Source: Halichondria panicea
Lineage: Eukaryota > Porifera > Demospongiae > Suberitida > Halichondriidae
Assembly (NCBI RefSeq): GCF_963675165.1
Contig: NC_087377.1
Location: 9,751,122 to 9,815,121 of the forward strand
Direction: 5' to 3'
Length of the DNA: 64,000 nt
Part shown: one piece after another, positions 1 to 64,000 of the stretch
Layout of the letters: every line of letters begins with the position of its first letter
Numbering within the stretch: the stretch's first letter is position 1
Program-made: the position numbers and the translations under genes
Notes under the pieces: generated by a model
What the model saw: only the letters and a program-made list of their open reading frames with translations
Databases searched by the model: none
Told to the model about the DNA's origin: nothing

Positions 1-86
1 CACACATCGATATCGCATCCAGGTGAGCAGAATCAGAATTAGGGTTGGTAGATTATGCTGGTATAATTTTGAGCATAATATATATA

Positions 87-172
87 CAGTAGACTCTCGT
101 TAATCCGGTCACCCTTGGGACCATGCAGCTTGGCCGGAATAGCGAGGTGGCTGTAGTTCAGGAAATAGCGTT
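87..172. repeat. pogo/Tigger-like MITE end fragment
   Basis: The run starts CAGTAGACTCTCGTTAATCC after a TA and includes text on the C of 'catgcagcttggccggaat'. The same sequence, inverted, forms the right end of the complete MITE at 50312-50749. Only one end of the element is present here, so this is a truncated copy. Positions 173-447 hold nothing I recognise. Confidence 0.6.
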
Positions 173-447
173 AACATTCGTAGCTAATGTTAATAATTAA
201 ACACAAATGGAAGCAAGTTTTCAATCTCCAAACAAGAACCTTTAACTCAACATTAACATTAAAACTACATGTACTAAGCCTGCATGGTCGTATATCAAGT
301 ATACTTAATTACTATTATATTAACACGCAGACTGACTCACTGCTTGAAACTAAGTAAACTGTAAATGTCCATAAGCAAGGTTCCCCTGAGTGAGGATACC
401 TGGTTTAATATCCTCTGGTTCTTTGTATATTGGTCCTCTCAGTTCAT

Positions 448-3400
448 TTAGAGGATATGACCGCTGCTGAAAATGGCCATAGGCAATATTGTCTGAGTGT
501 GAGGGACTGATTTAATTTCATCTGGATCCTCTATATCAATGGAGTTGGGGTCAGCATAGATGGAGTAAGGAGGTGGGGGAGTTTTCCTGTAGAAAAACCA
601 AGCAACAGCGTTAACAAATAGCTTATAATGATGTTAACAGTCGTTAATAGCAAACTTACGTTAGTCCATCAATTTCAACATCTACTGGCCTTGATGAACC
701 CTCTATCATGAAGAAAGTATGCAACTATACAATTACAAAAGATATACACAAAGTCTTACCTTTATTTTTTAGCTTCTGATAAAGAACCAATACGACAATA
801 GTAACAACAACAGCAAAAATAACCAGGAGTGGCACAATGATAAAAACTACCATAAACGAGACAGCAACTGCAAAAGATATACATATATAAAGTACACACA
901 TATTAAATAGAGCTTTTGAAGACCTACTTGAACAAGAGTTGTTTTCTACCATCCATTCACTATCCACACAAATAGCCTGAGAGTCTCCAGAGAAAGTCAT
1001 TACTACACTGCCACATTCCAGAGTAGCGATAGTGGTGTGAGGCACTGTTTCACTGCTGTCAGGTGCACGGTTGAATGTGAAGGTGACCCCTGACCCCAAC
1101 TGAGCTTGCAGAGTAGATACTACACACCTTCGAAAGTCTAGATTAGTCTGAGACATTACAGCAGTGTTCTGATACATCAAAGTTGCAGTGTAACAGAGTT
1201 CAACAATCGACACGGTTTCCACGGGAATACAAACACCAGCTGCCGAAGTAATGGCTGCTGTCATGCTCGTAGGATTAGGGAAGTCTGTCACTGACTGACA
1301 CGGCCCAACACCGTATGACAGAAGTATAGCAAAGTTTCCCAACCTGATGTCGTTAGCACAGTCTTCCCTGACTGTGAAAGTGAGGCAGGTAGTAATAGTG
1401 CTTGTGTCAACAGAGAATGCTGATACTGTAAGGGGATAGAGGAATTATATACAGGCTTTCATTGCGTTTTGCTAACTGCATGTGTACACTAGAGCACATG
1501 TAAAATCTATTCCATACAGGGTAGACATGTAATATCAAACCTCACCTCGGAAATCAGATGCATCTTGTAGTGTTTCTCCAGCAACATTTCTGACAGACAC
1601 AGTGAAATTGTAGATATCGTTTTTCCTTGGAATGGACAGGATGTACGGTGAGTTCGAAATAGCAGTATCAACTTGGCCACCGACTGGACTAAAGCGGATA
1701 TTTGGTGTGCGATTCATGGGGGGGTCGAGTGGGAAGACAGCTGGATCAGTGGAGGAGAGAGTCTGTGAGATAGAGGAATAATGCCAATTTCAATCGTGTA
1801 AAGCTCACCCCTTCCTCAACAGTCCATGTTAGGGTGACAGGAAGAAGGGAGTCAGAACATTCGATGGAAAGAGCTAGTTCACTGATGGCCAGTTCTGTGA
1901 TATAAAATCATTATAGCATTAATTTACAAGTTTTCAAAGAACATACTTGCTATTTTGAAGGTATAATTGAACTGACGGCTTCTCTCTGCTCCAGAGCACG
2001 TAACACTGGCACCAGTGATGCTGACCGTGTGACTTATAGAGTAGTCCAGACTAGCCACAGTGAGCAGATTACCATTCATTACCTGCACGAAGCCACTACC
2101 CCCTACCATATGGCACTCCATTTGTTTCATTATTCAATAGTGAAAAATATTGTCAATGGCGAAATATGTTGACAATGATGTAATGTGATTGTCAATACTT
2201 GGGTTACCTATTGTCAATGATTATCCGATTCATTGTCAATAACTATCGTCATGTTTGTCAATAATTGGGTTGCCTGTTGTCAATGATTATCCGATTCATT
2301 GTCAATAAACTATCGTGATGTTGTCAATAATTGGGTTGCCTGTTGTCAATGATTATCTGATTCATTGTCAATAATATTGTCATGTTTGTCAATAATTGTT
2401 GGAATAATTGTCAATAATTATCATCATTTATTGTCAATGATTGTTCAAAGTATTGCCAATAATTATTCACCCGTTTTTATTCGATGTCCCTGCTCCATTC
2501 CAGAATGGGTCACCATATTTTACTGCGCATGCGCATGAACTACCAAGAGCCACGTGGCAGGAGTTGACTCACTATACACGTACACAAAAAGACCAGAGAT
2601 TAAGACTTAACTCACGACCTCCCCAGAACACGAAGCTTTAGCAAGGGTCTTGAAGTCGAATGGCAGCCAATGAGCAGGAAGCTCACTGAGTAAAATAACT
2701 CTGATATATATAAATTAAATTATACTACACTAGGCCAGCTATGAAGTCGAATGGCAGCCAACGAGCAGGAAGCTCAGGTAAAATAACTCTGATATATATA
2801 AATTAAGTTATACTACACTAGGCCAGCTATGTACATAGCTTACTATGTACATAGCTATAGCTGGCCTAGTGTAGTATAATTTAATTTATATATATCAGAG
2901 TTATTTTACTCAGTGAGCTTCCTGCTCGTTGGCTGCCATTCGACTTCAAGACCCTTGCTAAAGCTTCCTGCAGTACGTGTTCTGGGGAGGTCGTGAGTTA
3001 ATTGCAGTAAGTCTTTAATCTCTGGTCTTTTTGTGTACGTGTACAGTGAGTCAACTCCTGCCACATGGCTCTTGGTAGTTCATGCGCATGCGCAGTAAAA
3101 TATGGTGACCCATTCCAGAATGGAGCAGGGACATCGAATAAAAACGGGTGAATAATTATTGGCAATACTTTGAACAATCATTGACAATAAATGATGATAA
3201 TTATTGACAATAAAATTGAGCAATCATTGACAATAATGATGATAATTATTGACAATAATTCCAACAATTATTGACAAACATGACGATATTATTGACAATG
3301 AATCAGATAATCATTGACAACAGGCAACCCAATTATTGACAACATCACGATAGTTATTGACAATGAATCGGATAATTATTGACAATAGGCACCCAATTAT

Positions 3401-4060
3401 TGACAATCACATTACATCATTGTCAACATAATTATTTCGCCATTGACAATATTTTTCACTATTGAATAATGAAACAAATGGAGCGCCATACTACCAAACT
3501 ACCAGAGTAGGTAACATCAGTGCCATACGCTCCAGGGCTGGTCACATTGATTTTCAAGCTACCAGTCACATTTGATTCAACAGAGTACAAAACAAAATCG
3601 GAAGAGGGGGTAGAATCTGCGTGCGTGAGAAAGACATAATTTATATACAGTACTGAAAAACACCAGTCACTCTGGCGCACCTACAACTTGAATAGTGATA
3701 ATCCCCAAGGACTCAGCAACATTACCAGTGGCGTCCAAACACTCAACCATAGCCGAGTCCATCCAGTGTCTCAGGGACAGCAACTAATTCAGCAGTGGAG
3801 CTCAGTACAGAGTCCATGTTACTGGTTGAGGTGATGATGAATGGACCACAAGCCTCGTTGTCAGGGGGATCGTGACTCAGAAGAGCATTACAGTTTTGTG
3901 TGGTGGTTCCGGTGATCCTCCAGCGAGTGGAACCACTAGCAGTGTTGTTGTGTGAGCAGGTGATGGAGAGGGGAACATCTGGACATATTGTTAGTACTCC
4001 ATTAGTAGAGAGGGGAGTTGACACCAGAATGCCGGCAGCAACTGCATCTACACTGTACAT
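448..4060 (-). pseudogene. Broken inverted copy of the Ig/FN3-like receptor gene
   Basis: Exon by exon and intron by intron this matches the plus-strand gene at 37954-42202, at visibly very high identity from the first Ig-like exon (4060 side) to the last tail exon (448-586). It codes for the same ectodomain, the same hydrophobic membrane segment and the proline-rich start of the tail. Two defects break it. A 4-bp insertion (CTCG, near 3752) shifts the frame after ETLDG, and a 1382-bp fold-back element sits in the next exon at 2109-3490. At both ends homology to the other copy stops abruptly inside exons. At the 5' end this copy reads MYSVDAVAAGILVSTPLS where the other reads NGDMTSTPLS; at the 3' end the tail turns into a different sequence ending SSGHIL and a stop at 448. 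No signal peptide exon was found upstream. It is probably a dead paralogue that shares a conversion or duplication tract with the intact gene. Confidence 0.8.
2109..3490. mobile_element. Fold-back DNA element with 6-bp TSD CTACCA
   Basis: The element begins TATGGCACTCCATTTG and ends with the inverted form, CAAATGGAGCGCCATA. CTACCA stands directly on each side (2103-2108 and 3491-3496), and the uninterrupted receptor copy has CTACCA once. Almost the whole element is two arms of about 620-700 bp around a small loop near 2830-2850. The left arm holds an extra tandem copy of about 90 bp (2652-2742 and 2743-2830). Each arm carries a dense array of ATTGTCAAT motifs (2145-2460 and 3140-3460). No coding capacity is seen. 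Superfamily unassigned; a 6-bp TSD excludes Tc1/mariner (TA) and hAT (8 bp). Confidence 0.85.
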
Positions 4061-4429
4061 AATTTTTTCAAATAATTATGAGAACAAGAAAAAATGTTCC
4101 CACAATCCAGAAAGTGTATGACTTGTATAGATCCATATCACTATATAATAGTCTAGTCTACTCTAGATTTTATGGAACCCTTTCCCTGTTGAAGCCGTCA
4201 TATGACGGCCATGCTTGTGGTATTGAATCAGGTAAGTTTTGAGTTTAATGTGAAATTTGTCAACTAAATTACTCGTTACTAAATTACTCGTTACTAGTTA
4301 CTATATAGTTATTCAGAGAAGTCTGAAAGTGTAGGATAGCTCCTGAAAAATGCCTTGCCCGACCGGCCTGCTTGTTTTGTGATGCTGTAAGCTGAGTCAT
4401 CAACAGTACTTGATAGTTAGCTCCAGAGG

Positions 4430-4640
4430 AGGTACGACATCCGCGTGTCATCCGCATGTCACACACATTCTGAACTTTGACCTAAGGAATGTGTGTGTTA
4501 AAGACACGCGGATGACACGCGTGTTAGGCCACTAAAAGAGAAACACTCAAAGAGAAATACCGGAAGTGAAATTAAATAATGGGCGTGGTAATAGGAGTGG
4601 CGCAGCGGGGTCCAATTTGCTAGCGGGTTCTGTACCGGCC
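4430..4640. repeat. Dispersed repeat, partner of 15593-15707
   Basis: It contains 'ggaagtgaaattaaataatgg' flanked by 'gtccaatttgc' and 'cacgcggatg'. The same blocks recur inverted at 15593-15707. It includes a short internal inverted repeat around ACACGCGGATGACACGCG (4498-4525). Class unknown. Positions 4130-4430 hold no feature I can name. Confidence 0.5.
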
Positions 4641-4848
4641 AATAAATGCAGCCAACAGCCAGAGCCACAGCACTGCAGTGTGTGTCACTGTGTACTTTGT
4701 CTATGCAAGTAAACCAACCTGAGTGTGAACACTGCTGCTGCTGATATCACACCAAGTGTCTAGACATGGATGACAAAAAATATGACAGTCTTTCAAAGTC
4801 TGATCGAGCCTGGATGGTGCTGTAATCACTGAACTGAATGCTACTCGG

Positions 4849-5430
4849 ATGCACTACCTTATAGGTAGGGACACTACCACCACATTATCTCCAAGCACAT
4901 CAATGGATGCAACATCACCTACCCACCATCTCTCCACAACTCTCAACTCCTCCTCAAACAGCGTCAACTATTCACTCCATTCCACAAAGTCAGACATATT
5001 GTTTAATGCTAAGAGTGTTGCAAACAAACTACGACAACTTCACGCAGGAGAAAACATTGATATTATCGCTGTCACAGAAACACACAGATACAAAACTAAT
5101 GGTCCCCAATCATTTTGTCTTCAGGAGAGACAGAAATTGGTAAGGGGGAGGGATTATAATATGCTTCTGGTTCGTAACAACATCCCTGCAACAAGGCTCC
5201 ACGACCTCAAAACCGACTGTCAGAGTGAACTCCTATATGGGTGGAAATAAGTTACCCTACACCATCAGCTAAAAGTGCTAGTGAGTCTTCTATCGACTTC
5301 CAAGCTCGTCCAACATCCACCTAACATTCCTCAGGAACTCTCTATCAATGATTTTTTCATATTCAGAATCATGCCCAGTGATCATTGGCGAAGACTTTAA
5401 CATCCCGTCTATCAATTGGAGACTATATAC
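4849..5430 (+). mobile_element. LINE endonuclease fragment
   Basis: The translated text includes NAKSVANKLRQLHA and IDIIAVTETH. These are the start of the apurinic-type endonuclease domain of non-LTR retrotransposons (pattern N.RSL..K...L and D....TETW). About 300 bp later, in another frame, comes CPVIIGEDFNIPSINW, the family's GDFN motif. The frame is therefore shifted between the two motifs, a stop ends the first block at 5250, and no reverse transcriptase follows, so this is a 3'-truncated, decayed copy. It is most like CR1/L2/Jockey-type LINEs; the clade is not certain. Confidence 0.65.
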
Positions 5431-5821
5431 TTGCATCAAATCTATGTGACATACAGTGCATCCAGTCTATAGAGAGGATATATAGAATACCAAAATAGGT
5501 GAGTATAATTATAGTTGTACTAATAAATCATTATATCTGATCAACATTGGAACATTTCTAAGAAATTGTACTGATATAATTATATATATATACCATTGTA
5601 TATAGGTGAATGAATAAGCTACCATAATAATTACTAATTTATCGGACACTTCTAATTACCCCGGACACTCTTTTGGGCAATTTTCGTTGTTCCAATACAA
5701 CAGACACTCCATGCAGTGCTGTAATATTCCCGACAATACCGAGTTACGGCCGCGGCTAATTTTTTTACTGAAACTGCAGCTAAAAATGTCCTTAAAACTG
5801 CATCACAAACGATTAACAATC

Positions 5822-5976
5822 AATAGTATGGCTACTCGTGCAATATGGGATTAATAGCACTCATAACAAGCACTGGCAAGGTTAATAGCACTCGGCTACG
5901 TCTCGTGCAATTAGTATCCTTGCCATTGCTTGTTACTCGTGCTATTAATCCTATATTGCACTCATAGCCATACTAT
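5822..5976. mobile_element. Palindromic MITE, about 155 bp
   Basis: AATAGTATGGCTACTCGTGC at the left is matched by the inverted sequence at the right, with arms of about 70 bp and a short loop around 5895. It is non-coding. Positions 5640-5710 hold a separate repeat with TTATCGGACA that recurs at 12235-12330. Confidence 0.6.
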
Positions 5977-6801
5977 TAATTATACATATATAGGAGCATA
6001 ATCGGAACACCCATGAATGCATTCTCGGAACATGCAGCCCTCAGGGCTTACGCCCTCGTGCTTCAGTGCAATCCCTTGTGCCCGTGTTATAACTATAACA
6101 TACTATAATTATTAGCTATAGTGCAACTATTCAGTCGCTCACTGTTCTATTAAACCATAGATAATAGAGATAGGGATTGGAAACGTTCACGTGACCCAGT
6201 ATACAACCCACGTAGTGACATCTTGCAGCTGTGTCATATGCGTGTCTCGCGGTTACAAGTGTTAATTGTTTGTTTACTATTCTACTCTTTTGACAATTGG
6301 ATGGCTATGAATCTGCTTTAGACCACAAAACTGTGTAGCCACCCCCGCAACTCATGCAAACAACTTATGCGCGCTAGAGCTAGTGTCAAGTCTTCGTTTG
6401 CTGCTAGAAAATCTTGTTAAAGAAAGGTAAGCAGAAGTTTAATATACTTGTGGAGTTTTTAAAGCGTTACTAAAGCTTTCTGTAAATTGTTAGATACAAC
6501 AGTAGGCTCATTTGACTGCACTGTGTTGCACTGTCTTGTTATAATAGTCCAAATACATCTTTAAGAACCGGTTACAACAGTAAGTCAGTGCAGAACATTG
6601 GTTGCTATGTGGAGTTTTCCTGACCTTGCAAATGAGTAAAAACAACTGTTAAGGAAGGAGTCTTATTTACTAAGAAGTGGTAGTAGAAGTGCATGGTTAA
6701 TAAAGATTAACATATAAATACTCTGAGTGACCACATCATTAAAATGTCCTGACAGTTATTATTCATGTACATGTACATGTACATGTGTGTAGGTATTACT
6801 G

Positions 6802-9649
6802 ATGGGATATAGAAAGTTCACATTTGCCAAACGTAAGAATGCTGAAAGGCATCGAAAGCTCAAAACCAGCAAGGGGCGGCCCCTTAAGCGTCAACATCAC
6901 ATACGCAATGAATCTGTGTCAGAAAAGGTAAACTATTTAAACAAAAAATAATGGTAATTATTCATAGCTATTATTCACAGGTTCCATCTCTCGCTGACAT
7001 CCAGTCTAGATTAATCATGCCCTCACGCTCATGGACCGATCAATCCAAGAGCCCTGTCTCGGAATTGAAACTCTGCAAGGTAGGGGAGCGTACAAGGTCA
7101 TGTGGCATAGATGGTGCTGTGATTTTGACCTTCACTATCAAGAGTGACTGCTGTTGGACATTGAATGTACATGGGAAGTGTGTTACTCCTTCAAACTGTT
7201 CAGCAATTAAGCACTTTTCTCAGTCCGTGACCGTTGATAATGTTAACGAAATGTTGTGCTGCCTGGACAAGCTGAAAGTGTGCCCAGCTCATCCTGAGGA
7301 ACGCTTTGTACGAATGGCTAAAGATAAGAAAGGATTCAGAGATGGTAAGGTATCAGCAGTACTTGATGATAGCGCTGATGTAAATCTCAACGGGGAAAAG
7401 CATTGTTGTACTGTACGCACAAAATCATGTGAAATGTTGGTACCGAGTGGAAAATGTTCAAGATGTGTCTCGTATCGTGCTTCTCTCCGAACAATGTATT
7501 CTCATTGGGAAAAGTCTGTTCTGTCAAGCCCAACTAAACACACAACTAGTAGCAGTCGCACCAACGTTAGATATTTATCAACACCACTAGGAAGAAAACG
7601 TTACCATTCACTGCGAGCTCGAATTACTTCCACAGAGCGCAAACTTGAGAGACTAGTACATAAAATAGAGGCTTCCAACAAAAGTAAAGGAGTTGTGGTT
7701 GATGATGACCTACACCAAGATCTGTCAACAATTGTTGAAGAACAAACTCCTTCAATACACAAACTGTATCCCGAAGGATCATACAAGCGTTTGTTTTGGG
7801 AGCAGCAGAGAGAATTAGTTTTAAAACAAAATTCAAAACAAATGCGGTGGCACCCAACATTCATAAAATGGTGCTTGAATATCAAACTTCATTCCTCTGC
7901 TGCTTATGAAGCCATTCGTGACTCCGGATTTATATCTCTACCTTCTAATCGAACCCTGAGGGATTACACACACCACATTAAGAGTTCAACTGGATTCTTG
8001 CCTGAAGTCACTGAGCAACTCATCAACAGAGAAATTAAAGTAGATTCGCTCAAACTGTACGAGAAACATGTGTCCTTGTGTTGGGATGAAATGCGTATTA
8101 AAGAAAACCTTGTGTACGATAAACATGGCGTTTGAGTTATAGGCTACGTTGACATTGGCAACATTAACAACGAACTTCTAAAGTTTGAGGAAGCTTGTAA
8201 ACAAGAAGCTTATGAAACATCAGGTTCCCGTCGACTACCACTTGCCAAACACATGCTGGTGTTTATGGTCAGAGGGCTATTCATTAAACTCAACTTTCCT
8301 TTTGCCCAGTTTGCTACACACAACCTCTCAGCTGATCAATTATTCCCTCTCGTCTGGGACGCTGTCCAAAAGCTTGAAGCTGCTGATTTAAAGGTTGTCG
8401 CTTTCGTTTGTGATGGTGCTTCTCAAAACAGAAAATTCTTTCGGATGCACTCTAATGAAAAAGATGTATATATGACCAATAATCCGTATGCAGACGAACC
8501 TCGACCAGTATATTTCTTTTCAGATGCTCCACACCTCATTAAAACCGCTAGAAATTGCTGGGCAAATTCTTTTGCTCACACAAGTAGTCGTGCACTATGG
8601 GTAAGCAGTGTGTATATGTATACTGTTAATAGTAAGTCATGTGCATGCATGCATTTTCAATATATGCAGATCAATGGATCCCACATCAGCTGGCATCATC
8701 TCACAGATTTACAGAAGAAGGCTACTTCTAGAACAGGGTTATCGTTGCTACCTAAGATAAAGTCAGAACACCTCCATTTGACTTCGTACTCTCGTATGAA
8801 AGTTTATCTCGCTGCTCAGGTACATATATACCGTATAATATTCAAATACTGCATGTCTATATAGCGTAATATTTATAATTATGCTAAGTGTATAATATTA
8901 TACCCATGCAGGTACTAAGCAGTACTGTGGCTAAAGCCTTGGAATACTACAACGATCCAGAGACAAAAGAAACCCAGCGATTTTGCTTAATGTTTGATCG
9001 TTTCTTTGACTGCCTCAATGTAAGAGCATATTCAGAGGGGAAAAAGAAACGGAAACCAGATCTACTTCCTTATCGGACCCCACGAGATACCCGATTTGAG
9101 GTGAATTTTTAAACAATACACCTACATGCATGCATGTACACTATAATTATATAATTATGTAGTGGCTGGAAAATGACTTTCTGGGATATTTAGCTGAATG
9201 GAAGAATAGTGTATCCAGTCGATCTGGCTTCACTGCAGCTCAAAAGCAACAGATGCGGTTGAGCAGGGAAACAGAGGAAGGACTATATATGACAGGTTTG
9301 CACAATAATAATGATTTATTGTGTATAATTATGTTTCCCTTTAGTGCACTCATTTGTCGGTGTTTCTAAGTACCTGCTGTCCTACCCTGGGGTTAAAGTG
9401 TTTAGCGAGCGCTTCAACCAGGATAATTTGGAGAGTTTTTTTGGTAAACAGAGATCTCGTGGGGGTCGTTGTGATAATCCTACAGTTAAAGATTTTGTAT
9501 ACAATACCACCTCACTACGCCTTCAAGGAGCATTGGCCAAGGACCCAGTCAGGGGTAATTGCAGACGGCGAAACTGTGAACAAGCAGATTTGATCGACAG
9601 TGCTCGTCTTCCAAAGCGCAAGCGTCACTCAGCAAATAGGAAATTGTAA
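6802..9649 (+). pseudogene. P/THAP9-like transposase, 6 exons, one in-frame stop
   Basis: Exons read from splice sites are 6802-6927, 6981-8600, 8670-8819, 8912-9100, 9163-9295 and 9345-9649, giving about 840 codons. A single in-frame TGA at 8133-8135 breaks exon 2; the frame is otherwise open. The start is ATG 6802, followed by a basic region with an AT-hook-like KGRPLK. There is no recognisable THAP finger; instead paired cysteine clusters appear (KVCPAHPEERF and GKCSRCVSYR). Family signatures follow in order: the block WHPTFIKWCLNIKLHSSAAY with LPSNRTLRDYT; WDEM (first Asp); FFSDAPHLIKTARNCWANSF (second Asp); NLESFFGKQRSRGGRCDNPT (Glu). These match the RNase H fold of P-element/THAP9 transposases, which cut and paste DNA in the nucleus. 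Exons 3-5 have exactly the same lengths (150, 189, 133 bp) as the copy at 23617-26659. Confidence 0.85.
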
Positions 9650-9879
9650 ACATCGTACGTGCCCGTACATGACTCCTCTATTTACGTTTTGACATCTGTA
9701 TCATTATAATTCATTTGTATATAGTGTCTCGTTATTTTGACATTGAAGTATTGCAATTTAATTATTGCAAGCAATGTTATCTTGTATATATACATGTATG
9801 CATAAGTGTGACCACAAAAACAGGGAACATATAAAACCACAATGATACACAAGATATAATTATTATAGATCTATAGTGT

Positions 9880-10834
9880 TCATTTCTTCAATCTACTCTT
9901 CTTTAACCCTGCACGAAGGCTAGGCTTGGATTTCATTGTAGTACCAGCAATTTTCTTGTGTTGTTCAACCCATGCACCAGTAGTAGAAAATCCTCTAATG
10001 TTTAACCATAATGTGACGACATCTTTCAAAATCTCTTTACAGTCGGCTTCGTCCAAATCGACAGAGAGCATTGACCAATAAAAGATAATGTTTTCATCTG
10101 CCATGATCTTGTCAACAACAAATTTCTGATCATCACCTGTATGTAGGTATGACTTAAGAGCATGCCGAGTTTTCTTTTCCAACACCAAGAAAAATTGGTA
10201 TGTTGAATCGCTCACTTCGAAGGCTCCCCCACGATTTACAATTTCAAACCACTTCCTTGCATAGTCATAAAATGAGTCTTCAAAAGCACCAATAGACATG
10301 TGCAGTAGACACTGTACAAACGAAGCATACTTTTCACCTTTTCTTTTTTCGTATCGACGTTTTAGGGCAACAGGCACATAACCACAGACATACATAAATG
10401 ATGTTTTGCTCATCTTCTGAAATGTCTTCATCTTGACTAGTAGACTTCCAGGGTGATTCTTTAACCGGAAAGAATGTCTTTATTCGACCTTCAAATATTT
10501 CCTGAGCTACAGATTGAAATAGTAACGCATTAGTGGAGAAAACGTTCAGTTGGCGTAGAAGTTCAGTCCACAAAGAGGTAATGGTAGTGCTGCATCTCAA
10601 TTGATGAAATTTACTCCATGCTCTCCCCCTTTGCAAATCACAGCCTGTTAGACTAGATGCCTCGTTCAGAATACCATCAAGGATCTTTACTAGTGCAGCC
10701 ATACATTGTGACAAAGCAGTAACTGTGTTCTTGTCATCTGCTTCAATCTTGGCTACTAGTCTCCTGCCAAACTCCTGCACCTTGAAACATCTATCACTGT
10801 GGAGATTTAAGTCTGCCCGAGCAAGAACTGTCAC
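9880..10834 (-). pseudogene. Second gene of P-like element 1, one frameshift
   Basis: Convergent with the transposase and about 230 bp from its stop. It matches the intact 324-residue protein at 26756-27730 along its length (shared WSKFHQLR/WSCFHKLR, YVCGYVPVALKRRYE/YIAGYVPFKLLKRYE, FYWSMLSVDLDE/FYWTLLSVDITD, LWLNIRGFSTTGAWVE). The N-terminal half lies in one frame (10834 to about 10400) and the C-terminal half in another (10431 to 9880), so there is one frameshift near 10400 in IIYVC/YVCGYV. No good ATG is visible; the nested MITE at 10905 sits right where the 5' end should be. The YIAGYV motif is, from memory, typical of the C-terminal region of metazoan P/THAP9-type transposases, so this may be a split-off C-terminal subunit. 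Function unproven. Confidence 0.7.
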
Positions 10835-10904
10835 AATAGTTTCTCGTAGATATCGGTAGTCAAGCTCACTTGCTGCAGTATAGTACTACATGTAGTAGTA
10901 GGGC

Positions 10905-12001
10905 TAGCCTCGATCCCAGGCCGAGTTTTCGCTTTTATAACGGTTAGGCGAACAACTGGGCCTGGTACTAGTTGTCTGCGCATGCGTCAATCGTTCGTCA
11001 GATTCTGACGAATGGATATTCTCGTTCACTTTCGTGACATTTATATTCGTGTACTATCGTGTACTAGAAGTCAGTTCCCGTTTTATCATTATTGGAATCG
11101 ATTGGAATGGCTCTTAGCTGAAGCTTCTCTCTTCTCTGAAGCTTATTCTGAAGACTGAACAACAAGGGAAGAGGTATAAAGCTTTGTCAAGCTTGTTAAG
11201 GTCAGATATTTTTGTGTGGGCCCTATGGCCGGCTATGCTATCAAGTTAAGTCTTGTTCATGTTTGGCAAGAATGTAGGTAGACTATAGTTTCATCATTAA
11301 TATGGTGGATCAAGTGAAGAGTGTGAGCTAGAGAACTTGGTGCTGCCATCATCAGCTCGTCGACAATGACACTATAACCGAGAAATTTAATATGTATAGA
11401 TCTACACGTATTTAAAATGTCTACTTCTCTGTACAGGAGCAATGGCTAATATCCAGCTATCCCAACAGTGCTCCTCTTGGCTATACTAACGGACGAGACT
11501 GGACAGTTTGAGGTAAGGGTTTAACCGTCTTTGGTTTCTTTTAATAATTATTGTCCTATACTCACAGACACAGGACTGGAGTATGACCTGTTCATTCGAG
11601 CGTTGCTGGGTAGCTCAGAGACATCAAGAGAATCTACGTTTTCTCAAGCAATGAGTTACGAGTTGGGGCCTAGAATCAGAGAAGTCCAGCAGCCTACTAA
11701 ATCTTTTTGAAACGTAATTTGAAGGCATTCAATCATCCTGAAGTTGCCCTGGGTCACTGTAATTGTGCTGCAGCACAACTGGCAACTCCCCAGGCCTTTG
11801 TGAAGCAGCTCCCTATGTGCATCTTTTGTGTACTCACTCTGTGCATTTTCTGTGTACAAATTTCTATTATTGATTTATTAAATATTTTTGCCGACCACAA
11901 ATATACAATGAAAATTTGACGCATGCGCAGACAACTAGTACCAGGCCCAGTTGTTCGCCTAGCCGTTATAAAAGCGAAAACTCGGCCTGGGATCGAGGCT
12001 A
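10905..12001. mobile_element. MITE with perfect 9-bp TSD TAGTAGGGC, copy A
   Basis: TIRs start TAGCCTCGATCCCAGGCC and extend about 90 bp, through 'ttttataacggttagg' to 'gcatgcg'. The 9-bp TSD TAGTAGGGC is at 10896-10904 and 12002-12010. It is nearly identical to copy B at 60910-62002; the same TIR alone builds the 198-bp copy C at 33938-34135. A 9-bp TSD is the mark of Mutator-like elements. The interior has exon-like blocks bounded by splice-like signals (about 11453-11511 and 11568-11650) but no transposase. Confidence 0.85.
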
Positions 12002-12144
12002 TAGTAGGGCCTGCTTCTGCCGATAATAATTATAGAAGTGCCACCTGTAGGTCACGTGATGGAGACACGCATCTGAACCAAGAATGCTATGAATAATCAT
12101 TACGTTTCCAATCCCTTTCTGTGCTCTATTATCTATGATTAAAC

Positions 12145-13330
12145 CATAGATACTGTACACCATCACCCCCATTTTTCACCTAAAATGATTTCCCACTACA
12201 ACAACTTTTGGGGAAGTATTTTTGAATATACCGTATATCTTCTAATTTATCGGACAGCAAAAAATAATTATTTTGGAAATTGTCCAGGTATAATTAGAAC
12301 AGATTTTTACAGAGCATGCGAAGTGTCCGGAATAATTAGAACAAGCAAGCAGCTGCATGCGAGCTAGCTAAGTTTAATCATAGATACTGTACACTCCATG
12401 AAATATATGGTTCATTTCCGAGCGATGCCTGGATGAAGTTCAAATACCTGCTGCTGATGTCAGCGGACTAATGCATCCCTATATATAAGCTCACTCTCAC
12501 AAACAAGAAACGCTCTATACCGGGTTAGCCCAAGAAACGGTACGAGTGATGATGATGATCAGACACAAGGGCAAGCACCCTGCAGGGCTTACCTAAAAGC
12601 AAAAAGAACACGAAACAATCTGACTGCATGGTAGATACAATAACCATAGCAACACCGTGCAAGAATTCTAGAACAAACTCATGCATATATAGGCACTCTT
12701 TTTTTATTAGAACACCTAAATTTCATGTGGAACACAATCTGCCTCTCTCAGTATATGCTTTATATAGTGCATCGTATACAACTTTAAAATTTTTAAACGT
12801 GCTGTTTTAATTCCCATGCATAATTATAATTATTGTGAAACACAGCTAGCTCACAATCTCACGTTTTAGCTTAATACTCTTATACTTTTACTATAATTAT
12901 TGGGAAGTACATGTACATTTATAGGATTATAGCTACGTGACTACCTATAAGTACAATTCCTTTTGGATAACATTGTTCAATAAAATTCAAACAAAATCCT
13001 GCATGGCTATAGCCTATATATAATTATATACACAGGATCATAGGCTTTTGTTTCACTTCCATGCAGTGTCACTATTAAGACTAACATGCAATAATATACA
13101 TACATGCAGTCTCACAACAAGTATATATATACTAATCTCCTTTACATAATTATAATACTAGCAAAACACATTTGTACATGCACTGGAAGTATAAGCACTG
13201 TCTGTTGAACTTTACCTGGCAGAGCAGTATGACATGCATAATATATACATGCATGCATGTCTATAATTGTACATTAACTATAATTATAGTTTAATTTTAC
13301 CACGAAGGCAGTAAAAAACCTGTAAAGCTA
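12145..13330. other. AT-rich intergenic stretch
   Basis: No convincing coding exon. It contains the TTATCGGACA repeat at 12235-12330 (shared with 5640-5710). The rest is AT-rich DNA with short direct repeats of TATAATTAT and ATGCATGCA. Confidence 0.5.
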
Positions 13331-13332
13331 AA

Positions 13333-13735
13333 TTTCTCTTTTAGTGTGAACCCGCTGGACCTCACACTAAAAGATTATTTTACACCAGAGGTGTTTTGCA
13401 TGTTCAGGCACTGTGTTACACACATTATACCACACTATTTTCAAGTACCACAGACTGTCAGAGACCAACAGCATCAGTAACAATCTGTACAGATACATTT
13501 CTCTTTTAGTGTGAACTTGCGGACCTCACACTAAACGAGAAATTTTACACCAGAGGTGTTTTGCATGTTCAGGCACTGTGTTACACATATCTACATCATT
13601 ACCACACCATTTTCAAATACCACAGACGGTCAGAGACCAACAGCATCAGTAACAATCTGTATACAGATACATTTCTCTTTTAGTGTAAACCTGCAGACCT
13701 CACACTAAAAGAGAAATTTACACTTGAGGGTGTTT
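13333..13735. repeat. Tandem array of hairpin-bearing units, about 2.4 copies of 165-174 bp
   Basis: Units start at 13333, 13498 and 13672 with TTTCTCTTTTAGTGT. Each carries a short stem (CTTTTAGTGTGA against TCACACTAAAAG) and then a shared block with 'caccagaggtgttttgcatg' and 'cagagaccaacagcatcagt'. The last unit is partial. It may be the tandemly repeated inside of a MITE. Confidence 0.75.
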
Positions 13736-13787
13736 TGCACGTTAGCTCTGTATACTTTCAAACAGTGTAGTGATGTATAGACCCATA

Positions 13788-13927
13788 CACTGTAAAAAAT
13801 GATGTGTGGTTTTGACACAGAGTGCGTGGCTATTGTGGCAAACGTGCGTTTTTTCTTGCGTTTTTTCCTGATAATTGCCACAATAGTCACGCACTTGCGT
13901 CAAAACCACACACCATTTTTTACAGTG
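13788..13927. mobile_element. Palindromic Tc1/mariner-type MITE, TA TSD
   Basis: Starts CACTGTAAAAAATGATGTG and ends with its inverse, with TA on both sides. Arms of about 55 bp; total 140 bp. Non-coding. Confidence 0.75.
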
Positions 13928-14502
13928 TACATGTCATAAACAATTCCTATATTAAGTATATATACTTATAATAAAGCTCATGGAAAAACCAGTGACACCA
14001 TGCACTCCCATTTTTTTTGCAGCCTAGCTGAGCTACATCTACATCTAGTGATCTAGCTCATGATTGATCCATACTTTACTGACAATGCCAGAGAAAACTT
14101 TGGGCACTGGAAAGGATTAGCTACAATTTAACCGGTAGGACAGAGTAGCATTTGATTGTCTAGGATCTTCTTGAGACTGCATGCATGGCGTGCATGCATG
14201 TATATGTATGTAAGCTATCCTGCCAGGTACCTAGTGAGACTAGAAGTGAAAGAAACTCCTTGAACAGAAGTCTAACCAGAATAAAACCAGTCACTGGCAG
14301 CATAGATAGCTCTATCTATATATGTGATGTAATCTGAGAAAACAGACCACTTGGCTTTGTGACCTTGAGTGCAAAGTGACGAATTTAGTTTTATAAGCTT
14401 ACAAGTATCTATAGCCTTTCTACTATCTCTATGTGAAGTCTGGTGCTTTAAATGCAAATATGTTCACCTCAGTGCTTCGTCAAAAAACACAAAGCATAGG
14501 CT

Positions 14503-15073
14503 CAGGGTTCTGCCCAGGAATTTTGAGAGGTGGTTAAAAATGATGGGGAAAATTCGCCCATGCAGGGGGTGTGTACGGGAAGGGAGACACAAATTTGAAC
14601 ATGCATGTGTTGTAAGCCATATAAGTATACAGCTGAAATAATTATATATGTACATTGTTGTACTTGCATCATTACAGTATGGTGCTATACTAAGATTTCT
14701 TCATCGCAGGGTCATAATCAGTACTTGGAAGTGTTAACTGCACCCAGTTGCTCACTCTCTAGCTTGTCTTTTCCTTAGCAGGTGGTCCAACTCCCTGTTT
14801 TAAGGCAGAGTATAGCTAGCTAGCTAGCTGCAGTACTCCTCGAACTCAACAAAGCCATGCTGTAGCTTCAATTAATTGTTCTGGTCTTGCGCAGTACAGT
14901 TCAATTAATAGTTAGCTCTATATAAAGCACATCAAGAATGGTAAGCGAAGACTATACTAGCAGCTAGCTAGATCGACTGGACTAGCCAGTACTTGTAGAA
15001 AGTAAAGCAGTGGTCGGAAAATATCTAGTGGTGGTCGCAGCTTACCTAAACGACCACTGTAGGCAGAACCCTG
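14503..15073. mobile_element. Non-autonomous element, TIR CAGGGTTCTGCC, 6-bp TSD
   Basis: CAGGGTTCTGCC at 14503 is matched by GGCAGAACCCTG ending at 15073. TAGGCT flanks both sides (14497-14502 and 15074-15079). It includes a short TAGC tandem near 14815. No coding sequence. Superfamily unassigned. Confidence 0.65.
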
Positions 15074-15160
15074 TAGGCTTACTAATGGAGTAGGGCATCT
15101 TTGAATGGCGTTTTTTCAATATCTGACATAGCAAACCAACTTCAAACGATTATAACTTAG

Positions 15161-15435
15161 GGCCACTCCAAGTGACACTCTGGTTTCTGGTCCTGAAGTT
15201 TTTCTAATTGCATGCGGGCGGGCGGCTTTTCTCATTATGTCATTATCAATTTCACCTTATGAATCTTATTATTTTGCAAATGAATATCATTATCACACTA
15301 TTTTGTACCACATGGACCATTCTGCGCATGCGTAGTAGAAATAATGAGATAGAAATCCAATAATGAGATAGAAATCCAAGAATAAAATCTGATGCGGGCG
15401 GTGGACCAGAAACCAGAGTATCACTTGGAGTGGCC
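15161..15435. mobile_element. MITE with GGCCACTCCAAGTGA ends
   Basis: The left end GGCCACTCCAAGTGACACTC pairs with the right end, which closes CACTTGGAGTGGCC at 15435. Arms of about 35 bp continue with 'ggtttctggtcc'. Flanking TAG on both sides suggests a 3-bp TSD, which would suit PIF/Harbinger; this is tentative. The interior repeats AATGAGATAGAAATCCAA twice (15342-15376). Confidence 0.65.
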
Positions 15436-15592
15436 TAGTCATAGAATGAGGTATGTACAGACTAAGCATAGCATTGTGTAGGCATTTCTCTGCTCTATCA
15501 GTATGCATAGAGATCTCAACTTTTTTAGACCAAGCCAAGTGGTCTAGTCTGTTTTCTCAAATTGCATCACATAATTATGCTGGTACACTAAT

Positions 15593-15707
15593 GTGTGGTA
15601 CCCGCCAGCAAATTGGACCCCGATAGGCCACGCCCATTATTTAATTTCACTTCCGGTATTTCTCTTTTCGTGTTTTTCTGGCCTAACACACGCGGATGTC
15701 ATACCTC
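15593..15707. repeat. Inverted copy of the 4430-4640 repeat
   Basis: It shares 'aaattggaccccg', 'cccattatttaatttcactt' and 'acacgcggatg' with 4430-4640 in reverse orientation. P-like element 2 inserted directly at its right edge. Confidence 0.5.
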
Positions 15708-18580
15708 CTCTGAGCATAGATATATGTAGAAGAGAGGGATTGGAAACGGAAGTAGATTTCAATGTCCTTCACATATGACCTCGATAAATATCTGCGCCTC
15801 GCTTAATGAGGGCTAATCTATTCCCCAGGAACTTCGCGGGTAACTGAGATTATTGCAAATCTAGGATTTTATGAGTTGTCACTAGTATTCTGTCAAGTTT
15901 TCCAGTATCCAGTGCAACTGTGCTTTATATAGATAGTGAATAACCATTATTCAAGCTCTATTTACCGTTGCAACTATCTTCTTCATTGAATTTAGGTAAG
16001 TTTAATCTTGTATTGTACACATTTATCCCTTTTTCTCTGAAATGATTAATGTTTAGGTCATATACTTCAATATGCTTGTTGGTAAATCATGTGGTATCAC
16101 CCCAAGCCAAAGAAAATTAGTCATACATCAGCTGGTAGAATTTAGTGCTAGAAAAAAGTTGAATTAAAGAGCACCACTAAAGATCCCTTTTTTGGGAATA
16201 CGCTAAGCGTTACAGAAATTTTAATTTTAGGCATACATTCCCTTATGATTGGTGATCACCCCAAGAGCATTAGTTTTGGATCAGGTGGATGTATAGCTTT
16301 TGTGTGCATGAATGTGTAGTCACCTATTTTTACCTCATAATTGTTATTGGCCCGGTAGTTAGATTGTGGTGAAGGGCCTGTAGGCCCGAGATATTTAACT
16401 ACTACAAATGCTGTTTCATCTATATTTTATATAGCAATACCTCACAAGCCAAAACTTACTGAGTACGCTGAAGAAAAGAAGACAGAGGAATACCCCTCCT
16501 CTCTACACCCTACACGTCAACGCCCTCGTAAATGTTATCGGCTGTTCCGGCTATATATACACCCTTGTATACCTCACCAGCTTCTCTCCATCTAAGACTG
16601 TCTGATTAGAGTGCTAAACTAATCATAATTATAGCTGTAATAATCATTTTTATCGTGTAAGTTTTTGTTAATGTTGTTCGGTTTGATCCCACTCGTTTTA
16701 CACTTAGAAAGCAACTGGCAGTGCTGTGGAGTGTTTTGCTGTCTCCAAGTGTATGTAATTATACTTAATGAATTGGAAATTGAAATGTACGCTCACCAGC
16801 CTAGTATATATAGAAACTTCGTACAATTGATTCATCAAAAGTGAAAACAATTATTAAGAAAGTTACATTGTGTATTATGTATCTTGTCGTATGAATGATC
16901 ATGGTTATTGCCTCAAACTAGTGGACTTCTTGATGGTTTTTTTTTCATTTAATTAAGTTGGCAGCAAAAGAGAAGCCTCTGACAGTCACAAATACATTCA
17001 CAATTTCAGGGAACTAAGCATCCTCTGATGATTTTATATCTACTGTGAAACAAGTATCCAATACCACTAGCTCTGCACATTCTCCTTACTATTACCATGT
17101 ACCAATGCACTGTTGATTGTGTCTCTTTCCCTATTCTTTCACCGCTTATGCAACTAGTGTTCAAGCTGGCGCTGTGCTAATGCCTCTCGCCATGTTTTTG
17201 CTTTCGCTGAAAAGTATTAGAGTGTTATATTAGTTTCTATAATGAATATTAAAGTTAGCTTATCTATATAAAGTCACTGAGAAGAAAAGACTTATTTACA
17301 TGCATCTATTGCTGTATTATGTGGCTTACCAGGACCTCAAGAAAGAAGAAAATTGATTCTTCCAGGATCTGTGTAGTTCAGTGTATATAATATCTAAGAA
17401 GAAAAGACCTGTGTACATGCATATTGTTATCTATATTGTTATATGGTGGCTTACCAGGCCTTCAAGACAAAGATGATTCTGCCAGGAGGATCTGGATCTG
17501 GATCTTGGATATTACATGGGGAATGAACGCGCATGCGCATTACATCCACAGGAATAATTAAAGGGTGTGTCCAAAGAGATCAATTTTCACAAATGGCTAC
17601 TGCTAGCTAGCTGTTTTTTAACAGATATTTTCTGAGTATTGTAGCTAACAAAAAGCTAGCGCTTTAGTGCAAGGCCAACTCATATGTTGAATAGAAAGTT
17701 TGTGCGGACAGATGATGCTATGAAAGATTCTGAAGAGACTGCAACAGCCTTCAATGTGAGTCAAACTAGCCATAACTCGAGAAAGAAGCTTTAGTTTGCT
17801 AATACACAAATCAACGAATCAAAATCCAAGAGAACGTGGCTAGAAGCCTATAGTAGGGTTCCCACTTTAAAATACCGATTTTCAGGAGATGGTTCTACGA
17901 CACTTCTAGCATAGTTACCTACCTGGAAAGAATCTCTAGCTGAAATTTGTTCGTGTTTTGAGCACTTTTACTATTGTTACAGCCTCTTTCTTCTTACTTT
18001 TTGTCAAAAATTGCGATGATGTAATTCAATTCAGTTAATTAGACAAAAGATCAACCTTTACCAGTGATTAATTGTGCAGTGTATGACAGACACATGACAA
18101 GAGGACTCAGTGAGAGCCAAATCTAAGCTGACTGGTATGTTTTCTCACTGTTTAATGTATATTAGCAACTAGGTGTGTAAATTACCGCTTCACCGCAAGT
18201 AGTGTATTGAGCTCTGAAAATTCAAATTTGCATCCAAAGTTTTTCCTCACAGCATTTTTAGGCTTAGGGGGACATGATCAATTGCCAGAATTATTTTGAG
18301 TGGATCCTAGCACATTGTTTCATCTGGCTGGCTCAGCTGGCTTGTTCAAATGTGTTTTGAGTACCGTTTTCTTTATAAAGTGCACCATTTTGTATTTACA
18401 CAATTCCTTGCACTCAAATTCAGGTGTAGACAACAAGAAATTCAGACTCCAGTAAGTATTGCAGTGTACGTATATTTGTTGAGTGCAGTGTTGGCAAACA
18501 AGACCAATTACTCATGTACTATTGTGTTTTGAAGACTTATGCGGTGCTAAATTTAACCAGCTATTTATGTATATATGCAG

Positions 18581-21500
18581 TGGCTGGAACGAGATCATCT
18601 TCTTTAAGACCTACCTACGGTGAATTGATTGACATCTTTGAAAAAGTTGAGCACAATGAAGATTCTCTCATATCCGAGTTCAAAATGCATTATCCTAAGT
18701 GTCCCATAGGTCGTCCTGATCGTTTTTTTGGAACGGTTAAACGTATAGTAGCTCCAACACAAGAATCACTGATTGGTGAACCTAGAATAAGTGGATCACC
18801 TTTACAATCTTACAGAAAGAGGGTATGGCAACCAAGAATACGAAATCCAACAGGATCTGTGCCAGCAGGTTAGGACACTTAGGACACTACATCATTAATT
18901 TTAATTGAAATATCTACCATAATATTGTTGCATGTACAATTAAGATAATTTGTAGCCACAATTAATAATAAAGCAATTAATAATAAAGCAACCCATAAAC
19001 TCCCTTATTATACTTAGGTGCAGCTGTGTTCCCAAAAAGCCTCAATAGCTATGGATTAAATCAAGAGCTTCTAGCAACCGTCTTTAATCAAGTTCTTACT
19101 GGAAAACAGCCAAAGTGGCGATTAAGAGGAATCCCTGAAATTCACTTTTATAAGGAACTCCACCCATTTTTAAAGAAATGGTCCGTGTCTTGCAAATTGA
19201 CAAAGCAGACAATTGGCAGATTCTATAACTCTATAGACCCTACCCTAAATGCCAAAGGAATTCGACCTGATAATGTGTACAGGCTAATAGAAAGAATATC
19301 TCGAAGTACACAACCTCCTAATACCATGATGTCATATGGAACATCAGATAAGTCTACCGTTGAAGTGCAAATGGAAGCATCAAGTTGTACGAAACATGTC
19401 GAAGCAATGAGTTTCGAATGTATTCAATTAAGGGAAAAACTTGAGGTATCCCACAAGCAGCTGTCTTGTGCTCGAAAGGCACTGCAGATTATCACGAATG
19501 AGAAAATTGAGCTTAAAAAGCAATGCAATACTGCCAAAATTAAAGCTACAAAAATAAAATCCAAGTATGAAGTGTTAGAAGACAATTTCGCTCAGCTAGA
19601 GGAGGATAACATTGAACTTTCCACAGCTATTTCAGATTTACAAAGTGAGCTTGAGTCTAATCCTGACGACACATCCGATTGTGATGGGGATTTCTCAATA
19701 CTAACAAAACACGGAAGAAGGTACTCACCCGTTGTCAGGAAGCTTTACTATACCTTGCTCTCAAAACAAATTCCCTCAGTGAAGATAGCCGATATAATTA
19801 AGACTGTGATTAGATGTTTTTTTCCTGCCATTGATGTTGACGGATTGCAGCTTCCTAAACGGTCATGTGCTGACTATATGCGTAAATGTGAGCTGGTAAC
19901 AATTAGTAACGCACACAAAGCTACAGTTCTGAGTGAGTGCACATCAGGATATCGATTGAATACAGATGGCACTACAAAGAATCAAAAAAAAATTGGAGGG
20001 GTAGGAATCAATGACATTGTGATTAGTGTAAATGAACTACCAGATGGGACAGCTGCCAGTTCCATTGAAGATGTCTCGAGAGAATTAGAAAAGCTGCGTA
20101 AAATCGCTCAGACTCTCCATTTACCTAATGCAGACCAAATAAATTGGACTCTTTTCACTGCCTCGAGTTCTGATAGTGCATCAACCCAAAAACATTTCAA
20201 TAAATTGATAGAAGAATGCAGACAGAAAGATGAGCTTAGGTTTGGTGCTGCAACACTAGAAACAGTTGAAATTGTAGAGTCATTTTGCTCGATGCACCTT
20301 GGAGTTAATCTTCGTAAGGCTTTTTTAAGCGGTACCGTCCAAGAAGATGCTGTTACTGATTCAAGTAGGAAGTACCACCCAGTTGATAAATTTGTACACG
20401 AATTCTGCAAGTTGTTTGGCAAACACGGCACTCCTGAGTATGGTAGTGGTGCTAACGATTTCCCAGACTTTCTGGCTCTTATGATTAATGACCATACTCT
20501 AAGTGACGAGTCACGTCAGTATTTCCAAATTTGCTCCACAGTGAACCTGCAGCGGCAGGTAGGAAGTCGCTACTTTGTTTCAGCCAGCAATGCAGCCAGA
20601 ATAGTTTTTCTCGCGAAAGCAGCAGTGCAATTTTTACACTACACAGGGAAAGTGAATGGTAATAAGCTTGAAGTGGAATTGTTTGCTAAACTGAATAACG
20701 TTAATGAAATGGCTCAATTGCGTGCAGATGCATTAATGTATTACCATACATACGCTGATCTTGTTATGTTGTCAAAATCTAAAGAGCTGGCTAAAAGTGT
20801 TATGGACATGAACAACCATTATCTTGAATTGCTGTGTTTTTTAGGTGACGTTCAGACATCTCCTGAAATAGTGTTCGACAAAACGTATGAAGTGTTTCGA
20901 TCCGAAAAAGAATTGTATGGTCCTAGTAGTACAGTGAATCACCGCCACCATAAAAATGTTGAAGCTCTTTATAATAAGCTATTCGAAGAGACAGAGGACG
21001 ACTCAGGTGTCTTGTTGCTGATTGTCACTGGTGCTGCAAAAATGAAGGAGAAGCTGTTAACATATGCTGGAAAACAATTACCTTCTGGTGAATATTGGAA
21101 CCCCGAACCAGCAGTGAAGAAAGTGCTAATGGAGCTTAAACCAAGCAATGATTTTTGCGAGTCACTCCTGGGTCTAAACGACTACTTGACAACTGCAATT
21201 CCTAACCTAACTCAAGTCGCAAGGTCAAACCTTGTTCAGGTGAAGAAAAACCACACCTTGCAGTGGCTTGATAAGCTTCCAGAGAAACAGCAAAGTAAAT
21301 TGCTGGATCTTGCTGTTCAGCAAAAGCCAACGGTGAATGCTGAACAAAAATTAGCGCAGAAAGATATAATCGAACAAAGGCAATCACGTCTGTTTCAAGC
21401 AAACAAGAGGAGAGAAGCATTGAGGAGGAAGGCACAGAAGGAGAAAGATGAACTTTCAGAACATCACTTAATTAGAACATCGCAAGAACTAAACCAAATT

Positions 21501-21932
21501 TTGCTGGATATTGATGCAGAAAGTATTGCTTTGAATAAGAAGAAGAGTAAGAAGCTTTCGCTATTGAAAATACAGATTAATATCAGGAAAAAAGTATTGA
21601 GGCAAAAGATTTGTATTCCACTAAGTCGGGCAAGGAAACAGCGGTGTCTAAGTGAGATTTTGAACGATTTAATACAATTTCTCGACGACCATCCTATAGA
21701 ATTCGAACACACAAGCTATTTGGAAAATCCTAGCTCTTTGATTGGTAAACGTATACGCCACAAATTTGTAGTTGGTGATACGAACATAGTAGAATGGTAC
21801 CATGGTACTATAGTAAATTACGATGCAGTTGAAAAGGAACACAAAATTCAGTATGATAACGAGGAAGAGTTGTGTTCATTTGATTTGGTATTAGACTTAC
21901 TTAGTGGTGACTTAGAAGTACAAACTGGATAG
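18581..21932 (+). CDS. Large transposase candidate with coiled coil and Tudor-like C-terminus
   Basis: Two exons are clear, 18581-18868 and 19018-21932, joined in phase 1 across a 149-bp intron, giving at least 1066 residues. A further 5' exon in phase 1 must exist but I could not place it. Exon 1 is basic and ends RKRVWQPRIRNPTGS. Exon 2 has a helical N-terminal region, a coiled coil (about 120-225), then an RNase H-like pattern: YRLNTDGTTKNQ (first Asp), LFTASSSDSASTQKHFNKL (second Asp candidate), CSMHLGVNLRKAF (His motif) and NDFCESLLGLNDYL (Glu candidate). A charged helix follows (about 785-850). The end, IGKRIRHKFVV...WYHGTIVNYDAVEKEHKIQYDNEEE, reads like a Tudor/Agenet barrel, a histone-reader fold. 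The exon is 2.9 kb and open throughout. It is probably the element's transposase, of a superfamily I cannot name. Confidence 0.75.
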
Positions 21933-22105
21933 TTATGATTATATATACATGTACATAATAATTATTAAAATAAAATTGTATGCATTATTTTTTATTGTCA
22001 ACTTAATTTTGCTTGAAAGTCTTAATGTCAAACTTCAATTGCAAGCGCTGACACATAAATAATAGTGCTATAAATTTATAACAGGCATTAGTGTACGTTA
22101 ATTGT

Positions 22106-22359
22106 CTATAAGTCTTTTAGTTTGTTAGTCAGCTCGATGACGAAGTGGCGTGCGATATCATATTCCATTTGAGCTGCTTCAGCAACCTTTTTAAATTCTC
22201 CGAATTCCATACTGAGTCTCTTTACTTCTGCCTTCAACAGCTTGAGCTCTGCTTTTAGCGTTACACTATCTGCAGCTGGAGGGCCTGTGAATCAATACAA
22301 GGTATTTAATGGTTTATTTTATAAAAATATTTACCTGAGTCCAATTTTCGGGTTGCCAT
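22106..22359 (-). CDS. 67-residue coiled-coil protein of the same element
   Basis: Two exons on the minus strand: 22335-22359 (ATG at 22357-22359, MATRKLDS) and 22106-22284. The intron is 50 bp with a GTAAAT donor and a CACAG acceptor. The protein runs MATRKLDSGPPAADS and then one amphipathic helix rich in Lys, Glu and Leu (KAELKLLKAEVKRLSMEFGE and on to ELTNKLKDL). It is only visible once the intron is removed. The large gene ends 174 bp away and points toward it. A leader acceptor (ATTACAG, near 22365) lies just upstream of the ATG. It may be a partner of the large protein, a regulator, or an assembly factor; no family recognised. Confidence 0.6.
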
Positions 22360-23032
22360 TTGATATAACCTGTAATGGATATATAAAATCATTAATTAGG
22401 AACAATTTTTACAACAAAGACCGCTGAAATGGTGCACTTTATAAAGAAAACGATGCTCAAAACACATTTGAACAAGCCAGCTGAGCCAGCCAGATGAAAC
22501 AATGTGCTAGGATCCACTCAAAATAATTCTGGCAATTGATCATGTCCCCCTAAGCCTAAAAATGCTGTGAGGAAAAACTTTGGATGCAAATTTGAATTTT
22601 CAGAGCTCAATACATTACTTGCGGTGAAGCGGTAATTTACACACCTAGTTGCTAAATATACATTAAACAGTGCGAAAACATACCAGTCAGCTTAGATTTG
22701 GCTCTCACTGAGTCCTCCTGTCATGTGTCTGTCATACACTGCACAATTTAATCACTGGTAAAGGTTGATCTTTTGTCTAATTAACTGAATTGAATTACAT
22801 CATCGCAATTTTTGACAAAAAAGTAAGAAGAAAGAGGCAAAAATAGCTGTAACAATAGTAAAAGTGCTCAAAACACGAACAAATTTCAGCTAGAGATTCT
22901 TTCCAGGTAGGTAACTATGCTAGAAGTGTCGTAGAACCATCTCCTGAAAATCGGTATTTTGAAGTGGGAACCCTACCTATAGAAGCTGTTAGCTTTTGTC
23001 GCATTGCAACCGTTGAGCAGTTACAGCTGGAA

Positions 23033-23034
23033 CA

Positions 23035-23079
<45 letters not shown>
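23033..23079. repeat. (AC)n microsatellite
   Basis: About 22 AC dinucleotides in the 5' non-coding part of P-like element 2. Other AC/GT tracts lie at 31500-31562 (interrupted by CG repeats), 42598-42634, 45572-45597, 49197-49258 and 55825-55842. Confidence 0.95.
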
Positions 23080-23616
23080 CGATTTCCTGTATACATAACG
23101 GCCCATGCGTGTCACAAGTGTACCCACGCAATAGAATTGGGAGTTTGGCGCCCAGAAGAGCAACTGGTGTGGTTCCCAAGGACACTGCTACTCTGAGAAA
23201 CCTTCTGCACTTGCGCAGTTGCACTGCAAGTACTTCTAGAGTACTTCTAGATATAGAGCATTAACTGTACCACGTGTCAGGCAGCAGAGAGCAAAAATAC
23301 ATCTGGTTTATCCTAGTAAACTAGCTTATAATTCTCATTTCCAGACTTTGTGGGATTTTCCTAGGCGGTGTGGACCTAACCAGAGCTTCTATTATACCTT
23401 AGGTAAGTTGAAGTTGATTATAGAGTGAGGTTAAACAGTCTGAACTTCATTTATGAACATACTTTCTTCAGGACAGACTATTTAGACTCTGCTAGACAAC
23501 ATTAATGTGTGGGATTTTCTCTAGCCCTGTATCATAGTCATAAATTTAGTCATTGGTGCTATGGCATGTTTAAGTACTAAGAAGTGCTATTAGAAGTGTT
23601 TTTTTTCCAAACAGTA

Positions 23617-26600
23617 ATGGGTCGACGCAAACTTAGATTCTATAAGTTGCCTAAAAATTTCGAGCGAATATGCCCAAAAAAGTCAAAAAAGTCAGTCGGT
23701 AGGCCTATGAAACAACCTAAGAAAAAACCCGATACTACTGGTACGAATACTGATGTGTCTTCAGAAGATGTGGAAAATACTGTTTCCGGCTCCACCAGTT
23801 TCAGTAGTGATGCCAGTACATTGAGTACTAATGACACCACCACTGATTGTTTTGACAGTCAATCAAATTACGATAACGTTGATGGTTCTAATATACAACA
23901 ACAAATTCACACACTGCCACCATCATCGAGTACTAATATGCCTAGTGACACCACTGAATGTTTTGACAGCCATTCAAGTTACGATAGTGATGTTATCACA
24001 GCACACAACGTAGAGGGTTCTGCTCCGAAAGACATACAGCAAGAAATTCACACACCGCCACCATTATTGAACCTTAAGCTACCAAGTAGCAAGTGGATTA
24101 GGCAGGATCAAAATCTCTGCAAAGTGAGCAATATGCATTCCAAAGAATCGTTGGCTATAACGTTGTGTTTAGTTGTTAACAAGGACATGTCTTGGAATCT
24201 GTTTGTTCATGGAAATGAAGTGAACACTGATGAATGTGACGTCCTAAAAGCAATTCCAAACATATTGAGTGATATCCACCTGGAAGAACTTGTATCCACA
24301 CTTGACAAGTGCTCCGTATGCCCCGGTAATCCAGACTACAAATTTGTTGACATGGTTGAATCCAAAAAAGGAAAGCTGTTTTCAAAAAGTGGTATTGATG
24401 TTGTAGCAAAGGTGGATATTTTTGAGCCAGTTATTCTCGATGGTACTACGTACCCAAAAACTGTACGAAACTCGAGGTGTCAAATGATAGTTAATGTTCG
24501 CAAATGTCAGTCATGTGTATCATATAGGGATTCCTTAAGAGGAATATTTCATCGCTGGTCCAAACGAAAATTAAAGTCTCCGATCCGCAAGTTGTCAAAA
24601 AGTAGAGTAAATATTCGCTACTTGAGTACACCTGAAAAGTTTGCAAGATATTCAGATTTGAGAGGTCGGTACCATGCACAGTCAAAAGGAGTTGAGCGCC
24701 TCAGAGAAAAAATTGTACAAATGACTAAAAAGAACCACGTTGTACTAGATTCAAGTTTGAGCTCGGATATTGTTCAGTTAATGGACGGAATGACAAAAAG
24801 TGTCCATCAAGAATGCCCAGAAGGCTCTTTTAAACGAGTCTTTTGGGACCAACAATTAAAGTCAGCTAGAGTAACGGATTCAAGGCAAGTTCGATGGCAC
24901 CCTGCGGTTATAAAATGGTGTTTACATCTCAAATTCATTTCATCTGCTTGTTACCATGCCCTACGTGGCTCTGGTCTGATATCTTTGCCCTCAGAAAGGA
25001 CATTGCAAGATTATACCAATTGTATACGTCCTGGGATAGGATTTGTGCCTGAAGTTGATGCTCAGTTAATAAAAGAAGCACGTGTTTCTGAGGAAAAAGA
25101 CAAATTTGTAGTTCTTGTATGGGATGAAATGAAGATATGTCAAGATTTAGTTTTTAATAAGCATAGCTGCGAGTTGATGAGGTTTTTGAATATTGGTGAT
25201 GTGAATGCTCAACTGGACAAAGCTAGTGAAGATTTAAACTCAAATAGTAGTCATAAAGACATTGCATCACACGTGCTGCTTTTCATGATAAGAGGAATGT
25301 TCTCAAACCTCGAGTTTCCCTATGCCCACTTTGCTACAAGAGGAATTACCGCAGATGCACTGTTTCCATTGGTTTGGGAAGCAGTTAGACATTTGGAGTG
25401 CTGTGGATTAAATGTTATAGCTTTCTGCTCTGATGGTGCCTCTCCTAACAGAAAATTTTATAAGATGCACGATAGAGGGAATGGTGTTGTGAACAAGACT
25501 ACGAATCCTTTTCAACCTGAGCGAGAGATATATTTTATAAGTGATGTACCCCATCTGATAAAAACCACAAGGAATTGTTGGTCCAATTCTTTTGCGAACA
25601 AGAATTCTAGAGCCCTTTGGGTAAGTTATTAAAACATTATTTTAGGCGAAAACACATGCATGTCCTTAATTATTTCAGATTAATGGCAAGCACATCAGCT
25701 GGGGCCACCTCAAACACTTGTATGAGCGTACTAAGACTCAGTAGGGACTCAGTTTGCTACCAAAGTTGAAAAAAGATCATATTCACCTTACTTCATATTC
25801 AAGGATGAAAGTGAACCTGGCAGCTCAGGTAAGAAGAATTCAAGCTGTCACTCATTAGTACCATTTCAATACATACAACTATTGAAATTTCACAAGTTGT
25901 ATTCCTTGTAGGTTCTAAGCGCATCAGTTGCCAATGCCTTCGACTATTATGGTGATAGCGAGATGGGAGAAACAACAAACTTCGTCCGTTTATTTGATCG
26001 TCTTTTTGACTGTTTCAATGTGCGAAGTTTCAAGGAGAGTGTTGTAAAAAGAAAACCAGATTTAAGACCATACCGAGACCCCTCCGACAATAGACTGTCC
26101 GTGAGTTTATAGGAGGATGCATAGTGTGCTCTATATTTCAATTCTTACTTTACAGTGGTTGAAAGATACTTTTCTCAAGTATCTGCAAGATTGGCAGTAC
26201 TCTGTCAAATGCAGAAGTGGTTTTACTGGTCAGCAACGAGCGAAGATGCTTCTCTCTATCCAGACAATAGAAGGGCTTAAAATAACAGGTAAATAATGCA
26301 GATTAATGTCATTGTATCATTAACAGTGGTGCTTATCTTACATGTGCATACCCCTGTATATTTTCCTAGTGACATCCTTTGTGGAAATGGTGCCTGTTCT
26401 ACTGTCCATACCTGGAGTAAAATGTGTTCTGTCTGAGAAACTATGCCAAGACCCTCTCGAATCGTTCTTTGGCAAACAGAGGGCTGCTGGGGGGAGGAAT
26501 GAAAATCCGAATGTGCAGCAGTTCTGTTCAAATACGATCTCACTTCGTGTATAAGGATCAGCAGCACTAGAACCTGTTCGAGGTAACTGTGGAAAGAGGC

Positions 26601-26659
26601 TATGCACTACAGACACTGACTGCTTGAGTGAACCTTTACCTAAAAGGCCAAGAAACTAA
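23617..26659 (+). pseudogene. P/THAP9-like transposase, 5 exons, two in-frame stops
   Basis: Exons are 23617-25620, 25679-25828, 25912-26100, 26156-26288 and 26370-26659, about 921 codons. The start ATG 23617 lies just after a splice acceptor (CAAACAG), so an untranslated leader exon probably precedes it (donor candidate at about 23400). Domains: basic N-terminus with AT-hook-like VGRPMKQPKKK; a Ser/Thr/Asp-rich linker with two copies of ECFDSHSSYDS-type text; cysteine clusters (KCSVCPGNPDY, RKCQSCVSYRDSLR); WHPAVIKWCLHLKFISSACY with LPSERTLQDYT; WDEMKI (Asp); FISDVPHLIKTTRNCWSNSF (Asp); PLESFFGKQRAAGGRNENPN (Glu). Two stops interrupt it: TAG at 25742 and TAA at 26552, the latter where element 1 reads Gln. 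Homologous to 6802-9649, with shared intron positions. Confidence 0.87.
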
Positions 26660-26755
26660 CAACCGAATTTTAGCATTTAATTCATTGTGTATACACCCTC
26701 GTCACAATAAATATTGTTGTAATTATATAATTAATTGATGTGGCACAATACAAAT

Positions 26756-27730
26756 TCAACCAAATGTTTTTTTCAGTTCTTTTCTAAGTCCTTTTGTCTT
26801 GCCAATTTTCTTAGGCAAGTACTTTTCAAGCCATGCCTTTGCAATTGAAAATCCACGAATAGTGACCCAAAGACCAATCATTTCGCTCAGCAACATAGTG
26901 GCTTTTATTTCGTCCGTTATATCTACTGACAACAATGTCCAATAAAACTGTACATCTTCATCACCTGCAACAGCCCTTGTTATCGTTTGTCTTCGGTCTT
27001 CTTCGCCTAAAGTTGAACCTCTGTTGAATATAATTATTAACTGTTTCCGTACCCTAAACTCTATCACAAGAAACAGTGAGTAAGCTGTATCATTCACTTC
27101 AAACAGCCCTCCTCTATCAACCAGCATACACCACTTTCTAGTATATTCCATTAAGGTACTTTCTTCGCCATTAACTGCCATTGAAGATAAGCATTCAATG
27201 AATTCTTCGCTCTCCTCACAAACACTTTGTTCGTAACGTTTTAGCAATTTGAAGGGTACATATCCAGCAATGTACCTAATGACATTTTCTTCATCTGTAG
27301 TGAGCTCAGGTATATCGACAGTACTCTCGCTTGGTTTCTTACTGAAACGGCTCTTGATAAGGTCAGAGTATAACTTTTGGTTAATGTGTTGATAAACAAG
27401 TGGGCTTAGCGTTACACCATTGGACTTGCAAAAATCCTTCCACATTTTACTGATATCTCCCAGCCTCAACTTATGGAAACAAGACCAAATATTTTCTCGC
27501 ATTACATTAAATGATCGAAAATTTGCTTCCCTAGTGATACAGTCAAGAAGGCATCTTTCCAAAGAGTGCATTAAGTTGGTGGAAAACTCCTCAAACGCAC
27601 TTACACATATTTCTTTATCTGTTATAACTCGGAGGAAGGCACTAGTTTGATCTTGTGCTGGCTTGCAATGTATAAAAGTAGAGTCTGTTATGATTGAGCA
27701 GAGAGTAGCCCTCACAATACCGCTAGACAT
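26756..27730 (-). CDS. Intact second gene of P-like element 2, 324 residues, YIAGYV motif
   Basis: A single open exon that starts MSSGIVRATLCSIITDS at 27730 and ends KKTFG at 26756, 96 bp from the end of the convergent transposase. The N-terminal half is helical with scattered cysteines; the middle reads TTDEENVIRYIAGYVPFKLLKRYE; the C-terminal half includes WCMLVDRGGLFEVNDTAYSLF, VQFYWTLLSVD and IGLWVTIRGFSIAKAWLEKYLP, then a lysine-rich tail. No zinc finger or catalytic triad is visible. A homologue sits in the same place in element 1, so the gene belongs to the element and is not a chance neighbour. YIAGYV recalls the C-terminal part of P/THAP9 transposases, absent from the transposase gene here, so a split-transposase subunit is my preferred reading. 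It is intact although its transposase is broken. Confidence 0.75.
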   Translation of the reverse strand: MSSGIVRATLCSIITDSTFIHCKPAQDQTSAFLRVITDKEICVSAFEEFSTNLMHSLERCLLDCITREANFRSFNVMRENIWSCFHKLRLGDISKMWKDFCKSNGVTLSPLVYQHINQKLYSDLIKSRFSKKPSESTVDIPELTTDEENVIRYIAGYVPFKLLKRYEQSVCEESEEFIECLSSMAVNGEESTLMEYTRKWCMLVDRGGLFEVNDTAYSLFLVIEFRVRKQLIIIFNRGSTLGEEDRRQTITRAVAGDEDVQFYWTLLSVDITDEIKATMLLSEMIGLWVTIRGFSIAKAWLEKYLPKKIGKTKGLRKELKKTFG

Positions 27731-27928
27731 CCTGTTGTATAGTCACTACTGTAGTTGGTCAACACTTAATTAACAGTAGTCTCACTAGCCGATTCGAGTG
27801 TGAGTAGCTGTCCTTGATCCTCTTGATAATTATAATACTTCTTATAATTATAAGCTTTATCTTTGTTGCCTTTATGCTTTATCTTTGTTGCCTCCGAATG
27901 CACGTGACCGTGACACGCATGGGCCATA

Positions 27929-28526
27929 CAGGGATTTGAGGAGTTCTTGCAACTGTAATGTCGAGAGCGGAAGTACCTGTCACGTGAACCTTGGTAACAA
28001 GATTGAATTTTGGCTCATTCCAAACCAATTTTTCTCCAATAAGAGCCTATTCATTTTGTTAAACTGGGAAAACATCGACTTTAATACATCAGAAAGCTAA
28101 AGAGCCTTTGGTAAAGGCTTTGCACCACAGCGGGTTGTCAGCTGAATCTATCCTTGAGATTCTAATCGTTTTGTGAGCTACTACTTGCCCCAGCCTGCCC
28201 GTAAGCTGTTGAAAGTGTATCACTAGTCTCAGTAAAATCTCTCTTAGGCTAGCTCCAGCTGGATACACAGTTTGTGTGACAGAGTAATAGTAGTAGCTCA
28301 CGATTGGGCTCAAGGATAGCTTTAGCTGTGGTGCAAAGGCTTGCAGATAATTATTTATTATGCAGAGCAAAGCCTCCTGTATAGGTCGATTTTTTCCCAA
28401 AATAAACAGGCCTAAAGGCTTTATTGGAGAAAAATTGGTTTGAAATGAGCCATAATTACGTAACTGTTCACGTGACAGGTACTTCCGCTCTCGACATTAC
28501 AGTTGCAAGAACTCCTCAAATCCCTG
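27929..28526. mobile_element. Fold-back MITE, TA TSD, nested in P-like element 2
   Basis: CAGGGATTTGAGGAGTTCTT begins the element and its inverse ends it, with TA on each side. Arms exceed 100 bp (shared 'gagcggaagtacctgtcacg'). A second inner inverted repeat is centred near 28220 (GGCTTTGCACCACAG against CTGTGGTGCAAAGGC). Non-coding; Tc1/mariner-like by its TSD. Confidence 0.75.
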
Positions 28527-28829
28527 TACATGCGTTTTCCAATCCCTCTCCCTACTATCTATGATCTATGCTCTGAGTTAGCTCGGATCAGGTGGCATAT
28601 ACCCGGTGCCGTATATGCCACCTGACCCAAATTTCCTACCGTCGTCATTAGCTGGGCGGAGCCCGGCACCCGTTCCCAACGGGTGGCCGGTGACACGCTT
28701 ATATAGGATTTGTACTGCTGCACTCAGGAGTGCAGCCCAATCAGATTGCAGTATTGCAAGTGGTTGGTTAACACCCACTTAGCTAGGTGGTGCAACGTTA
28801 GCTGCATGGGCGGAGCTGCCTTGAGCAAA

Positions 28830-30326
28830 ATGGAGAAAGTTACACAAGCTGTCACAGAAGCTGCTAACGAGCTTGGATTCCCAGTTCTGAAGCCAGAACA
28901 GTTGGAAGTAGTCACTTCTTTTCTGAGAGGCAGAGATGTCTTTGCTGTATTGCCTACTGGATTTGGAAAGAGCCTTTGCTATGCTTGTTTGCCTGCAGCA
29001 TTTGATAAAATATTGGGGAAGAAGAAAGGTCATTCTATTGTAGTAGTAGTCACTCCTCTGCTGGCCATCATTCATGATCAGGTATGTAAGGCTAGATAGA
29101 ACATACATATAATTATACGTACATGTGCATATGAGCTGTTTACACGTAACTAGATCATTCTAAGCTGGATGCTTTTATTCTATATATATAGGTAGCCATT
29201 AAAGGCATCTCTAGCACATATGTCTCGGGCGAGATGTCTGATGCAGCTACAATGGATGCGATCTTCCACGGAAAGTACCAGCTAGTATTCTTTACACCTG
29301 AAATGATCATCAACAAGAAGCATTGGAGAAGACTTCTAGGGGGAGATGTGTATGCTAATAGACTCAAGGCTTTGATAATCGATGAAGCTCATTGTGTGAA
29401 GAAATGGTATGTATTTGACTCCTCGTTTTTTATTGTACCAATAATATTATTGCAGGGGTGAGACTTTCAGGCAAATGCTGTTGAGAATTGGAGAAGTGCG
29501 CAGCCTCATTCCAACATCAGCTCATGTGATGGCACTAACAGCAACAGCCACCCGAAGTGACATTTCATTCATTTCTCGTATTGTTGGCCTAAGAAACCCA
29601 TTTGTCATTACGAGAGTCCCAGTAATCCCAAATTTGATTTATGCTGTTGGATTGTTCAAAAGTATACCAGAGACATTCCAAAACTTGGCCCAGAAATTGG
29701 TAATCGAAAGAAACAAGTTTCCCAAAACAATCATATATGGACGTTCTTTTGGAGTGTGTGGTGACATGTACCTCTTCTTTAAGGATTACCTTGGAGCTGC
29801 ATTCACAAATCCTGATGATGCACCTGATTTTCCTGAATTTCGCCTCGTGGACATGTTTACAAGTGTCACTGATCCAGCCCATAAATCTGAAATCATTCGT
29901 TTATTTAAGGGTGATGGCAATCTTCGCATTGTTGTAGCTACTATGGCATTTGGCATGGGTGTTGATTGTCCAAACATTCGGCAAATCATTCATGTTGGCC
30001 TGCCAGACGATATCAGTAGCTATGTACAAGAGACTGGTAGAGCAGGTCGAGATGGTAAACCATCACGTGTAACTCTTTTGAAGGCAAGAATTTACCATCA
30101 AGTTGATAATGAATATGCTTCAAACACTACAGATTGTAGAAGGGGTAGTCTTTTCCGAAATATTGACAATTACAAACATGTTGATCTCGGTTTCAATTGC
30201 TTGTGCTGTGATATTTGTTCTAAGTCATGTTTATGTGGACAGTGTGACCTAAGACTTAGGTTATTAATTTGTTACTTCTTTCAGCTAATTACAATTTCAA
30301 CCGCACATTACTCTACTCTTATTTAA
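28830..30326 (+). CDS. RecQ-family DNA helicase encoded by the transposon
   Basis: Three exons, 28830-29081, 29192-29406 and 29456-30326, give an open frame of 445 residues; an in-frame ATG at 28806 would add eight. Superfamily 2 motifs in order: Q-motif FPVLKPEQ, motif I AVLPTGFGKSLCY, motif Ia VVTPLLAIIHDQV, motif II IIDEAHCVKKW, motif III MALTATATRSD, motif V VVATMAFGMGVDCPNI, motif VI YVQETGRAGRDGK. It ends in a cysteine cluster, CLCCDICSKSCLCGQC, like the RecQ C-terminal zinc region, but lacks winged-helix and HRDC parts. RecQ enzymes unwind DNA 3' to 5' using ATP. At 445 residues it is a minimal form. Its position inside the TIRs and TSDs argues for an element gene, not a host repair gene. 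The promoter was not identified. Confidence 0.88.
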
Positions 30327-31521
30327 TTTGTGGTAAGCTACAACCTTCCTGAGCTCCACATCTTTGCAAGGCTTCTCTCGAAGGTCAACAGAAGCCATAC
30401 CGAGTCCGATCACCATAGGTTACCAATCAAAAATTTGCTTAAAATTTCGTGTGAAATTTGTATTTATATAAATTCAATATCAATCTCAAAAGTGAACATA
30501 CATTATAAGAAATACAATTACAATTAATTCTATGGTACAACAATAACAAAGAGGCCTCTGTACACAGGGGATGAGGTATCCTGGGTATCTTGGATAGTAG
30601 TGACAGTGAGTAGGACTTCTCAGACCCATAACATGGTGGTGGTACCATGGCAGATAGCAGTGACGATTGTTTCACAGAACTGCATGGGGAAGAAAGAGTA
30701 TTACCAACCAAGCAGATCACCTCTAGAATCAATGGTTCTTACACACAAGTAGCACAGAACCTGACAAACACCAGCCAACAAGCCAGCCCATAAAGAATTG
30801 AATTTTAAATGATCAAAAGATTATCATGCAATCAATACACAAACTAAATTGAATAATAACATTCAGCCACATAATTATAATTGAATTGCTATAATAGACA
30901 GCACACTAAAAATTGGGTAGATACATGTAACACAGCACTAACTCACAAGCCAACAAACCTAAAGAAGTATACTGAGAACAGCCATACACAAAGTACCTTA
31001 GACATAATTATGTATAGGCTCCCACAAGCAAACTTGCATGCAATGGCACTCATAGGCACATATAAAGCAATTGTGATCCTACAACAAACTGGGAGTTCAT
31101 AAAAAGATTCAACTTTGGGCACAGAAGAATTACAATGCATATCACAGGCAAACACCCAAGCCAACTAATGACAAATTATGACCTAATCCTAGCTGGGGAG
31201 CATAACACAACCAACAAGCCTATTATGTTGGGAAGAAAATTTCCTTACACAAGTAAACAGTACACTCATAAACCCAACAAGCCTTTGCTTTCCCCTGAAA
31301 AGGTCAGAACATTATTATGCAATCAACCTCTGTACATGTATACAGTGAGCATGATGAGTAGTGAGCCTAATTGAGTAGTAGCCTAATTGAATTGTAACCT
31401 TGGAAGCAAGCAGAAACTTCACACAAGCCTAGGCATAGGAATTAACTTTTGGCAGCACTGATAATGTAAATTGTTAGCAGTATAAAGTATCATGCCACAG
31501 GCACACACACACACACACGCG

Positions 31522-31567
<46 letters not shown>

Positions 31568-31850
31568 CCACTTACTGTAAGCAGTTCTACTCCTGGCCTG
31601 CCTATGGACTCCCACCATCTCAACCAATCTGTTAGCCCAAACTTTCCGGTGTCCAGCATTCTTCACAGCTATTAACAGAATACATTGTGGATGAGACCAA
31701 CAGATAGCTAAGCATAACCCCTTTACATTGCAACACTGCTGAGCATACATATATAGGCTTCTGTATTTTAAACTCGGGCTTCAACACACTGCTGGAGCAA
31801 GTATACTTTACAAGCTACGTAGGTAAGCGTATATAGTATTATCAGCTAAA
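30327..31850. other. Non-coding part of the RecQ/DUF6589 element
   Basis: AT-rich sequence with no exon I trust. It includes the microsatellite at 31500-31562, (AC)n interrupted by CGCGCG. Confidence 0.5.
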
Positions 31851-31854
31851 AACA

Positions 31855-32640
31855 TACGTACACAAAGCTTACCTCTAAAGTAATCTCTCGCTCTGTCCTT
31901 GGCTGGTTGACTCTTCGACTGTTCTACAAGGTAGCTTGAAGAGAACTGTTACTGTTACTAAGGGTGCATCTTTCTTTGCCACACTGAACAAATAAATTGA
32001 ATATCAAACACTGTACACTACACTCTAAAAACAGGCTCTAAACTAACTCAGCTTCTACACAAGTATACTTAGACACTCATAAGCTATCTAGGCAAGTGCA
32101 TAAGCATATTAAATCAGCTCAGAGGCTTATACTAGCTACATAATGCTTGCTATATACACACACAAAGCTTACCTCTGAAGTGATCCCTTGCTCTGGCCCT
32201 TGGCTGCTTGACTGTTTTGTTGGAAACCAGGAGATCCTGACACAGTAACTACTGTAGACTACTTTGCTAAGAAGTTAAATAAAGAAAACTGTCACTGTTT
32301 CCAAGTTATGCACCTTTCTTTGCTAGAGGCGAATGCTGAAAAAGAGAAAATAATTTTGAATATCAAACGTTGTAGACTACACTCTAAAAACAGGCTCTAA
32401 ACTCACGAAGCTACTCTTCCAGTATATTTCACACACTCAGAGGCTATCTAGGTAGGTGGACAAGCATATTAAATCAGCTCAAAAGGCTTCTAAAGGCTGA
32501 ACTAGGAAAATGATGATCGCTATACACACACAGAGCTTACTTGTGAAATGATCCTTCGCTGGGGCCTTGGCTGGTATACTTCTCCGTTCGAAACTTACAG
32601 ATCCTGGCAGAGTAGCTATTCTAGACTAGAGCACTAAAGT
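31855..32640. repeat. Diverged tandem repeat, three units of about 300-370 bp
   Basis: Units begin with CACAAAGCTTACCTCTAAAG (31861), CACAAAGCTTACCTCTGAAG (32161) and an ACAGAGCTTACTTGTGAAAT-like copy (about 32530). Each also has 'ctctaaaaacaggctctaaa', 'agctatctagg' and 'gcatattaaatcagctca'. Every unit holds a splice-donor-like AGCTTACCT (minus strand), so they may be duplicated exon-intron borders. Confidence 0.65.
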
Positions 32641-32917
32641 GCAAACCCTCGGCTGGTGACATGATTATAAAGAAACCATATAATGCAGTGCATTGCCATA
32701 ATTATAGTGATGTTGTTATCATCATCATGCATGCATGACTTGCACAGCAACTCAGGAGCAATAAAACTAAACCAGACTGGAGGCATGCTGAAACATTTGA
32801 GAACAGGTAGTAGTACTATAGATATATGCACTGTGGATTAGGATCACAGCAAAGAGAAGCCTGGAGTCTCAGAGAAGTATGGCTCCAGGTCCTGCTGGAT
32901 CCCAGTCAGCTAAAGCA

Positions 32918-33410
32918 AGCTTTCTACTTTAGTGACCCTGTTCCATTGTTCCTGGTATATACAGCTTTCTACTTTAGTGACCCTGTTCCATTGTTTCTGG
33001 ACCTGGTACAGGATCACTTCAGTTATAAGTAACGCATGTGCAAGTTCTGTTCAAGCTACATTTTGCTCGCTTTTATTAGACAACGAAGCTTTAACACCGA
33101 AAGCTGCCACTATTAGAAGTACTGACTTGTTGTGTGGAGGCTACCCATGCTGTAAACACAGTGCTAGAGCATCCAGGTAAGCAGACCCAGTCACAAGCTT
33201 CTTAGCTTTTGCTCGTTTTTATTTGACAACAAAGGTTTAACATGAAATTCTGCCACTATTAAAACTAATAACTTGTTGTATGAAGGCTATCCATGCTGTA
33301 AACGCAGTGCTGTGGCATCCAGGTGAGTAGATTCACCTGTCACAAACAAACAAACAAACAAACCAAACGACTACTATAACCCGTGGCCGCCCACGCGCCT
33401 CGGGTTAACT
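32918..33410. repeat. Short tandem duplications and a dispersed repeat
   Basis: TTTCTACTTTAGTGACCCTG occurs twice (about 32920 and 32966). Then a block with 'gctgtaaacacagtgct' and 'gcatccaggtaagcaga' is repeated at 33130-33185 and 33285-33335, and recurs inverted at 51540-51690. The CCAGGTAAG/CCAGGTGAG ends look like splice donors. Confidence 0.5.
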
Positions 33411-33632
33411 AGTTTGAAACAAAGTTGCCTGCAGAAAACTGCTACTGCTTCTTAGCTACGCATCTTTATTTGCTAGGAGCTGATAATAAAAGTAATTTAA
33501 AATTAATTAGATTTTGGTTCCGCGGTGGGCGGTACTACGTATGAAATCATAACCGCGGCTAATCGGTTAAGGTGCATATACAATTATAATTATACAGTGT
33601 TCACCATTAAATTCATGACTGAATGTGTGTGA

Positions 33633-36600
33633 TTAAAGAGAATAAGGAAGCTTTGTAATCAACCAATGAACAAGTGCTGTCTTGTCCTTTGCCTTAAGTA
33701 GGTCTTTAGGATTGGGAAAGCTATATAGTGCTTTCTGTCTTTGTTCACAACCACAAAGCACATAGCTTTTACCAGTTCTGTGGCAACAACCTGAATGTCA
33801 GTCTGCATTTTTTTCTTTTTTTGGCTGCTTGAACTCTCTGTAACGTTATTGGCAGCATCAAAAGCTTCTAATGCAGGGGAAAGAGTTCCAATAGCACGAC
33901 CAATTCTCGTAATCGTCTTTTCATTCTTGTTAGACCCTAGCCTCGATCCCAGGCCGAGTTTTCGCTTTTATAACGGTTAGGCAAACAACTAGTTGTTCGC
34001 CTAACCGTTATAAAAGCGAAAACTCGGCCTAGCCTCGATCCCAGGCCGAGTTTTCGCTTTTATAACGGTTAGGCAAACAACTAGTTGTTCGCCTAACCGT
34101 TATAAAAGCGAAAACTCGGCCTGGGATCGAGGCTAGTTAGACCCACTTAGCCTGATGGCACCTTTCGCTATCTTGTTCAAATGTTCCATATGGAGATCCA
34201 CTGGAATGTTCTTGCCCGGTCGTCCATGGACATTAACAAAACGGCTACAAGAAAGCTGAGCAGCCATTCGAGGAGAAAGGGAATAATTGTGTTGAATGAG
34301 CAGATTAGCAGCTTCACAGGCATAGTTTGTGTTCCCTGATGCTGAGAAAATAGGCACCATGTACTTCCAACATCTTAATACGCGTCGACCATCACCCTCG
34401 CGAATTGCATCTGCGAATTCCATATAAAAGCATCCAAGACGTAGGAGTTGCACTGAATACTCACACAATTTGTCGCCTCCTATTGCAACACTACTATACA
34501 AGAGTTGTAGCTGAACTTTATAAACTTGTCATATATGCTGGTACATAAAGTCTTCAGACATTTCTTTCTTTCGTCAGAAGGCAAGGACCACACATTTGCT
34601 ACTCCAGGCAAGACAGCTTCCGACGGGTGGTCATTAGCTGATTTAAGTTGCAAAATGGAAATAGTGGCAGTAACAACCTGACCACAGGTGAGTGTTTCTA
34701 TAAAATCTTCGCAAGCATTCACATCCTTTTTGGGTGTGTTTACAACATTTGTACGATTCAGCTTATTTCGGAGTTGATACATAGTGCCATGATGCAGCTG
34801 ACCTATGCGAGTAGAAATACTTCCAGACAACCTGTGTGCATTAAGATAATTATGTATAGTCAACCAGATGCACAGAACATTTGTACTTATGTACGTGCAC
34901 ACGGCGTACATGCATACTGAAAATGTAGATAGCGATATAATAGCTATGCATGGATGGCTGGACTAAGTAATTAAATACACTGTACGTATGCATACATGAT
35001 TGCTTATATCCAGAAGTTTCACTTTAGTGTGCCAATCAGCCACAACCGGAATCAATCCTATGAGTCGTTCTGAGGGTGTCAGAGCATTCACTTTAGCTTT
35101 TTGGGCCCCTCTCGCTCTTGCAGCAGTCTTTTGGTCTCCTATACGCAGCAATACATTTGGTAGATGATGCATGGTGTAGATCTATATAGACTTACCAGAA
35201 AACTGGATGAGATGTGTCCGAGCTTTCACTACCTCCACAGTCTTGTCAACAGCAGACACATATGTGTTGTGGGTAGTCTCAACCATCGGCACATACTTTT
35301 GGGCTTCTTGCATAATACTAACCATGCCCTCCGTTTTGTTCTCGTCTTTAGCCACAATTCCCAATGGGTGCTGATCCATATGTGCATGCAGGAAGAAGAG
35401 AAAAAGAGTGTAAGTAAAAACAACAACCCCTAAACAAAAATCAGCCTGGGAACGAGACTACCTATTTACTTAACTTAGTAGACATTTCATCTGAGAACTC
35501 ATGTTTAATATGCCAGTTGATCACACCATCAAAAGATACTTTGAAGAACTCCATATTCTCATAGAGAATTCTTGACAAGAGAACACAAATGTTGTCCCGT
35601 ATTGCTAAGTCATCCTCATCGGTTGGTAGTAGTGACACAGCAATCTTGGCAGAATCTTGCTGTAGGGTTGGAATAACCTGGTCACTGAGCCCACTAAAGT
35701 CTATCCGATCAGCGACAGCATAGTAGTGGAAGTAGTGGATAGAGTCAGGCCTTGCGTGATCGGTTCTCATGTATCTTTGGTTGATGGTCTTATCAATGTT
35801 GTCACCACACAACTGAAACGTAACCAATGGAGACCCTGTTTGAGCTGGGAAAAGGTGCAGGTGCATGCATGTCATTATTAATGTTATAATTATTATGCAT
35901 GCTCATAATGTAATTATACCTCTTGCACTAGAGGATGACTGTCCGGCACGAGGCTGAGACAATGACTGTCTACCAGGGGGATGGAACGGTAATTGCTCAT
36001 CTTCACTGCTACTAGACTCTTGATTAGTTGTAATATCTTCTGAAGACGAGTGGTTTTCATCAGACTCATCCTCCGAGGTGATGGGCAATAAGCTAATCCA
36101 GGAAGAGTCAGAGTCAGAGTCAGAGTTGCTATTTGGGTCCAAGTCATGCACATCTTGGCTACTCTCAGGAGATGGGAACCATGAAGCTCTGACAGTTTCC
36201 TTTGCAAGAAAAACAGTTATGCAATAAATATTTGTATGCTGTTGTATGTGCATGCATGATTGATATAAAATTAATTACCATGTCATTGTCATCATCCAAT
36301 GTTAAGAGAATGCGGTCCCTCCATACTTTGACTTCTGTATCATAGTCTTTGCCAATGTTGTCCAGCAATCGGATCAGAGATTTATGAGAAACAGTGATGT
36401 TCAACATCTGGAGACGTTGGTATGCCTATATAATTATACCATTCGATAATACATAAAATCACGACACCATAATCACAATGTCATGTGCTCAGTGTATAAT
36501 TATTATACGTACTTGCTTAGATGTGTGAGCAGCATAGAGTACCAACGAGTTCATCTTTTGGACCAAATTCATCTTAGGTTCACGGTTGCTCAAAAGGATT

Positions 36601-37657
36601 GCTGCACATGTTCCAACAATGGCATCGATGTTGGCTCGAGGAGCTCGGGTCTTAGTTGCTGACAATAGAAGACCTTTGAGAATAGGTGCAAACTTGGAGA
36701 GTTCAGACAATAGTGTATCCCAACTGAACTGTTTCAGCACCTCAGGATCTTGGCTTTTCATTACTGAATTCACTTCCTCAGAGCACATGACCTGTATTTC
36801 TTTCGCCAGTTGTTTCCCAATCATCTTCAGTATGTACTTCTTGGTCACTTCATTGCTCTTACGAGCCACAGATTTTCCAATGTGTTTTTTTTTGGGAGTA
36901 AGTAGGTATGTCTTGGGGTTCTTGTAAGCAACGCGAATCTGTAATGAACATGCAGGTACATTAGTGCACTATACCAATGCATGTTAACTTTGCATATATG
37001 CGCACTATAGTGCATGCATGCAGTTATATACTGCTCTCTTCTAAAGACCAATCAGTACCAGACTGTCCTTTTAATTTTAAGACCCTGTTACTATTTAAGA
37101 CCTATATTCTATATTCTCCACCCTATATGCATGGACGCTATTTTGATTTAGACTTTCTCTTCTAGTTGTGATCATTGACTATGCTATACTTAATGTCAAG
37201 TGAATTAACTTCTTCTCCTATAATTATTGTGAATAAACTGACATACCGAAACTTCAGGAGACTATGTTGACTGGGATCCGCCATCGGAAGAATGCCTTCT
37301 CCAAAGTTTTGCACTTTTGGTAGCTGGAGGTAGAAGTTCAACTGGAGAGCTTGAATATAATCTCAGAGATTCAGCAGCTTTCAGTAGGTTTTTTCGAATA
37401 ATTACCTGTGCTTCAAGAAAGCTGCTATATCTATACCGAAACATTTCCTGCACATTTTGGGCAATCTGTTTTTATCACTGCCATTTACAATACTGTTAAT
37501 GTCGACATCAGCACACATCTGTTCTTCCTCATTCTCCAGTAGCATTGCATGTCCACATGTCCAACACTTCCTTTCCAGCTGGAACATTAAGAGCTCTCCT
37601 GTCACCAGGCCTTGATAGCTCATCCCCACATCCAAAACATTGTAGCACTTGGGCCAT
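33633..37657 (-). pseudogene. DUF6589 protein gene of the RecQ element, multi-exon, decayed
   Basis: Minus-strand exons, in order: about 37402-37657 (MAQVLQCFGCGDELSRPGDR with paired cysteines), about 37240-37390, 36514-36939, 36280-36427, about 35920-36200 (acidic Ser-rich), 35462-35845, 35190-35375, about 34985-35141, 34500-34833, 34133-34500, then 33633-33937. DUF6589 signatures: GDQKTAARARGAQKAK, IPVVADWHTKVKLL, GTMYQLRNKLNRTNVV, DAIREGDGRRVLRCWKY, NYACEAANLLIQHNYSLSP, NVHGRPGKNIPVDLHMEHLN. Breaks: a frame change in the first exon, an in-frame TAG before the 37255 donor, a 1-base shift near 34500, a MITE inside the coding exon at 33938-34135, and a shift near 33722. DUF6589 function is not known to me; within an element that also carries RecQ it is the likely transposase. 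Some exon borders are uncertain. Confidence 0.75.
33938..34135. mobile_element. 198-bp double-palindrome MITE, 9-bp TSD GTTAGACCC, copy C
   Basis: It consists only of the outer TIR of copies A and B, arranged as two consecutive palindromes (33938 to about 34030 and about 34033-34135) that begin TAGCCTCGATCCCAGGCCGA. The TSD GTTAGACCC is at 33929-33937 and 34136-34144. It interrupts the DUF6589 frame right after LSGSN, which resumes beyond it as KNEKTITRIGRAIG. Confidence 0.88.
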
Positions 37658-37953
37658 TCTTGCTCAGTACTTTATTTTAATTTAGAATAGAGAATAGCAC
37701 AGTCATGTTGTTCAGTGCCAGCCAGTGTGGTGCAGTGCGGTGCATATTGCGTTTAACACCCACTTAATTTAATGATTATATTCATGATGCTGCAAGCAGT
37801 ATTAACATAACACAAATCCTATCTCCTGTCAGGGACGGTCGGGCTCCGCCCAACTACGTCATCACTAAGTTAAGGCTCGCGTATCATAATTGGGGCGAGT
37901 GTAGCTAGCTAGACCTACAAGAGCTAGCTGTGTAGTGATCTACTAAGCTAAAG

Positions 37954-40900
37954 ATGCAAGTAACATTGAGCCCTACAGTAAGTGTAGATACGCAATTAGA
38001 TCATAATGCTGCTTTTCATTTTACAGATCCTCTGTTTGTTGGGGTGTCTTAATCTTGGCTATTCTAGTAAGTCATATTCATTTAATCACACCCAATTGCT
38101 AGTTAGAACAGATAAAGTTAGTTCATACGGTACTGTGCTTCTAGCTAAATAAGGCCACACTAAATTAATCTTATGTTTCAAGGATTTTCAGGTCATATTT
38201 TTGCAGAAATGCCCCAAAAAATAAACCAATTAGTGGTCCAGGTCATAGGTCAGAATGGCCACGTGATCTAGCAAATGTAGTAATGTTTGTGAGCACATAA
38301 AAGAGAGAGAGCGTGTAACTTCCGTCTGCTACAGTACGGGCAGAATCCAAAACCACTACAACTATGGTCACGTGGAACTACATTCCATGCACATGCAGCA
38401 GTGAGCGATTTCAAGAATTGTTCTTTTTATAGTAGTGGTTTTGGATTCTGCCTGTACTGTAGCGGATGCGTAAGTTACACGCTCTCTCTCTCTTTTATGC
38501 GATCTTGATATGCTATATTTCACTTCATTTAGGACATGACATACAATAAACGCAGCTGTCGCTACTTTTAAAAGTTAGCATATGCCCAAGCTCAGGGGAG
38601 TCGCATATTTGTAGGATAGCTATATACAATGCAAGCAAAGCAGCAAAACTTTGTGAGTTCAAATAGTATGATCGCAACAACCTACAACTGTACATTGGGC
38701 TAATGAGGCAATTGATTGGCAATTTTTAATTTGACAATCAATTAATGCGATGATTATACTGGAGTTTTCGTCAAAAACACCTACATTTAAATGAGTCAGA
38801 TGCAGCCCTGCCAACTGACTCATTAAGTAGGTGTTTTTGTCATGATTATATTAGTACAAAATTCCTGCCAGATAATGACGACTTGGAGCTGAAATTACCC
38901 CAGACTCGATCTAAGACCTTCAAATTTGTCAGGAGGAACATGCCCCCGAATCCCCCTAGTTTGGCATGCACCTTCGATACATTCATGCACGGCAGGGGCC
39001 TTTGCCCCCCCCCCCCTAGATATTTTTTTTGCCTAATTTCCCCTGAGTTAGTTAAAAGCTTACACACTTATGGAAGTTTGTTCATTCAGAAGGTATTTAA
39101 TGTTGTATCACTCTGAGCATAGAATAGTCGTTTGAGAAAGGCTATATCAGCATTGATTTGATTTTAGCCATGCAAATTGAAGGAACTCCTCAGCAGTCTG
39201 GGCATGAATTATTAGTGTAATAATTATTCCTATATAGATGGTGATATGACCTCTACGCCCCTCTCTACTAATGGAGTACTAACAATATGTCCAGATGTTC
39301 CCCTCTCCATCACCTGCTCACACAACAACACTGCTAGTGGTTCCACTCGCTGGAGGATCACCGGAACCACCACACAAAACTGTAATGCTCTTCTGAGTCA
39401 CGATCCCCCTGACAACGAGGCTTGTGGTCCATTCATAATCACCTCAACCAGTAACATGGACTCTGTACTGAGCTCCACTGCTGAATTAGTTGCTGTCCCT
39501 GAGACACTGGATGGAGCTATGGTTGAGTGTTTGGACGGCGCTGGTAGTGTTGCTGAGTCCTTGAGGATCATCACTATTCAAGTTGTAGGTGCGCCAGAGT
39601 GACTGGTGTTTTTCAGTACTGTATATAAATTATGTCTTTCTCACGCACGCAGATTCTACCCCCTCTTCCGATTTTGTTTTGTACTCTGTTGAATCGAATG
39701 TGACTGGTAGCTTGAAAATCAATGTGACCAGCCCTGGAGCGTATGGCACTGATGTTACCTACTCTGGTAGTTTGGTAGGGGGTGGTGGCTCCGTGCAGGT
39801 AATGAATGGTAATCTGCTCACTGTGGCTGGTCTGGACTACTCTATAAGTCACACGGTCAGCATCACTGGTGCCAGTGTTACGTGCTCTGGAGCAGAGAGA
39901 AGCCGTCAGTTCAATTATACCTTCAAAACAGCAAGTATGTTCTTTGAGAAATTGTAAATGCTATAATGATTTTATATCACAGAACTGGCCATCAGTGAAC
40001 TAGCTCTTTCCATCGAATGTTCTGACTCCCTTCTTCCTGTCACCCTAACATGGACTGTTGAGGAAGGGGTGAGCTATTACACGATTGAAATTGGCATTCC
40101 TCCATCTCACAGACCCTCTCCTCCACTGATCCAGCTGTCTTCCCACTCAACCCCCCCATGAATCGCACACCAAATATCCGCTTTAGTCCAGTCGGTGGCC
40201 AAGTTGATACTGCTATTTCGAACTCACCGTACATCCTGTCTATTCCAAGGAAAAACGATATCTACAATTTCACTGTGTCTGTCAGAAATGTTGCTGGAGA
40301 AACACTACAAGATGCATCTGATTTCCGAGGTGAGGTTTGATATTACATGTCTACCCTGCATGGAATAGATTTTACATGCGCTCTAGTGTACACATGCAGT
40401 TAGCAAAACGCAATAAAAGCCTGTATATAATTCCTCTATCCCCTTACAGTATCAGCATTCTCTGTTGACACAAGCACTATTGCTAGTCGAAGCTGCCTCA
40501 CTTTCACAGTCAGGGAAGACTGTGCTAACGACATCAGGTTGGGAAACTTTGCTATACTTCTGTCATACGGTGTTGGGCCGTGTCAGTCAGTGACAGACTT
40601 CCCTAATCCTACGAGCATGACAGCAGCCATTACTTCGGCAGCTGGTGTTTGTATTCCCGTGGAAACCGTGTCGATTGTTGAACTCTGTTACACTGCAACT
40701 TTGATGTATCAGAACACTGCTGTAATGTCTCAGACTAATCTAGACTTTCGAAGGTGTGTAGTATCTACTCTGCAAGCTCAGTTGGGGTCAGGGGTCACCT
40801 TCACATTCAACCGTGCACCTGACAGCAGTGAAACAGTGCCTCACACCACTATCGCTACTCTGGAATGTGGCAGTGTAGTAACGACTTTCTCTGGAGACTC

Positions 40901-42202
40901 TCAGGCTATTTGTGTGGATAGTGAATGGATGGTAGAAAACAACTCTTGTTCAAGTAGGTCTTCAAAAGCTCTATTTAATATGTGTGTACTTTATATATGT
41001 ATATCTTTTGCAGTTGCTGTCTCGTTTATGGTAGTTTTTATCATTGTGCCACTCCTGGTTATTTTTGCTGTTGTTGTTACTATTGTCGTATTGGTTCTTT
41101 ATCAGAAGCTAAAAAATAAAGGTAAGACTTTGTGTATATCTTTTGTAATTGTATAGTTGCATACTTTCTTCATGATAGAGGGTTCATCAAGGCCAGTAGA
41201 TGTTGAAATTGATGGACTGACGTAAGTTTGCTATTAATGACTGTTAACATCATTATAAGTTAACGCTGTTGCTTGGTTTTTTTCAGGAAAACTCCCCCAC
41301 CTCCTGACTCCATCTATGCTGACCTCGACTCCATTGAGCACGAGGCAGCCCCGGGCACTGAGGACCAGTACGCCATGGTCGATAGAAAGGTCAAGAAGAA
41401 CACAAAACCAAAGCCAACTCCACCAGAGGCTTTGTATCAGGTACTTGTACTGTATCAAACAGTAGGATATGTACTGAGTGGGGTGTAGGTTACTTACCTT
41501 GTGCTTTCTCCTTACAGTGTCGCCTATTTGTGATACAATTATTCTACTCTTATTTATTATATAAGATTATACCGGTTCTTCCCTATCCAGGACCCTAACA
41601 CGATTGAGCATGAGACCGCTGCCTCTGGAGACACTTGTGCCGTGGTAGACAAGCCCAAGAGGTCCTCCAAGAAGAAGGGAGGGCCGGATGTCGTTCCACC
41701 ACCCAGTGAGGGGGTGAGTAGAGATGGTCTTGTCTAGTATGCAGTTACTATTTCCGTAGTGTGCATGTACCTTGAATATGTATGTGCCTGCTGGGGGAGC
41801 TTTAGAGTGTGTTTTAAGTGTCTATGTGTAATTTCCTGTATCATTTGCATTGTGTAGCTACATGTAATTGATTTTCTCTTCGTCAACTTACGTGGGACAA
41901 AGTATCGGTTAGAGTAAAACTTAAGAGTTCAAGTACTTGTGGGTACTAGTTGAGTCAGTTGTGTACTACTGTAACAGCATGACTGTTCCTGGTACCTCTT
42001 TAGAGGTCAACAGAAGCCTTACTAAACACAATACTGTACATTATGAACATGTACTGTACATGTACACAATACAAACGTGCATGTTATCAGTGACCTTATC
42101 TTTCCCAATGCTCATATTGGTGTTTAGGAAGGAAGGGAAACCATGCATTATATAGGAAGAGTCATTTTCTCTGGGTACTATTTGGTAGTTTACATTCAAT
42201 AA
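37954..42202 (+). CDS. Type I receptor with Ig/FN3-like ectodomain and ITIM-like tail
   Basis: Twelve exons fit GT-AG borders and one frame (37954-37977, 38027-38066, 39238-39588, 39653-39934, 39983-40068, 40113-40329, 40450-40953, 41014-41121, 41179-41221, 41287-41440, 41591-41713, 42128-42202), giving 668 residues. Exons 1-2 encode the signal peptide MQVTLSPTILCLLGCLNLGY. Next come an Ig-like domain (CSHNNTASGSTRWRI to CLDGAG), N-glycosylation sites, FN3-like strands (PVTLTWTVEE, YNFTVSVRNVAGE) and a cysteine-rich unit. The membrane helix is about residues 503-527 (FMVVFIIVPLLVIFAVVVTI). The tail has SIYADL, an ITIM consensus fit, then YAMVDRKVKK and a diverged repeat CAVVDKPKRSSKK. This suggests a cell-surface receptor that signals through tyrosine phosphorylation. 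No named orthologue recognised. The last exon is the least certain. Confidence 0.8.
38296..38497. mobile_element. Palindromic MITE in intron 2 of the receptor gene
   Basis: Arms of about 70 bp: AGAGAGAGAGCGTGTAACTT at the left is matched inverted at the right, as is 'gcagaatccaaaaccacta'. A smaller hairpin follows at 38753-38846 (AACACCTACATTTAAATGAG against its inverse). The intron also contains a C9 tract near 39006. Confidence 0.65.
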
Positions 42203-42602
42203 GCTTATAGCCAGCATGTGACTGCCTGTGTGCTAGGAAAACATGTCATGCCCATCATATAACGTTGCCATTTATAGGCAGTGCGGTATAGCAACTGGTT
42301 CCTAATAAGTAACTCTCTGATCATACAAATCTTTCCCTATTGATTGTGCACGTGCCCCTTTCAAAAAATATTCATACTCAATCTAATGACATGGTGTTTG
42401 TCTTGACCACTGTTTAATGGATGAATGTTTGTGTGTTCATGAGAGAATCCAGTAGCACAAACAGTGCGACTAGAGTCACTTTCACTTCCTGCTGTTGAAT
42501 ACAGCTGTTTTCTTGTTAGCAACACCACTGTGAATTGAGATACACAGTTACCATTGAGTGAATTTCCCCCCTAGCTGACCTTAATACAATTAACCTAGTG
42601 TG

Positions 42603-42634
<32 letters not shown>

Positions 42635-43699
42635 GCGTTTGTGAATTTACGTTAATAATACTAAATAGTACACGTAAGACATTTTAGTCCGATTATATAT
42701 GTGTAGCACTCTTGTGTTGCCGTAGTCTTAGAAGTACGGTTTTGGTTGTCAAAGAGTTCCTCTATGGCGCATAGTATTGGTTGTGTATAGATCTAGACAG
42801 TGTACGGATTGCTTCAATTAATCAGCCCTGTTAGTAAGTGTGTGTTCTCTTGTGCGTTGTCTGCCGCTCTCTTTTTGCATTAGGTTGCATGGGGGGTATT
42901 TGAGTTGTCCGTTGTTTGCCCAGATAGGCCTTGTTACCGAGAATACCTTCAGTTTCAGTGATAGTGGCTCTGGTGTTCCCTGGTGTGAATGTTTGTTGTC
43001 ATGTAAACAGCTTTATTCATAGAATGTACTCATAAATCCACCCCTAATGTTTGTGTGTACATGATTTTAGGGGTAGATTTAAGAGAACGTGATAAAACCT
43101 TCCGTCTTTCCTTGATAGCGGTGAATTGTAGTTGTCATAACTAGCCTCTGACCTCATTTCCAAAGAAAGTGATCATGCTTTCTGGTTTTTGATACAACAA
43201 TGATTTCTCTGTATACATGACTTAGATAGTGAAAAGTTAGCGTAATAGGACCATAAATTGAAGCATCAACTCATAATTATGATTTAACACACTTTTGCTA
43301 AAAGGTGACTATGAGTGGTTACTTGCCAACCATTTGACACTCTGTGTAGACCACTGTGAAATGTGTTAACTTGATAAACACCCACTTTAGTAGTGGTATA
43401 TACCCTAAGTACTAGGTTGTCATGTGCAATTGTTAATCATGGGTCAGCAGTTACTTGCTAGCACCTTTACTGTATCATATACAGTGTGTACTGCGTGCCA
43501 TTCACATGTACATTGTACAGTACAACCCCAGCCCACGTTAGTCAGCACACAGCTGTGGTAATATCCCTGCTTTCTTATATGGTCATGAATTCAAGTATCA
43601 TATTTCATGTACATGCAATGTGTAGGGTGTGGCTGGCCAATATTCACAGCCATATACTGTAGATCTGACCTTTTGACAATAACACTCCTATAATTTATA
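42203..43699. other. Non-coding stretch downstream of the receptor
   Basis: No exon or repeat I can support apart from a GT/GC microsatellite at 42598-42634. Confidence 0.5.
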
Positions 43700-44740
43700 C
43701 AGTGCAACAACCAAAGAGAGTAGATTTTTTTTTTTGGTACACATTTTTTACATTTTGTGGCATATCTTCTAAAGTAAAAGTGATATGATCTATTTGAGTG
43801 CAGGTACTGAAAGTTCAACTATTGGCGCTTCCATTGGACCACCACCTGTTACATCACATGACATCATCAGTATAAAATGGCTGTCTGAAGATGTGTACTT
43901 CCGAAAATATGTTAGGAATAGAAGTAGCTTATTTGTTTGAGTTAAGATCTGAAATTTGTTGTGCATGTACCTGAGTATATTGCTCATCTTTTGAGCTTCA
44001 ACGGAAGTCTGGGCTACTAGTAAGTTCTGAGAAATACTGCATTTTGTTGTTTTTTGGTGGCAAATATGTTAGGAATACAACTTTCGATTTTATATTAGTT
44101 AAGGTCTGATTTTTGAGCAGCATGTACTACAATAGTGTACTTTTCATCTGTACTAACTTACAGGAGTTAGGCTAGCCTCTTCTTTGCTAGAGCGGCCCAT
44201 CTTGTCAAAAACAGTGCTTTTTATGACTTTTGGGGCAATTTGGCTACGTAGTAAGCTCAATTACCACGCCCCTGTGACACAGAATGACCAACACCAACTG
44301 TGTATTTGCAGGTAGACATCGCATGACCTTTGGATGTAGCAAATAACAACAAGATGATTTGTGATGTCACAAATCAATGAATATCATTGCATACGTCAGC
44401 AAAAGTAGCAAAACGGAGCAAAATCACCATTTTTGACAAGAAGGGCTGCTCTAGCAAAGATGAGACTTGTCTAGCTCCTGTAAGTTAGTACAGATGAATT
44501 CTATGCTATTGTAGTACATGCTCCTCAAAAATCAGACCTTAACTAGCATAAAATCGAAAGTTGTATTCATAGTGATGATGTCATATGATGTAACAGGTGG
44601 TGGTCCAATGGAAGCGCCAATAATTGAACTTTCAGTACCTGCACTCAAATAGATCATATCACTTTTACTTCAGAAGATATGCCACAAAATGTGAAAAAAA
44701 TAATATAAAAAAAAATCTACTCTCTTTGGTTGTTGCACTG
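43700..44740. mobile_element. Fold-back element, TIR CAGTGCAACAACC, TA TSD
   Basis: Starts CAGTGCAACAACCAAAGAGA and ends in its inverse, with TA on each side. The outer arms (43700-43880 and 44570-44740) and inner arms (about 44070-44230 and 44420-44560) both pair, with extra duplicated sequence (ATATGTTAGGAATA twice) at 43905-44080. No transposase. The TA target and CAGT ends fit Tc1/mariner relatives. Confidence 0.75.
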
Positions 44741-44753
44741 TACATAACACTCA

Positions 44754-45299
44754 CATACACACGTGTTGCACCCAATAGCCAGCCAGTGGGTTCCTCATAC
44801 AATCATTGAACATTCGTTGAAGCCTATCTGGTGCTTTGTTTAACGGCTTGGTAATGATCGACACCAATGGCTGATGGTCTGTTTCGATATTAACTTGTTC
44901 TCGACCGTAGATGTACGCCTCGAAATGATCGCAAGCAAATACAATTGCTAGCAATTCTTTTTCTATTTGAGCATACCTGGTCTCTGTTTCGGTAAGTGCT
45001 CTTGATGCATATGCTACCGGCTGACCATCTTGAAGTAGGGCAGCTCCAAGGCCAGATTGTGAGGCATCACATTGTAGTGTCACTTCATCTTCCAGATTGT
45101 AGTACCGCAAGACTGGTGCACTGGATACGGCTTTCTTCAATGACTCTAAAGCATTTCGTTGTGCCTGATCCCACGTCCATTCGCTGTCTTTCCTGGTCAA
45201 ATCTCTCAATTGTTTTGTGATGTCTGACAAGTGAGGCAGGAACTTGACCATCTGTCTACTTATGTTCATGTTTGCATTTCTTATGCTGAAAGCTAACAT
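44754..45299 (-). mobile_element. Ty3/Gypsy pol fossil fragment
   Basis: The minus-strand translation shows the end of a reverse transcriptase and an RNase H domain of Ty3/Gypsy type: VTLQCDASQSGLGAALLQDG, PVAYASRALTETETRYAQIE and ELLAIVFACDHFEAYIYG. No LTRs, integrase or gag are seen nearby. It is a short, broken remnant of an LTR retrotransposon. Confidence 0.85.
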
Positions 45300-45740
45300 T
45301 CAAGTTTGCTTAGCAGATGTCCATTGTCTAAACAGCAATGGTAAACAAGTTTCTGTTATATGTCTGATCATAATAACATTCATTCTGACATTATACAGCT
45401 ACCATTATACTAAACATTACACTGCAGTGTACTGTATAGTAAAGGGCCACACTTGAATAGCTATGTGTAGCTGGGTATCTAACTTCTCCGCTTTCACAAT
45501 AGTTATCGTTGTTAATGGACTTGCTAAATGACTTGCTAATGTGTTTATGCAAGTATAAACCATTGCCTATACACACACACACACACACACACACACATTC
45601 ACCACTTAGCTGACCTATGCCGAGATTGATCTGAGCAGCAAACGTCCAAAGCCAGGCAGTGGTCGACAGGCACCCCAACAACCCGGAGAATATCCAAAAG
45701 AACATCCGGTGGAGTATTCCAGCGTGGACCATACCTCTCA
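45245..45740. repeat. Direct duplication, copy 1 (partner 46219-46715)
   Basis: A block of about 496 bp is repeated almost unchanged 974 bp downstream. Toward its right end the minus strand reads a hydrophobic segment, MVHAGILHRMFFWIFSGLLG, that resembles a signal-peptide or membrane exon. Copy 1 has gained an AC microsatellite. Copy 1 also overlaps the edge of the Gypsy fossil. Confidence 0.8.
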
Positions 45741-45785
45741 TGGTGTCAGTGGCTGTGCAATGTTCCTCATACAATCATGTACCTG

Positions 45786-45898
45786 TACAATACCAATATT
45801 CACAGCCATATAAATCTGACCTTTGGCTCATATAATAATTATATGAGCCAAAGGTCAGATTTATATGGCTGTGAATATTGGTATTGTATACAGTATTT
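45786..45898. repeat. Near-perfect 113-bp palindrome
   Basis: TACAATACCAATATTCACAG pairs with its inverse at 45879-45898, around an AT-rich centre (TATAATAATTATA). Its outer sequence also occurs in the unpaired DNA at 43640-43670. A cruciform-prone MITE or an inverted duplication. Confidence 0.8.
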
Positions 45899-46218
45899 AT
45901 ACATGTGTTGCACCCAATAGCCATGTGCAATGTTCCTTGTACAATCATTGTACTTGTACCTGTACAGTGTAATCAGTGTTGCAATAATTATATTATGGTG
46001 TAGTCTAAATTTAGACCAGGGTTGCATGGATAGCACTCCTAACTGCTGCCCACAGGAATGTGTAGTGATTGTTTTCCCTAACCCCCAACTTATAAAATTC
46101 GCAGTCCCCCTGACATAATTCCCCCAGCTGTTTATGAATACCCAGCTTCCTTGTTTTATCAGAGTGGGTGATCACCCTACATAGCTATGAATAATATTTT
46201 CCCTAAACAGGGTAAACA

Positions 46219-46715
46219 TGACCATCTGTCTACTTATGTTCATGTTTTCATTTCTTATGCTGAAAGCTAACATTCAAGTTTGCTTAGCAGATGTCCATTC
46301 TCTAAACAGCAATGGTAAACAAGTTTCTGTTATTATGTCTGGTCATAATAACATTCATTCTGACATTATACAGCTACCATTACACTAAACATTACACTGT
46401 AGTGTACTGTATAGTAAAGGGCCACACTTGAAATAGCTATGTGTAGCTGGGTATCTAACTTCTGCGCTTTCACAATAGTTATCGTTGTTAATGGACTTGT
46501 TAAATGACTTGCTAATTGTTTATGCAATAATATTGTATAAGCTATTCACTCTATTTCCTATGCACACACACATTCACCACTTAGCTGACCTATGCCGAGA
46601 TTGATCTGAGCAGCAAACGTCCAAAGCCAGGCAGTGGTCGACAGGCACCCCAACAACCCGGAGAATATCCAAAAGAACATCCGGTGGAGTATTCCAGCGT
46701 GGACCATACCTCTCA
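46219..46715. repeat. Direct duplication, copy 2, with exon-like end
   Basis: Same block as 45245-45740. Just beyond its right end the minus strand has an acceptor-like GTTTACAG before CTGAGAGGTATGGTCCACGC, so the MVHAGILHRMFFWIFSGLLG reading could be a real exon here. The rest of such a gene is not visible. Confidence 0.6.
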
Positions 46716-46719
46716 GCTG

Positions 46720-49160
46720 TAAACAAGAGAACATCGATTTAAAAAACGAACAAAAGAGTACTCTATTGCTAGATTATATTTGTAGGTTTGTACTGTACTA
46801 GTTAGCGTTGTAGTAATAAGCACGAGATGCTGAAAATAAATTACGTGTGAACACAGTCATCCCCTAACCCTCCTTTATAACATCTCATCACTAGAATGGG
46901 TGTTTTTGTACCGTCATGCAGAGTAGACACTTTATTTACTGATTTATAACAGTCCTAGCTGTGGGACATTAAAAAATGTTATCGAATGTCAATTTCTGTG
47001 GATCATCTCTGCATGCTGGGTTGAGTTGAAAAGGATAGGCATGATACTATTATATGTTATAGGTAAAGATCATTCAGAGTCAAAAGTCAAATTATTGTAG
47101 CAGATATTAATGGGTAAAGATCAACATTGTTAGGTGCTCCTATTAAATGAGCACCAGCATGCATGCTCTTTTCATGCAAAATCACATCCATAAGTATTAT
47201 AATTATGGTAAGTGTATAACTGTTGGTGTGGTGAGTTGTTCTGTACACATTTATATAATTATACTTGTATGTACATATAATTATCTCTCAATCATGATGC
47301 AACGTTACATGTATACGCTGATACTGGCATGACTCAGGTTGAGGTTCTCCCGCGGCCTGTTGTCGTGATAATGGGATGAAAAGAACAACCTAAAAAAAGC
47401 TAGCCAGATTTCGTCGTGATCATAATGAAAAACAACAAATGTCTATACCTGCTTAGCTAGCGTCAGGCCTCTGCACCCTACCATGCATTGAAGTATTTGA
47501 TTGAGGTGAGTGATTATCAATTGTAATGGATGCTTTGTGTTAATTGTAAATTCAGAGGTGATGATTGAGATATATATGAAGTAAGACAGGTTCCCTGCAT
47601 GTCAGTTAATTTGTTCAACATTTCCCAGAGCCCCTTGTCACTATCTCAATACTTCCCTAATAATTATATATTGACATATATAGGCCTTGGCGGATTATGC
47701 TAGTTATTTAGATACTCCCGAGCATTGAGAATAATGCTTGACTTTGACGAGTAAAACGAGAAGTTAAAAAGCAAAAACTGCCAAAAGTTTTGTTTTATCA
47801 CAGATTGAATATTGTAGAAGACTTGCCTATACAGCTGGCTGCTATGTAATACAATTAGCGAACATAACATATTGACGATGTAACTAATCATACATGCTTA
47901 GTTTTTGTGTATTTCATTCCTGAAATTCTGTTTTATATGCTGTGACTCCGACTCTCAATCAGACTCCTAAAACTCAGTGTAAATTACTTCATGCAGAATC
48001 AATCTAATTATTGAGGGGAATAATTATAAAATAGGTACACAACCAATTCAGCAAGGCCTATCGATGTGCATACCCATCTACTAAACTTTCTTGTAAAGTA
48101 ATCAAAACATTTACAGTGGAATCCATTGCTTACACAGATTCCAAAACACTGAAAAATAAACAATTTTTTTTAGCATTGAATCACTTTAATCATTAATTTT
48201 TTAATCCTACGCTATAAAGGTGTCTCAGGTTAAGAAAATACATGCACCCACGGCAAAAATATAATGTATACCTAGCAAGAACATTATTACTATTATTTAA
48301 ACCCTGGCGCATTAAAAAGAGCTTTATATTATTTTTCTGGCCAGAAATTCTTTTAATTTAAAGCAGACTTGTACAATTCATATAGTCCTGTGTCCCTAAC
48401 TTCCTAATGACCAACAGTTGAATGCATAATTATAGAGTCTTTACAGAAAGACGCTGGCCAGCTGCTCAAGGATCACTGCAAAAGTGAAAGTAAGAGCTTC
48501 TATTGGCTTCTAGTATAAAGTTTTCAATTTTGTGGATTTGCAAATACAGATTGTGGTGAAAATAAAAATAATGACTCACAAGCTGGAAATACCACGTAAA
48601 TTTCCAACCAACTCTTTTCTTGATTGCAATGTACTAATAATTATTCTACCAATTTTGAGCATTATGGACGTGGCCTAACTTTAGTCGTCCTCACTTAATG
48701 ATGATTGCAACGTAGTGCGCAGTGTACTAATTGCAATTAAGCACTTGTATGAGCTAAAAGTTAATACTTACACCCCACCCAGCAAGTATATTTATCACTG
48801 AATGATGAGTGGACTCATTAAATGCAAATGCGTTGTACAGAATCAGCCTAACTCATAGCTCACAATCATGTACATATATCTAACCAACCTTTGCAGTCTG
48901 TGAACTCTCAGTATTCCGGCCGGGCCTTAACTTGTCTCTTTGTTATGATGTGCAAATCACAATTTTTGTTAATTGGTTGCGGCCCCAATTTTATATACAT
49001 AATACTACCGGAAGTGAATTATGGCTGTGGTTACCAAATTATACCACAAAACTAGCCTCGATAATTTTGGTGGGAAGATTATATGCATGGTTGCATTAGC
49101 AGCCAGGTTTGTGTATTGATTGATAAGATGAATTATTGTGTCTTATAACAAGCACTATAA
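46720..49160. other. Intergenic, no feature recognised
   Basis: AT-rich DNA with many TATAATTAT motifs. No open frame of conviction, no repeat shared with the rest of the window. Confidence 0.5.
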
Positions 49161-49164
49161 TTAT

Positions 49165-49195
49165 GCCTCGGTTTGCGCATGCGCAAGTGAGGTAC

Positions 49196-49261
<66 letters not shown>

Positions 49262-49420
49262 CTAGCTGCTACAGCTGCACACTATTAATGGAGTTCGGGG
49301 AAGAGCTTCTATAGGCCAATTTTGTGAATTTACAAAAATAAAACTTTGTTCTCGAGCTTTAGTTACTCTGAAGGCCATTGCTGTCTTTTTAGACTTGTGT
49401 GTGGCAAAATCTGTTGCCTA
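49165..49420. repeat. Dispersed repeat with GT tract, partner of 58105-58335
   Basis: TGCCTCGGTTTGCGCATGCG and then a GT microsatellite (49197-49258), 'ctgctacagctgc', 'aatggag' and 'gagcttctat' line up with 58105-58335. The GT tract is far shorter at 58148-58160. A SINE-like or MITE-like family; no tRNA-type A and B boxes were recognised. Confidence 0.55.
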
Positions 49421-49789
49421 GTAGGTAGCGCTGCACTAGCTATTAGTAGCTGCAAGAGTGAGACAAGAGGCTGAAAGGAGCTGCACTGTGCAGCAGCCAT
49501 TATAATTATGGACTTTGAACTTTTTGCATCCTCTTTAGCAACTAGAATGAATAATAGTTACTCTGCATACGTATAGTATACCTAATAATTGGAACGTATA
49601 CTGCTTATGCACGCTAGCATTGTACCCTAGCTGTCTGTTGATAGTGAATATTTAATATGTAAAGATGCATAGTTCTTATAATTATGTCATTAAAATAATG
49701 GTATCATAAGTAATGGTATCATAAGTAGACTGACTACTTACAATGTATATATAATATAATAAATGTATATTATAATTATATAAAATAAA

Positions 49790-51210
49790 CATGGAATTGA
49801 AGATGAAATAATTTTATCTCTCAATGAGAGAAAGGGTTGCACAGAAGGCACATGTGGCCTATAAAATTGTACTCCCCAACAAATAAGACAAAAACAAGAA
49901 CAAAAAATAAAAAGAACAGAAACAAAAAATACTAACCACAACAATAATAAGACAAACATAAACAAATACAGTGAACAGTAATTAAAAAGAAAAATTCTTA
50001 ACATGGTACTTAAAACTAGTATATGAGGCAATACATTGTATATTATAATTATGGTAAGGAATTCCACAAGAAAATGGTGAATTAACAAAAAATATTGTAT
50101 GTAGAACCTATAGACAATCTAAGTTATTTAGTATCAATTGTATACCTGACAGCATAATTATTAGCATATTATGTCTATCTTTTACGGACTGCCACTTTAG
50201 TTCATCAAGACATTTACATGTACAACTTAGACCATTGATACGTATTTTTATTCCATTTTACAGCAATCCATCTTGAGGCTCTTTTCTGCACATTTTCTAG
50301 TGCATTAACTACAGTAGACTCTCGCTATTCCGGCTCCCTGAAGTACGGCCACCTCGATATATCGGCTATTTGGCTTGGCATGGAATGCTAGCTATATGTT
50401 TACTGCACAAAACTCACCCTGAAGTACGGCCACTCGCTATTCCGTTAACCGGCCGGCCAGTGCTGGCTGTCCCAAACAAGGTTTTCAATGTAATTTTATA
50501 CGTATATTACGGCCGGATATGACGTTTTGGGTGTGGTTTAGCGAATAAAATTGGATTACACTTCACTTAAATAGAGAACAGAATGATTCATTATCCTACA
50601 TTATCCTCGAGACAAGAACCGCAAAACTAGTCATTAGATTTGAGGTAAGGTCGTTTTTAAGCCGCGGCTATTTCCTGAGCTGAAGCCACCTCGCTATTCC
50701 GGCCAAGCTGCATGGTCCCAAAGGTGACCGGATTAACAAGAGTCTACTGTAGCCAAAACATAATTATTGGTTTGCGCTTGTTAGTGAAGTCCATTGTCTT
50801 GCATTTGCTAGTATTCAGGCTTAATTGCCAGTCTTGTGTCCAACGATGTAGGGTGTGTATGTCATTTTGTATATAGCACCACACAGTCTGATCTAGCTTT
50901 CTTCCACTTTGTTGTTAGTCATCAGCGAATAGTCTTATGCTTGACTTTACATTTGTTCCAATGTCATTGACATAATATTATAGAATAAATAGCAACGGCC
51001 CAGAATCGACCTTTGGGGTACTCTTGGCAAGACATGTTCCCAGTTTAAGGCTTCACCATCTATAGAACCACTCGTTTCTGTCGGTCAGACACACATCCCT
51101 TAATCCAATTTAGCACATTTCCTCTGATCCCTAGGTTCTCAATTTTGAGTAGAAGTCCTTGACGAGGGACACTATCAAAGGCCTTCTAAAAACACTGTGA
51201 GTGGATAGAC
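49790..51210 (-). mobile_element. LINE reverse transcriptase remnant, split by a MITE
   Basis: Minus-strand pieces read KAFDSVPRQGLLLKIENLGI, GNVLNWI, ILGPLLFILYINDIG and a decayed FADD region (51200 to about 50930), then LSLNTSKCKTMDF. Beyond a MITE come ALENVQKRASRWIAVKW and LDELKWQSVKDRH (50310-50180). This is the palm and C-terminal end of a CR1/L2/Jockey-type non-LTR reverse transcriptase. Frames shift several times and stops are present. The 5' part is missing. The AT-rich tail ends near 49790. Confidence 0.75.
50312..50749. mobile_element. Pogo/Tigger-like MITE inside the LINE, TA TSD
   Basis: CAGTAGACTCTCGCTATTCC at the left, inverse GAGTCTACTG at the right, TA on both sides, 438 bp. 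The subterminal text 'ggccaagctgcatggtccc' recurs at 87-172. CAGTAGA-type ends with CCGG are typical of pogo-like elements. Confidence 0.82.
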
Positions 51211-51539
51211 CTTCATTTATGGTTTTTGCCCAATCGCTCACTTTTTTTGCCCAATCGTTTACTGCTATGAGGAGTTGCGTTTGGTATGAGTTATAAACGA
51301 ATAAGAATCCAAGTTTATCTCACTCGACCATAGTCCTTATAGGCCTGGTTGGATTGCAACTTTGTAGAGTACTTCAAAGGACGGACCACCTATGTTAATT
51401 TGTTGGTAGCTAGGCTTTGTATATACGTAGATGTACTTGGCCCAAATATCACTAATTGGCGTTTCTTTCAAGGATACATCTCAATGCTGTAAGCTCGTCT
51501 TGTAATAAGTCACACGCATGGAATGCAATAAATAATTAT

Positions 51540-51690
51540 TACCCGAGGCGCGTGGGTTGTTTGTCTGTTTGTAATTTCTGAGTCTGCTTACCTGGATGCC
51601 ATAGCACTGCGTTTTCACTATAGCCTTCACACAACAAGTTATTAATGGAAGATTTCGGTATAAAAGCGAGCAAAAGCTAAGAAAAACTTG
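51540..51690. repeat. Inverted copy of the 33130-33410 repeat
   Basis: It shares 'acccacgcgcctcggg', 'tacctggatgcca', 'agcactgcgtt' and 'caacaagttatta' in inverse orientation with 33185-33410. Confidence 0.55.
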
Positions 51691-51992
51691 CATGTTGACC
51701 AGCTCTACACGCGACCCTTTTTCGAGGTAGATCTACATAATATATATGCAACTGACTCTAAATTAGTAGTTTGTTGCTTCTATCTGAACACTCTTCCGGT
51801 TTTTATAGATCTATTTATTCATGTCAACATGCAGCCGAGGGTTAGCACTTTAAGTGCTCTAGATTCTAGTCTTAAAACATGTGCCTTCTGTGAACAAAAA
51901 TAACTATAGCCAATCTAAGACGTTAAGTACAACATACACATACAACTGACACACGAGAATTATTTTACTCAGCTAGTGTTATGTTACTAATA

Positions 51993-52268
51993 CAGTAGAA
52001 CCTCGATTATCCGGACACCAGAAGCAGGCCGGATAAGTGAATATGCCGGATAATCAAATAGATAAACTACGCCTTGATCCACCCACTTTATTGATAAACA
52101 GCAGTGCCACATGGTTGTCTGCGAATGCGCAGAAGATAAGTAGGCATGTCTCCATGGTAACAGCTGCAACGCGCATGCGCGTTTGAGGGACACGCCCAGT
52201 TTCTGATCTGATAACAAGAAAACTGCCAAGCCGGATAATCGAGGTTCCGGATAATGGAGGTTCTACTG
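51993..52268. mobile_element. Pogo/Tigger-like MITE, TA TSD
   Basis: CAGTAGAACCTCGATTATCC to the inverse GGTTCTACTG, TA on both sides, 276 bp. Both ends hold additional CCGGATAA boxes (52029, 52042, 52232, 52247), likely transposase sites. The ends are classic pogo/Tigger type. Confidence 0.88.
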
Positions 52269-52481
52269 TATTTCCTTCAGCCACTTTTTTGCGTCATATG
52301 CAAAACTTTATGACACAAAAATATAATATTTACCAAAAGATGCCTACTTAATTACTCACTTATTCTTTAGATATACTAACAATATTCCAGCCTTGAATTA
52401 AGTAATTTTTCACATGTCCATAAATGTTTTATATCACGACAACCCTTTACCAAATGATGCATCAAACGGACTGTATGATTT

Positions 52482-52847
52482 TTATTGCACCTTTGTTACC
52501 TTGACAACGTGATATATTCTTGCCTTATTCTCATCCATTCCTATTTTGCTCAAAATTATGCCAAGGCATATACGGACAGCCTGTAACCCAGCGGGGACGT
52601 CACCACTGAAGTTAAGAGAGCAACTCCTCAGTGACAAATCCCCCTTTAACCCGAGAGGGGGGTGGGGATTTGTATTGATAGGTGCATTAGTGCCATTAAA
52701 TCCCTCAAGTTTATTTTGAATTTGGCTCATCATATCTACCGGATACTCCTTTGCAATTATCTCGCGGCTAAATGTAATCGAGATACCGCTAACCCTAATG
52801 CTATTTATGCAAGCGCGAACCTTCTCGTATAAGTTTGTATCACACAA
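52482..52847 (-). CDS. Hypothetical exon, 121 residues
   Basis: An open minus-strand frame, MCDTNLYEKVRACINSIRVS to VVKVTKVQ and a stop at 52482. Composition is protein-like, and an acceptor-like CCAATAG lies just upstream at about 52853. It sits 340 bp beyond the stop of the EGF/Ig gene on the same strand, so it could be an alternative last exon or the end of another gene. No domain recognised. Confidence 0.35.
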   Translation of the reverse strand: MCDTNLYEKVRACINSIRVSGISITFSREIIAKEYPVDMMSQIQNKLEGFNGTNAPINTNPHPPLGLKGDLSLRSCSLNFSGDVPAGLQAVRICLGIILSKIGMDENKARIYHVVKVTKVQ

Positions 52848-53190
52848 TTCTATTGGCTTTTATTCGAGGCCTGAAATCAATCACGGGGTTTTATCGAGGA
52901 AATCGTATAATTATTATATAAATCACATGATGTTTTCATAGCCTTAAAACTGGCCGAAAGGCATAACTTTATGTTTGCATATAATTTCTAGCACTACGGT
53001 AAGCAAAAATTCTGCTGTGATAACTTTAGATGCAAACAACAGACTCGGAAAGATCATTACAATAACGGACAATAATTAATGAATACCACAAGTTGAAAGA
53101 CGTAGATAAAACCACATAGGCATAATAATTCATCTAAAGTGTCCAAGTTCAAAGTTAACATACCAGTGTAATTATAGTTGTGCATTGCAT

Positions 53191-56100
53191 TCATAGGCTA
53201 CATTGTGAAGAATCAAAATGAGTATACGCAAACTCAACTCCGAACTGTTCCCCCACAATATAGTCTCTGTATTGTCCCTGGATAACTGGATCATTTGGTG
53301 ATTCAATCTCAAATATCCCTCCACCCTGTCGATTACCCCCGTACAAACAGTACTCCTTCCCTCGTCTGTCCCACGTTGGAGAGTGCAGGAAGGTCACAAA
53401 ACGACGAGGGGGTGTGTTCGGATAGTTGACAGCCAGGATGTAGGTATCGTCTCGTGTGCTGCCGTCAGAGAGAGAGCCCAAGTAGCGCTCGATGGTAATC
53501 GGAACATTCCAAAACTGACCTGTAGCAAATAAGTGCATGATGTAAACACTGTAGTACACTTCCTGTAATCATAACCATGTTCTACCTTATAAGGTTACTA
53601 TTATAGACGAATTTTATTGTTTTCAGATTTTTCTGTTAGGTACTAATTTTGGCAGATAATTATTGTTTCATGTGTTTTATTATTAGCGCAGACATAATTA
53701 AAAATTCGATTACACGTTTATAATACAGTATAGCGCGAAATTTTCGAGGCACTTATATTTTGTGGAATGGCCTCTAAAAGCATTTCTTTGCACAATGCTC
53801 GTGGAAGGACTGCTTACCAGAAGCCACGCCTTTAATCTTTGCACTTAGCAGATAATTCTAACAATTTTCGTGTAGGATTGCTAACCCATAAAATCGAATC
53901 AGCAAACATTAAGCCCCTTGAAAATGTCGCACTACCGTATAGCAGGTAATTTTCGTGGGGTAAAAAATTCGTTCAACTCGAGAAACGGTGGTTTTCGTGA
54001 GTAAAAATTTCTTTTAGTCTCGTTGCCTGAACTGCATTCCTACGTTCCGATAAGCCACGCCTACGTTAAAATTTTGTGGAGGTCAGCTTGCCCACAAAAA
54101 TATTACCCACGAAAATAACGAATATTTTATCCCACGAAAATTACTCGCTATACGGTATACGGTAGTAACATTAAGGGACATACCCGGAGTCAGGACGGTG
54201 TCCTTTAAGGTGACATAATTATTTTCGCGAGTATTAATTTCTTCTATTTCTGCTGAGAGTAAAATCGAAAAAATTTGTACTCGAAGATTATTAGAAATTG
54301 CAATGAATCTCATTAAACCACTTGCGAGTAAATAGAAACGTTATGATTTCACAACTTGAAAGAATTAGCAGAATTTATAAACCAGCAAAATGAGTGAAAT
54401 AGCAAACAAAATCTACCTATGAAAATATGTCACCCTAAGGTAAATTGTGTGCCACATGTTGTTCTCTGTCATTGTGAATATCATGACAAAAGCCATAAAA
54501 TGGACCCCCAAATTGACAGGGTGTATAAAGCAGCAAAGGCCACCTCTGTAAATGGCCGAAATTTTGATCCTCAATGGGGCTACGTTGTATAACTGATTGA
54601 GTGTACACAATGGCACTGCATCATTATGAAATTAATGTTTAGCTTAACATAATTTTATGAGAGTATAAGGTATTTAGCCATCACTTACCCAGCAGACCAT
54701 GAGCCGATTCGCGAATATTAAGTCCACGAGCAATCACAAAGTGAATCATACTAACATTGACCACAATATCGGGCTCTCCCAGTTCAGGGTAACCCCTCAA
54801 CTCTGTCTGCTCACAAAACACCCACATCACCAAATCAAGGTCTTGACAATTAGGGGCAGAGATTCGAACACGATTCCGATACATTCTCACAGATATTCCA
54901 GCACTTGTGTAAGTCTCATCAAGCACAGATCCATCGATTGATGCTTGACAGTTTCCAACACGGACTAAAATGTTTCGATAAATCCCGTCAAGTCCGGCTG
55001 CTCGAACCGTTATCTCATCAATGATATTGGAACTGAGTTGTGGATTTGCTCGCTGGTAATGTGCATTCACACTAATACAGGAGTCGGACACGAGGTTAAA
55101 GTATTCGTCTGCTTGACCATAGATTTCAAAGCAAAGGTTGATAATTTTATTTTCTCCGAGATTGATATTGTTCTGTAGTGCACTGGTGTTGGTGAGGTAG
55201 AGTGGTACGGTCATCAGTGGATCTCCAATTACAGAGTCATTTACTCGACGAATATTTAAAACTGCATGAGGGAGAAGAAACATAAATCAACCTGTAACTG
55301 AGAGTATGAACAGTGACCAGCCTAAGACAACTGATTATATCAAGTGCCCGCCCTTGTCACAAGGCCGATTATTTTCTAGCTATAATTTAACGCTAGCAGG
55401 AGTGTATTAAGACATAGATAAACAGTAGGAGGGATTGGAAACAAAAATGTTTGCGTGAAACACTCCGCGGTATAGGGTGTGGCTAAAACTACAAAGGATT
55501 ATTTTTATAGTCAGCATGCTCATTACCTGAGTGTCTTGACTGCTCTACAATGTGCTGTGCATAGAAACAGTGAAAAAGTTAATGTTGATTTTTCAAGTAA
55601 AGAGAATCTAGCTATAAAAAGTCGACTAAGCCACTCAGCCACTATCACTAAACAAATAAATGCTGTAAAAGAAGGGATAGCCCTTACTAGTCGTGGGAGA
55701 TCAAGGCCCGTGGTGTGTCTAAAAGTATACTAAAAGTGTGCTAAAGCAGTTTGAAGGACTATTCTGCAAACGTTTATGAACAGTACAGCCATATAATATC
55801 CTGTACTGTAATACACTGATGTCCACACACACACACACACACGCCCACACATACACACGCCCATGGCTTAATGAATTGTGCGCTTTGTTTACACGCCTTT
55901 GTTAATCAAAAATGTGGAAAATGCAAGACAGTAATGAAGCATGCCCTAAGTATTGTTTTAAATACAGGTACAAGTAAATTAGAGTGTCCTGTATAATTAA
56001 TTATTGAAGATGCATGTACTGCATTCAATTTAAGCTTGAGTATACACCCCCACTACATTTTCACAGCTAAAAACGTCAGACATGGGAAGCACTCACCAAA

Positions 56101-59100
56101 AACACTGAAGTACGCAGGAGAACTCCGCTGAAATTTGACTCCAGAAACAAAATTTCCCTGTTCTATTCGACAAACCATACGATAGTTATCAGTTAGATCT
56201 GACGCCAGAATCACCGTTGTAGACTCATTGAACTGATCAATGTTTGTGAAGATTCCTATAGCCCGAAAATCTGCAATTCTTCTATCTCCTCTGACTTGAA
56301 TGTCGTTGAATTCCCACACAATTTTCCCGTTTCCACGGCAAACAACACTCACGTTGAAGCCTTTGGGCGCGCTAATGTTTTGAGGGGCCTCATATAATAA
56401 TATTATATCAAAAACCTCTGTAGTGGAGAGTTGCTAGCGGTCAGTAAACAGTGAGTAAGTTGTAGAGTCTATACCTGCCGTATTTATATACATGCATGCA
56501 CAATAGCATACAAAAGTTGTGTTATTTATATTCTTAGACTACATTACATCATCTGTAATTGATCTGATTGGCTAAAAACAGTAGATTACATGAAAGCATA
56601 ATCTACAGGAAGGTAGTTATTCTACAGGAAATGGGCGCATATTCTACAGGAAGTGGACACATATTCTACAGGAAATGGACGTATATTCTACAGGAAGTGA
56701 CAAATAATTTGCAGGAAGTTCTCAAAAGTTGGAATGAAATTTTTAGTGAAAGTGACAAGAAGATGACAAAAACATTATAAAAAACACAGAATGCAATAGT
56801 TTTTTCAGTCAATATCCATTCTTTCCATGTCCACTGTTGCTTTGTATTGCTTTTTCCAATTGGGCATGGGCAGGGGGGCCAGGAAGCATCAAAAACACTT
56901 TAGTAGTCGCTTGACACTTTCTATTGAGGTTCCATGCCGGTCCAGTCTGCTCTATACCCCCTCCACTCCACCACAGTGCTTCATTCTTCTTCTTGTAGTG
57001 TTGCAGAGTCAGTTCTAGCATAGTTCTATGTTCTTTTTACGTGTCTGTTCTTTCCAGTATCTTCAGGAAGCGTTTCACAAGCTTTACTAAGTTTTACTGT
57101 AGTTTTTCGTTGTTTTGAAGCCGTCTTCTTGTCTTTTTCTGTCAACTGGTGTCTCTCACAGCTCCAGCTTGTCCAGCTCGCACAAATTCAATTTCTGTTG
57201 CTACGCACCAAACCTGGCTTTTTATAACCACGCCTTGCGCATGCGCAATGAAGTCCAAGTTAGATAGACCACACCCACTCGTAGAATATGTGTCTTAGTA
57301 ACCGCCTTGGTTACGGTTAGATTCCCTCGGCTTTACGCCTCGGGCTAACCGCAACCGCGGAGGTTACATAGACGCATATTCTACTCTTAGGTGTAGTCTA
57401 TCCTATACATAGAGCTAGAGTTGAAGTGTACGTGTACATGTAGATATAAATGCATAATGAGAAAGTGCCATGCAAACAATTAAACGAGCATGCTGACTAT
57501 AAAAGGGCGTGCCGTGGGCAGCTCCGACCGGAAGCAACCAAAAAATGACAAAATGGCAACAATGAATATTCTTGAGTCTTGCAAAAAGACGCCCTTGACA
57601 GTTATAATGCACATTCTTTACATTTTTACATTCTTCTTTTGATACGCCTTCTTCCGCTCTCTCACGAGATAGTAGACACAACAAAAATGGCTGTCAAAAG
57701 TTTATTTCAAGAAGCATGAAGAAGTCTGTTCTCAACCTCCTACTGGGGGTTCCACAGGAGCTAAAGTTCGAGACTGAAGATACCAAGCAAGTCTTTGTAG
57801 GTTTAATTGACAGTGCTAAGCGTTGTCTTGCTGCCAGACATTCATTGGCCCAGCATGAGGATCTGACAAACTGATGCTGATGTGGACATAAATAACTCAA
57901 GTAAGTAGTCCATAGGTCTATAGTAAAGTTAGTAGTCTAGTATAAAGTAATGTGACTTCATCAACCTGCGAACGCTTTTTCGCTTTTTAACATTTGCATT
58001 TCATTTTACGGATAAAGTAGTACGAACAGGAGAGTTGAAAGTCTGTAGGGAAGGACCTTTGTATAATATCTATTTGCAGTTTGTTCGTTCATATATACAG
58101 TCATTATGCCTCAGTTGGGCATGCGCAAGATATACGGTAGTGTATCTGTGTGTGTGTAGATCGACTGTTACAGCTGCTCAATGATAATGAAGAGTTTCTG
58201 TATAATTATTGTAGGCTGCTAATCATAATTATTAATTTTCTTGAATTGCAATTAGTTGGGTTTGCAAAATAATGCTTATAATTATGTTTGCTTACTTTGA
58301 AAGCTAGTACAACTTGTGTGTAGCAAAATAGGGGAACAACGAGAGAATAAAGTAAAATAAAAAGAATTAAGCATTATCCGCCAGGGCCGATGAATCCATC
58401 TAAAATGTAAATTATATGTACAGTCATTAATAATGGTACTGCATGTAGCTTCATTGCCTACACCGAGGCATCATCACCCTTTCAGTAACATTCATTTTTT
58501 TCTCAGGTCACGTTGAAGACGCTTTGAAGGACTGCGACTGCCTTTGCTTGTTGACAGTCTCCCTGGGTACACCATCAACCTATGTAGAAAATGTAAGTAT
58601 TACTTCTCAGTGTATCTAGCAATTATCCTAATATATCCCTAGCTCTTTGCTGGGGAGAGGAGAGCCTCACTGTCTGGTGGCATGCACTCCACTTGCCCTA
58701 TTAAAATGGTAGTAAAGAATTTGTTTGATATAGATGTACTGATATTCATATAAATTCTTTTTCAGAATCGAACTTTCGATGAATTTCCACAATGGCATAT
58801 TTTCAATGCCGTCTATTATGCAAGAAAGCAAGCTTCCTAACTCTTCCACAACGTTCCCTGGACTGTAGCTGACCTGGAGCTGAAAAGATTCCTTTATTGT
58901 GCATAGCCTTTTGCTGTATCTATTCATAAAGTATTTTGTCAGCCATTATGATAATCATTTATTTTTTTGTTTTTTTGTTTCTGCTTCTGGTAAAAAAGAA
59001 AAACTACCAAGAATGTATTTCCTTTCCCTTTGTGTATATTTTTGAGTGTTCACAGTGTGTAGCGAATGGGTTCTGAGCGCTTTTGCGCAAGAGAAAAAAA

Positions 59101-62100
59101 GAGCTCGTTACTAAGGCTTGAATGGAAATTTTGGGGTCAAAGGTCGCGCCCACGGCAGCTCTTTTTATACTCAAAACTCGCTCCGAGTTCCGGAAGTTGC
59201 TAATCCGGTAATTAAAGCCAACATGCTCGTTTAAGAGGCAATACCTTGTAGTAAACATACTCGGTAGCTTTACCTACAATCAGGCTTACTAGTAGAATGC
59301 ATGTAGATCTAGTATATAAATATAGCTAGCTTATTAGAAGTTTTAATAGTGATGTATCTCCACGTACATACCGGTTTGGCCTTGGACCAACAGAAAGGAG
59401 ACACCCCAAACAAACAGCAATCGACTGATCATTCTTGAAGCAACACTAGAACAATGTTTAAACACTGTACTGTAGCTCAATCATAGATACCCCTTTACCG
59501 GTCAAAATGTTGTAAATTTTACAACAACAATCTGGGAGGGAGCGTGCTATTAACTTGTGAATGTTGCATGATATTGGATTCTGTGGCAGATTGGATAGTA
59601 TCATGAATGCGATTATCCTTTGAAGTTCTGCTGAGCTGTTCAATTAGGACACTTAAAAAAAAAGAAGTTTAAAACAAGCTATACAGCATCATGACTGCAT
59701 GTAGGACTGAGTAGTATCCATTGGTAGACCCTCTGGACTATCTTGGTAGCCATAGAATATTTTCGAAGAGGAAGCAGCAAGCCATTTGTGTACACAGGCA
59801 CTTCACAAGTGGACACAAGCTCTACAATAGTCTACATGCTTGCTAAGCAGCTTAGTTGACCAGAGTGCAGTTTTTAAAGGCCACACATACTTCCATCGAG
59901 GCAGCAGCAAGGCATAAAATCGATGGTTAGTTTGTGCACAGCCATTGACCCACGCCCATCTCTACAAGCCATAGCAACTTCATTGGGGGCAGAGATAACA
60001 TCAAGCTAATTTGGTGGGTTGGGCTCAGATGCAAACTAAAGTGATGGAACTGTTCCAGATTGTGTCGAGATTGTGTGCGGCTGAACGGGAAAGGGAGGGG
60101 ATTGGAAACGAGATCACGTGAACACAATTTCATGGACTGTCCGTGTTAGACTGAAGCATTAGCAGAATGGCCGGAAGTAGACAGGAAGTATATAGATCTG
60201 TGTTGCTGGGTATGGTTGCAGCCTCCTCTGTGGGCCCTCCTGCTAGTGAAGACATATCAAGGAAGTAGGGCTATGTGTGTATGCAAGCTTTTAGTTTTGA
60301 AATTCTTTTTTTTGTAGGTTCTTTCTACTCTGGAAATGTGTCCATGCTCTACAATTATACAATATAAAATATCCATGACAACTCATCATCTATATAACAT
60401 TATTATGAACTGCAGACAAGCTATGACATTGTAAAGATACACGTACATTATGAACGATATGAGTCAGAATGTGTTGTCAGAGTCCGGTCTTCTGCGTTTG
60501 GGTAACGGTTCGTGAACAATTTTTTGACAGAACTTACCTGATCAACTTAACTATAATAAGTGTAGAAGAGTGATGCTTTCACAAATCTAATTAAATATTT
60601 AAGGCCAGGATTTTCATCACAAAAGTTCAGGGAATCGATGGATCTCAATCAAAATAGCACAGCACGCTGGTGAAGGTAACTTAGGTTGAAAGAACTGGAG
60701 TGATGAGTTGAGAGAGGGGGTGTAAGGGTATATTCAGAACGTACTGACAAATTCCAAATGAGCTGGCACTGAACAAACGAGGTTACGATGACATCAACTC
60801 TTAGCAGCTTGACAATGGTGAGCACGTTCTTGACGGCAATTAGTTCAATACTGACTTGGCAACCAAGAAGTGGAGAGATTCAAGAGTTGCTGGTCGACTC
60901 AGGTAAAGGTAGCCTCGATCCCAGGCCGAGTTTTCGCTTTTATAACGGTTAGGCAAACAACTGGGCCTGGTACTAGTTGTCTGCGCATGCGTCAGTCGTT
61001 CGTCAGATTCTGACGAATGGATATTCTCGTTCACTTTCGTGACATTTATATTCGTGTACTATCGTGTACTAGAAGTCAGTTCCCGTTTTATCATTATTGG
61101 AATCGATTGGAATGGCTCTTAGCTGAAGCTTCTCTCTTCTCTGAAGCTTATTCTGAAGACTGAACAACAAGGGAAGAGGTATAAAGCTTTGTCAAGCTTG
61201 TTAAGGTCAGATATTTTTGTGTGGGCCCTATGGCCGGCTAGGCTATGCTATCAAGTCTTGTTCATGTTTGGCAAGAATGTAGGTAGACTATAGTTTCATC
61301 ATTAATATGGTGGATCAAGTGAAGAGTGTGAGCTAGAGAACTTGGTGCTGCCATCATCAGCTCGTCGACAATGACACTATAACCGAGAAATTTAATATGT
61401 ATAGATCTACACGTATTTAAAATGTCTACTTCTCTGTACAGGAGCAATGGCTAATATCCAGCTATCCCAACAGTGCTCCTCTTGGCTATACTAACGGACG
61501 AGACTGGACAGTTTGAGGTAAGGGTTTAACCGTCTTTGGTTTCTTTTAATATTGTCCTATACTCACAGACACAGGACTGGAGTATGACCTGCTCATTCGA
61601 GCGTTGCTGGGTAGCTCAGAGACATCAAGAGAATCTACGTTTTCTCAAGTAATGAGTTACGAGTTGGGGCCTAGAATCAGAGAAGTCCAGCAGCCTGCTA
61701 AATCTTTTTGAAACGTAATTTGAAGGCATTCAATCATCCTAAAGTTGCCCTGGGTCACTGTAATTGTGCTGCAGCACAACTGGCAACTCCCCAGGCCTTT
61801 GTGAAGCAGCTCCCTATGTGCATCTTTTGTGTACTCACTCTGTGCATTTTCTGTGTACAAATTTCTATTATTGATTTATTAAATATTTTTGCCGACCACA
61901 AATATACAATGAAAATTTGACGCATGCGCAGACAACTAGTACCAGGCCCAGTTGTTCGCCTAACCGTTATAAAAGCGAAAACTCGGCCTGGGATCGAGGC
62001 TAAGGTAAAGGCTGATGAGAATAGACGGGGGATGTCTGCTGCTTCTTGCTTTTCTTTCGCTGAAAAAAACGCAATTTCTGACTTCCCATGCCCATTGTTT

Positions 62101-64000
62101 ACAATCACACCTGTGTGGGAAAAGAGCAACATGACATTTTCACACTTTTTCATTGAGGCAAAATTCTTCTTTCGAGTTAGTACAGCTACTATGTAATAGC
62201 TATTCTCATAGAGTAAAGCTAAAGGAATCAGAAAATTCACACTAAAACTTTCAATTGTGAACAGTCAGATCAGGACACCCCACACAAAGAAGGCACCCCA
62301 TTCGACTTATTTCACAACACTGGAGAACAACAAAAAGCTTACATATCAAAAAAAGGGGCTATCCTGTTAAATCTCAAGTCAAGGAAAGAGCCAATATGCT
62401 TACTAGCTTCTAAAAGTGTATCAGAAACTAGATTCTCCCCAAACAGTGCTAAAAACAGGTAAATGGTGAATCATAGCTAACTTGTAGCTCAACAGGTATA
62501 TCTTATTACTTAAAACGCTCAAAATATTGTTAGTATAGATTACTACTGACATTAAAGGTCTTAGATAGTCGTTTTTCTTACCTTTAGAACCGAGTAAAAC
62601 TCTGAAAAGTCTTAGCACAAAATTAGTTAATTCGCGGTCTAACGCGGATAGACCTCAGCTCTCAATGTATGATCTATAGCGCACGTGATCTCGTTTCCAA
62701 TCCCCTTCCTCTACTATCTATGGTACAGCTTATCCATAGCATGAAGCCATTCTATGTGTAGCACTTAGATACATAATAACCAAGTCAAGCAATGTACTTT
62801 GCTGTTTTGACTTCACAGCAGGGAAAGAGAAAACTTGACATAGAGTAATTCAAGCTTAACTCAACAAAAATTGGAAACAGAGTAAAGACAACAGACTCAG
62901 AGCTTGTCAGTGGTATAAACTTACTTCTCTAGAGTACCTCCCAGCCCTTGAGTGCTAGTGAATAGAAGAGCTAGAAACAGTTAAAATACAACACAGAACG
63001 ATCGATCACGAAAATATTTGCGAGCGCGAAATATAATGCGGAGTGTTTCAACCTTTTACACAGGGCGGCCCGGTCGTTTCCAATCTCTCTTACTGTTCTA
63101 TCTATGATTAAGAGGAGTATCCAACTGTAAGCAGTTGTAGTGTAAACCAGGTTACGGTACGAGTATGTCATACTACGTCACTATCAGACCTCATCTTAAG
63201 TGGGTGCGTACGTGTAGTGGTTTATTAGTTAAAAATGATATCAGCATACACGCACATGGTCTGCTGTGGTTTGTACCTCCAGCCCACATTTAATTTTATT
63301 CATGGCTAACAAATTACACAAGTACAAGTGTTAGTGACGGATTCAGTCCGATATGTAGAATGGAATATGCGTGAGAGTCGCATACTCCTCTTCATACACT
63401 CCTGACGCTAGGCATGTCCAAAAAACTAGGTAAATGCTTGCAGCATCAAACTTAATTTCTATACTATCCCAATTGAATGCCACTTGGATAGATATTGAAG
63501 TTGCCCTGAATATAACGTCCATCTAGTGGAGGGGGCCGGGCAGGGGTGAACTTCCCCCCCTAAAAACGTTGTAGAATAATGACATCGTTAGATCATTACT
63601 ATATAAGTACAGCATCATCATTATTATTAGTACGCTTACGCGCGCCCAAACCTTCCCCCCCAAACTTTTCATCCTAGATTAACCCTGATAATGCGATCAG
63701 GACGACCAGACCAGATGGTGGAACATTTTCCCAAAACATCCGTAATTTGTTAGTCATGCACTTTATGATGTGGCTTAATGTTTGGCTATACGTAGGAACA
63801 ATTACCGATCTAGGCGTGCAGCAAAACTTGTGAAGCTGACTATACCATATTGACATACCTGGATTTTGACAGTTCACTCCGTTGTAATTGAAGGGGCATG
63901 TGCAAATGTAGGATCCAGCTAGTAGCGCACAGCTTCTATTGTTCTCACATGGACTAACGTCACAATCCATCGCGAGGGACGTGTCACACCTGACCCCAGT
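53191..64000 (-). CDS. EGF and Ig domain extracellular gene, 3' part
   Basis: Four minus-strand exons, all joined in phase 1: 63859 to beyond the window edge, 56097-56417, 54689-55261 and 53191-53519 (stop at 53191). The first reads GVRCDTSLAMDCDVSPCENN to CPFNYNGVNCQNP: the last cysteine of one EGF module and a full second one with six cysteines. The second is an Ig-like domain (NVSVVCRGNGKIVWEFND to YRMVCRIEQG). The third is a 191-residue unit with spaced cysteines (INLCFEIYGQ, DSCISVN, VGNCQAS, WVFCEQTELRG). The last includes RFVTFLHSPTWDRRGKEYCL. No membrane helix follows, so the product is probably secreted, an adhesion or matrix-type protein. The 7.4-kb intron between the EGF and Ig exons, and part of the next intron, are filled by P-like elements. 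The 5' end lies outside the window. Confidence 0.75.
53935..54155. mobile_element. MITE with CCGTATAGC ends, TA TSD
   Basis: CCGTATAGCAGGTAATTTTC at the left against the inverse at the right, TA on both sides, in the last intron of the EGF/Ig gene. A single end of the same family (TATAGCGCGAAATTTTCG) occurs at 53729. Confidence 0.78.
55479..55733 (+). CDS. Hypothetical C-terminal fragment in P-like element 3
   Basis: An open frame ending DYFYSQHAHYLSVLTALQCA to RPVVCLKVY and a stop. No ATG at its start and no family recognised; its place just inside the left TIR suggests an element-borne exon. Confidence 0.25.
   Translation: MAKTTKDYFYSQHAHYLSVLTALQCAVHRNSEKVNVDFSSKENLAIKSRLSHSATITKQINAVKEGIALTSRGRSRPVVCLKVY
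56600..56720. repeat. Minisatellite, about 5 units of 22-24 bp
   Basis: TATTCTACAGGAA with GTGGACAC/ATGGGCGC variants, repeated in tandem from 56600 to 56720. It sits just upstream (minus sense) of the Ig exon. Confidence 0.85.
57716..58840 (+). pseudogene. Spliced hypothetical gene in P-like element 3
   Basis: Exons with good splice sites: 57716-57900, 58507-58592, 58643-58708 and 58766-58840. The first reads MKKSVLNLLLGVPQELKFET to SLAQHEDLTN and then a stop at 57872; the following bases would join exon 2 in another frame (DADVDINNS, HVEDALKDCDCLCLL), so there is one frame break. Exons 3 and 4 join cleanly: LFAGERRASLSGGMHSTCP, NRTFDEFPQWHIFNAVYYAR and a stop. An upstream ATG (57687, MAVKSLFQEA) is closed by its own stop. 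No family recognised. Either an element gene or a captured host gene. Confidence 0.4.
59000..60080. other. Non-coding interior of P-like element 3
   Basis: No supported exon. A GC-richer stretch at 59060-59220 and AT-rich DNA with an A10 tract at about 59655. Confidence 0.4.
60086..62722. mobile_element. P-like element 4, nested, left end eroded
   Basis: The right end CATAGATAGTAGAGGAAGGG (read inverted from 62722) and the left GGGAAAGGGAGGGGATTGGA share GGGGATTGGAAACGAGATCACGTG-type sequence. The first 15 or so bases are lost on the left, so no TSD can be assigned. It contains MITE copy B. A short start-like frame (60167, MAGSRQEVYRSVLLGMVAAS) closes after about 33 codons. Non-autonomous. 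Confidence 0.65.
60910..62002. mobile_element. MITE with perfect 9-bp TSD AGGTAAAGG, copy B
   Basis: Nearly identical to copy A (10905-12001) over its 1093 bp, with the TSD AGGTAAAGG at 60901-60909 and 62003-62011. The high identity and intact TSDs indicate recent movement of this family. Confidence 0.9.
63114..63858. other. Intron of the EGF/Ig gene, no feature
   Basis: Nothing coding recognised between the P-like element 3 boundary and the EGF exon. C-rich tracts at 63550 and 63652. Confidence 0.5.

Follow-up and report, generated by a model that had tools for sequence, protein, structure and literature searches.

A probable cut-and-paste DNA transposon with two convergent genes and a Spindlin-like C-terminal stretch in the genome of Halichondria panicea

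Results

Long terminal inverted repeats and a 7-bp target site duplication delimit the element

The window analyzed here is a 64,000-nucleotide stretch of the Halichondria panicea genome (NC_087377.1), to which all positions refer (Table 1). A preliminary description, made from the letters of this DNA, had reported a whole DNA transposon bordered by the 7-bp target site duplication (TSD) CCTATAG and by nearly identical terminal inverted repeats (TIRs) of about 540 bp. Direct reading confirmed that the two TSD copies match perfectly at the element ends, and the probability that 7 bp placed precisely at the two ends agree by chance is ~6e-5 (4^-7). The left and right TIRs proved to be 537 and 549 bp long, a length that excludes chance, and aligned over 549 columns with 6 mismatches and 4 indels that span 12 gap columns (98.9% identity outside gaps). 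TIRs together with a short flanking TSD, as found here, characterize the TIR order, and on these two features the element is very probably a DNA transposon, as had been proposed. The preliminary description had suggested a count of copies in the genome; within the window, TAGGGTTCCCAC with up to two mismatches occurred only at the two termini of the element, both times exact (chance alone would give ~3 loose matches), and there was no second copy of the element in the window. The predicted fold of the DNA at the TIR end showed nothing notable (z 0.37).

Two convergent genes and matching TATA-like boxes

Both gene models were built solely from GT/AG sites and reading frame. The 2.9-kb open exon with a spliced upstream exon and the second spliced gene on the opposite strand, reported earlier as convergent and unbroken, were both recovered as open frames with consistent splice sites, giving models of 1,067 aa on the (+) strand and 67 aa on the (−) strand. 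The open frame around exon 3 of the large gene comprises 977 codons (18999 to 21932), the chance of which is ~1e-28 for one frame at the base composition of the window, and predicted removal of intron 1 would join A (18451) to TG (18581), thereby creating the ATG start codon. The large protein contains a heptad stretch at residues 261–309; its matches to ATG16, Sas-6, and CCCAP, as well as to SMC (best E 6.4e-5, although the score was 20.9 bits where the cut-off is 567), were read as coiled-coil matches. The small protein, with hydrophobic residues at 14 of 14 a/d positions (0 of 2,000 shuffles as good), is by its sequence a near-ideal coiled coil. Palindromic TATA-like boxes of the same sequence occur in both TIRs, one upstream of each gene; these boxes and the Spindlin-like tail analyzed below are new over the preliminary description.

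Table 1. Features of the element and its flanks
Feature	Position	Strand	Length	Remark
Target site duplication, left copy, CCTATAG	17847..17853	.	7 bp	Direct reading
Whole element	17854..22975		5,122 bp	TIRs and TSD
Left TIR	17854..18390	+	537 bp	Starts TAGGGTTCCCAC
Palindromic TATA-like box CTTTATAAAG, left TIR	18371..18380	+		Upstream of large gene; putative promoter
Large gene, predicted intron 1	18452..18580	+		GT/AG sites only
Large gene, predicted exon 2	18581..18868	+		First 97 residues
Large gene, predicted intron 2	18869..19017	+		
Large gene, exon 3	19018..21932	+		Through residue 1067 and stop
Spindlin (Spin/Ssty)-like Tudor stretch, C-terminus of large protein	21735..21929	+		Sequence similarity
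AATAAA, large gene	21969..21974	+		Possible polyadenylation signal
AATAAA, small gene	21991..21996	-		Possible polyadenylation signal
Small gene, exon 2	22106..22284	-		With stop; 67-aa coiled-coil protein
Small gene, predicted intron	22285..22334	-		
Small gene, exon 1, coding part	22335..22359	-		ATG at 22359
Right TIR	22427..22975	-	549 bp	
Palindromic TATA-like box CTTTATAAAG, right TIR	22437..22446	-		Upstream of small gene; putative promoter
Target site duplication, right copy, CCTATAG	22976..22982	.	7 bp	

Candidate catalytic residues and family searches

The large protein had been described as carrying an Asp/Asp/His/Glu pattern suggestive of an RNase H-fold transposase. Such residues can indeed be placed (D413, D482, C520xxH523, and E811), with the spacing D413-69-D482-38-C520xxH and only one other [C/D]xxH in the protein, at position 220, but the D-D-[C/D]xxH part also arises in 1,030 of 2,000 shuffled proteins and is therefore non-significant. 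Moreover, a strand-context filter did not select the proposed site, while 561 of 2,000 shuffles passed it. The first spacings are close to those that follow from published residue numbers, as given in the source passages, for P transposase (73 and 36), hTHAP9 (70 and 40), and Galileo (88 and 34; PMC4168063). As the catalytic site of an RNase H-fold transposase, the Asp/Asp/CxxH/Glu pattern is plausible. A single-sequence structure model of residues 322–864 was of poor quality (pLDDT 38), and Foldseek found no PDB match to this model at E <0.001.

A profile search of the large protein, the other check suggested previously, recognized no transposase family in Pfam, NCBIfam, PHROGs, or PDB sequences, and to that extent the superfamily may be an unrecognized one, with open-access papers as the scope of the literature. 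The controls responded: P-like ORFs in the same window matched PF21787 (best E 1.8e-21), and one of them matched the P transposase structure (E 2.4e-4). Judged by sequence, the element belongs to no family among those compared. Kolobok, which the source passage defines by a TTAA TSD, was ruled out by the TSD CCTATAG, and the window as it stands, with the element in place, had no Rfam match. Relatives were found neither in pattern scans of viral contigs (all patterns correct but one of six in one scan), nor in two pattern scans of genome contigs (in one of which three of six patterns were real protein stretches), nor in a translated plasmid search; two translated phage matches (E 2 and 8) were taken as chance. 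Because the collections searched were viral or prokaryotic, this absence says little about animals.

The C-terminus of the large protein resembles Spindlin

The last ~63 residues of the large protein resemble the Tudor-like repeats of Spindlin. With a 110-aa query, Spindlin ranked first among the PDB sequences matched by the tail (E 8.4e-5, a value that sums the repeats of one chain), and single stretches in the same search had i-Evalues of 1.1 and 5.9. A 65-aa tail query gave Spindlin at E 3.9e-4, with spindlins making up 17 of 20 among the matches listed; for the whole ORF, the E-value was only 0.25. The control queries, three shuffled and one reversed, returned best E-values of 0.025, none, 0.38, and 0.61, with no spindlin among them. 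The tail aligned with Spindlin repeat 2 over 62 residues without gaps, and 0 of 5,000 shuffles scored as high; repeat 3 did not stand out (116 of 5,000). Taken by itself, repeat 2 would have E ~1.5 by a rough BLAST-type estimate for the whole PDB and is non-significant on that scale.

The methyl-lysine cage of Spindlin-1 consists, in the cited passage, of four aromatic residues, the fourth being Y177 (PMC7878818). Three of the four (F, W, and Y) are kept in the tail at the exact spacings +10 and +19; the idea that all four are kept was dropped, as at exact spacing the fourth is a Cys, with a Phe two residues further. No Spin/Ssty model was present among the Pfam matches of the tail, and the nearest Pfam Tudor model fell below threshold (E 0.0062; 16.7 bits against a cut-off of 27.2). 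A single-sequence structure model of the tail was of poor quality (pLDDT 42) and gave no Foldseek match to the PDB at E <0.001. We regard the tail as a probable chromatin reader.

Discussion

The locus is best read as a cut-and-paste transposon with a MuDR-like organization and a probable chromatin-reader tail, the superfamily of which is not identifiable by these comparisons. We assign a probability of roughly 65% to a complete, probably autonomous element that lies outside the families compared and moves as follows. As in maize MuDR, like promoters in both TIRs would drive convergent transcription of the two genes. The large protein would bind the long TIRs, oligomerize via its own coiled coil, cut the ends with a metal site formed by D413, D482, and E811, set in an RNase H-like fold that a long insertion following the CxxH motif would interrupt, and join them across a 7-bp stagger. 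The Spindlin-like tail may dock on a methylated histone tail, with H3K4me3 as the first candidate, and such docking would bias the landing sites, while the 67-aa coiled coil could be a helper or a repressor that pairs with the coiled coil of the transposase.

A more far-reaching proposal, which we offer tentatively and consider rather doubtful, is that the element represents a new DNA-transposon superfamily, whose transposase is steered to marked chromatin (e.g., H3K4me3) by a single Spindlin-like Tudor reader and is regulated by a tiny coiled-coil partner. If so, mutating three aromatic residues in such a reader-bearing transposase would be a direct test of whether chromatin guides the integration of a DNA transposon. 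A new superfamily would also supply gene delivery in the laboratory with an enzyme not yet explored, and would be worth checking as a source of domesticated animal genes.

Several other explanations deserve weighing. The family may already be catalogued, e.g., in Repbase, under another name, which we consider a serious possibility at somewhat less than even odds: similar uncharacterized proteins are presumably present in several invertebrates, but no such element appeared in the open-access literature, among the matches listed. It is also conceivable, if quite improbable, that the large protein is something other than a DDE transposase and that the element is non-autonomous or moved by another enzyme, with the DDE pattern being a product of chance; the missing profile match, the poor fold model, and the non-significant D-D-[C/D]xxH pattern would all agree with this. 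TIRs with a short TSD, however, usually signify DDE-type strand transfer; the element has both, and the large gene is its only large gene.

A diverged hAT- or MuDR-type element with a TSD of 7 bp by happenstance would account for the C/DxxH motif, common to these superfamilies in the source passages, and for the two convergent genes with putative promoters in the TIRs, which MuDR likewise has, but neither the large ORF nor its pieces had a hAT or MULE Pfam match, the TSD of hAT elements is 8 bp and not 7 bp, and we consider this very unlikely. The 9 bp that are common for the TSD of MULEs in the cited passage (PMC3169594) differ from the 7 bp found here. It also seems unlikely that the element is a P-superfamily transposon similar to Drosophila Galileo that has diverged strongly and has lost or replaced its THAP domain. 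The 7-bp TSD falls within the 7–8 bp of that superfamily, and Galileo, as far as the cited passages describe it, combines long TIRs and mostly 7-bp TSDs with D327, D415, D449xxH452, and E642 (PMC4168063), in a D-D-[C/D]xxH spacing like the one proposed here. Against this, the large protein has no THAP-like C2CH pattern (its first 195 residues are without a Pfam match), neither the whole ORF nor its pieces gave the P-type Pfam match that the P-like ORFs of the window did give, and its similarity to those ORFs is not significant (hhalign E 0.38; BLASTP E 0.55).

Comparison with known systems

In comparison with Galileo, with which the element shares long TIRs, the TSD length, a candidate Asp/Asp/[C/D]xxH/Glu pattern, and similar first spacings, the stretch from CxxH to E is ~100 residues longer, and the element has an extra coiled coil, a Tudor-like tail, and a second gene, in addition to differing in the THAP-like pattern and the P-type profile match, all as judged from the cited portions on Galileo. 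In the cited account, the two genes of maize MuDR converge from promoters within long TIRs and encode a transposase and a second protein of unknown function (PMC3440606); the element is similar in its convergent genes, long TIRs with putative promoters, putative transposase, and second protein, and differs in its TSD and in having no MULE profile match. The fungal Kyakuja (KDZ) elements of two Laccaria families share the 7-bp TSD but have, in the cited passage, CA..TG ends and no TIRs (PMC12730594), and Kyakuja was set aside on account of these ends. Dada elements have a similar TSD of 6–7 bp and a transposase of the C/DxxH type, as is proposed here; the cited excerpts describe Dada-U6 and Dada-U1 as lacking terminal inverted repeats and place Dada with clear ends in small RNA genes (PMC3706591, PMC8869645). 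Dada was ruled out by the 540-bp TIRs and by the rejoined empty site, at which no tRNA gene was seen.

With Spindlin-1 repeat 2, as documented in the source passage, the tail shares the ungapped alignment and the F, W, and Y cage residues, but the element has a single repeat where Spindlin has three, a Cys in place of the fourth cage residue, and a fusion of its Tudor-like stretch to a putative transposase. A C-terminal Tudor domain is likewise present in Gypsy-10_Ec32 of Ectocarpus, described in the cited passage as the first reported in a transposable element to its authors' knowledge (PMC12477816); that element belongs to the LTR retrotransposons rather than to the DNA transposons. So far as our searches show, a Tudor domain would be reported here for the first time in a DNA transposon, if the tail of the element analyzed here is a Tudor reader.

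Structure and gene models of the element

The transposon observed at 17854–22975 was confirmed, while its preliminary description as a DNA transposon of unrecognised superfamily with a suggested RNase H-fold transposase was partly supported. We best describe it as an intact TIR transposon of MuDR-like organisation for which no superfamily is identifiable here, with a DDE transposase that is probable but unproven and a probable Spindlin-like Tudor tail. The proposed ends proved exact: the element runs from TAGGGTTCCCAC to GTGGGAACCCTA, with CCTATAG directly outside both, and its TIRs, described as near-identical and about 540 bp long, gave an alignment of 549 columns that contains 6 mismatches and 4 indels (12 gap columns). 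No second copy of the element was found within the 64-kb window.

The two convergent spliced genes had been described as unbroken, and both models are indeed free of stops. In the large gene, on the (+) strand, the third exon is open inside a 977-codon frame, and the model codes for a protein of 1,067 residues. A donor inferred after 18451 would join A to TG at 18581; the ATG would then be split by the first intron (A^TG), with exon 1 holding one coding base only. The small gene, on the (−) strand, has a predicted product of 67 residues, in which the heptad a/d positions of residues 17–65 are hydrophobic in 14 of 14 cases (0 of 2,000 shuffles as good). A strong heptad stretch in the large protein (residues 261–309) has 12 of 14 hydrophobic a/d positions (0 of 60 shuffles), and our guess is that the small protein pairs with it.

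Coordinates of the element's features
Feature	Position	Strand	Remark
TSD CCTATAG, 7 bp	17847–17853 and 22976–22982		direct reading
Left TIR, 537 bp	17854–18390
Right TIR, 549 bp	22427–22975
Palindromic CTTTATAAAG	18371–18380 and 22437–22446		near inner edge of each TIR
Large gene exon 2	18581–18868	+	GT/AG sites
Large gene exon 3	19018–21932	+	GT/AG sites
AATAAA signal	21969	+
AATAAA signal	21991–21996	−
Small gene second exon	22284–22106	−
Small gene coding exon, 25 nt	22359–22335	−

The large protein as a putative transposase

The earlier impression that the large protein carries no nameable family signature was borne out. Neither Pfam nor PHROGs (whole ORF and pieces) named a transposase family, and no transposase was named by an NCBIfam scan with the ORF and one piece or by PDB sequence searches. 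The profile method works in this window, since the P-like ORFs used as a positive control (23581–25632 and 6912–8864) match the P transposase profile PF21787 (E 1.8e-21 at best; of three pieces the weakest, 6912–8132, is under the cut-off), and that at 23581–25632 also matches the P transposase structure (E 2.4e-4). Similarity of the large protein to these ORFs was not significant (E 0.38 and 0.55). Uncharacterised proteins similar to the large protein probably exist in invertebrates.

As for the reported Asp/Asp/His/Glu pattern, its residues can be placed by eye, as D413 (RLNTDGTT), D482 (TASSSDSAS) and E811 (SNDFCESLLGL), with C520xxH523 between the last two. The resulting D-69-D-38-CxxH resembles the P-like first spacings, which, from residue numbers in the available text, are 73/36 for the Drosophila P transposase, 70/40 for human THAP9 and 88/34 for Galileo, whereas CxxH and E lie about 290 residues apart, compared with about 190–200 in those proteins (PMC8230255, PMC4168063). 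The triad nevertheless remains a reading, because the D-D-[C/D]xxH spacing turned up in 1,030 of 2,000 shuffles of the large protein, and filtering for strand-like context passed the site over. A single-sequence structure model of residues 322–864 (pLDDT 38) would start a helix right after D482 and place E811 within a helix, which fits the triad and is given little weight. Judged from its sequence, the large protein is a probable but unproven DDE transposase.

A Spindlin-like C-terminal tail

The C-terminal stretch of the large protein (the tail, 21735–21929) resembles Spindlin repeats. Against PDB sequences, the last 110 residues matched Spindlin-1 (E 8.4e-5) and the 65-residue tail as sole query matched Spindlin (E 3.9e-4; 17 of the 20 distinct sequences listed are spindlins), these E-values summing homologous repeats of one chain. 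With the whole ORF, Spindlin was again the top match (E 0.25). Four control queries of equal composition returned no spindlin, the three shuffled ones giving a best E of 0.025, no match and 0.38, and the reversed one 0.61. The single-repeat figures count against the match: individual stretches of the 110-residue query gave i-Evalues of 1.1 and 5.9, and for repeat 2 alone we roughly estimate an E of about 1.5 against the PDB. In pairwise alignments, whose target was picked after the database search and whose counts are uncorrected for that choice, the tail matched repeat 2 over 62 ungapped residues with a score of 68 (shuffle mean 22.6), which 0 of 5,000 shuffles reached; repeat 1 scored 52 (0 of 5,000) and repeat 3 scored 33 (116 of 5,000).

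The Spindlin H3K4me3 pocket is given as F141, W151, Y170 and Y177 in the available text of PMC7878818. As read from the alignment, the tail has F, W and Y at these spacings (+10, +19), with Cys at the fourth position and Phe two residues further on. Spin/Ssty models were absent from the Pfam matches, the nearest Pfam Tudor model (E 0.0062) was under its cut-off, and the fold model was poor (pLDDT 42). Weighing the Spindlin matches, controls, single-repeat and Pfam results, we therefore consider a Tudor-like domain likely and methyl-lysine reading possible but unproven.

Other features of the window

Two mutually related P-like transposase stretches (6912–10885 and 23581–27742) flank the element on either side. 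In both, (+) strand ORFs matching PF21787 face (−) strand ORFs, which had no Pfam match above cut-off and which we guess, from position, to be part of the stretches; no TIRs of at least 22 bp were found around either. An element of roughly 1.1 kb, MULE-like in outline and without a recognised gene, is present twice, at 10905–12001 and 60910–62002; the copies are 98.5% identical and have TIRs of 86 bp and TSDs of 9 bp (TAGTAGGGC and AGGTAAAGG). A 1,382-bp insertion (2109–3490) consists of a single long inverted repeat that is 85% self-complementary; CTACCA is its apparent 6-bp TSD, and the inverted duplicate at 39252–41337 shows the uninterrupted site. An exon-like ORF at 34136–34528 (−) matches DUF6589 (E 7e-27), and the (−) strand ORFs beside it, up to 36968 and two of them without a match, may share its gene. 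The window also holds DEAD-helicase and helicase-C ORFs (28707–30326, +; RecQ-like by eye) and a reverse-transcriptase RNase H piece. This piece, the introns and the P-like ORFs point to a eukaryotic source, most likely animal.

Comparison with known transposon groups

In the sources available to us, TSDs of about 7 bp are described for Galileo/P, Dada and Kyakuja. The element shares this length with all three, but has no THAP and no P-profile match, unlike Galileo/P; Dada lacks TIRs and targets RNA genes, and Kyakuja lacks TIRs and has CA..TG ends. Each group, compared by description, thus differs from the element in at least one tested feature. In the portion of PMC3169594 available, a nematode MULE family has mostly 9-bp TSDs, and mention is made of unrelated, nested insertions that have inverted repeats and TSDs of 7 bp, which the authors left uncharacterised. 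Among the open-access literature matches listed, none described a Spindlin or Tudor domain in a DNA transposon; an Ectocarpus Gypsy element whose Tudor domain is C-terminal was, in the available text, the first such TE to its authors' knowledge in 2025 (PMC12477816). The family may already be named outside the open-access literature that our comparison covered, for example in Repbase. In gene plan, the element matches maize MuDR, for which the available text describes two convergent genes with promoters within the TIRs (PMC3440606), a likeness in architecture only.
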